Shown here piece after piece: positions 1 to 36,681 of a DNA stretch of 36,681 bases (positions are counted from its first letter, which is position 1; each line of letters starts with the position of its first letter). The translations under genes were made by a program, and so were the position numbers. A model generated the notes under the pieces. It searched no databases. It had not been told where the DNA came from and worked only from the letters and a program-made list of their open reading frames with translations. The stretch lies in assembly GCA_016779265.1 (NCBI GenBank), contig JADHNY010000031.1, forward strand, positions 1-36,681. The letters are read 5' to 3'. This DNA is from Pirellulales bacterium (GTDB lineage Bacteria > Planctomycetota > Planctomycetia > Pirellulales > UBA1268).

Positions 1-135
1 GAAGGTCAGCAGGGCGAAGGTCAGCAGGGCGAGGGTCAGCAGGGCGAAGGTCAACAGGGCGAAGGTCAACAGGGCGAAGGTCAACAGGGCGAAGGACAGC
101 AGGGCGAAAGTCAGCAAGGCGAAGGACAGCAGGGG
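1..135 (+). repeat. 15-bp in-frame tandem repeat, nine units
   Basis: Nine consecutive 15-bp units of the form GAAGGTCAGCAGGGC start at base 1, with scattered changes (GTC to GAC, CAG to CAA, GAA to GAG, and AGT for GGT in unit 8). Each encodes Glu-Gly-Gln-Gln-Gly, apart from the Ser in unit 8. Most changes are synonymous, so the protein repeat is better conserved than the DNA. The array continues beyond the left edge, so the true copy number is unknown. Confidence 0.95.
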
Positions 136-654
136 CAGGCTGCAGGTGGAGCTGGCCAGCAGGAGAGTGAGGCTGGTGACCTCGGTGAGTCGGGCGACAC
201 ACGTGGCATGGCTGGCCAAGGATCGTGGTCGAGCGGCGACGGGGAGCGGCGTGGCGGTGAGACGCCGAGCACGCCGGCCGAGCTGGAATGGGGCAGCGAG
301 GATCTCGAGCATGCTCGCAATGCCACGGATCTTGCGATTGAGCACCTGCGAGAGAGTCTGAACCAGGAAGACCGCGAACTCCTCGAGCAGCTTGGCTGGA
401 ATGAGGCTCAAGCGAGGGCATTCCTCGCCCGCTGGGATGCGATGCAGCGACTTCAGCGGAGTGAGGATCCTCAGGATCGAGTGGAGTTTGAGCGGGCAGT
501 GCGGAGCCTGGGGCTACGGCCTGAAGGCATGCGAACCCAGCGACGAGCGACCCGTGAGGGCCGCTCAGGTGAAGCCGAGGGGATTCGGAGCCGACCGCCG
601 AGTGAGTACCTCGACCGAGTGCGTGCCTATAGCGAAGGGCTCTCTACGCAATGA
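1..654 (+). CDS. C-terminal part of a Gln/Gly/Glu-repeat protein (5' end outside window)
   Basis: The reading frame is open from base 1 and ends at the TGA at 652-654, so only the last 217 residues are visible and the start is missing. The first 45 residues are nine pentads of the type EGQQG, followed by a Gly/Ser/Glu-rich linker and then a charged, probably helical domain (about residues 95-217) ending in SEYLDRVRAYSEGLSTQ. There is no membrane segment in this part. The stop overlaps the nadB start (ATGA at 651-654), so the two are probably co-transcribed. The layout, a Gln-rich low-complexity linker before a short C-terminal helical domain, recalls the C-terminal region of large planctomycete DUF4175-like membrane proteins. 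That is an inference from memory of the family, and the function is unknown. Confidence 0.75.
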   Translation, partial: EGQQGEGQQGEGQQGEGQQGEGQQGEGQQGEGQQGESQQGEGQQGQAAGGAGQQESEAGDLGESGDTRGMAGQGSWSSGDGERRGGETPSTPAELEWGSEDLEHARNATDLAIEHLRESLNQEDRELLEQLGWNEAQARAFLARWDAMQRLQRSEDPQDRVEFERAVRSLGLRPEGMRTQRRATREGRSGEAEGIRSRPPSEYLDRVRAYSEGLSTQ

Positions 655-2351
655 TCGATCCGTTCGAAGGACCGCGTTATCTGGTGCCATTTGGTCCGCG
701 TCGTGTGCCGCACTGTTTTACCGACGTGCTCATTCTTGGCGGAGGTCTCGCTGGTCTGCGGGCCGCGCTTGAGGTCGATCCGAGTTTGTCGGTCACGGTC
801 ATTACAAAAGACGACCTCCGCGAGTCTTCGAGCCAGTACGCCCAAGGAGGGATCGCTGGCGTTGTCGATCCGGAAGACCGCTTCGATCATCATGTGGCCG
901 ACACGCTGACGGCCGGAGGTGGTCTCTGCCACGACGACGTTGTTGATCGAGTGGTGCGGGAGGCTCCTGCCCGCATTGAGGAGTTGATCACCTGGGGGAC
1001 GCGGTTCGACGAGCGGAATGGTGAGCTTGATCTTGGGCGTGAGGGTGGGCATAGCCACCGGCGAATCGTCCACGCGCTGGGGGACGCAACTGGCCGTGAG
1101 GTGATGCGAGCGGTCATCGAGCGGGCGAAGAGTCTGCAGAACCTTGAAGTCTGGCCCGACACCTTCACGATCGACCTGCTGACTGATGAGTCTGCCTGTC
1201 GAGGGGCCCTGGTCTGGAACAAAGACCATGGCAAGACGCTGGTCTGGGCACGGCGAACAATCCTTGCGACAGGCGGGGCAGGGCAGGTCTATCGGGAGAC
1301 GACAAATCCTGACGTGGCCAGCGGCGATGGAATGGCTCTTGCGTGGCGAGCAGGCAGTCTGCTGCGCGACATGGAGTTTATGCAGTTTCATCCCACGGTC
1401 CTCTACATCGCTGGCGGGGCCCGCAGCCTGATTACCGAGGCCGTTCGCGGAGCAGGGGCATGGCTGGTCGACCGGGATGGTCAGCGGTTTATGCCTGCCT
1501 TTGATCCTCGGGGGGAACTGGCCCCACGCGACATCGTCTCGAGGGCCATCAATCAGGTCATGCAGCAGACGCAGCATGCCAATGTCTACCTCGACCTCTC
1601 CCATCTGGATGCCGACATGGTGCGGCGACGGTTCCCGGGCATGGCAAAGCTGTGTGCGGAGTTTGGTCTCGATCTCACACGGGATCGAATTCCAGTTCGC
1701 CCGGGTGCCCACTACATGATTGGCGGGGTGGCGGTGGACGCGGATGGTCGAACCGATCTGCCTGGACTGCTGGCAGCGGGAGAAGTCACCTCGAGCGGAC
1801 TGCATGGTGCGAATCGGCTAGCGAGCAACAGCCTGCTGGAAGGTCTTGTGTACGGTGCGCGGGCAGGGGCTGCTGCGTCGACGGATGTGCTCGCGATGGA
1901 GGATCGTGATGACCTCCACGTCCCCCTCCTCTCCAATCCCCGCCAGCAAGAGATGCACGAGCCGCTCGATCTGGAAGACATCCGCAACTCACTCAAGAGC
2001 ATGATGTGGCGGAAGGTTGGGGTCGATCGCAGCGGCAGTTCGCTCGCTGAAGCCCTTGAAGCAGTGGAGGGCTGGTGTCGGTATGTGCTTCCACGTCAGT
2101 TCTCTGAGCCACGTGGTTGGCAACTGCAGAACATGCTAGAGGTTGGGAGGCTGATGATCCGGGGGGCGATTGTCCGGGACGAGACGCGTGGCGTGCATAC
2201 CAGACACGATCATCCAGAGGCGGTCCCTCGTTGGCAGCGACACATTGCGTGGCGGCGGGGCATGTCAGGCCACCGTGAAATGGAGCTTGGCGAGGCATTC
2301 TGCCTGCAGCCGCCAACGAAAATGTTCCCGGTGACCTCGGCAGGTCTCTAA
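651..2351 (+). CDS. nadB: L-aspartate oxidase (quinolinate pathway of NAD synthesis)
   Basis: This is a 566-residue FAD enzyme that oxidises L-aspartate to iminoaspartate, the first step of de novo NAD synthesis. The N-terminal dinucleotide fold has LILGGGLAGLRAALE (about residues 28-42). Family motifs follow: SSSQYAQGGIAGV, HRRIVHALGDATGREVM, ATGGAGQVY, FMQFHPT, LITEAVRGAGA, HYMIGGV and GLHGANRLASNSLLEGLVYG. The C-terminal helical domain contains the usual GVHTRHDHPE. HTRHDHPE and the length separate it from the longer succinate dehydrogenase flavoprotein SdhA. The ATG at 651 overlaps the upstream stop, and a GAAGGG at 634-639 is a slightly distant ribosome site. nadA and nadC are not in the window. 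Confidence 0.97.
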   Translation: MIDPFEGPRYLVPFGPRRVPHCFTDVLILGGGLAGLRAALEVDPSLSVTVITKDDLRESSSQYAQGGIAGVVDPEDRFDHHVADTLTAGGGLCHDDVVDRVVREAPARIEELITWGTRFDERNGELDLGREGGHSHRRIVHALGDATGREVMRAVIERAKSLQNLEVWPDTFTIDLLTDESACRGALVWNKDHGKTLVWARRTILATGGAGQVYRETTNPDVASGDGMALAWRAGSLLRDMEFMQFHPTVLYIAGGARSLITEAVRGAGAWLVDRDGQRFMPAFDPRGELAPRDIVSRAINQVMQQTQHANVYLDLSHLDADMVRRRFPGMAKLCAEFGLDLTRDRIPVRPGAHYMIGGVAVDADGRTDLPGLLAAGEVTSSGLHGANRLASNSLLEGLVYGARAGAAASTDVLAMEDRDDLHVPLLSNPRQQEMHEPLDLEDIRNSLKSMMWRKVGVDRSGSSLAEALEAVEGWCRYVLPRQFSEPRGWQLQNMLEVGRLMIRGAIVRDETRGVHTRHDHPEAVPRWQRHIAWRRGMSGHREMELGEAFCLQPPTKMFPVTSAGL

Positions 2352-2477
2352 GCCCTGCTGGAGGCACACGGCAGGGACTGGACAGCCCGGTAGGGGCGGT
2401 TCTATCGTGATATGGCATCCCACGTGGTCCCGTTTGCGGGGCTGCAGATCCTGCGTGGATCGTGCGTTGGCGGGCCT

Positions 2478-2520
2478 CCGGAGTCTCTCCGGGCGGCACT
2501 CTTGCCGGGTGCGTTTTTTT
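2478..2520 (+). terminator. Candidate intrinsic terminator after nadB
   Basis: Two adjacent short hairpins lie 126 bp after the nadB stop: CCGGAG-TCT-CTCCGG (2478-2492) and CGGCA-CTCT-TGCCG (2494-2507). They are followed after 6 nt by a run of seven T (2514-2520). The stems are short and the T-run is not directly adjacent, so this is only a moderate candidate. It would separate nadB from the ABC operon that starts at 2588. Confidence 0.4.
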
Positions 2521-2587
2521 ACCGCGTAGGCGGCGAGAAAATCGTGGGTGGGATTCGGGATTGAGAGTAGGGCGACGAGGACGGGCG

Positions 2588-3358
2588 ATGCACGAAGCGG
2601 AAACTGCTGGTCAGCAAAAAGCGACCTCCGGCACGGACTGGATGATCGAAGCAGACGGCCTGACAAAGTACTACGGAACGTTCATCGCGGTGAAGGACAT
2701 GACGTTCCGTGTGCCGCGTGGGCAGGTTGTGGCGTTCCTGGGCCCCAACGGCGCCGGCAAGAGCACCACGATGAAGATGCTCACCGGCTACCTCGCTGCT
2801 TCCGCTGGCACCGCGAGGATCGCCGGTTTTGACATGGCAACCGACAGGATTTCGGGTGCCAAGCGACTCGGCTACCTGCCCGAGAACGGACCGCTCTATC
2901 CCGACATGACCCCACGGAGCCTGCTTGAGTTCTTTGCAGACGCTCGCGGCATATCCGGGGACTACCGAAAAGAGCGGATCGAGGCGGTCATTCGTCAGTG
3001 CGAACTCGGCAGTGTGATCGGGAAAGCCATCGACAAGCTCTCCAAGGGGTATCGGCAACGCGTGGGGATGGCGCAGGTGCTCCTGCATGAGCCCGACGTC
3101 TTGATCCTTGATGAGCCGACGAGCGGTCTCGATCCGAACCAGATTCGGGAGGTTCGCGAGAACATCCGCCGGCTTGGTGAGAAGAAGACCATCCTGCTCT
3201 CCACACACATCCTGCAGGAGGTCGAGGCCCTTGCCGACCGGGTGATCCTGGTTGCTGAGGGTCGGCTGGTGTTTGATGGCAAGCCGCAAGACCTTGTGGC
3301 ATCGGGCGGCACGCTCGACGATCGGTTTTATGAACTCACTCGTGGATCCGCGGCGTAA
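2588..3358 (+). CDS. ABC transporter ATP-binding protein, GldA-like
   Basis: This is a 256-residue ABC ATPase. It has Walker A GPNGAGKST, the Q-loop region LGYLPENGPLYPDMT, signature LSKGYRQRVGMAQ, Walker B VLILDEPTSGLDP and the switch histidine in LSTHILQEVEAL. The signature and the YLPENGPLYPDMT stretch are typical of the GldA/CcmA-type ATPases that pair with ABC-2 permeases. The ATG at 2588 is used; an ATG at 2642, just before IEADGLTKYYG, is also possible because the first 18 residues are low-complexity and the ribosome site is weak. The next two genes (permease/GldG fusion and DUF4340 protein) complete a Gld-like ABC module. It would energise that complex from the cytoplasmic side; the substrate is unknown. 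Confidence 0.93.
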   Translation: MHEAETAGQQKATSGTDWMIEADGLTKYYGTFIAVKDMTFRVPRGQVVAFLGPNGAGKSTTMKMLTGYLAASAGTARIAGFDMATDRISGAKRLGYLPENGPLYPDMTPRSLLEFFADARGISGDYRKERIEAVIRQCELGSVIGKAIDKLSKGYRQRVGMAQVLLHEPDVLILDEPTSGLDPNQIREVRENIRRLGEKKTILLSTHILQEVEALADRVILVAEGRLVFDGKPQDLVASGGTLDDRFYELTRGSAA

Positions 3359-3438
3359 CTCGTCGCGGCTGATTCGCAACTGCCCCGGTTGCTTCGGGGT
3401 GGGCCAACGTTGATACGCACTCGAAGGGAATGATGGCG

Positions 3439-6183
3439 ATGAAGTGGCATGTGCTCGACGCCGTGTTCAAGCGGAATTTCGTAGCCTACTTCTCAAACCC
3501 CACCGGCTACGTCTTTATCTGCGTATTCGTGCTGCTGGGGTCGCTGGCGGCTTTCTGGCCACCGGAGTTTTTTAACTCGAATCTGGCCAATCTCGACCAG
3601 CTCAACCGGTATCTGCCCTACATCATGCTGGTGTTCATTCCAGCGATCACGATGAGTGTCTGGGCGGAGGAGCGTCGTCAGGGCACGGATGAACTGCTGC
3701 TGACGATCCCTGCCACTGACCAAGAGGTCGTGTTTGGCAAGTATCTCGCAGCGGTCGGCATTTTCACCGTCGCGTTGATGTTTTCGATGGTCTGCAACGT
3801 GGTGATCCTGCTCCGCTGGGGAACGCCAGACCCGGGACTCTTTTTCACGAACTATCTGGGCTACTGGTTTGTTGGCCTGGCCATGCTGGCGATCGGCATG
3901 GTGGCCAGCTTCTTAACCAGCAACCTGACTGTCGGCTTTGTGCTCGGGCTGTTGCTCAATGCACCACTGGTGGTGGCGGATCAGGCAGGGACGGTCATGA
4001 GCCCGTCGTGGGCAGCAACGGTGCGTGCTTGGAGCATGGCCGAGCAGTTCACGGACTTCGGCCGAGGCATTCTCAGCCTTTCAGCCGTGGCCTATTTTTT
4101 GGGCCTGGTTCTGGTCTGTCTGTATGTCGCCATGGTGCTGATCGGGCGACGACACTGGACGGGGCGAAAGGACGGTGCCCAGATGGGGGCCCATTTCGTC
4201 GTGCGAACGGTGGCCCTGGTGGCCGCCAGTTTTGGCGTCGTTCTGCTCGTCCGTTCGGTCGACGTAAGAGCCGATCTCTCAGAAGGGCAGATCAGTTCTC
4301 TGGCAGCTGATACCCGCCGGCTCCTGGCAGAACTCAACCCGGATCGGCCAGTGGAGGTCACGGCTTACGTGAGCCCGGTGGTGCCTGAGGACTACACGCA
4401 GACCCGCCTCGATCTGCTCAACATGCTGCGGCAGTTCGAAAGGCTCGGAGGCCGTAATGTGAAGGTCGAGGTGGTCTCCACCGAGCCGAAGACGGAGGCT
4501 GCGGCGCTTGCCCGTCAGCAGTTTGGTATCGAGCCGGTTTCGGTGTTGGCCCGGGTGCGTGGAGCGTATCGAGAGGAGGAGATCTTCCTCGGCTGTGCCT
4601 TTACCAGCGGCCTGGAGAAGGTCGTCGTGCCCTTCTTCGATCGAGGCACGCCGGTGGAGTACGAACTGATTCGTTCGATCTGCACGGCAAACGAACAGGA
4701 CCGCAAGCGGCTCGGTGTGCTGACCACTGATGCGGAGATTTTTGGTGGCTTCGACATGATGACGGGGGCGCAGCGGCCCCGGCAGCCACTCGTCGATGAG
4801 CTTGAGAAGCAGTACGAGGTTGTTCAGGTTGACCCCACCTCGCCGATTGTGGAGCAGTACGACGTGATGCTGGCGCTCCAGCCATCGTCGCTCGGTCCTG
4901 CCGAGATGGAGAACTTCGTGGCAGCTGTCAAAGCAGGGCAGCCGGTTGCGATCTTTGAAGACCCACTTCCCGTGTTGATGACTGGTGTGCCGGGCACGAG
5001 TCAGCCGCGACGTGGGCAGGGCGGCCCGATGGCGATGTTCCAGCAACAAGGGCAGCCAAAGGGTGATCTTGAACTGCTTTGGAACACCCTTGGAGTGGAG
5101 CTGATCACCTCCGGTGGCCAGCCGATGTTTGGCGGTGCTGGTCCCAGCCCGGTTGTTGTCTGGCAGGACTACAACCCGCATCCGAAAATTGATCTGCCAA
5201 GCCAGTTTGTGTTTGTCGACCAGGCGTTGGAACTGCTTGGCGGAGCAGGCAACGCGCTCAGCCCGGAGTCGACGGTCACCTCTGGGCTGCAGGAGATGCT
5301 GTTTCCATTTCCTGGCGGGCTGCGGACGAAGGAAAAGGTGAGTGTGAACTTCACGCCCCTGGCTCGCACCGGAACCCGCAGCGGCACCATCGATGTGGCT
5401 GCGATCATGAGCAACAGTGGTGATCCACGCATGCTGCAGGCGTTTGAGCAGCCGGGCGAAGAGGCCATGGTGCTGGCAGCCCGGATCGAGCGTGCAGCGG
5501 CGGCGGACGGTGAGCCCGCTGAGGGGGCCGAGCCGGCGAAGCCGATACAAGCGATTGTGGTAACCGACGTCGACCTGCTTGATGGCCGCATCTTTGGGCT
5601 GCGTGATCGGCCTGATGAGTTTCTCGCCATGGATCTCGACAACGTCACCTTCGTGCTCAATGTGCTCGATGCTCTGGCCGGCGATGACCGTTTCATTGAA
5701 ATCCGCAAGCGGAAGCCGGTGCACCGCACCCTCGAGCGGATTGAGAAGGCGGTCGAGGAAGCTCGCGAGCAGGCCGACAATGAACGGAAGAAGTTCATGG
5801 CGGAGTTCGAAGAGGCGGAGAGCGAAGCGAACGCCAAGATGCGCGAGGATGTCGGCAGCTTCGAAGAGAAGGTGCGTGACATGGAAAACAGCGGCAACGC
5901 GGATTCTCAAGAGCTCGTGGCTGCGATGCAGCAGCTGGCGAGCCAGCAACGGCTTGCCCAGCGGCGTCTCGACACCAAGATCGAGGGCCTGCGGCGGAGG
6001 CGGGATGCCGAGGTTGAGGCTGTGGAACGACGGCTCGGTGCAGCGGTCCGTCGTGAACAGGATCGGCAGAAGTGGCTGGCAGTGTTGCTGCCGCCGATTC
6101 CGCCGCTGGTGGTGGCCTTCTTCGTGTTCTTCCGTCGCCGAGCCCGTGAGCGGGAAGGCGTCTCGAAGGCACGGCTGCGTTGA
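3439..6183 (+). CDS. Fused ABC-2 permease and GldG-type auxiliary protein
   Basis: The protein has 914 residues. Residues 1-235 are a six-helix ABC-2 (GldF/NosY-like) permease with EERRQGTDELLLTIPATDQE near residue 77, typical of the cytoplasmic loop. A further helix at about 255-272 leads into a periplasmic GldG_ABC_2-like domain beginning near DLSEGQISSLAADTRRLL and running to about residue 740. A long charged coiled coil (about 755-880) precedes a last helix (WLAVLLPPIPPLVVAFFVFF) and an Arg-rich tail. In Flavobacterium, GldF and GldG are separate proteins; here they are one chain. The start is set at 3439 because AAGGGA at 3424-3429 is then 9 nt away; ATGs at 3430 and 3433 are too close. 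The partner ATPase is upstream and the DUF4340 protein downstream. Confidence 0.92.
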   Translation: MKWHVLDAVFKRNFVAYFSNPTGYVFICVFVLLGSLAAFWPPEFFNSNLANLDQLNRYLPYIMLVFIPAITMSVWAEERRQGTDELLLTIPATDQEVVFGKYLAAVGIFTVALMFSMVCNVVILLRWGTPDPGLFFTNYLGYWFVGLAMLAIGMVASFLTSNLTVGFVLGLLLNAPLVVADQAGTVMSPSWAATVRAWSMAEQFTDFGRGILSLSAVAYFLGLVLVCLYVAMVLIGRRHWTGRKDGAQMGAHFVVRTVALVAASFGVVLLVRSVDVRADLSEGQISSLAADTRRLLAELNPDRPVEVTAYVSPVVPEDYTQTRLDLLNMLRQFERLGGRNVKVEVVSTEPKTEAAALARQQFGIEPVSVLARVRGAYREEEIFLGCAFTSGLEKVVVPFFDRGTPVEYELIRSICTANEQDRKRLGVLTTDAEIFGGFDMMTGAQRPRQPLVDELEKQYEVVQVDPTSPIVEQYDVMLALQPSSLGPAEMENFVAAVKAGQPVAIFEDPLPVLMTGVPGTSQPRRGQGGPMAMFQQQGQPKGDLELLWNTLGVELITSGGQPMFGGAGPSPVVVWQDYNPHPKIDLPSQFVFVDQALELLGGAGNALSPESTVTSGLQEMLFPFPGGLRTKEKVSVNFTPLARTGTRSGTIDVAAIMSNSGDPRMLQAFEQPGEEAMVLAARIERAAAADGEPAEGAEPAKPIQAIVVTDVDLLDGRIFGLRDRPDEFLAMDLDNVTFVLNVLDALAGDDRFIEIRKRKPVHRTLERIEKAVEEAREQADNERKKFMAEFEEAESEANAKMREDVGSFEEKVRDMENSGNADSQELVAAMQQLASQQRLAQRRLDTKIEGLRRRRDAEVEAVERRLGAAVRREQDRQKWLAVLLPPIPPLVVAFFVFFRRRAREREGVSKARLR

Positions 6184-6248
6184 GCGTTACGGAACACTGA
6201 AGTCTCGAGCGACCGAAAACGTCTTTCGGTTTGGTAACACGGGTGAGG

Positions 6249-8093
6249 ATGGCAGAGATGGCGATGGACAACGGTAGTGCGGCAGACGAACGTGGCGGAC
6301 TGTCAACAGCCACGAAGACCACACTGCTCTATCTCGTGGTTGGCTTCGGCCTGCTGCTCACTGGCTGGTGGGTGCAGCCTCGTTTTCAGGCAAGATCGAT
6401 CAAAGCTGAGTTGCAGAGCGTCCTGTTTCCTAAACTGGAAGATGTGGCCCAGGCAGGCAGTCTGGAGATCGTGTCCTACAACGAGGAGCTGGCCGAGCTC
6501 TCTCCCTTCAAGGTTGTCAAAACTGGCGGCGTCTGGGTTCTGCCGGCTCACGACAACTACCCTGCCGACGCGCAGGAACATCTCGCTGCTGCAGCCACCG
6601 AACTGATCGATATGAAGCCGCTCGACGTGATGAGCGAGTCGCCGGCAGATCACGAGACCTTCGGTGTGATCGAGCCAGATCCGCAGAAAATCGAGGCGGG
6701 CATGACCGGTGTCGGTAAGCTGCTTGAGATCCGCGACGAGGCTGGTACAGCTCTGGCACGGCTCGTGGTAGGCAAGGAAGATCGTCAGCCAGCTGGGGCT
6801 GCCGGTGGTACCCGTCTTCTCAGGTTTGTGCGGATCTCTGGTCAGGATCCGGTCTATCGTGTGGAGATCGACACCTCCAAGTTGACGACCCGTTTTGGCG
6901 ATTGGATTGAAAAGGATCTGCTTAAGCTGTCGCCGTGGGATGTCCGCAATGTGACGCTTGATGACTACGCTCTGGCAGCCGTGCAGGCCGAAGGTCGCAT
7001 GATGGTTGAGCAGCAGCGGCAGAGTCGCGTGCAACTGGCGTACAACGATCAGGATGCAGAGTGGTCGCTGACGTCTCTTGAGGTCTTTAATCCAGAAGAC
7101 TCAACGGCAGAGCCGGAGATGGTGACGCTTGGTGACGACCAGGAACTCGATACGGCCAAGCTCAATGATCTGCGAAATGCCCTTGGCGACCTGAAGATCA
7201 TCGATGTGGCCCGCAAGCCCGCTGGGCTGACGGCTGATCTCGAGGCGGAAGCCTCCTTCCTCGACGATGACGAAGCGGTGCGGTCGATGCAGCAGCGAGG
7301 CTTTCTGCCTCTGTCATCCGGTGAAATCCTTTCCACCGATGGTGAAACGGTTGTGGGGATGAAGGACGGGGTCGAGTACGTGCTCCGCTTTGGTGCCGGC
7401 ACCAGTGTTGTGCAGACAGGTGAAGATGCCGGAGAGGTGGGCGAACGCAGTGAGGTGCCGGGCCGCTATCTTCTCGTGATGGCACGGTTCAACGAGTCGC
7501 TATTAGAGAAGCCGGTCCTCGAGCCTGTGCCAGGTGAAGAGCCCGCTGAAACGACGGAGCCTGAAACGACGGAGCCTGAAACGACGGAGCCTGAAACGAC
7601 AGATGGCTCATCGTTCTCACGCAGCGGGCCTTTCCGGCTGGTTGCACAGGCAGACGACGACGCGGCTGTGGCTGGAGAGGCTGCTGAGCAGGGGAGTGCT
7701 GAAGAGCCGAGTGGGGGCGACGAGTCTGCAGACGCCGAAGATGGCCCGCCGTCACCAGCTCCCTCGGCTGCGGAAGCGCTCCAGGCAGCCGATGAGGCTG
7801 AAGCGAAGGCGCAGGCTGCCCGGGAAGAGCGTCGACGTGTGGAGCGCGAGAACCGCCGGCGGCAGGAGGAGTACGACGAGCAGGTTGAATCAGGGAAGAA
7901 GCGAGTCCGGGAGCTGAACGGCCGTTTCGCCGCCTGGTACTACATTGTTTCCGACGAGGAGTACGCGAAGATTCACCTTTCGCAGGCTGATGTTGTCCGT
8001 GAGGCCGGAGCCGCCGAGACGGATCCAGCGGCCGCAGGCGGACTGGGACTTCCAAACACGCCTGGCTTCGCGTTACCGCCTGCAGGTCAGTGA
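6249..8093 (+). CDS. DUF4340 membrane-anchored protein with Thr/Glu/Pro repeat and coiled coil
   Basis: This is a 614-residue protein with one N-terminal helix (TLLYLVVGFGLLLTGWWV, about residues 22-42) and a large extracytoplasmic region with features of DUF4340 (ELSPFKVVK, then a second similar segment LSPWDVRNVTLDDYA). DUF4340 proteins usually follow GldA/GldFG-type ABC genes, as here. After about residue 430 the sequence becomes acidic and repetitive: three exact ETTEP units, an Ala/Glu-rich stretch, a charged coiled coil (REERRRVERENRRRQEEYDE) and a final segment WYYIVSDEEYAKIHLSQ. That closing segment suggests the DUF4340 domain is interrupted by a low-complexity insert. ATG 6249 is used; ATGs at 6258 and 6264 and a TTG at 6231 are alternatives, with GTGAGG at 6243-6248 best placed for 6258. 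Confidence 0.85.
   Translation: MAEMAMDNGSAADERGGLSTATKTTLLYLVVGFGLLLTGWWVQPRFQARSIKAELQSVLFPKLEDVAQAGSLEIVSYNEELAELSPFKVVKTGGVWVLPAHDNYPADAQEHLAAAATELIDMKPLDVMSESPADHETFGVIEPDPQKIEAGMTGVGKLLEIRDEAGTALARLVVGKEDRQPAGAAGGTRLLRFVRISGQDPVYRVEIDTSKLTTRFGDWIEKDLLKLSPWDVRNVTLDDYALAAVQAEGRMMVEQQRQSRVQLAYNDQDAEWSLTSLEVFNPEDSTAEPEMVTLGDDQELDTAKLNDLRNALGDLKIIDVARKPAGLTADLEAEASFLDDDEAVRSMQQRGFLPLSSGEILSTDGETVVGMKDGVEYVLRFGAGTSVVQTGEDAGEVGERSEVPGRYLLVMARFNESLLEKPVLEPVPGEEPAETTEPETTEPETTEPETTDGSSFSRSGPFRLVAQADDDAAVAGEAAEQGSAEEPSGGDESADAEDGPPSPAPSAAEALQAADEAEAKAQAAREERRRVERENRRRQEEYDEQVESGKKRVRELNGRFAAWYYIVSDEEYAKIHLSQADVVREAGAAETDPAAAGGLGLPNTPGFALPPAGQ
7548..7600 (+). repeat. 15-bp in-frame tandem repeat (ETTEP)
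   Basis: There are three identical 15-bp units GAAACGACGGAGCCT (7548-7592), followed by a partial fourth (GAAACGAC, ending at 7600). Identity at DNA level points to recent slippage. This is one of three separate 15-bp arrays in the window. Confidence 0.9.
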
Positions 8094-8147
8094 GGCCGTG
8101 CTCCCAGCGACGAAAAAGGTGTGTTGCAAGAGAAGGTGTGTCTTCGC

Positions 8148-8495
8148 TTACTCTCCACGGCCAAGGTCGTGGAGGTAGTCGAAGAGGTAAATCCCTGTCT
8201 CGTGACCGTCGGAAAAGCTGATCGCATAGGCGTACTGGCCGACAGGCTTCATGCCGGTCACGCTCAGCGGCCGAGTCTCTTCTGGAGACAACACCTGTAG
8301 GAGCGGTGGCTCAGGCGTGGCTGACCGCTTCTCTCGACAGTTGGCACATGGGCAGGCGTCTCGCAGCTTACGAGGCGAGTGCACATGCCGGCTTCCATCG
8401 TTCCAGCAGATCTCGATACAGCCATCCTCCAACCGACGGAGATCCGTCGGAACGGGGAGGGCAGCAGAGGGAGAACTGGTGTCTGGTGTGCTCAT
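8148..8495 (-). CDS. DUF971 (GBBH-like N-terminal) domain protein
   Basis: This is a 115-residue single-domain protein. The core shows the DUF971 pattern: a strand with ICWNDGSRHVHSPRKLRDACPCANC, then PVGQYAYAISFSDGHETGIYLFDYLHDL at the C-terminus. The CPCANC cysteines match the conserved cysteine position seen in many members. The fold is shared with the N-terminal domain of gamma-butyrobetaine hydroxylase, and stand-alone members have been linked to iron-sulfur handling, but its job here is unknown. The start overlaps the stop of the PaaK-like gene (ATGA at 8492-8495), so the two are translationally coupled. It converges on the DUF4340 gene with only 54 bp between the stops, where I saw no clear terminator. 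Confidence 0.9.
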   Translation of the reverse strand: MSTPDTSSPSAALPVPTDLRRLEDGCIEICWNDGSRHVHSPRKLRDACPCANCREKRSATPEPPLLQVLSPEETRPLSVTGMKPVGQYAYAISFSDGHETGIYLFDYLHDLGRGE

Positions 8496-9784
8496 GGAGA
8501 GGGCTCACTGGAGATCGAGGACGTGGGGCGATGGTCGACGACCCGTCGACCTTTGCCTTCATAACGGGGCAGGCTCCCTGAGGGGACGCTGTTGAGTTCG
8601 ATCCGCAAACCCAGCCGGAGTTTAAACGCTTCGGCAACACGGGCTGCGATGTTGTGGGGATCTTCGATCTCGATGGTGAGATCATCGAGCGCGCCGCGAC
8701 GGTGAACACCAACACGATACTCAGCAACTTCCGGAAAGCTGCGAATGATCTCATCGATAGCTCGCGGGAAGATATTCACCCCGCGAATCACGAGCATGTC
8801 ATCACGTCGCCCAAGCACACCGCCGACAAGCTGAACCCTGGGAGGGCCGTCGGGGCTCGACTCCGGCCAGAGAGGCTGAACCAGATCGCCGGTGCGGTAT
8901 CGCAGTACGGGAGCCCCGGGACGCCCGAGTGTGGTCAGCACAAGCTCGCGAAGGTCATCGCCCGCCACAGCTTCTGCTGCTTCCAGCGGGAGAAACTCTG
9001 CATGAAACCAAGGTTCGAGGACTTCGAGGACCTGACCGTTGCGATCGCCCACTCCCCAGGGCCCGACTTCTGTGGCACCTGCGTGGTCGAGCACGTCAGC
9101 TCCAAAGGCTTCGCTGATTTGCTGGCGAACCGACGGTACGGAGCCTCCAGGCTCACCCGCCACCACGACGAGTCGGAGTGGGAGCGAGGCAAGGTCGAGG
9201 CCCGCATCCCGGCCTGTCTCAGCGAGGTGCAGGCAGTAACTCGGTGTTGCCATCAGCACGGTCGCGGATGTGCGGCGGGCAAGATCGAGTCGTGCCCGTG
9301 ACGTCATGCCACCACAGGGGATCGCCATCGCACCTGCTGCCAGGACACCGTCAAAGCCACTCCAGAAGCCTGCATAAGGGCCAAAAGATGAGGCGACAAG
9401 GACACGGTCACCAGGGCCAACCCGGCCTCGTTTGAGAACCGCCTTCCAGCACTCCATCCACCAAGACCAGTCTGCGGCCGTGTCAAAAACAGGCATCGGG
9501 TTTCCCCGCGTGCCACTCGTCTGGTGAAACCGCTGATACCGCTCGAGCGGAAATGTGAGGTTTGCGGGCCAGCCGGAGCGATCCGCTTCCTCAACGAGTT
9601 CGTCCTTCGTTGTCAGGGGCCAGTCACGCAGTGCATCCAGAGATGCGAGTGGATGCGAAAGTCCTCGGCACTTGTCAGCGTAGAAGCGATTGGCCGGAAG
9701 GATCTCCGCCAACAGCGTGTTGAGCCGCTGCAGTTTGAGGCGGTCTAGTTCGATGCGACTGACAGGCTCTTGAGCAGGTTCCAT
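8492..9784 (-). CDS. PaaK-like adenylate-forming ligase (phenylacetate-CoA ligase family)
   Basis: This is a 430-residue adenylate-forming enzyme. The phosphate-binding loop is HQTSGTRGNPMPVF, followed by the acceptor-site motif GATEVGPWG, the ATP-binding YRTGDLVQP, and the hinge and C-terminal domain RRDDMLVIRGVNIFPRAIDEII. Length and motif order match the PaaK branch rather than the longer acyl-CoA synthetases. It would activate an aromatic or other carboxylic acid as the acyl-AMP and then the CoA thioester. No other phenylacetate-pathway gene is present, so the true substrate is open. The upstream neighbour on the same strand is a PEGA lipoprotein gene 66 bp away, and the downstream DUF971 gene overlaps by 4 bp. 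Confidence 0.93.
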   Translation of the reverse strand: MEPAQEPVSRIELDRLKLQRLNTLLAEILPANRFYADKCRGLSHPLASLDALRDWPLTTKDELVEEADRSGWPANLTFPLERYQRFHQTSGTRGNPMPVFDTAADWSWWMECWKAVLKRGRVGPGDRVLVASSFGPYAGFWSGFDGVLAAGAMAIPCGGMTSRARLDLARRTSATVLMATPSYCLHLAETGRDAGLDLASLPLRLVVVAGEPGGSVPSVRQQISEAFGADVLDHAGATEVGPWGVGDRNGQVLEVLEPWFHAEFLPLEAAEAVAGDDLRELVLTTLGRPGAPVLRYRTGDLVQPLWPESSPDGPPRVQLVGGVLGRRDDMLVIRGVNIFPRAIDEIIRSFPEVAEYRVGVHRRGALDDLTIEIEDPHNIAARVAEAFKLRLGLRIELNSVPSGSLPRYEGKGRRVVDHRPTSSISSEPSP

Positions 9785-9850
9785 AGTGCACCCATTATGC
9801 GCAGCGAGCTGCGTCGATGGACGGAGGCAACGCCGCGGGCCCTGCTCAGA

Positions 9851-10531
9851 CTAGAAGCCGCCAGGCTGGTTCGGACCGCCAGAAGGAGGCACATAGCCCG
9901 GCGGTGGCAGATTCTGAGGCGGCGGAAGCGTCTGCTGCTGGGGTGGAAAGAGCGGCGGTGGAGGAATGGGCTGCGCTGGCACCGGTGGCGGTACGGCCTG
10001 CGGCGTGGAGGGAAGTGGCGGTGCAGGAAGTGTTGCGGCCGGAGGGGCCGCAGTCGCTCCGGGGAGAGCCCGAGCTGAGGCACGAGACTGTTCTGCCCGA
10101 GCCACGACCTGCTCCGGTGGAGTGGCTGCCGCGGGCACCATCGTCAGGCTGACGTTGCGTTCGTCACGGATCTCTCCCGGCCACACGTTCTCAGTGACGA
10201 AGTCGAGCGGAAAGATCTGGTACCACGGCATCGGGATCGGCTGCCGGACGGTAAGGGTTTCGTAGCCATCCTTTACCAGACGGATTTTGCGGGTGCCGTA
10301 GTAGACGAAGTCGGTTGAAACGGGCGTGTTTCCAATCTGGTAGTCATCCACATACACCATCGCGCCTGGGGGCTCGCTGCGGATTGTCATCCGGCGTTGC
10401 ACGCAGCCACTCATCGTGGCGGTCAGTGACAGCCAGCAGAGCATTGACGCACACACCCACCGGAGGCCGTACCGCGGTCCTCGCGTACACAGGTCGCCTG
10501 TGCGCTGGCCGTGAAGGTGAGAGCCGTGCAT
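9851..10531 (-). CDS. PEGA-domain lipoprotein with Pro/Gln-rich tail
   Basis: The protein has about 226 residues. A hydrophobic segment (SMLCWLSLTATMSGC) ends at a cysteine that fits a lipobox loosely, so a lipoprotein at the cell surface or in the periplasm is likely. The PEGA domain follows: MTIRSEPPGAMVYVDDYQIG, then FVYYGTRKIRLVKDGYETL. PEGA domains are small beta-rich modules often found on surface proteins. The last 70 residues are almost entirely Pro, Gln, Ala and Gly and end in GPNQPGGF. The start is uncertain: ATG 10531 is used, while ATG 10444 would begin right at the signal sequence, and neither has a clear ribosome site. The frame stays open upstream to 11362, but that part runs antisense to the PP2C gene and has no protein-like features. 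Confidence 0.82.
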   Translation of the reverse strand: MHGSHLHGQRTGDLCTRGPRYGLRWVCASMLCWLSLTATMSGCVQRRMTIRSEPPGAMVYVDDYQIGNTPVSTDFVYYGTRKIRLVKDGYETLTVRQPIPMPWYQIFPLDFVTENVWPGEIRDERNVSLTMVPAAATPPEQVVARAEQSRASARALPGATAAPPAATLPAPPLPSTPQAVPPPVPAQPIPPPPLFPPQQQTLPPPQNLPPPGYVPPSGGPNQPGGF

Positions 10532-10900
10532 GCGGTGGACGGGCGTGCGGGAGGCTCGCGGCATGGGACAAGGCTCCGCGTGCGGGGAATGGATCGGGTC
10601 TGCGAGACACACGTGGGGAGACCGTAGCGAACCCCGTTCGGTGTTACCAGATCGCTGGAAGAGCGGGTTTTTGCCGCGAATCGCGTATCGCACGGCGTGC
10701 AGAGCATCGCTAGACTCAACAGAGAACGAAGCTGGTTGTGCAGACCGGCCCAGTTCTGGTGCAACAGTACGCCCACCGCCGTCCGAGAGGCTCGCCGGAG
10801 CCTTGTGGGGGTGTGCTGCTGAGCGAGCCCACGCGGCCCTCTGGGTGGCTTGAGGGCCAGGCGTCGACCGTCCCGCATGCGGACATGGAAGGGCTCTCGA
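10532..10900. other. Divergent intergenic region between PEGA and PP2C genes
   Basis: About 370 bp separate the two divergent starts. I found no convincing gene or RNA. TAGACT at 10711-10716 could be a -10 box on the + strand, but no good -35 box lies at the right distance. Promoters for both directions must be here or just inside the genes. Confidence 0.5.
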
Positions 10901-12295
10901 GTGAACAGCGGCACGACACTCCAGCACCACGATCTCAGTGACGTCGGCTGCCGGCGAGCCAACAATCAGGACTCGTGGTGTGTTCACCCTCCGGTGAGTT
11001 CGCAGCAGTATCGCCAACGAGGCTGGCTGTTGATGGTGGCCGACGGGATGGGGGCTCATGCTGCCGGTGAGCTGGCCAGCGGAATTGCTGTTCGGGAGGT
11101 GCCCACGCAGTATCAGCGGATGGCTGGTCGCTCGCCGCCTCTGGCCCTCAAGGAAAGCTTTAAACGGGTCAACTCGGAGATCTACACGCGGGGAGAAGCC
11201 GAGCCTGAATACCACGGCATGGGCACCACCTGCACCGCCTTGGCAATTCTTCCTCGCGGCGCGGTCGTCGCGCACATCGGCGACAGCAGGTGCTATCGCA
11301 TCCGCGACAACGTGATCGATCAGCTCACCTTCGACCACTCGCTGGTCTGGGAACTCGAGCACTCCAATCAGATGTCACGCGAGGATGCCGCTGCTGCGCC
11401 ACGCAATATCATTACCCGATCGATGGGGCCACACGCCGATGTCAAAGTGGACATCGAAGGCCCACACCCGATTCAAGAAGATGACGTTTTTCTGCTCTGC
11501 AGTGATGGACTGACTGGCCAGGTGAGTGATGAAGAAATTGGTCTCGTTGCTGGCCAGCTTTCTGCCCGCGAGGCCACCGAACTCTTGGTCGGGCTGACGC
11601 TCTGCCGAGGGGCGCCGGACAACGTCACGGTGGTTGTGGCGAGGGCTGGCGCTGGTGAGGTCTCGTCGATGTCTGCAGGAGATCTTCCCTGGCAGGTCAG
11701 CGAATCGACGGTGGAGCCTGTCGCTCGTGAAGGCCTGCCTTGGAAGCCACTGTCGATCGGCTTGGTGAGTCTGTTTCTTTCTCTTGTCCTGTTTGGACTC
11801 TCGGATCCCTGGGCGAAAGAGCCCACGCTCAATGGCCGGCTCTTGCAGATGGCGGGGGCGGCCTGTGGGCTTGCAACGGTGGTGGCCTTGCTGATGGCAT
11901 TCCTGGGAAAGATTGGGAAGTCCCCCGGCTCGGTTCGCGTTCTCAAGCCGGATGGCCGACTCGGCAAGGGGCCTTATCGCACGTATGACTGTGCGGCGAC
12001 GCCAGCGTTGGTGGAGGGCATTGCAGCGAGTCTGGCCGAAGCGCTCGACCGTATGCCCCAGGATCGGCAGCCAGAAATCCAGAAGAGTCTGGAGTGTGGC
12101 CGACGTGATGCCGCCGATGGGCATCTGAAGCAAGCCCTCGGGGCACTTGCCGACGGCTTTGCACTCTATCGGGCGGGGCTCGAGCAGTCCCGTCGAGACA
12201 CGGAGCGAGAGCAGTCGTTTGAAACGCCGTTTCGGGATGAACTGCCAAACGAGCCATCTCACGATCCAGCGACGCCTGAAGACCCAACAGCCTGA
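10901..12295 (+). CDS. Membrane-anchored PP2C-type Ser/Thr protein phosphatase
   Basis: The protein has 464 residues. The first 250 form a PP2C (PPM) phosphatase with all metal-binding motifs: VGCRRANNQDSW, MVADGMGAHAAGELAS, GMGTTCTALAI, VAHIGDSRCYRI, NIITRSMG, LLCSDGLTGQVSDEEI and PDNVTVVV. Two hydrophobic helices follow (about 290-310 and 322-340), then a 120-residue charged, likely cytoplasmic domain of unknown type. Such phosphatases reverse Hanks-type kinase phosphorylation, but no kinase gene is nearby. The GTG at 10901 is chosen because GGAAGGG (10887-10893) lies 7 nt upstream; the ATG at 10877 and TTG at 10850 lack this. The stop is immediately followed by the LptF-like gene, so the two are probably an operon. 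Confidence 0.92.
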   Translation: MNSGTTLQHHDLSDVGCRRANNQDSWCVHPPVSSQQYRQRGWLLMVADGMGAHAAGELASGIAVREVPTQYQRMAGRSPPLALKESFKRVNSEIYTRGEAEPEYHGMGTTCTALAILPRGAVVAHIGDSRCYRIRDNVIDQLTFDHSLVWELEHSNQMSREDAAAAPRNIITRSMGPHADVKVDIEGPHPIQEDDVFLLCSDGLTGQVSDEEIGLVAGQLSAREATELLVGLTLCRGAPDNVTVVVARAGAGEVSSMSAGDLPWQVSESTVEPVAREGLPWKPLSIGLVSLFLSLVLFGLSDPWAKEPTLNGRLLQMAGAACGLATVVALLMAFLGKIGKSPGSVRVLKPDGRLGKGPYRTYDCAATPALVEGIAASLAEALDRMPQDRQPEIQKSLECGRRDAADGHLKQALGALADGFALYRAGLEQSRRDTEREQSFETPFRDELPNEPSHDPATPEDPTA

Positions 12296-12304
12296 GTGGT
12301 GTGG

Positions 12305-13489
12305 ATGAAGATCGTCGCCCGATATGTGCTCGCCGAGCTGATGCAGGTGTTCTTGGTGGCGTTGGCCGCCTTGACCCTGTTCATGCTGATCGTCGGCCTC
12401 GTCAAGGAAGCTCAGCAGCAGGGGCTTGGCCCGGTGCAGATTGCGATGCTCGTGCCGTATGTGCTGCCGGAAGCCATGAGGTTTGCGGTGCCGGGCACCA
12501 TGCTGTTTGCAGTTGCAAGTGTGTTTGGGCGGATGTCAGCCACCAACGAGATCACGGCGCTGAAAGCGGCGGGAATCACACCATTGGTAGCCATCTGGCC
12601 TGCACTGATGTTTGCTTTGACGTTGAGTTTTCTCTCGGTCTGGCTCAATGACGTGGCGGTCTCGTGGGGACGAGATGGCATCCGTCGGGTGATTGTCGGC
12701 AGCGTCGAGGAGATTGTGTATGGCCGGTTGAGACAGCAGCGGAGCTACAGCAGCAACAAGATCTCCATCAACGTCAAAGGAGTTGAGGGGCGGACCCTGA
12801 TTCGCCCCACGCTGTCGTTCCAGCCCGGCGGATCGAGTCCACCAGTGACCGTCTCAGCGGCGGAAGCGGAACTAAAGGCTGATCCCGAGGCAGAAACCCT
12901 CTCGATCATCTGCCGAGATGGCACGCTCCGCGTCGGTGATGTGACGGCAGTCTTTCCCGATGAGATCGAGCGGGTCTTGCCGATGGACGCAGTCAGTCGA
13001 GAAGACACGGGCCGCAAGAGCCCTTCAGAAATCGCGATGGCAGACTTCGAGAAGGAGTATGCCGAGCAGGTGAAGTTGATCGACACGATCGAGCAGGCTG
13101 CTGCTGCTCGCATTGGTGTGAACATGCTGGCAGGGCGTGTCGATATGACGCATCCGGCGATCATCGCGCATGAACGAGCCACGCTCAATGGAGAACGCGC
13201 TCGTCTGCAGCGAATCCTGATGGAACCGACGCGACGCTGGGCCAACGGGTTTAGCTGTCTCTGCTTCGCAGTTGTGGGAGCACCGATGGCGATTCGCATG
13301 CGGAACGCCGACTTCTTGACGAGTTTCTTTCTCTGCTTCTTGCCGATTCTGGTGGTCTACTATCCCCTCCTGATGTTTGGCATCGATCGGGTCAAAGCTG
13401 GAGAACTGCCACCGGTGGCGGTCTGGATCGGGAATGTCCTCGTGACAGTCTGGGGCATCTGGCTGTTGCGACGCGTGGTCCGCAACTGA
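12305..13489 (+). CDS. LptF/LptG family permease (YjgP/YjgQ)
   Basis: This is a 394-residue inner-membrane protein with three N-terminal helices, a periplasmic region of roughly 190 residues, and three C-terminal helices (CLCFAVVGAPMAIRM, FFLCFLPILVVYYPLLMFG, WIGNVLVTVWGIWLL). Start MKIVARYVLAELMQVFLV and the stretch SVFGRMSATNEITALKAAGIT are characteristic of LptF/LptG, which form the membrane part of the lipopolysaccharide exporter with LptB. Only one of the usual pair is present, and LptB is not in the window. ATG 12305 is used; GTG codons at 12296 and 12299 directly after the PP2C stop are alternatives. Whether it handles LPS or another lipid in this organism is not shown. Confidence 0.9.
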   Translation: MKIVARYVLAELMQVFLVALAALTLFMLIVGLVKEAQQQGLGPVQIAMLVPYVLPEAMRFAVPGTMLFAVASVFGRMSATNEITALKAAGITPLVAIWPALMFALTLSFLSVWLNDVAVSWGRDGIRRVIVGSVEEIVYGRLRQQRSYSSNKISINVKGVEGRTLIRPTLSFQPGGSSPPVTVSAAEAELKADPEAETLSIICRDGTLRVGDVTAVFPDEIERVLPMDAVSREDTGRKSPSEIAMADFEKEYAEQVKLIDTIEQAAAARIGVNMLAGRVDMTHPAIIAHERATLNGERARLQRILMEPTRRWANGFSCLCFAVVGAPMAIRMRNADFLTSFFLCFLPILVVYYPLLMFGIDRVKAGELPPVAVWIGNVLVTVWGIWLLRRVVRN

Positions 13490-13514
13490 AATCTCTGCGA
13501 CGGTCCTATATACT
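13486..13514 (+). promoter_or_regulatory. Candidate sigma-70 promoter for the TIM-barrel/DUF1570 pair
   Basis: A CTGAAA box (13486-13491) is followed after 17 bp by TATACT (13509-13514). The -35 box overlaps the stop of the LptF-like gene, so the pair downstream could be transcribed on its own as well as by read-through. Confidence 0.45.
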
Positions 13515-13630
13515 CCGCGTCGTTTGGCACTCCGACGAGCCGCTGCAGTCTGTACGCTTGCGTGTGTCAGCCATGCTGTCGAGAAACTGCGAACGTCAAC
13601 TGCTCCAGTGCGAGCGAAGGGGGATCTGGG

Positions 13631-14632
13631 ATGGGAAGACCCGTCACGCTGTTCACCGGCCAGTGGGCCGACATGCCGATTGAGGACCTTGCCCGGAAGA
13701 CCCGAGAGTTTGGCTACGACGGCATCGAACTGGCCTGCTGGGGAGACCACTTCAATGTGGTGCAGGCCCTCGAAGAGAGTGGCTACTGTGCCGCCAAGCG
13801 TGATCAACTCGAACGGCACGATCTCTCGGTCTACGCGATCTCGAATCATCTCGTCGGGCAGGCTGTCTGCGACGTCATCGATGAACGACACAAAGCCATT
13901 CTGCCGCCGCATGTCTGGGGTGATGGTGACCCTGCTGGTGTGAATGAGCGGGCTGCTGAAGAGATGAAGAACACTGCTCGGGCGGCCCAGAAACTGGGCG
14001 TGTCGGTGGTCAACGGCTTTACGGGCTCGTCGATCTGGCACCTGCTCTACTCATTTCCGCCAGTGCCGGAGTCGATGATTGAGGCCGGTTTTGAACTCTT
14101 CGCAGAGCGTTGGAATCCGATCCTCGATGTGTTTGCCGAGTGTGGGGTGCGGTTTGGGCTAGAAGTCCACCCGACTGAGATAGCCTTTGACACGTTTACC
14201 GCAGCCCGGGCTCTTGAAGCACTCGGTCGACGCGAAGAGTTTGGCTTTAACTTTGATCCGAGCCACTTGCACTGGCAGGGGGTCGATTCGGTCGAGTTCA
14301 TTCGCACCTTCCACGACCGCATCTACCACGTCCACATCAAGGATGCGATCGTCACTCTCCGGGGGAAACAGGGCATCCTGTCGAGTCATCTCAACTTTGG
14401 TGATCCTCGCCGAGGCTGGGACTTCCGCTCGCCAGGTCGTGGCAGTGTCGATTTTGAGGAGATCATGCGGGCTCTCAACGAGATCGGCTACGAAGGCCCG
14501 CTCTCGGTTGAATGGGAAGACTGCGGCATGGATCGTGAGCATGGAGCGACCGAAGCGGCAGCCTTCTGCCGTAAGATCGACTTCGCGCCGAGTGGTCGGC
14601 AGTTTGACTCAGCATTCTCTGACGAAGACTGA
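13631..14632 (+). CDS. Sugar phosphate isomerase/epimerase family TIM-barrel protein
   Basis: This is a 333-residue xylose-isomerase-like TIM barrel (AP_endonuc_2 superfamily). The metal ligands expected of the family can be seen in order: GLEVHP (Glu), NFDPSHLHW (Asp and His), YHVHIKDA (His) and LSVEWEDCG (Glu). The start [23 protein letters not shown] with [12 protein letters not shown] is typical of planctomycete homologues annotated as isomerases or epimerases; the substrate cannot be read from sequence. ATG 13631 is set by the ribosome site GAAGGGGG (13616-13623), 7 nt upstream. The stop (TGA at 14630-14632) touches the first possible ATG of the next gene. Confidence 0.93.
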
Positions 14633-14661
14633 TGGCATTGCTTTGCGGGCGGGAGCGTGTG

Positions 14662-16203
14662 ATGCAGGCCTGTCGTCAACTCACGATCGTGATGCTGTGT
14701 GTGCTGGTGACGGCTACCTCCCGTAGTGATGCGGACGAGTCTGGTGGTCGGCTGCGGGCGACAGCTCCTCAGCCTGTCGCACAAGCCGAAGCGTTGGTCG
14801 ACGATGCTCGACCGTCGAAAGCGGATCCTCTCGCTGTGTTGGACGCTCGCTGGCAGGTAGCGGTCGAGCCGCTTGCTCGTCGGGCTGAGGCAGTCGATCA
14901 CGAGCAGCTTGCGGCGGCGGTGCGTGGATGGCGTGTGCGAGCGGTGCCACCCGCTGATGGCCGGCAGCTGATCTATCGCATCCCAGCGACGAGCACGACA
15001 CCTGCGTGGGTGCGGGCTGCGAAGCCACCGGTGCAGGCGGTCTGGGAGGACTTTCGTGCAGCACGTCACCGCTGGGCGGGTGAGGTTTATCAAGCGGCCC
15101 GTGAGGCTGCCAACGCAGAGCAGGGCTGCGAAGCCATGCGGCTGCTTGGCGTGACACTGGCAGCGGACCCTGACCACGAGCAGGCCCGTGAGGCTGGCGG
15201 CTGGGTACGTCGTGTCGAGGATGGTGGCACCACCTGGCTCTGGCCTGAGGCAGCACGACGTCAGAGCAGGCGAGAGGTCTACTCACCAGAGTTTGGCTGG
15301 CTCTCCAAGACATGGCACGACCGTTATGCCGATGGGCAACGCCGGGCCGGCACACGCTGGGTGAGCAAAGACGAGCTGCCCGCTCCCAGCAAACTCACAG
15401 ACGCGGCCATCTGGCAGTCAGATCACTGGCGGATTAGTCAGCTCGGTGATGAAGCCGCAGCAGCGCGACTGGCAGCCCGCCTGGAGGAGACGCATGCAGT
15501 CTGGTGGCAGGCCTTTGGAAGCTTTGCCATGGAGCGGGGGGAGCTTGAGCGGCGATTCAACGGTCAGTTCCGGGCCCGTCCGAGCACAAGCTCCATGCAG
15601 GCAGTGCAGTTTGCGAGCCGCCAGCAGTACATCGACACGCTGGAACGACTCGAGCCGCAGATCGGTCGCACGCTCGGCATCTACTGGATGCCAACGCAGA
15701 CCTCCTACTTTTTTGAGGATGACGACGTTGATGCGACCACGGTGTTCCACGAGGCGGTGCACCAGCTCTTCGCCGAGTCCAGGCGAACGAGCCGTCTCGC
15801 TGGTGAGGAGAACGGCTTCTGGGTGCTTGAAGCGGTCGCCTGTTACATGGAGAGCCTTGAGGCGACGGAGCAGGGCTGGCGACTCGGTGGGCTCGACCAT
15901 GGTCGAGCACCGATGGCTGTTGAGCGACTCACGCTGGATGGGTTCTATGTGCCGCTGGAAACGCTCTCCCGCCTTGGCCGTGTCGATTTTCAGGCTCACC
16001 CACAGCTGCCGCCACTCTACAGTCAGATTTCAGGACTGGCAGACTTTTTCATGAATGCCCAACAGGGACGCTATCGGGAAGCATTCATGACCTATCTCCA
16101 ACGCGTCTACACCGGCTCTGCACGAGCGGACTCGCTCGCCCAGCTTTGCGGTGCTGATTTCGAGCAGCTCGATGCGGAGTACCGCAGGCATCTCTCGCGG
16201 TGA
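14662..16203 (+). CDS. Secreted DUF1570-type putative metallopeptidase
   Basis: This is a 513-residue exported protein. The signal peptide is MQACRQLTIVMLCVLVTATSRSDA. The C-terminal half carries a DUF1570-like domain with FHEAVHQLFAESR: an HEXXH zinc site at residues 363-367, followed 23 residues later by a Glu in NGFWVLEAVACYME, the spacing of gluzincin metallopeptidases. The N-terminal half (about 60-240) is Arg/Ala-rich without a recognised domain. The family is common in Planctomycetes and rarely characterised, so peptidase activity is inferred from the motif only. ATG 14662 is preferred because GGGAG lies 6 nt upstream and the signal peptide then starts normally; an ATG at 14632 overlapping the previous stop would add ten residues. 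Confidence 0.85.
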   Translation: MQACRQLTIVMLCVLVTATSRSDADESGGRLRATAPQPVAQAEALVDDARPSKADPLAVLDARWQVAVEPLARRAEAVDHEQLAAAVRGWRVRAVPPADGRQLIYRIPATSTTPAWVRAAKPPVQAVWEDFRAARHRWAGEVYQAAREAANAEQGCEAMRLLGVTLAADPDHEQAREAGGWVRRVEDGGTTWLWPEAARRQSRREVYSPEFGWLSKTWHDRYADGQRRAGTRWVSKDELPAPSKLTDAAIWQSDHWRISQLGDEAAAARLAARLEETHAVWWQAFGSFAMERGELERRFNGQFRARPSTSSMQAVQFASRQQYIDTLERLEPQIGRTLGIYWMPTQTSYFFEDDDVDATTVFHEAVHQLFAESRRTSRLAGEENGFWVLEAVACYMESLEATEQGWRLGGLDHGRAPMAVERLTLDGFYVPLETLSRLGRVDFQAHPQLPPLYSQISGLADFFMNAQQGRYREAFMTYLQRVYTGSARADSLAQLCGADFEQLDAEYRRHLSR

Positions 16204-16238
16204 GGTGGGACGCAGACAACACGATTACAAAACACCAC

Positions 16239-16275
16239 GCCCTGCACCGGACCGTCGAACGATCTTGTGCAGGGC
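16239..16275 (-). terminator. Hairpin between convergent genes, likely terminator
   Basis: A perfect 9-bp inverted repeat, GCCCTGCAC (16239-16247) and GTGCAGGGC (16267-16275), encloses 19 nt in the gap between the DUF1570 and transketolase stops. Read on the - strand it is followed by GTGGTGTTTTG, a short T-run; on the + strand it is followed by GAGTGAAAAAAG. It best serves the transketolase transcript and may act in both directions. Confidence 0.55.
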
Positions 16276-16314
16276 GAGTGAAAAAAGTCCGAGGCTCTGT
16301 CGCCGCCTCAGCCC

Positions 16315-18366
16315 TTATGCGAGGGCTTCTTTTGCCGCCGCGGCAATGCCGTCTGCTGTGATTCCGAACTGGGTGTAGAGCTGGCCGGCAGGGGCCGAGG
16401 CACCAAAGCTGTCCATGCCGATAAAGCGGCCGCAGCGACCTATCCAGCGTTCCCAGCCGAAGCTGCAGCCAGCCTCACAGGCAACGCGGGCAGTGATCTT
16501 CCGCGGCAGCACTTCCTCACGGTAGGCCGCGTCTTGCGCCGCAAAACGGTCCCAGCTTGGCATGCTGACCACACGAGCTCGCACGCCTTCGTCAGCAAGC
16601 TGCTTGGCAGCAGCGAGGCAGAGCCCAACTTCACTGCCGGTGCCAATCAGAATGCACTGAGGATCGCCGCCCTCCGGTTCCTGGAGGATGTAGGCTCCAC
16701 GCGCGGTGCCCGATGCATCCCCCATCTCGCTTCGGTCGAGCGTCGGCAGGCCTTGGCGGGAGAGCACGATCACCGCTGGCCGATGTGGCTCCTGCATGAC
16801 CGTTCGCCAGGTCTCGGCCACCTCGTTGGCATCCGCAGGGCGGTAGACCGACAGGCCAGGAACAGCGCGGGCGCTGGCGAGCTGCTCGATTGGCTGGTGG
16901 GTTGGACCATCCTCGCCGAGGCCGATCGAGTCGTGCGTCAGCACGTAGATCACGCCCAGCTCCCCAAGCGCCGAAAGCCGCAGCGAGGGCTTGAGGTAAT
17001 CGAAGAATACAAAGAACGTCGCCACGTAGGGACGCAGGCCACACAGCGCCATACCGTTGGCAGCTGCAGCCATGCCGTGTTCGCGAATGCCGAAGTGGAA
17101 GTTGCGACCGGCGTAGTCAGCCGGGCCAAAGTCTCCCTCGCCCTTCACAAAGGTCATCGTTGAGGGAGCCAGGTCGGCTGAGCCACCGACAAGCCACGGC
17201 ACCTTGGGACTGATCGCAGAGAGCACCTGGCCACTGGAGACGCGACTGGCAAGTCCCTTGGCGTCTGCTGGGAATGCAGGGATCGCCGCTTCCCAGCCAG
17301 CGGGAAGTTCTCCTGACAGCAGGCCGTCGAGCTCGCCGCTCAGTTCGGGGTGGGCCTTGGCGTGGGCGGCACGGGTGGCCTGCCAGGCTTCACGAGCAGC
17401 GTTCCCACGGCTGCCGAAGGTTTCGGCAAAGCGAGCCGGCACCGTCTCTGGCACCACAAACGAGGCATCGGGCGACCAGCCATACGCCTCCTTGGCACCA
17501 CGAATCTCTTCGGCACCGAGTGGCGCTCCGTGCGAGGAGTGTGAGCCAGCCTTCGTCGGTGCTCCGAAGCCGATCACACTCTTGACGATCACCAGGGTTG
17601 GCTTCTCGTGCTGACCGCGAAACGCGTTGAGTGCACGCTGCAGGGCAGTGGTGTCGTTGGCATCGTCGACCCGTTCGATATGCCAGCCGAGTCCCTCAAA
17701 CCGCATGGCGACATCTTCCGTGAAGGCCAAGTCCGTGTCGCCTTCGATCGTGATTCGGTTGTCGTCATAGATCCAGCAGAGGTTCGACAGCTTGAGGTGG
17801 CCAGCCATGGAAGCGGCTTCTGAAGCCACGCCTTCCATCAGGTCTCCGTCGCTGCAGAGCACATAGGTGTCGTAGTCGAAAAGCTCCTGCCCAGGCTGGT
17901 TGTAGCGGGCTGCCATCCACTTCGCAGCCATCGCCATGCCGACTGAGTTGCCGCAGCCTTGGCCAAGAGGACCGGTGGTGGTCTCGATGCCCGAGGTCAT
18001 ATGGTGCTCGGGGTGGCCTGCGCAGACGCTGTCGAGCTGGCGGAAGCTGCGGATGTCGTCGAGGCTCACCGCGGCATTATCGCTCCCAGCTCGGCGGATG
18101 CCCGCGAGATGAATCAGCGAGTAGAGCAGCATCGACGCATGGCCGCAGGAAAGCACAAAGCGGTCACGATTGGGCCAGGCAGGATCTGCTGGGTCGTAGC
18201 GGAGGAAGTCCTTCCAGACGGTGTAGGCCACTGGGGCGAGTGCCATCGGGGTGCCCGGATGGCCGCTGTTGGCCGCTTCGACGGCGTCCATCGAGAGGGT
18301 GCGGATGGTATCGATGGCCAGCTGATCGACATCAGACGCGCGAGGGACAGCGTTGGGCTGAGTCAT
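16315..18366 (-). CDS. tkt: Transketolase
   Basis: This is a 683-residue transketolase of normal length. It moves two-carbon ketol units between sugar phosphates in the pentose phosphate pathway with thiamine diphosphate and a divalent metal. Motifs seen: GHPGTPMALAP (30s), GPLGQGCGNSVGMAMAAK, the thiamine-diphosphate/metal site CSDGDLMEGVASEAAS with YDDNRITIEGD, HSSHGAPLG, the catalytic-Glu region FGIREHGMAAAANG, and THDSIGLGEDGPTHQP. The start ATG 18366 is preceded by GGAG with 5 nt spacing; a longer frame to 18456 lacks support. It lies 104 bp downstream of the anti-sigma-like gene on the same strand, so linkage to the sigma operon is possible but not shown. Confidence 0.97.
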   Translation of the reverse strand: MTQPNAVPRASDVDQLAIDTIRTLSMDAVEAANSGHPGTPMALAPVAYTVWKDFLRYDPADPAWPNRDRFVLSCGHASMLLYSLIHLAGIRRAGSDNAAVSLDDIRSFRQLDSVCAGHPEHHMTSGIETTTGPLGQGCGNSVGMAMAAKWMAARYNQPGQELFDYDTYVLCSDGDLMEGVASEAASMAGHLKLSNLCWIYDDNRITIEGDTDLAFTEDVAMRFEGLGWHIERVDDANDTTALQRALNAFRGQHEKPTLVIVKSVIGFGAPTKAGSHSSHGAPLGAEEIRGAKEAYGWSPDASFVVPETVPARFAETFGSRGNAAREAWQATRAAHAKAHPELSGELDGLLSGELPAGWEAAIPAFPADAKGLASRVSSGQVLSAISPKVPWLVGGSADLAPSTMTFVKGEGDFGPADYAGRNFHFGIREHGMAAAANGMALCGLRPYVATFFVFFDYLKPSLRLSALGELGVIYVLTHDSIGLGEDGPTHQPIEQLASARAVPGLSVYRPADANEVAETWRTVMQEPHRPAVIVLSRQGLPTLDRSEMGDASGTARGAYILQEPEGGDPQCILIGTGSEVGLCLAAAKQLADEGVRARVVSMPSWDRFAAQDAAYREEVLPRKITARVACEAGCSFGWERWIGRCGRFIGMDSFGASAPAGQLYTQFGITADGIAAAAKEALA

Positions 18367-18463
18367 GGTTTCTCCGAGGGTTTTGCTGTTTTCCCGCGGA
18401 GTGTACGTGTGTTTTGAGGGCACCGTCAACGAACGTTCGCCAGGCCCCCGTCCCACGCTTGCA

Positions 18464-18509
18464 GCCGTGATTACGGCCGGTGATGACTCCCTCCGATGGC
18501 GGAGTCATC
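18464..18509 (-). other. Two hairpins around the stop of the anti-sigma-like gene
   Basis: GATGACTCC (18482-18490) pairs with GGAGTCATC (18501-18509) within the last codons, and GCCGT-GATT-ACGGC (18464-18477) has the TAA stop reaching into its loop. No T-run follows, so this could be a weak or Rho-dependent end, or an mRNA-stabilising structure before the transketolase gene. Confidence 0.35.
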
Positions 18510-19562
18510 GATGTCGACCCCTGCAGCGATGTTGCCGTCATGATTGTGATAGAGATGGTCACGGTCTGCGGCAAACGTGGGGTCGAAGACCCGTTGCACC
18601 CGGCCATCCTCAAACAGAATGTGATGCAACCCCGACGGATGGTTGACCGCGTGAAGCCCGTGGTCTGCCGGTGCGTCGGCCATGATTGGATGGTGGCCAC
18701 GACGGCTGTCGCGAATCGGCTGCAGGCTTCCGGTCTCGTCGCGATGGCCGAGGGTGTAGCCGAAGTCGCCTCCCATCTGTCGCACGAGCATCTCTAGCCG
18801 TGCGGTCCCCACGGCCTCTTCGAGCTCTTCAACACTCGGGATGCGGAACGTGCCACTGTTGGAGAGGGCACTTCCTGGCACCAGCAGCGTGCCGTCGTCG
18901 CTACGAAGGCGATGCTCAGCGACAAGGGTTGGAGCGTAGAGGCCAGCTCGTGAGAGAGGCCCGCTCGCCGGAGGTGTGGGGTATTCACGGTGGGTGTCGG
19001 CATAGCCGTGGAGCGAACCGGAGAGAACGCCGAGCTTCCGTTCGACCCGTCTCGTGCGGGAGTCTTCGATGCTGTCCAGAAGAAGCGGAGCAAGAAGCAC
19101 CATCGCAGCGATTGCAGTGGCCGCCATGATGACTCTGTCGACAAACGAGCGTGTGGCTGGAATGACAGCTGGGGCCGGCTCGGGCGAGAGTGCAGGAGCG
19201 ACGATCGGGGGTTCTTCAACAGCGGCCTGAATCGTGGCGGCTGCTGCTGCTTGAGAACGGACAAACGTCAACGTCCTGCTGGCGAGGCCAGCCGGGACAG
19301 GCTCGGGTGCTCGGTCAAACTCCAGCGGGGCAAGCCCTGTACGCAGCACCGCAAGCTGCTCCTCCAGACGCTGCCCCTCCAGGCTACGGGCAGGCAAGCT
19401 CCCTCGAGGAGTGGAGGCCGCGTCTGGCGTCCCCTCGCCTTCACGCGATTGAGCATCGCTCGAGGAACTCCCACCGGAGGGGCTGCCGAGGGCTTTCGAC
19501 ACGCGTGAGGCTTCGTCGGTTTCCAACGCACCGAGGAGATAGCCAACTAGGTCGTCTTGCAT
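18471..19562 (-). CDS. Anti-sigma-factor-like membrane protein with prepilin-style DG motif
   Basis: The protein has 363 residues. The N-terminus DDLVGYLLGALETDEASRV matches the start typical of planctomycete anti-sigma proteins, but it lacks the HXXXCXXC zinc motif. A Ser/Gly- and Pro/Ala-rich cytoplasmic region leads to one helix (VIMAATAIAAMVLLAPLLL, about residues 146-164). The extracytoplasmic part (about 165-363) resembles the C-terminal region of planctomycete prepilin-like proteins: HPSGLHHILFEDGRVQRVF parallels the LFADGHV motif of the two prepilin-like genes at the other end of the window. It sits 184 bp downstream of the ECF sigma gene, so it is the probable regulator of that factor. 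A role as sensor is inference. Confidence 0.75.
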   Translation of the reverse strand: MQDDLVGYLLGALETDEASRVSKALGSPSGGSSSSDAQSREGEGTPDAASTPRGSLPARSLEGQRLEEQLAVLRTGLAPLEFDRAPEPVPAGLASRTLTFVRSQAAAAATIQAAVEEPPIVAPALSPEPAPAVIPATRSFVDRVIMAATAIAAMVLLAPLLLDSIEDSRTRRVERKLGVLSGSLHGYADTHREYPTPPASGPLSRAGLYAPTLVAEHRLRSDDGTLLVPGSALSNSGTFRIPSVEELEEAVGTARLEMLVRQMGGDFGYTLGHRDETGSLQPIRDSRRGHHPIMADAPADHGLHAVNHPSGLHHILFEDGRVQRVFDPTFAADRDHLYHNHDGNIAAGVDIDDSAIGGSHHRP

Positions 19563-19708
19563 GGTCAGGCTCGTTCTGGTCGAGAGGCGTGCGTCATGAA
19601 GCGTGTCACTACTGGCGTGTCCGTTGCATGCTGAGGTTCTGCTCAGACCTGGCTGGATGTCGTGTTTCCTCGGGTGGTGAACGCACTCAGGCCGAGTGAC
19701 GCGGTGGC

Positions 19709-19757
19709 ATCATGCTCCACGCTGTCATCACGTTCCACACCGCCCATCATGTTCCAC
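19709..19757. repeat. Three 12-bp direct repeats between sigma and anti-sigma genes
   Basis: ATCATGCTCCAC (19709-19720), ATCACGTTCCAC (19727-19738) and ATCATGTTCCAC (19746-19757) start 18 and 19 bp apart. The third overlaps the last codons and stop of the sigma gene. On the transcript each reads GTGGARCRTGAT. They could be binding sites or the remnant of a small duplication of the sigma gene's 3' end. Confidence 0.7.
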
Positions 19758-20412
19758 ACTGAGTTGTCCATGATTCGTTGAGTTTGATCAGTGCCGAATG
19801 CAAGCGGCTCTTCACGGTTCCTACAGGAATCCCCAACGCATCAGCCGCTTCGCGATACTTCAGGCCTTGGTGGTAGACCAGCAGCAAGGTGGCACGCAGC
19901 TGGTCGGGAAGGTCATCGACCGCCGACCGAACCCACGCCTTCGCCTCTTCCTGTTCGAATCGCTGTGCGGCGGTTGGGTCGTTGCCCGCCAGAACCTCCA
20001 CCAGAGCCGCGACATCATCGTCGCCGCGACGGTTGTCCAAGCTCACCATGCGGTGTCGCTTGTTGCGTCGTTGCGCATCGATGGCCTGGTTGGTGGCGAT
20101 TGTGTAGAGCCACGGTCGGAATCGCCGGCCTTGCTCGAACTGCTCCTTTTTCAGGTAGATCTGAAGAAAAGTTGCCTGAAACACGTCCTCCGCCATCTCG
20201 GCCTGTCCGAGATACCGACGGAGATAGTTGAACAGTTCACGCTCGTAGCGATGCAGAAGTGCCTCGAAAGACGCCTCATCACCACTCTCACAGAACTGCT
20301 CGAGCAGGGCCTCATCGGTCGGGCCAGAAGACTCGACAGACGATGCCTGCCAGGCAGACCCACCCCCCTGGGTTGGTTGATTCCGTCCCGATTGGGCGGG
20401 CAGGTCATGCAC
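19747..20412 (-). CDS. ECF-type RNA polymerase sigma factor
   Basis: This is a 221-residue sigma-70-family ECF factor. Region 2 is clear: FEALLHRYERELFNYLRRYL, AEDVFQATFLQIYLKKEQF and RFRPWLYTIATNQAIDAQRR. Region 4 has LPDQLRATLLLVYHQGLKYREAADALGIPVGTVKSRLHSAL with the helix-turn-helix. Region 3 is absent, as expected. The GTG at 20412 is chosen because GAGGA lies 7 nt upstream; an open frame to 20544 adds 44 residues without sigma features. The first 35 residues are low-complexity. The anti-sigma-like gene follows on the same strand after an unusually long 184-bp spacer. Confidence 0.93.
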   Translation of the reverse strand: MHDLPAQSGRNQPTQGGGSAWQASSVESSGPTDEALLEQFCESGDEASFEALLHRYERELFNYLRRYLGQAEMAEDVFQATFLQIYLKKEQFEQGRRFRPWLYTIATNQAIDAQRRNKRHRMVSLDNRRGDDDVAALVEVLAGNDPTAAQRFEQEEAKAWVRSAVDDLPDQLRATLLLVYHQGLKYREAADALGIPVGTVKSRLHSALIKLNESWTTQCGT

Positions 20413-20478
20413 GGACTCTTCCTCGTTACGCAGCTGGCCGGAAAAAGGTTCAGTAGGAATCTCGACGAAACTTAGGGC

Positions 20479-20506
20479 AGTATAGCCAGATGTGCGGGAA
20501 TTCCCG
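20479..20506 (-). promoter_or_regulatory. Palindrome and -10 box upstream of the sigma gene
   Basis: A perfect 12-bp palindrome CGGGAATTCCCG (20495-20506) lies 10 bp upstream, on the - strand, of TATACT (20484 to 20479), about 70 bp before the sigma start. GGAATT inside the palindrome resembles the GGAA core of many ECF -35 elements, so it could be an operator, an autoregulated promoter, or both. The spacing is not decisive. Confidence 0.4.
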
Positions 20507-20610
20507 GAACTGGAGACTATGGCTGAAACTGACGGGCCAGCCACGCTCCCCTTGCGTGGGGGCTCTGCTGCAGTGGGCGGCCGCCAGTTCTCAATCAGGA
20601 GGGGGCGGCG

Positions 20611-22497
20611 TTAGAACGCGGTCTCTGCAGGCTCGAGGATCGCTTCCTTCGAATCGCTCTCAGCATTTTGTGGGGCCGGGAACGCGCGGCTCGGGTCGAG
20701 GCCAGCTGCGTCTGCATGCGATGACAGTGTCGTACTCAAAGCCGGCCAAGTCCTTTCTCGTAAGGAATCAGGGGCCCAAGCCCAGATTCGAGCTCGGACG
20801 AGCACGGGGTTGGCTTCCTGCTTCATGGCGCTCTCAAACGACGCGTCGACGAGTTCGGGAAATGGAGGAAGCCGAGCCTCTTTATTGACGGTCGCGTTCG
20901 ATAGCGAAGATTCCCCATACCGCCTGTCATAGATATCGAACGCGATTTTGACAAACCGGTTGAAGGTGTCGAGCCTCCCCTTGGCGAGTCCGTCGAGCAT
21001 CGCCCGTTGGACCATGGCATCAAGAAACTGACGTGTGTTGGAAACATCAATGTCCATTACAGAACTCAGGCGTAGAGCAAGAAAGCCCTCGAGTCCTTCG
21101 CTATACAGCGGCTGATTTCCTCTCCCGCTGCCCTCGGCAATTTTTTTTGCTTTCGCGAAGCAGCCCGTTGCCTGGGCTTCGTCACCGTAGAGAAACGAGA
21201 AAACCGTTGCTTCGTGGAGAAAACTTTCATATCCATCGAGGAGATCTGCCATCTCAGCCCTGCCAAACTCGCCGGCCGAAACGCCCCCAGCTGAGTTCAT
21301 GAGGCGAACCGCCTCCTGCATCCCTCGCTCGTAGCCATCGATGAATCGCGGATCTGGAAGAATGTCGATCCGGTCAGCGAGTGGGTCAAACTCAATCCGG
21401 CCGGTCCTCATCAACTGACGGAGGGTAATCAACCTGGTGCGGATCGCCATCAGTTCATTCACGTCCTCACGGCGAAGCATCTCCTGACTGAGGCTGAGCG
21501 CTAACTCAGACCAGTAAATACCATGGGCATTCGGGTGCGCCCAATCGAGGGGGCCATACCTCTCCATCTGCTCAAGCATGAACCCAGGGTCCATGTGATA
21601 GCGATCGATAAGGAGGCGTTTCTGTAAATGTGGAACGATGACCTCAAAGATTGTGCTGGCCTCCGCAGGGTTTTCGAGCAGACTGCCCAAAAGCTCTCGG
21701 TTTGTACCGCTTGGAAGGACGTTGCCCTCTCGAATTTTGGCATCGATGGAGCCAGTGTAGAGGATGACTCTTCCTAGCATTCTCAGAAGCTTTTCGTCTG
21801 GTTGTTCGCCGTGGTTTGAGAGAACGGCAATGGCAGCCTCAACAGCCGGATCGTTGTTGAGCTCATTTAGCGAATCAGCTGCATCAACAATCTTTCGAAA
21901 GCGTTCGAGTGCATCCTCGGTTGATCTACCGCCGGTGGTATCGCCGAGAGCTTCTCTAAACTCCCGAGCAAGTCTTGCTTTGTAATACCAGTGCTCTCGG
22001 TCCAGTTTGCCGCCAATCTTATGGAAGAAAATCCAAGAAAGCTCTGACGGAAGCCGGGCATCCTTGGGATTCAGAGGAATGCCACGGGACCGAAGCAGTT
22101 CGACACCGCGAGTGATCCATCCCCAACGTTCCTCAGGCAGAGCAGTCGTGACAGATATGTTGTAGGCAAGGTTCCAGGCTTGGAATGCCCATACTTTAGG
22201 GAAGCGGGGCTGGAGTGCTGTGATCCATTGGCTGATGGTCTGAGCCTCGAAAAACTGTCCGCTATCCTGCAAGGCATCTGCGCGAGCCCACAAAAAGTCG
22301 ACAGCAAGGCCCCGGAATGTTCCCAGGGCAGCAGTTGTTAAGGCGACGTTGGGGGGCATTCCGCGAGTGCCCGCCATTGAGACGACGAGGTCGAGTTCTT
22401 GTCTTTGGCTTGCGATAGATCGGCTAGTGAAAGAAGCCGCCGACATGCTTGCCAACAAAACAATGCATGCAATGACCTCAACGATACGATCCGGCAT
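20611..22497 (-). CDS. Secreted or anchored TPR-like protein of an ABC operon
   Basis: This is a 628-residue protein with one N-terminal hydrophobic helix (VIACIVLLASMSAASFTS, about residues 7-24); the rest is predicted outside the cytoplasm and helical. The part LGTFRGLAVDFLWARADALQ, then QWITALQPRFPKVWAFQAWNLAYNISV, reads like a degenerate tetratricopeptide solenoid. I associate this sequence type with planctomycete genomes, next to an ABC-2 permease. It follows the permease gene by 12 bp and is last in the cluster. A role as periplasmic partner of the transporter is inference from position. The C-terminus (last 40 residues) is low-complexity. Confidence 0.8.
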   Translation of the reverse strand: MPDRIVEVIACIVLLASMSAASFTSRSIASQRQELDLVVSMAGTRGMPPNVALTTAALGTFRGLAVDFLWARADALQDSGQFFEAQTISQWITALQPRFPKVWAFQAWNLAYNISVTTALPEERWGWITRGVELLRSRGIPLNPKDARLPSELSWIFFHKIGGKLDREHWYYKARLAREFREALGDTTGGRSTEDALERFRKIVDAADSLNELNNDPAVEAAIAVLSNHGEQPDEKLLRMLGRVILYTGSIDAKIREGNVLPSGTNRELLGSLLENPAEASTIFEVIVPHLQKRLLIDRYHMDPGFMLEQMERYGPLDWAHPNAHGIYWSELALSLSQEMLRREDVNELMAIRTRLITLRQLMRTGRIEFDPLADRIDILPDPRFIDGYERGMQEAVRLMNSAGGVSAGEFGRAEMADLLDGYESFLHEATVFSFLYGDEAQATGCFAKAKKIAEGSGRGNQPLYSEGLEGFLALRLSSVMDIDVSNTRQFLDAMVQRAMLDGLAKGRLDTFNRFVKIAFDIYDRRYGESSLSNATVNKEARLPPFPELVDASFESAMKQEANPVLVRARIWAWAPDSLRERTWPALSTTLSSHADAAGLDPSRAFPAPQNAESDSKEAILEPAETAF

Positions 22498-22509
22498 GAC
22501 GATGCTCGC

Positions 22510-24555
22510 TCAAGTAGTCGAGGGGAGGAGGTCACGCCGGGCAAGTCCTGCCCAGCCGACCAAGCCAAATCCGAGAGGATAAGCGACGCCTATGAGCGCA
22601 CAACAAGCGACAAGGTCGTTTAGCGGAAAGAGAAGGCCATTTGCGACGCTTCCGATGGCGTCGTAGTTGGAAAACGCTGGCAGGATGGCAAGAACAAAGT
22701 CAGTCACAAATCCTAAGAGCATTCTCCCTGCTTCGTAGAAGCGGCCAGAAAGAAAGAGTTCCCATGCGGCGGACATCCGCCCCATCACGACCCCGAGAAA
22801 ACTGCCTGCGGCAATATTGTACTGCATCAGTGCGTCACGTATGAAGCCGCTGCCCATCGCGCCAAAATAAATAGAAAGTGCAAGTAGGAGTGCCGTGGAA
22901 GAGCCAAGGAAGCTTGCGGCAGCAATGCTGGCTGCGGCGACCAGCGAAAGCTTCATCCATATTACAGCAAGGCATTTGAGAACGTTGCCTCGGAAACTCC
23001 CTGCTCGGTACAAAAGGCGAAGCCCGTCTCCTGGTGAAAAGGTAATTGCACTTGGGATGGTTGCTCCCGCGGAAACGAGGTTCTTGTTCTCGAACGTGAT
23101 CTCAAGGTTGCCTTCTTCATCGATCACATCGGGTGGCAGACTAAAAATGTGGTCTGCCTGACTTGGGAGCGTTTGCGCGAGATGAACGCCATCCTGCATT
23201 GGCCATGGTCTGCCATTGAGCCACATGGCAAATCTCACCTCAGCGAGGTCGATCTCAACGTTATTGACTCGTGGCTTCAGCTGGAGTTGAAGTGGTGCGT
23301 TCCGTGCCTTTGCGGACTCTAAGTTATGGAAAACGTAGGTGGATACCATGTCTGGAGCGACGGTGTGCCAGGCCCAATCGTATTCGAAACGAACACGACT
23401 TCTAGCAGCGGCCGGGTTATTGCGAAAGTAGTCAGGGGCATCCTGTTCGAGTTTGTTGATTGCAGCTTCGATTGCTTGTTCACGCTCAGTTGGACTAGCA
23501 GGTGACGGGGTAACCGCAGTCCGCGCGGCGAGAATGTGCTGGTCGACGGCTTCACGATCAATAGCATCCGTCGCTTGAGTTCCGGCTAAGGTTTTGGCGA
23601 ACGTGTAGGTGCCTATGCCCGTAAGCCCAACGAGTATGAAGTTAAAAATCATCACGCCGAGCCATTTGCCAAGCAGGTATTCCCAACGCTGAAGCGGCTT
23701 TGCGAGCGTCATGTGAATGCGAAAAGATTCGATATCGCCACAAATACTGCTGCTTGTAAATACGATTGTCAGGAGTGATAGAATCAGGCTCGCGGAACCG
23801 AGGGACCAGGAGAGAAAAAACTGAACGCGGTACTCAAGCCGTTCGGTGTGATCAAGTGCGAGCGGGAGCGTGGGGATGAGAACGACAAGAAGCACAAGTA
23901 AGAGAAGAGCGGCCCGCATGCGGACAGCCTCATCGATGGTGACGCGTGCAACCGCGAAGGTTCCGTTAGGGGACGAGAGGAGTGCGCGGACGCCTGCAAG
24001 GCCGGCGAAACAACCGATTACCATGCCTGTAATGCCGGTAAATGCAGTTGCTAAGAGAAGTTGATCGTGCCTCGCGAGAAACGCGATGACTGCTGCGACG
24101 CCCGCAGTGCTCGTGAGCCAGGTCGCCAGTGGCCGGAGTTGTGGCGTGGACGAAAATGCCCTCCACGCGTGTCGGCCTGCGGCGGCAGCTGCAAAACCTA
24201 AAAAAAGTGTGCCGAGCGAGACACTGCCGAGCCGCACAGCAGCCTCTGCTGCAAGCTGGCCTGCCAGCAGAATGCTTAAAAACAATCCGGTGTGTCGCAG
24301 TGCCGATTCATTGCTGTTTTGCACAAAGAGGCCATGTGCCGAGATCGTTATGGCCAAGAAAAGCGTTGTGTAGCGAAGGGCATCGGCGGCCGATTTGCCT
24401 GCCTGGACTTCGAGGAGATGGGAAGCTGCCAGCCCAATAGCCGCAACAGCCACGAGCCAGATCAGGCTGCTGCGGAGATGAGGCCAAGAGATAAACTGGT
24501 TTCTCTGCCGTCGAGTCGTCACGATCTGCGTCGTTGAAGAGCTCATTTCAGTCAT
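22510..24555 (-). CDS. Large ABC-2 type permease
   Basis: The protein has 681 residues. The N-terminal third has about six hydrophobic helices. A further two-helix unit leads to the ABC-2 cytoplasmic signature SICGDIESFRIHMTLAKPLQ then RWEYLLGKWLGVMIFN. An extracytoplasmic insertion of about 190 residues follows (about 350-530), with soluble sequence including ARSRVRFEYDWAW and LEITFENKNLVSAG. The C-terminal part has four more helices. Because the N-terminal block is additional to a normal ABC-2 permease, this is an extended version. The gene overlaps the ATPase gene by 4 bp (ATGA at 24552-24555), so the pair is almost certainly one transporter. Confidence 0.9.
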   Translation of the reverse strand: MTEMSSSTTQIVTTRRQRNQFISWPHLRSSLIWLVAVAAIGLAASHLLEVQAGKSAADALRYTTLFLAITISAHGLFVQNSNESALRHTGLFLSILLAGQLAAEAAVRLGSVSLGTLFLGFAAAAAGRHAWRAFSSTPQLRPLATWLTSTAGVAAVIAFLARHDQLLLATAFTGITGMVIGCFAGLAGVRALLSSPNGTFAVARVTIDEAVRMRAALLLLVLLVVLIPTLPLALDHTERLEYRVQFFLSWSLGSASLILSLLTIVFTSSSICGDIESFRIHMTLAKPLQRWEYLLGKWLGVMIFNFILVGLTGIGTYTFAKTLAGTQATDAIDREAVDQHILAARTAVTPSPASPTEREQAIEAAINKLEQDAPDYFRNNPAAARSRVRFEYDWAWHTVAPDMVSTYVFHNLESAKARNAPLQLQLKPRVNNVEIDLAEVRFAMWLNGRPWPMQDGVHLAQTLPSQADHIFSLPPDVIDEEGNLEITFENKNLVSAGATIPSAITFSPGDGLRLLYRAGSFRGNVLKCLAVIWMKLSLVAAASIAAASFLGSSTALLLALSIYFGAMGSGFIRDALMQYNIAAGSFLGVVMGRMSAAWELFLSGRFYEAGRMLLGFVTDFVLAILPAFSNYDAIGSVANGLLFPLNDLVACCALIGVAYPLGFGLVGWAGLARRDLLPSTT

Positions 24556-25592
24556 CGCCTTGTCAAGCTCTCCAGCAGGTCTGTATCGACATCGTGCGCT
24601 GGACCGCCATCTGTGGGAGTTGCAGCGGGCGCGGACCTTGGAACTACGTCAGCTACGACAGTGTCCTTCAGGAAGTCGGCGACGCCACTCGTTGCGGCAG
24701 CCCCGCTCGTCTGAAGGCCCTCTGCTCGTGCTTTCTCAACAATTTCAACAAAAAGCGCTTCCATCCGTCTTCGGGGCTGGTCGACTTCTACTGTTTGAGC
24801 ACCCCGCTCTTTGAGAAGGCTGCAAACCTCCGCGATGACACTGTCAGAGAGGGCGGAGGTCTGTATCGTTGTTTGATCAGTGCGGGTAAGGAGGTCTTCA
24901 CAAGTGCCTTCGGCGCGGACTTTACCGCCAAACATTATTGCAACGCGGTCGCACAAGTCCTCAACGTCAGAGAGTTGGTGTGTGCAGAGAAGAACGGTCT
25001 TGCCACGCCTTCCAAGATCCATGATGAGATCTTTGATTTGCCTTGCTGCGACAGGGTCCATGCCACTTGTTGGCTCGTCGAGAATCAATAACTGGGGGTC
25101 GTTGATAAGGCTCTGCGCAAGCCCGACGCGTCGCTGCATGCCTTTCGAAAATTCTCCGACCGGGCGATGTTCGACCGCATCAAGACCAACCATTTCCAGT
25201 AGACGATCAACTCGCTCGTTACGTACTTTTCTAGGGAGCTTAAAGAGCCGCCCATAGTAGTCGAGGGTTTCGCGGGCAGAGAGAAAGCGGTAGAGGTAAC
25301 TCTCCTCCGGCAGGTATCCCACATGCTTCTTGATGGCCACGTCACGCGGACTCTTGCCGAGGACTGCAACTCTTCCGGAACTTGGAGTCAGAAGCCCGAG
25401 CAGCATTTTGATCGTGGTGCTTTTTCCCGACCCATTTGGACCGAGCAGCCCGTAGATCTGTCCACGGCGGATCTCAAGGTCGATGCCTTCAACAGCGCGG
25501 ACTCGCGGCCGCATCCAGAAGTCACGGAAGGTTTTTCGCAGGTCAACGCATTTAACGTCAATGCCCTCAGCGGCATCCATATGAATCACCAT
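24552..25592 (-). CDS. ABC transporter ATP-binding protein
   Basis: This is a 346-residue ABC ATPase. Walker A is GPNGSGKST, followed by VGYLPEESYLYRFLSARETL, the signature FSKGMQRRVGLAQSL, Walker B LLILDEPTSGMDP and the switch histidine in LLCTHQLSDVEDL. After the nucleotide domain comes a C-terminal extension of about 110 residues, with a predicted alpha/beta part (SVIAEVCSLLKERGAQTVEV) and an Ala/Pro/Thr-rich tail. It drives the permease that overlaps its stop and possibly also the divergent permease at 30061. ATG 25592 shares one base with the upstream SPFH stop (TAATG); ATG 25580 is an alternative. Confidence 0.94.
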   Translation of the reverse strand: MVIHMDAAEGIDVKCVDLRKTFRDFWMRPRVRAVEGIDLEIRRGQIYGLLGPNGSGKSTTIKMLLGLLTPSSGRVAVLGKSPRDVAIKKHVGYLPEESYLYRFLSARETLDYYGRLFKLPRKVRNERVDRLLEMVGLDAVEHRPVGEFSKGMQRRVGLAQSLINDPQLLILDEPTSGMDPVAARQIKDLIMDLGRRGKTVLLCTHQLSDVEDLCDRVAIMFGGKVRAEGTCEDLLTRTDQTTIQTSALSDSVIAEVCSLLKERGAQTVEVDQPRRRMEALFVEIVEKARAEGLQTSGAAATSGVADFLKDTVVADVVPRSAPAATPTDGGPAHDVDTDLLESLTRR

Positions 25593-26842
25593 TAGTTGAA
25601 CTCTGCCTGACGCTGCTTTAACGCCTCGATTTGGGATTTCTGTCGGTCTTGCTGGATTTGGGGATCGCGATTTATTTGTAACTCAAGCCGTCCGTCAAGC
25701 GTGTAGAATGTTTCAACATCACCCGTCAGTATTCGTTCGCGGGCGTCTTCCCAAAGCCTCGAGAGAATGATTCGTGGATTCTTCTCAAACTGAGGTAGGA
25801 GCCGTTCGAATACTTCACGGTCGCCTTTTACGGCTTCAACGACCTGCGTTCGATAGGTGCGAGCAGAATTGATGCTCTCGGCCACCAGCCCACCGATTGA
25901 AATGTTGTTGACAGTAAGAGTGTCAAACACCTCTTTAAGTTTTTGCTCGGACACAGCAATCTCCGAGCTCGTCCCTGTTTCTCTCACTCGTTCATACTCA
26001 TCAAGGAGTGCAATTAGCGAGTCGCTGGCTTGGCCTGCCGCTTCACCCAATATTCTTGCTCGGTCTTGTTGGGCCTGAACAATCCGACGGGCGCGGTCAG
26101 TCTCAGCTGTCGTAACAGCGTCAAAGCTCGCTACAACACTCACGGGTGCAGAAACCTGATCGAGTGCGAGTTGGGTGATCTGAAGGCCACTCGCCATGGC
26201 GTCAAGTGTCTCCTGCGCAGTCGCGGTGGCCACCTCACGATTGACAAGACCCTTGAGAAGATCATCGGCTGGAAGCTGCGCTATAGCTCGGATAATTCCC
26301 TGGGCTACGATGCACTTGATGAGTTGGTCGGCAAGCTCACGCTGACCCACGTTAGTAACATAGGCGACGGGATCACCAACAATGTATGTGATCGTCCATT
26401 GTGCGTGCGCTACATTAACATCACCGGTGAGCAATGAGCCGTCTCTCATCGGATTCAGCGGTCCCGCCCGCGTATTTCGAATCTGATCGCGTGTGGTCCC
26501 TCGCTCGTTCATTCCGGTCTCATACCAGAAGTCTTTATCAAGCTTCAGGGTGTTTGGGCGGGTGTCAACTTTGATGACTTGCTCGATGGGGAATGGTGCG
26601 GCAAAGTAAGTGCCCCTTTCGAGAACGCGTTCTCCTGGCGCACCAACATAGTTGCCAAACCGAAGGCGTAGAGCTACCTCGTTTGAGCCGACGCTGAAGA
26701 CGCCACTAAACGCGTACGCAAACACGGCGGCCAGCATTGCAAACTTCAGGACGGTAAAACTGACCGCGAGGGCGTCAGCCAGCGACTGCTGCGCTGGATC
26801 AAGTTCTGGGGCGGTGTCCAGGACGGGCTCGGCGTCACTCAT
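25592..26842 (-). CDS. SPFH (band 7) protein, HflK/HflC-like
   Basis: This is a 416-residue protein with a 30-residue acidic cytoplasmic start, one helix (about residues 31-48, LKFAMLAAVFAYAFSGVF) and an SPFH domain from GSNEVALRLRFGNYVGAPG onward. The central part has ELADQLIKCIVAQGIIRAIAQ and IVQAQQDRARILGEAAGQA, the alpha-helical stretch following SPFH in HflK/HflC. SPFH proteins form large ring scaffolds in membranes; HflK and HflC cage the FtsH protease in E. coli. No FtsH gene is in this window. Its start overlaps the preceding HflC-like gene (ATGA at 26839-26842), with GGAG 8 nt upstream. Confidence 0.9.
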   Translation of the reverse strand: MSDAEPVLDTAPELDPAQQSLADALAVSFTVLKFAMLAAVFAYAFSGVFSVGSNEVALRLRFGNYVGAPGERVLERGTYFAAPFPIEQVIKVDTRPNTLKLDKDFWYETGMNERGTTRDQIRNTRAGPLNPMRDGSLLTGDVNVAHAQWTITYIVGDPVAYVTNVGQRELADQLIKCIVAQGIIRAIAQLPADDLLKGLVNREVATATAQETLDAMASGLQITQLALDQVSAPVSVVASFDAVTTAETDRARRIVQAQQDRARILGEAAGQASDSLIALLDEYERVRETGTSSEIAVSEQKLKEVFDTLTVNNISIGGLVAESINSARTYRTQVVEAVKGDREVFERLLPQFEKNPRIILSRLWEDARERILTGDVETFYTLDGRLELQINRDPQIQQDRQKSQIEALKQRQAEFN

Positions 26843-27801
26843 TGAGGAGTCTCCGGAAGACTCGCCGCAGGAATGCCGCCTTGCCGAACTTGTTGTGACC
26901 GCGTTCCCTGGTTTGCTCCAGGGTCGTTGTTAAACCAATCGAGGATTCCAAGGCTATCGGCAGAGAGAACGAATGTCGTGTTGTGGTCAAGCATCTTTTC
27001 TAACGCCTGTACTTTACGGAGAAAGATGGCAAAGTCCTCATTGAGTGCAAAACTGTCGTATTCTTGAGATGCCTCGCGATCGCCCTCGGAGCGAATCGTT
27101 TGCGCTCGCCGTTCTGCAAATGCGAGGATTCGGTCGCGTGCGCTTTGAGCCTCGCTGCGAATGGCGGATGCTTGTGCCTGGCCTTCCTGGAGAGCATTCT
27201 CGGCGAGCCTCTCACGGGTTGCGATCATTGTCTCAAAGACTTTTTCTGTTGTTGCCTCGGGTAGAACGAGTTTGTAGAGGCCAACGCTTTCGACCTTAAT
27301 GCCGTACTGTGTTTCCGCAAGAGATGCTTCGATTGCTTTCCTCGCCTCTTCCTCGATGGTTTCGAGCATGAGTTTCGAGCGATCTAGGTTGACAAGCTCA
27401 TCGAGTCTGAAGCGACTAATAACGCCACGCATTTCGCGCAGTCGAGTCGCAAGTTGGCGCTCTGCTTCAGATGGGTCTTTGAGTGTTACATAGAAATCAA
27501 GCGGATTGTCGATACGCCACGTGAGGTATGTTCGCACGATGACGCTTTTGCCGTCTGCGGTCTGAAGTTCTTCGATTTTGTCTTCGAGAAGTTGCAGCCG
27601 CTTTGAGTAGTGCGTTACTTTGTTGATCGGCCATGGTAGACGCCATTTGAGTCCTGCTGTGGTTTGCACGCTCTCGGAATCCGCCCGATCGAAGTTTGTC
27701 TTGACGGCAACCTGGTCGTACCGCACTTGGTATAAAAACATGCGGGAGAGGAGGGTGCCAGTGATAAGAATGGCGACGAGTGTGGTGAATGAGTTCTTCA
27801 T
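26839..27801 (-). CDS. HflC-like SPFH protein
   Basis: This is a 320-residue protein with one N-terminal helix (about residues 6-22) and an HflC-type SPFH domain: YQVRYDQVAVKTNFDRADSE, GLKWRLPWPINKVTHYSKRL, VIVRTYLTWRIDNPLDFYV. The helical stretch AQASAIRSEAQSARDRILAF, then AERRAQTIRSEGDREASQEY, matches the HflC pattern closely. Length and architecture agree with HflC (about 330 residues in E. coli). Adjacent genes encode two other SPFH proteins, so a hetero-oligomer is likely. The C-terminal 25 residues are Gln/Gly-rich. The upstream SPFH fusion gene ends 42 bp before the start, and I see no clear ribosome site. Confidence 0.92.
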   Translation of the reverse strand: MKNSFTTLVAILITGTLLSRMFLYQVRYDQVAVKTNFDRADSESVQTTAGLKWRLPWPINKVTHYSKRLQLLEDKIEELQTADGKSVIVRTYLTWRIDNPLDFYVTLKDPSEAERQLATRLREMRGVISRFRLDELVNLDRSKLMLETIEEEARKAIEASLAETQYGIKVESVGLYKLVLPEATTEKVFETMIATRERLAENALQEGQAQASAIRSEAQSARDRILAFAERRAQTIRSEGDREASQEYDSFALNEDFAIFLRKVQALEKMLDHNTTFVLSADSLGILDWFNNDPGANQGTRSQQVRQGGIPAASLPETPQ

Positions 27802-27843
27802 GCAGTAGTGATTCGCAATACGGCGTGTTCGTGAGGCGGCGTG

Positions 27844-29898
27844 TTAGTCACTAAGGAGCGTGTCGAGGGCTGAGGCGGAGTCGTTGAGGTCCAGTTTGAG
27901 TGTGGGCGTAGTAGTTGTGCCGGTGATGATGTATTTACGGCGGTCGGAGAGGCTTTCTGAAAGCACATCGAGAAACCGCCGAGTTCGGTAATAGAGCGGC
28001 GCGCTTTCGTGGGCAAGAAGTTCGCCTGAAAACTGTTCCAGAGAACTGCTCTCACCGACAGCCCGTTTCCACCGATAGCCTCTGGCGTTGTATATAAGTT
28101 CAGCCGCTTCGCCGCGTGCCTCCCCAAGGAGTGTTTCAATATCGAGTTCACGATTGGCGATCTGTAGACGTCGTTGGTTGGTCGAAGCAGGTGTCGTATC
28201 GTCGGCGACGTCTCTTCGTAAAGTGTCGAGTTCTAGGATGGCGGCGCTGATACGTCGGCTTCTGTCGACTGACCCCGCGACGCTTGCGAGAGTGGTGACG
28301 GCATCGCGGTGTCCCTGCTCGATCAGCGTTTGGCGTTCTTGCTGAGCCCCAATCTGGCTGTGGAATGCTCGGGCCACGTTGCCCCCAGGAGGCATCAAGG
28401 ATGTGATCGCGACACTTACGACATGCAGACCCAATCCAAAACGATCAAGGCGTTCCTGAATTGCTTGATGGAGGCCTGGTCCACCCTCAGTGCGGCCGTG
28501 GGTGAGAAGCCAGTCGAGATCATGGCTCGCAAAGAAGCGGCCCGCCTCCTGGCTGCTTACGAGACGGATGGCGTCATCAGGATCGACGGCTGCTCGTTGA
28601 AAATCGACGAGGTCACGGATTTGATACTGGACGACGACATCGGCGTGAATGAGCCCGATGTCAGCACCGTTTTCGCTCGTCGCTAAGCCTGTTGGAAAGT
28701 ACTCCATCCCAACTGTTGAGAGGCGATCGTCGGATCCAGTCCACAGAAACGCTGCCGCATTCTGCCATCGTCCGGCAGGATCGCTGGACACTGTGACCTG
28801 TTGAACTTTGCCGATCGGGAACGTAACGGAAGTTTCGAAAGGCCACGGCAGTTTGAAGTGAATGCCAGGTGGTCGAGCAGGAGGGCGGAGTTGGCCAAAT
28901 CTCAAGACGAGGCCTTGTTCGTCGGGACCGACGATGACAACTGTCGAGAGGGCGAGAAGTATGCTGCCGCCAAAAACCAGCAGAGGGGTGATCGCTCGAC
29001 CGAGAAGGAGATACAGCCAGCTTCGCGATACCTCAACACCAAACTGGTATTGAATGAGTTCGCCGACAATCTGCCCCAGCGCTTCAGGTTGTGTGAGAAG
29101 CCCGAGAAATCGACTGTCAAAGGCAGGCCGTGGAATCTCGCCTGGGCGACGCGGGCGATATGCAGAAAAAAGCTGAGTCAGAAGAATTTCTGTCCCAACA
29201 AGGATCATGAGGATGGGGACGGCCGCAGCGACAAAATGAAAAAATGCAGTGTCATCGACGACGGCGGCAACGATAGAGCCCGCAAGTATGACCGTTGCCA
29301 ACACGAAGCAGCTCATTAAGTAGCTGGCCCCACCCCGCAGTAACTGCCACGCTTTCACACGGGTGTAGCCGCTAATCCATCTCCCGGAAACAAAAGCTAC
29401 GAAGGCGATTGCTGCGGAAACAAACAGCAAGCCGATGGGATTGATGCCCTCAGCAAGCGTGGTCACTGCGGTGGGCGACTCATCTCTCATGAGGACGATG
29501 AATCGCCAGATCAACGCGACGCCAGCGAAAATTAGAAAGACTGAAACCAGAAAACTGACGCCCGAGAGCCCCCAGGTCAGAAGGTTTGCCAGTCGAGCCC
29601 GCGCTCGTTGCAGTTCGTCAGACTGTTCGCCAAATAATGCGGCAGAAGCGGCGTCCTGTGTCGCAAGTTGTTCAGAAGCCAGCGACTCACGCTTCTCGAT
29701 CCCGTACTGGTTGTAGAGGAGAACTAGCAGTACCCAGATCGGAAGCCCCCCGAGCATGTGCCAGGTTGCTGCCTGAACTGCAGGGCTTTCGGTCCAGAGG
29801 CCGAGCAGTCCCATGGCAACGGTCAACGCGATCTGAATCACGAGGCCAGCTATTGCCGCAATCGAGCCTCGGCGAAACGTTATCTGGTCGTCAGTCAT
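27844..29898 (-). CDS. Multi-spanning membrane protein fused to an HflK-like SPFH domain
   Basis: The protein has 684 residues. About seven hydrophobic helices fill residues 12-325, with a charged cytoplasmic loop (about 68-105). The SPFH domain begins at VVIVGPDEQGLVLRFGQLRP, then PGIHFKLPWPFETSVTFPIG, a normal HflK-type start, and runs to about residue 530. A helical region follows (NQRRLQIANRELDIETLLGE, ARGEAAELIYNARGYRWKRA). E. coli HflK has a single helix before SPFH, so the N-terminal block is an addition. It is the first gene of the SPFH-ABC cluster, starting 162 bp from the divergent permease gene. Residues 555-575 (RRDVADDTTPASTNQRRL) form a variable linker. Confidence 0.88.
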   Translation of the reverse strand: MTDDQITFRRGSIAAIAGLVIQIALTVAMGLLGLWTESPAVQAATWHMLGGLPIWVLLVLLYNQYGIEKRESLASEQLATQDAASAALFGEQSDELQRARARLANLLTWGLSGVSFLVSVFLIFAGVALIWRFIVLMRDESPTAVTTLAEGINPIGLLFVSAAIAFVAFVSGRWISGYTRVKAWQLLRGGASYLMSCFVLATVILAGSIVAAVVDDTAFFHFVAAAVPILMILVGTEILLTQLFSAYRPRRPGEIPRPAFDSRFLGLLTQPEALGQIVGELIQYQFGVEVSRSWLYLLLGRAITPLLVFGGSILLALSTVVIVGPDEQGLVLRFGQLRPPARPPGIHFKLPWPFETSVTFPIGKVQQVTVSSDPAGRWQNAAAFLWTGSDDRLSTVGMEYFPTGLATSENGADIGLIHADVVVQYQIRDLVDFQRAAVDPDDAIRLVSSQEAGRFFASHDLDWLLTHGRTEGGPGLHQAIQERLDRFGLGLHVVSVAITSLMPPGGNVARAFHSQIGAQQERQTLIEQGHRDAVTTLASVAGSVDRSRRISAAILELDTLRRDVADDTTPASTNQRRLQIANRELDIETLLGEARGEAAELIYNARGYRWKRAVGESSSLEQFSGELLAHESAPLYYRTRRFLDVLSESLSDRRKYIITGTTTTPTLKLDLNDSASALDTLLSD

Positions 29899-30060
29899 CG
29901 ATCACCGCTCAGTGCGTGAAGTGCGTCACAACGGCCCTCTGGCTTACGCGTGGAACTGGAAAGCCTGAGGCCACTGCTGGCAAGCATTACTTCTAATCAG
30001 CGTATGTGAGCGTTTCGTTAGCATTTGGTGTGGGCCTCGGAAGTGAGGAGTGCAGGGGAT

Positions 30061-31107
30061 ATGATGCGGAGTTCCCTATCGTTCGCAGTTCGAACGAGAA
30101 TGCCACGCATTGAAATCCCAATGACTCTTCTCTCGATCTCCCGAAACGCACTGCTTGAATCCATCAGACAGCCAGTTTTCGTTGTCCTCTTGATCGCAGG
30201 GGAACTGGCCCTCGCGCTCAATCTGAGTCTGGCAGCTTTTACTTTTGGGGAAGACGACAAACTTCTTGTAGACCTCGGATTGAGCACGCTTCTGCTCGCT
30301 GGATTGTTGTCGGCTGCCTTTACAGCCGCCAGTGTGCTCGCAAATGAAATTGAAAAACGGACGGTGTTAACGGTGGTGAGCAAGCCTGTTTCACGGGCAA
30401 CGGTAGTGCTGGGAAAGTTTCTCGGGGTCTGCGGTGCACTGGCAGTCGGTCAGTGGACTCTCTCCAGTGTGTTTCTGCTCACAGTACGCCATGGGGTTGC
30501 TGCAGATGCACGGACTGACATCGCTTTTGACATGCCAGTAATTGTTGTATCAACGCTGTTTTTTGGGCTTGCTGCGGTCTACGCTGGCCTCGCCAACTAT
30601 CTTTACCGGAGGCCTTTTCCGAGCGTCTTCACGGTAAGCACGGCAGTTGCAGCAACGGCTGCAGTAGTCACAACATGGTGCATTGAGCCCAGTTGGAGAT
30701 TCCAGAATCCATCACGTGAGTGGAATCCTCAACTTATGTTTGCCTTGGCGATGGTCTTTGAAGCAGTGCTTGTTTTGGCTGCAGTGGCGATGGCAGCTTC
30801 GACGCGTCTTGGGCAGACAGCGACGTTCTTTGTATCGCTCGGCTTTCTCCTCGCGGGTCTTGTAGGAGAGTATTTCGTCGGTCAGTTCGCGGATACGGAA
30901 AGTCTACCGAATGCAGTTCGCAACCTTACTGGGCTCTTTGTGCTCATTGTTCCAAATCTTCAGTACTTCTGGGCTGCCGATGCCCTTACGCAAGGGCATC
31001 CGATTACACCTTTTTACTTCTACACGGTCTCAGCCTATGCGTCGTTTATGATTGCGGGCATCATGAGCCTAGCGGTTTTGTTGTTTCAACGGCGTGATGT
31101 GGGTTAG
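30061..31107 (+). CDS. ABC-2 type permease, divergent from the SPFH cluster
   Basis: This is a 348-residue membrane protein with seven or more helices. The ABC-2 cytoplasmic signature is present: SVLANEIEKRTVLTVVSKPV then SRATVVLGKFLGVCGALAV, the same element as in the large permease of the facing operon. A conserved start (LLSISRNALLESIRQPVFVVLL) is typical of this permease family. There is no ATPase beside it, so it may use the one at 24552-25592. ATG 30061 is chosen with GAGGAG (30045-30050) 10 nt upstream; ATG 30064, and a TTG at 30025, are possible. The last 47 bp overlap the 3' end of the convergent P-type ATPase gene. Confidence 0.88.
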   Translation: MMRSSLSFAVRTRMPRIEIPMTLLSISRNALLESIRQPVFVVLLIAGELALALNLSLAAFTFGEDDKLLVDLGLSTLLLAGLLSAAFTAASVLANEIEKRTVLTVVSKPVSRATVVLGKFLGVCGALAVGQWTLSSVFLLTVRHGVAADARTDIAFDMPVIVVSTLFFGLAAVYAGLANYLYRRPFPSVFTVSTAVAATAAVVTTWCIEPSWRFQNPSREWNPQLMFALAMVFEAVLVLAAVAMAASTRLGQTATFFVSLGFLLAGLVGEYFVGQFADTESLPNAVRNLTGLFVLIVPNLQYFWAADALTQGHPITPFYFYTVSAYASFMIAGIMSLAVLLFQRRDVG

Positions 31108-33157
31108 ACCGCAGTCCTTTTTTTTCGGCTTCTGTCTGTTCAAGCTCTTCGCCGCAGCGGACGAGTCGCGCTGAGTTGAAGACCACGACAAGGCCACTGA
31201 CGATATGAAGAGCGGCTGCAGCGACAGGTGATACGTAGCCAGCCCCAGCCAGGAAAAGAAAACCAATTATAAACAGCCCGCCGACGATCATGTTTTGACG
31301 AATCACTGAGATTGTGCGTCTCGAAAGATCGACGAGGAATGGGATTCGATTCAGATTGCTGTTGAGCAGTGCGATACTGGCGGAATGAATGGCAACGTCG
31401 CTACCCGCCGCCCCCATTGCGATCGATATGTCACCCGCCGCCAGAGCAGGGGCGTCGTTTACACCGTCGCCGATGACAGCCACCCGGTGCCCGCGGGCTT
31501 TCAGTTCGTCGACCATTTCCAGTTTCTCGTGTGGCAAAACCTCAGCCTTAAACTCCTTGAAATGCATTTGGGACGCGACTCGTTTGGCCACACTCGCACG
31601 ATCTCCGGTGAGGATCACCAAGCGGTCGATGCCTTGGGCTCTCAGGCGATCAACAGCTTCTGCAGCTTCTGGGCGGGCGTTGTCTTCCAAGCCAATCCAG
31701 CCGACGAGTTTTCCGTCAGACACCACAAACAGCACGCTAAGGCCATCTGCTTCGGGGCTGCTTTGGATGTCTGTGACGAGCTGAGCTTCGGCTGTCGAAA
31801 GCACAGATTCATCATGCAGTAGCCAACTGGATCGTCCCACCAGGAGCGTGTGTCCATCGCTGACCGCTTTCACACCTCGGCCTGCAACTTCTTCAAAACT
31901 TTGTGGCCTGGCGAGAGGGAGGTTTGCGCGGCGAGCCATATCGGTAACTGCCTTCGCAACGGGATGCCGGCTGTCTTGTTCTGCGGTGGCAGCGAGTGAA
32001 AGGAGCTCTGCCGGTTCCACGCCATCGACTGGTGCAAGGCGACTTACTGACAGGATGCCTGTCGTAAGGGTTCCTGTTTTGTCAAACACGACAGCTGTGA
32101 GATTACGTGCCGCCTCGAGGGTGACAACGCTCTTCACTAAAACACCAAGCCTTGCAGCAGCTGATAAAGCTGCCACCATTGCGGTCGGTGTTGCCAGGAT
32201 AAGCGCGCTGGGGCAAGCGACCACCAGCATGGCGATCGCGCGACTAAATGCCGTGTCGGGATCGCTGCGAAGGGCAAAAAAAAGTACCACGCAAACAAGC
32301 ATGAGCACCGTGGGGACGTACCACGCGGCGTACTGATCAACAAGCCGCATGATAGGACTTCGGGTCTGTTCGGCCTGCAGGATAAGCTCTTTCACTCGAC
32401 CAAGAAGCGTATCGGCTCCCGCTTTTGTGACCTCAATGTCGAGCACTCCGGTGAGATTAATGGTTCCTCCGAAGGCTTCATCTCCAACCACTTTGTCGAC
32501 GGGTAGTGATTCGCCAGTAATGCTCGCCTGGTTCACCGTGCTGGTGCCTGTCAGCACTCGACCGTCGGCAGGGATGTTGTCACCAGGGCGAACCCGAACG
32601 ATATCACCCGGTCGGAGTTCTTTTGCGTCGATCAGGTCCTCGCTGTCCCCAGCCTCGGTTGGGGAATGGCTGCCGGGCGACAAACGGAGGCGAGATGCCT
32701 TGGTCGGGGTAAGTTTGATCAACGACTCAATGCTTGCGGCGGCTCCAATCGCGGTTCGTTTTTCGATCAGGCCCGAAACAATCATGAAGAGAGCTATGGC
32801 ACCACTCTCTTGATAGTTGCCTGTGGCTGCTGCGGCGATGACCGCAAGGGCGACGAGTGCGTTCATGCCAGCTTCGCCGCGGAGAAGGTCTTTGATTGCT
32901 GCGGCCGCGAGAGGTAAGCCGAGTAAAAGCACAGCTGTAGCCGCAGGGGCAGCGGAATGAAAAGACGTTTTCCAAAGCAAATGCGCCACTAAAGAGCAAA
33001 CGAGCAGTGTTGCCCCAATAAGTGTGGCTGTGATCTGGATCCGTAGCCCTCGCTCGCGGGTTGAGTGTGGGGCTTCAGGTTCTGGGAGTGAAGCGGTGAC
33101 TGCCCCGACGGCTCTTGCGTCGTTTTCACCGGTCATGCTGGCAGAGATACTTCCCAT
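31061..33157 (-). CDS. P1B-type heavy-metal ATPase with CPS motif
   Basis: This is a 698-residue metal-transporting P-type ATPase. Motifs by residue: TGES 214-217, CPS 315-317 in the metal-site helix (VVACPSALILATPTA), phosphorylation loop DKTGT 359-363, the His-Pro pair 398-399 (DSRHPVAKA), and GDGVNDAP 563-570. There is no N-terminal HMA domain (no GMTCXXC); the first 40 residues are low-complexity. Copper and zinc/cadmium pumps normally have CPC. In the last helix pair the sequence is HIVSGLVVVFNSARL, where zinc/cobalt-type members usually have HEXG. The metal is therefore uncertain. The start at 33157 has no clear ribosome site; ATG 33136 is an alternative. The gene is between unrelated neighbours on the lower-GC part of the window. 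Confidence 0.93.
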   Translation of the reverse strand: MGSISASMTGENDARAVGAVTASLPEPEAPHSTRERGLRIQITATLIGATLLVCSLVAHLLWKTSFHSAAPAATAVLLLGLPLAAAAIKDLLRGEAGMNALVALAVIAAAATGNYQESGAIALFMIVSGLIEKRTAIGAAASIESLIKLTPTKASRLRLSPGSHSPTEAGDSEDLIDAKELRPGDIVRVRPGDNIPADGRVLTGTSTVNQASITGESLPVDKVVGDEAFGGTINLTGVLDIEVTKAGADTLLGRVKELILQAEQTRSPIMRLVDQYAAWYVPTVLMLVCVVLFFALRSDPDTAFSRAIAMLVVACPSALILATPTAMVAALSAAARLGVLVKSVVTLEAARNLTAVVFDKTGTLTTGILSVSRLAPVDGVEPAELLSLAATAEQDSRHPVAKAVTDMARRANLPLARPQSFEEVAGRGVKAVSDGHTLLVGRSSWLLHDESVLSTAEAQLVTDIQSSPEADGLSVLFVVSDGKLVGWIGLEDNARPEAAEAVDRLRAQGIDRLVILTGDRASVAKRVASQMHFKEFKAEVLPHEKLEMVDELKARGHRVAVIGDGVNDAPALAAGDISIAMGAAGSDVAIHSASIALLNSNLNRIPFLVDLSRRTISVIRQNMIVGGLFIIGFLFLAGAGYVSPVAAAALHIVSGLVVVFNSARLVRCGEELEQTEAEKKGLRSNPHHAVETTKPLGS

Positions 33158-33193
33158 AGTTTCAAGAGTCTTAAGGTGAACGGTGAAAGCAGC

Positions 33194-33235
33194 AAAAATT
33201 TAAAAACCGTGGCCACCCATGTAGGGTGGCCACGG
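33194..33235 (-). terminator. Strong intrinsic terminator after the prepilin-like pair
   Basis: A perfect 12-bp stem (CCGTGGCCACCC, 33207-33218, with GGGTGGCCACGG, 33224-33235) with a 5-nt loop lies 29 bp after the stop of the 33265-34440 gene. On the - strand it is followed by TTTTTAAATTTTT. It also insulates the P-type ATPase gene, which starts 37 bp further on. Confidence 0.92.
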
Positions 33236-33264
33236 CTCCGGAATAGAGATTGCGGGAGCAAGGA

Positions 33265-34440
33265 CTATTGCTCGTTTACACTGCCCGCAGCCGACTGGCG
33301 GTTACGAAGCCGCTTGATCCAGATCTTGTCGGTGATCTCTTGATACGATGGACCGTCGATGGCAACCGCAGTGATTTTACCGTTGCCATCGCGTGCTACG
33401 CCATTGCCGATAAAACCGTCATAAAGAGCACCGGTGCTCGTGCCATTGTAGGCCACAGTGTCGGCAATCTTCTCAACGTGCCCGTCAGCAAACAGCACTG
33501 GAGCGTATCCACCGCCTCCAGTATTGTCCTTCGGCTGATGAAGAGGTTCGATATCGCCAAACTCGTGCACCTTCTTGCCATTGGCACCACCGAGGGTAGT
33601 GTCTTCAAACGGCACATTCATGCCGTCGTTGAAGCTCTCGACGAGAAGATCATTCACCTTAACGATCTGCTGGCCTGCAAAGTCGTTCATGATCTGAGCG
33701 ACGGCTCCATAACCCGTAGCAGGGCTGTTCGCGGTGTTGCCCGGACCAACCAACGCGTCGAGACCGTCACCGGCTCGAGCAGGTCCCATCAAAGCCACGC
33801 GGGCAGCACTGGTAAGGCCCTGAGCAAGGTGGTTCTCGGAAAGAGGACCGTCGCCATCCACCGGCAGTTTCTTGTTGGAAGCGTATCCATCCACAGCAGT
33901 CGGATCGCCGCGGCTGAAGTGCCAAGTGGTGGCGTAGTTAGTGTTGTAGCCATTCTGCCAGACTTCCTTGGCCTTCTGGTCACCACCAAAGTATGTCTCG
34001 CCTGTGTGCGAGAAGCCCGTGCCGGCTGGCCAAGGCCCTGGCGTGGAGTCGTCCACTTCCTTTGCAGAGTTCCCTGTCGCTCCCATGTAGTCGCCGACTT
34101 TTTCACTAATCTTATTGCGGCTGCCCGCATCGAGAGCTTGGCCGGGAACTGAGACCTTGAGATCAATCAGGTCAGCAACCCAGCCGACTTGCCGGATGTC
34201 GCCATCACGGTTGTGATCGAACGCCGCGGAACACATCTTGCCGTCGTTCTGAGAGGCGTAGATCGTAAAACCACGGCCAAATCCAGACATGTTACTAATA
34301 CTGGCGCTGGCATTTGCTGATGCTCGAGCAGCTGCGAGCGATGGCAGCAGCAATGCCGCCAAAACTCCAATGATGGAAATAACCACAAGAAGTTCGACAA
34401 GCGTAAAGCCGCCACGAACTTTCTGCCAACGGATAGACAT
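33265..34440 (-). CDS. Prepilin-like protein (N-methylation site, LFADGHV motif)
   Basis: The protein has 391 residues. The leader MSIRWQKVRGG is followed by FTLVELLVVISIIGVLAALL, a textbook class III (type IV pilin/pseudopilin) signal with cleavage after Gly11 and Glu at mature position 5. The globular part is large for a pseudopilin and contains WHFSRGDPTAVDGY and, near the C-terminus, GGGGYAPVLFADGHVEKIAD, the DG element common in planctomycete prepilin-like proteins. It ends with DGPSYQEITDKIWIKRLRNR. It is a clear paralogue of the upstream gene (34567-35859), sharing the leader junction, SRGDP, GDGPLS/GSGPLS, ALMGPARA, LHQPK and LFADGHV. GGAG lies 6 nt before the ATG. Function (surface fibre, matrix or secretion) is unknown. 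Confidence 0.93.
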   Translation of the reverse strand: MSIRWQKVRGGFTLVELLVVISIIGVLAALLLPSLAAARASANASASISNMSGFGRGFTIYASQNDGKMCSAAFDHNRDGDIRQVGWVADLIDLKVSVPGQALDAGSRNKISEKVGDYMGATGNSAKEVDDSTPGPWPAGTGFSHTGETYFGGDQKAKEVWQNGYNTNYATTWHFSRGDPTAVDGYASNKKLPVDGDGPLSENHLAQGLTSAARVALMGPARAGDGLDALVGPGNTANSPATGYGAVAQIMNDFAGQQIVKVNDLLVESFNDGMNVPFEDTTLGGANGKKVHEFGDIEPLHQPKDNTGGGGYAPVLFADGHVEKIADTVAYNGTSTGALYDGFIGNGVARDGNGKITAVAIDGPSYQEITDKIWIKRLRNRQSAAGSVNEQ

Positions 34441-34468
34441 TTAAAACTCCATTTAAACTCGGGGCTAA

Positions 34469-34496
34469 GCAGGCAGGAAGAAAATTTTCTGCCTGC
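34469..34496 (-). other. Hairpin in the leader between the two prepilin-like genes
   Basis: GCAGGCAG (34469-34476) pairs perfectly with CTGCCTGC (34489-34496) around a 12-nt A/T-rich loop. No T-run follows on the - strand, so termination is unlikely. It sits about 30 nt before the downstream start and could be a processing or stabilising structure that sets the ratio of the two proteins. Confidence 0.5.
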
Positions 34497-34566
34497 GTAC
34501 AAAATACGGCGGCCGTGTTAGGGGATTGTGTGTGGCTTGTGAGGAATCTGCGAGAAACTGTTGGGC

Positions 34567-35859
34567 TTATTCGAGCACGCTTCCTCCAGGGCGTTGCAGC
34601 GGAAGGAGGCGTTTGAGCCAAATTGAGTCGGCGGCTTCTTGATAGCTGGGACCATCAAGCGTGTGGTCGACGATGATGCCACTGGTATTGGCGACGACGC
34701 CGTTGCCGAGAAAACTGTCTCCGGGGCTCGGGTCGTCAGGTTGTCCGACAGTGACGGTGTCGTAGACGCGTGCGACGTGGCCGTCAGCGAAAAGAATCGG
34801 GGCGAAGCCGCCTCCCCCATGACTCTTCGGCTGGTGGAGTGGGTGGATGTCGGAGAGTTCGTGGATCTTGCGGCCCGGACCACCACCAAGTGCTGGATCG
34901 TCGAAGACGACATTCATCCCATCAGTCAGCGTATCGAGGAGGAAGTCATTTGGTCTGACAAGCTGAAATCCAACAAAGCCATTAACGACATCGTCTGCCA
35001 CGCCTGCTCGTAATCGCCGCGTGGCGTCACGAACCCTGTATGAAGGGCCTTCAGCGGCTCGAGCTGGGCCCATGAGTGCGATGCGAGCCGCGGTTGTGCG
35101 AGCCGCGGCCAGGTCCCCTGTCGAAAGGGGGCCGCTGCCTTCCGCCGGTGAGCGAACTTTACTGCCGTAGCCTGGATAGTCGGGGTCAAGGTTGGCGACA
35201 GGGTCTCCCCGGCTGAAGTGCCAAGTCGTCGCAAAAGCCGTGTTGAATCCGGCATTCCAGACCTCGTTCATCGCGTTGACGCTTCCGAAAAAGCGTTGGC
35301 CGGAGATGTCATCGTACGTTTGAGATGCCGTCCACCCATTGTCCGAGCCATCCACAAGAGGCGCTGCGCCGAGTCGAGCCGCGCCGGCATAGTCAGCAAC
35401 CGTTTCGCTGACATGCCAAGTGTTTGCTGGGTCAAGAGCTTTCCCTGGCGAAGTGATTTTATTGCCGATGGTGTCCGCGACCCAGCCGCGTCTGCGGATA
35501 TCACCATCTCGGAGATGGTCGAATGCTCCGGTCGACAGCCGGCCCGAGGTGTCTTCATTTGCATGCACGACAAAACCGCGACCAAAAGTTGAAAGATGGC
35601 TGGTCGCTGTGGCTGCGTTCGCGGAAGATCGCGCTGCGGAGAGGGCCGGTAAGAGGATCGCTGCGAGCACGCCGATGATCGATATCACAACGAGGAGTTC
35701 AACCAGCGTAAATCCACCACGACGGTTACGCAGTGGCTGTGAGCATCTGACGGGACCGCTCCGCTTTCCGAGCCAGAAACCGAACGGTTGACGGTTGGAA
35801 GCGGCGCGAAATGAGCGGCTTGTTTCGATGCTGGATGTGTGGACGCGGTATGCGGACAT
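34567..35859 (-). CDS. Prepilin-like protein with 49-residue leader
   Basis: This 430-residue paralogue of the neighbour has GGFTLVELLVVISIIGVLAA followed by ILLPALSAARSSANAATATS, then WHFSRGDPVANLDPDYPG, LHQPKSHGGGGFAPILFADGHV and DGPSYQEAADSIWLKRLLP. Cleavage after Gly49 would remove an unusually long, Arg/Ser-rich leader. No ATG, GTG or TTG codon occurs in frame between 35859 and the cleavage site, so the long leader is not a start-choice artefact unless a rare codon is used. ATG 35859 has GAGG 5 nt upstream; ATG 35955 and 36036 would make it even longer. It is 126 bp upstream of the second prepilin-like gene with no terminator between, so the two probably share a transcript. Confidence 0.9.
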   Translation of the reverse strand: MSAYRVHTSSIETSRSFRAASNRQPFGFWLGKRSGPVRCSQPLRNRRGGFTLVELLVVISIIGVLAAILLPALSAARSSANAATATSHLSTFGRGFVVHANEDTSGRLSTGAFDHLRDGDIRRRGWVADTIGNKITSPGKALDPANTWHVSETVADYAGAARLGAAPLVDGSDNGWTASQTYDDISGQRFFGSVNAMNEVWNAGFNTAFATTWHFSRGDPVANLDPDYPGYGSKVRSPAEGSGPLSTGDLAAARTTAARIALMGPARAAEGPSYRVRDATRRLRAGVADDVVNGFVGFQLVRPNDFLLDTLTDGMNVVFDDPALGGGPGRKIHELSDIHPLHQPKSHGGGGFAPILFADGHVARVYDTVTVGQPDDPSPGDSFLGNGVVANTSGIIVDHTLDGPSYQEAADSIWLKRLLPLQRPGGSVLE

Positions 35860-36316
35860 GGCATCCTCATCGAGGGTTGCAAAATCATGAGTCGCACCCC
35901 CGGCATGCAATGCCGCGAGGTTGCCAACACTTTCCTCTCGAAAATATCGCCACATTGTTAGCGGCGCATTAGAGGGTTGGCGATTAGAAGAAGTCCTTTG
36001 TAGGCAGGCGGTTCGCCTTCCACCAAAGCGATGCAACGCCGATTGTTAGGCTTGCGTTAGTTCTTGGCAAACTTGTTGACAGTGGGGTTGTGATCCCTAC
36101 CATCACGAGAGTTGTTCCTGAAAAATCTCTTGCAGAGTTGCTCGTGAAGTCCTCCCGCCGCCGTTCTTTCTACACTGGTGAGCACTGCTCACTTGTTTGT
36201 AGGCGAGTGGTTGAGTGAAACGAGCTGGGCCTCCTTGTTCGCTGGTTTGAGCGAGCGCCAGAGAGGTCGCTTTCGGTTGTCCCCATGAATGGCTGAGTTG
36301 CTGCGCGGTGATCGCA
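35860..36316. other. Upstream region of the prepilin-like operon, no clear gene
   Basis: I see no confident gene here. The - strand has CTAACAAT twice (near 35955 and 36045), and TTGCCA with a weak AACAAT box 17 bp later is a possible promoter for the prepilin-like operon. On the + strand TTGACA (36075-36080) with TACCAT 16 bp downstream could be a promoter towards the right edge. Base composition is lower in GC than in the genes. Confidence 0.4.
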
Positions 36317-36421
36317 TCACGCAGCACAGCTGCAAAGGGCACGGCCCAGATAATTTCGCTTTCGGGAAGGACAGCACGCATCTCTGCAGGGGCTCCCCGA
36401 GCAGAAGCAGTTTGTCTCCAT
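36317..36421 (-). CDS. Candidate cysteine-rich mini-protein, 34 residues
   Basis: The ATG at 36421 is preceded by AAGGAG with exactly 6 nt spacing, the best ribosome site in this end of the window. The encoded peptide has seven cysteines in 34 residues (METNCFCSGSPC, then RDACC and a CSC near the end) and a basic centre (PSRKRN), which resembles small metal-binding or disulfide-rich peptides. No family is recognised. The ribosome site overlaps the stop of the small frame before it (TAAGGAG), as in translational coupling. The short length means chance is a real possibility. Confidence 0.25.
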   Translation of the reverse strand: METNCFCSGSPCRDACCPSRKRNYLGRALCSCAA

Positions 36422-36431
36422 GTCGATCTCC

Positions 36432-36542
36432 TTAATCGCACGGGCTGCGGTCCGCGCTGCAATCTTGGCATCTGATGCCGAGGGGCGGCATGGGGCGTAC
36501 GCGGCTCGATCTCGAGGTGCTCTCTGCGAAGTCGATCTCCAT
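36432..36542 (-). CDS. Candidate small ORF with CXXC, or 3' end of a repeat protein
   Basis: The frame ends at TAA 36434-36432 and encodes MEIDFAESTSRSSRVRPM and then IRCQDCSADRSPCD, with three cysteines. 29 of 36 codons end in G or C, as expected of real genes here. The frame is open to the right through the tandem repeat (as repeated WPVSR), so it may instead be the end of a longer protein entering the window. The ATG at 36542 has no ribosome site. It competes with the + strand frame at 36490. Confidence 0.25.
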   Translation of the reverse strand: MEIDFAESTSRSSRVRPMPPLGIRCQDCSADRSPCD

Positions 36543-36681
36543 CGAGGGAGGCTGCGCAGAGACGGGCCACCTAGAGACGGGCCACCTAGAGACGGGCCAC
36601 CTAGAGACGGGCCACCTAGAGACGGGCCACCTAGAGACGGGCCACCTAGAGACGGGCCACCTAGAGACGGGCCACCTAGAG
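36490..36681 (+). CDS. Candidate start of a pentad-repeat protein running off the right edge
   Basis: The ATG at 36490 has GAGG 6 nt upstream (36480-36483), and the frame is open for 64 codons to the window end. After MGRTR the sequence falls into five-residue periods: LDLEV, LSAKS, ISIEG, GCAET, then GHLET repeated. A leucine or small residue at the central position every five residues recalls pentapeptide-repeat (quadrilateral beta-helix) proteins. The tandem units are identical in DNA, so the periodicity in that part is forced by the 15-bp repeat; only the four earlier pentads are independent support. No stop is seen. Confidence 0.3.
   Translation, partial: MGRTRLDLEVLSAKSISIEGGCAETGHLETGHLETGHLETGHLETGHLETGHLETGHLETGHLE
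36559..36681. repeat. 15-bp tandem repeat at the right edge, eight units plus partial
   Basis: Eight identical units GAGACGGGCCACCTA run from 36559 to 36678, and a ninth begins at 36679. On the + strand it can read ETGHL or DGPPR, and the third frame has a stop in each unit. On the - strand it can read WPVSR or GPSLG, and one frame has GTG...TAG in each unit. The array continues beyond the window. Confidence 0.95.

Follow-up and report, generated by a model that had tools for sequence, protein, structure and literature searches.

The membrane protein P0001, encoded within a 36,681-nucleotide stretch of DNA from a Pirellulales bacterium (hereafter the window), couples an HflK-like SPFH domain to an N-terminal block of six helices which, according to structural models, very probably adopts the membrane fold of the CDF transporters (YiiP/ZnT). 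Its gene is the first of three SPFH genes that, throughout the PVC phyla, are accompanied by P1B-type ATPases of a single clade, often together with an ABC exporter, and this gene order and co-occurrence strongly suggest that a dedicated P1B-type ATPase is its particular partner. The interpretation that we favour, somewhat above even chances, is that the three SPFH proteins may form a ring dedicated to the P1B-type pump, in which a degenerate CDF block would serve as the intramembrane anchor or coupling subunit.

Results

P0001 comprises a CDF-like six-helix domain, a linker and an HflK-like SPFH protein (27844..29898, minus strand; 684 aa), and its reading frame was confirmed at these coordinates with an ATG start and 684 open codons. 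Seven hydrophobic helices, which are also helical in the models, lie at residues 13-31, 43-61, 117-135, 152-170, 196-214, 222-240 and 306-324, as opposed to the single N-terminal helix of HflK; the Pfam Band_7 family (PF01145) matches residues 322-532 (E 4.8e-17) and the TIGR01933 hflK model residues 321-547, at 104.3 bits and hence under its equivalog cut-off of 159.4. The original prediction of an HflK-like SPFH domain behind a seven-helix N-terminal region is borne out by the helices and by a Band_7 match that begins at residue 322; its count of seven helices also stands, while the extra block itself is reduced to six helices and a linker. Helix 7 is the ordinary HflK helix adjoining the SPFH domain, so that the novelty lies in the six helices and the linker of some 60 residues.

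The protein can accordingly be divided into the CDF-fold membrane block of helices 1-6 (residues 1-257; 29128..29898, minus strand), delimited by alignment to YiiP 8f6k_B and carrying E237; a conserved linker at about residues 248-305 (28984..29157, minus strand), recognised by its consensus among P0001 relatives (YRPR...SRxLGLxAxP...YQFGFxVSxTW), by G287 and by its charge pattern; and the seventh helix with the SPFH/HflK-like part (residues 306-650; 27949..28983, minus strand), recognised by Band_7 and by HflK 9cz2_XA. Positive charges are found ahead of helix 1 and in the loops 2-3, 4-5 and 6-7, the other loops having few, which predicts a cytoplasmic N-terminus and linker and an SPFH part on the outside, as in HflK. 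P0001 is single-copy in the 3.9-Mb, 190-contig assembly, where the one other match is a 25%-identical SPFH protein on contig 36, and its nearest named matches belong to Phycisphaeraceae and other Planctomycetota at about 40% identity.

The domain in front of the SPFH part, which the original prediction had left unrecognised, can now be named by fold. An AF2 model of residues 1-330 (pLDDT 82.3, pTM 0.78) was compared with the PDB by Foldseek, and ranks 1-26 were all ZnT, YiiP or SLC30 chains with a probability of mostly 1.00; the E-values are moderate, the best being 4e-3 and none reaching 0.001. VIA-align superposed the block on YiiP 8f6k_B with Z 19.4 and an rmsd of 2.9 over 206 aligned positions (model residues 5..253), and its rows 1-35 were all CDF chains (Z at least 7.9), unrelated rows starting at 7.6. 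The full-length model (pLDDT 73.7, pTM 0.51) reproduced the match to YiiP (Z 19.3 over residues 5-253) and aligned in addition with HflK 9cz2_XA (Z 15.3, residues 301-663, 265 aligned, 20% identity), with an rmsd of 20.9 over that entire stretch, the helical arm being differently placed; by this alignment P0001 possesses the SPFH1/2 domains and helical arm of the HflK fold. Structure prediction and fold search thus agree that the block resembles the membrane domain of CDF zinc transporters. A viral structure search returned two cation-efflux proteins within its top three and was otherwise uninformative.

Profile comparisons, which do not depend on structure, point in the same direction. The 26 relatives of P0001 aligned at the outset, compared by hhalign with 30 CDF proteins of related genomes, gave a score of 42.9 and a probability of 92.9 with an alignment collinear across the six helices, and the later family alignment of 95 sequences (from which L021, identical to L020, the contig-end fragment L044 and the single-helix HflK proteins L043, L045 and L046 were left out) raised these values to 49.3 and 95.7. 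Decoys scored 1-21 against the 26 relatives and 2-18 against the 95-sequence alignment, the rhomboid decoy being no real control with one sequence gathered, and reversed CDF profiles scored 7 and 14; the block reached 36 against its own reverse, which indicates that the hydrophobic pattern alone can score. No Pfam-level match accompanies the fold: P0001 does not match Cation_efflux (PF01545), and one of the 26 relatives does so at E 0.023. The NicO nickel transporter family, weakly matched in Pfam by 2 of the 26 relatives, was discarded as a candidate on profile scores of 5.9 and 3.3, where CDF reached 42.9 and 49.3.

The metal site of CDF transporters consists of four residues in helices 2 and 5. 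In the 95-sequence alignment, with the register taken from hhalign, no D, H or C is conserved at the corresponding columns of either helix, which hold P/H/F at position 47, G/A at 51, Y/W/F at 193 and A/G/T/C at 197. Two other residues, E237 in membrane helix 6 and G287 in the linker, are each invariant (95/95 relatives). Since both models predict helices alone, and no strands, for residues 247-319, the CDF-type C-terminal domain appears to be absent. P0001 therefore shares with YiiP and ZnT/SLC30 the six-helix membrane fold and the helix order, but differs from them in its unconserved ligand positions, in the lack of a ferredoxin-like C-terminal domain in the model, in the SPFH domain attached to it and in the missing Pfam-level match; as judged from these alignments, the block is a degenerate CDF and not an ordinary one.

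The original prediction proposed that the extra domain might serve as a channel, as a receptor or as an anchor tying the SPFH ring to one membrane partner. The loss of the CDF metal ligands would best suit the anchor, and the suggested partner is the P1B-type ATPase. A different reading is that the block is a working, divergent CDF-type transporter which uses other ligands, the cassette then being a unit of two pumps for metal efflux or homeostasis, held in order by the SPFH ring. We regard this as unlikely: the CDF fold, the invariant E237, the heavy-metal family of the partner ATPase, the His-rich N-termini of some of these ATPases and the CDF gene adjoining one cassette would all suit such a transporter, but the unconserved D/H/C positions in helices 2 and 5 and the missing C-terminal domain speak against it. 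The adjoining gene, at about 10744 (minus strand) in L206, encodes a true CDF member, with 368 bits against the CDF profile, and sits immediately upstream of the SPFH genes.

The combination of seven helices with an SPFH domain recurs in Planctomycetota, Verrucomicrobia, Lentisphaerae and Bacillota and is thus not a chance fusion. The block profile matched 88 of 343 genomes in the window's phylum; in the phylum of a Verrucomicrobia locus, Lentisphaerae included, it matched 93 of 240. In Bacillota the full-length protein was present in 1 of 348 genomes, the seed genome itself, and a search for related loci added a few more Bacillota loci. Closer to the window the distribution is patchy, with P0001 in 14 of the 59 nearest genomes of its family (its own genome counted) and no homologue in the three remaining genomes of its genus. 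The G+C content of the window shifts from ~0.62 to ~0.55 near 20 kb (19500-36681), where the cassette starts; together with the absence of the gene from the three congeners, this may possibly reflect lateral gain, loss or a joined contig. Identical cassettes on short contigs of ~10.4 kb in Nostoc sp. CHAB 5715 and 5836 (L020, L021) encode a protein 79% identical to that of a Phycisphaerales locus (L022) and are probably planctomycete contamination.

The profile search for a stand-alone version of the block uncovered no convincing copy among the 88 and 93 genomes with a match. Six short frames among the 88 were rejected as candidates: a contig-end piece (G169), a split gene (G227), a copy with stops (G165) and three weak matches near E 1e-3 (G170, G314 and G390). 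The possibility that the block is a common part of HflK in many phyla, raised together with the original prediction, holds by half, as within the PVC phyla one HflK-like subfamily commonly carries it, and in Bacillota it occurs in 1 of 348 genomes. Literature searches, which lay mostly outside subscription journals, found no published description of a P0001-type fusion or cassette, and we consider the domain combination and its likely partner to be new among SPFH membrane assemblies.

In the window, P0001 is followed on the minus strand by an HflC-like SPFH protein of 320 aa, P0002 (26839..27801; Band_7 8.8e-21; 116.1 bits to TIGR01932, under the cut-off of 134.4), a second HflK-like SPFH protein of 416 aa, P0003 (25592..26842; Band_7 1.5e-17; 102.8 bits to TIGR01933), whose gene overlaps that of P0002 by 4 bases, an ABC ATPase of 346 aa, P0004 (24552..25592; ABC_tran 8.2e-34), an ABC-2-like permease of 681 aa, P0005 (22510..24555; a weak match to PF12679, E 0.007), and P0006, a 628 aa protein of no known family and with no Pfam match (20611..22497). 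The gaps from P0001 through P0006 are 42, -4, -1, -4 and 12 bases. The N-terminus of P0006 is hydrophobic. Upstream lie, on the plus strand, a divergent ABC-2-like permease ORF, P0007 (30025..31107; PF12679 at E 2.1e-4, below cut-off), listed from a TTG, so that its true start may be further in, and, on the minus strand, the P1B-type ATPase P0008 (31061..33157; 698 aa), which adjoins P0007 with a 47-base tail-to-tail overlap. P0008 scores 546.4 bits against TIGR01525, above the cut-off of 346.25, belongs to the ATPase clade described below and has the ion motif CPS, not CPC. PADLOC gave no match for six cassette proteins, and a promoter and terminator scan of the window detected nothing beyond what shuffled sequences gave.

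Other genes of the window deserve mention in their own right. Two neighbouring minus-strand genes (33265-34440 and 34567-36036) encode proteins 53% identical to each other with prepilin-like N-termini (GFTLVELLVVISIIGVLAA), which we take to be tandem planctomycete pseudopilin-type proteins, and the plus-strand genes at 2462-8093, for an ABC ATPase, a 917 aa ABC-permease-like protein and a 620 aa protein, presumably form a separate gliding-type ABC operon.

The cassette around P0001 is almost certainly conserved. Sixty regions were picked from two phylum-wide match lists, favouring long flanks, and 58 neighbourhoods remained once repeats had been dropped (L169, a repeat of L032, and L170, a repeat of L027). 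HflC was present in 55 of them, HflK in 54 and the P1B ATPase in 47 (missing from 11/58); the ABC ATPase (P0004) followed with 38/58, P0005 with 34/58, P0006 with 33/58 and P0007 with 21/58. HflC was present in all 26 of the loci L017-L042, several of which are cut by contig ends and among which L020 equals L021, and HflK in 25 of them; 16 contained the P1B ATPase and 11 the ABC ATPase. Within the window's family, where 12 of the 13 other genomes with a match were checked, the P1B ATPase lies nearby in 8/12, two others stopping at a contig edge. A recurrent neighbour of 620-690 aa, taken from its length to be FtsH, turned out to be the P1B ATPase.

These frequencies, together with the tight operon of the window and its overlaps of 1-4 bases, might be read to mean that the cassette chiefly organises an ABC exporter of an envelope substrate (P0004, P0005 and P0007 with P0006) and has the P1B ATPase as an accessory. 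Such a reading appears decidedly unlikely to us: the ABC ATPase, P0005 and P0006 do accompany a good many neighbourhoods (38, 34 and 33 of 58), but Bacillota and several divergent planctomycete-side loci keep the ATPase without the ABC genes, and at many divergent loci the cassette has shrunk to the three SPFH genes plus the P1B ATPase.

A tree of 101 ATPase sequences, rooted on a distant paralogue and leaving out L040 for its short frame, united every one of the 71 cluster members with 15 unlinked sequences in a single clade (support 0.949), outside which fell 15 other sampled ATPase paralogues of the same genomes. The unlinked sequences come from 14 of 18 genomes in which the SPFH gene was observed with no adjacent ATPase; these 14 carry a member of the clade elsewhere, and none was detected in the other four. 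In three of the 14 (G835, G928 and G859) it is the first SPFH gene that has been relocated, and HflC, HflK, P1B and ABC genes stay together elsewhere. The catalytic motifs are retained throughout (DKTGT in 72/72 cluster ATPases, GDG[VI]ND in 71/71 with the residues present), as opposed to the ion motif, which among the 72 reads CPC in 43, CPS in 10, CPV in 6, CPG in 5, SPV and LPC in 3 each, and TPC and VPA in 1 each. With CPC lost in 29/72, P0008 with its CPS among them, the engine is retained while the ion site drifts, which weakens a simple metal-export story. The ATPases of three Verrucomicrobia loci (L028, L030 and L040) have SPV for CPC, an ion motif without cysteine, next to an intact DKTGT. 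Some cluster ATPases have His-rich N-termini. P0008 thus resembles the P1B-type heavy-metal ATPases in scoring far above the TIGR01525 cut-off and in retaining DKTGT and GDG[VI]ND, whereas the cassette ATPases differ from them by forming a separate clade with a terminal NSARLVR-like signature, by the loss of CPC in 29/72 and by the SPFH genes alongside.

HflK/C surrounds FtsH (PMC12624060). FtsH could be a partner of the SPFH trio as well. The cassette resembles the E. coli HflK/HflC-FtsH system in its SPFH fold, in the N-terminal helix before it and in its tandem hflK/hflC-like genes; it differs in having three SPFH subunits, six extra CDF-like helices and P1B ATPase (often also ABC) genes in place of ftsH, and the window's proteins score under the hflK and hflC equivalog cut-offs. 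The genome contains other Band_7 proteins, with an adjacent pair on contig 36 and a single one on contig 149, and encodes FtsH twice, on contigs 137 and 9, so that the SPFH trio of the window is extra to them. P0001 might conceivably be no more than an HflK variant that modulates FtsH in the ordinary way and has a decorative anchor, next to which ATPase and ABC genes often happen to lie, as would agree with its HflK-like SPFH part and the two FtsH genes; the separate Band_7 pair, the location of both FtsH genes on other contigs and the fact that the same ATPase clade accompanies the cassette in two phyla, and co-occurs even when unlinked, make this very unlikely.

Discussion

Under the reading that we favour, a P1B-dedicated ring, P0001 would be the first subunit of a dedicated SPFH assembly with the HflC-like P0002 and the HflK-like P0003, and the three would assemble, like HflK/C, into a ring or dome seated on the outside of the cytoplasmic membrane. 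This ring may surround or hold the P1B ATPase, replacing FtsH or in addition to it; the CDF-derived block, equipped with the conserved cytoplasmic linker and the invariant E237, would be an intramembrane anchor or coupling subunit, recruiting the pump and shaping the ring, and would not act as a classic zinc antiporter. Whatever leaves the pump at the membrane surface would then be under the control of the SPFH ring. That the SPFH trio and the P1B ATPase form a physical complex is fairly probable in view of gene order and co-occurrence; the chances that the block is mainly an anchor or coupling unit appear evenly balanced, and for pumps that retain CPC the substrate is probably a metal ion.

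A bolder version, which we deem quite unlikely, is a caged pump in which the P1B ATPase, enclosed in a membrane-sealed dome of three SPFH subunits, drives an ion into or through the chamber. The chamber wall would bear the repurposed CDF fold, the CDF-derived subunit forming a permeation or gating path for which the ATPase delivers the energy, in rough analogy to KdpB, which drives a channel located in another subunit. If this holds, a novel type of primary transport complex would be widespread among the PVC bacteria.

The enclosure of aquaporin-1 and UT-B by stomatin in the human erythrocyte (PMC12407830) shares with our proposal the idea of an SPFH dome around a membrane transporter. The stomatin system differs in that its transporter is separate and passive, whereas the cassette has a transporter-like fold fused to an SPFH subunit and, as the linked gene, an ATP-driven pump instead of a passive channel or transporter. 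The cassette would represent a bacterial parallel to stomatin enclosing aquaporin-1.

These findings identify a clade of P1B ATPases in which the metal motif is partly lost and the engine is intact, and they also bear on SPFH proteins at large, which are ubiquitous. A transporter-like fold within an SPFH subunit, together with genes that point to one pump, makes the question of what such a ring contains directly testable.
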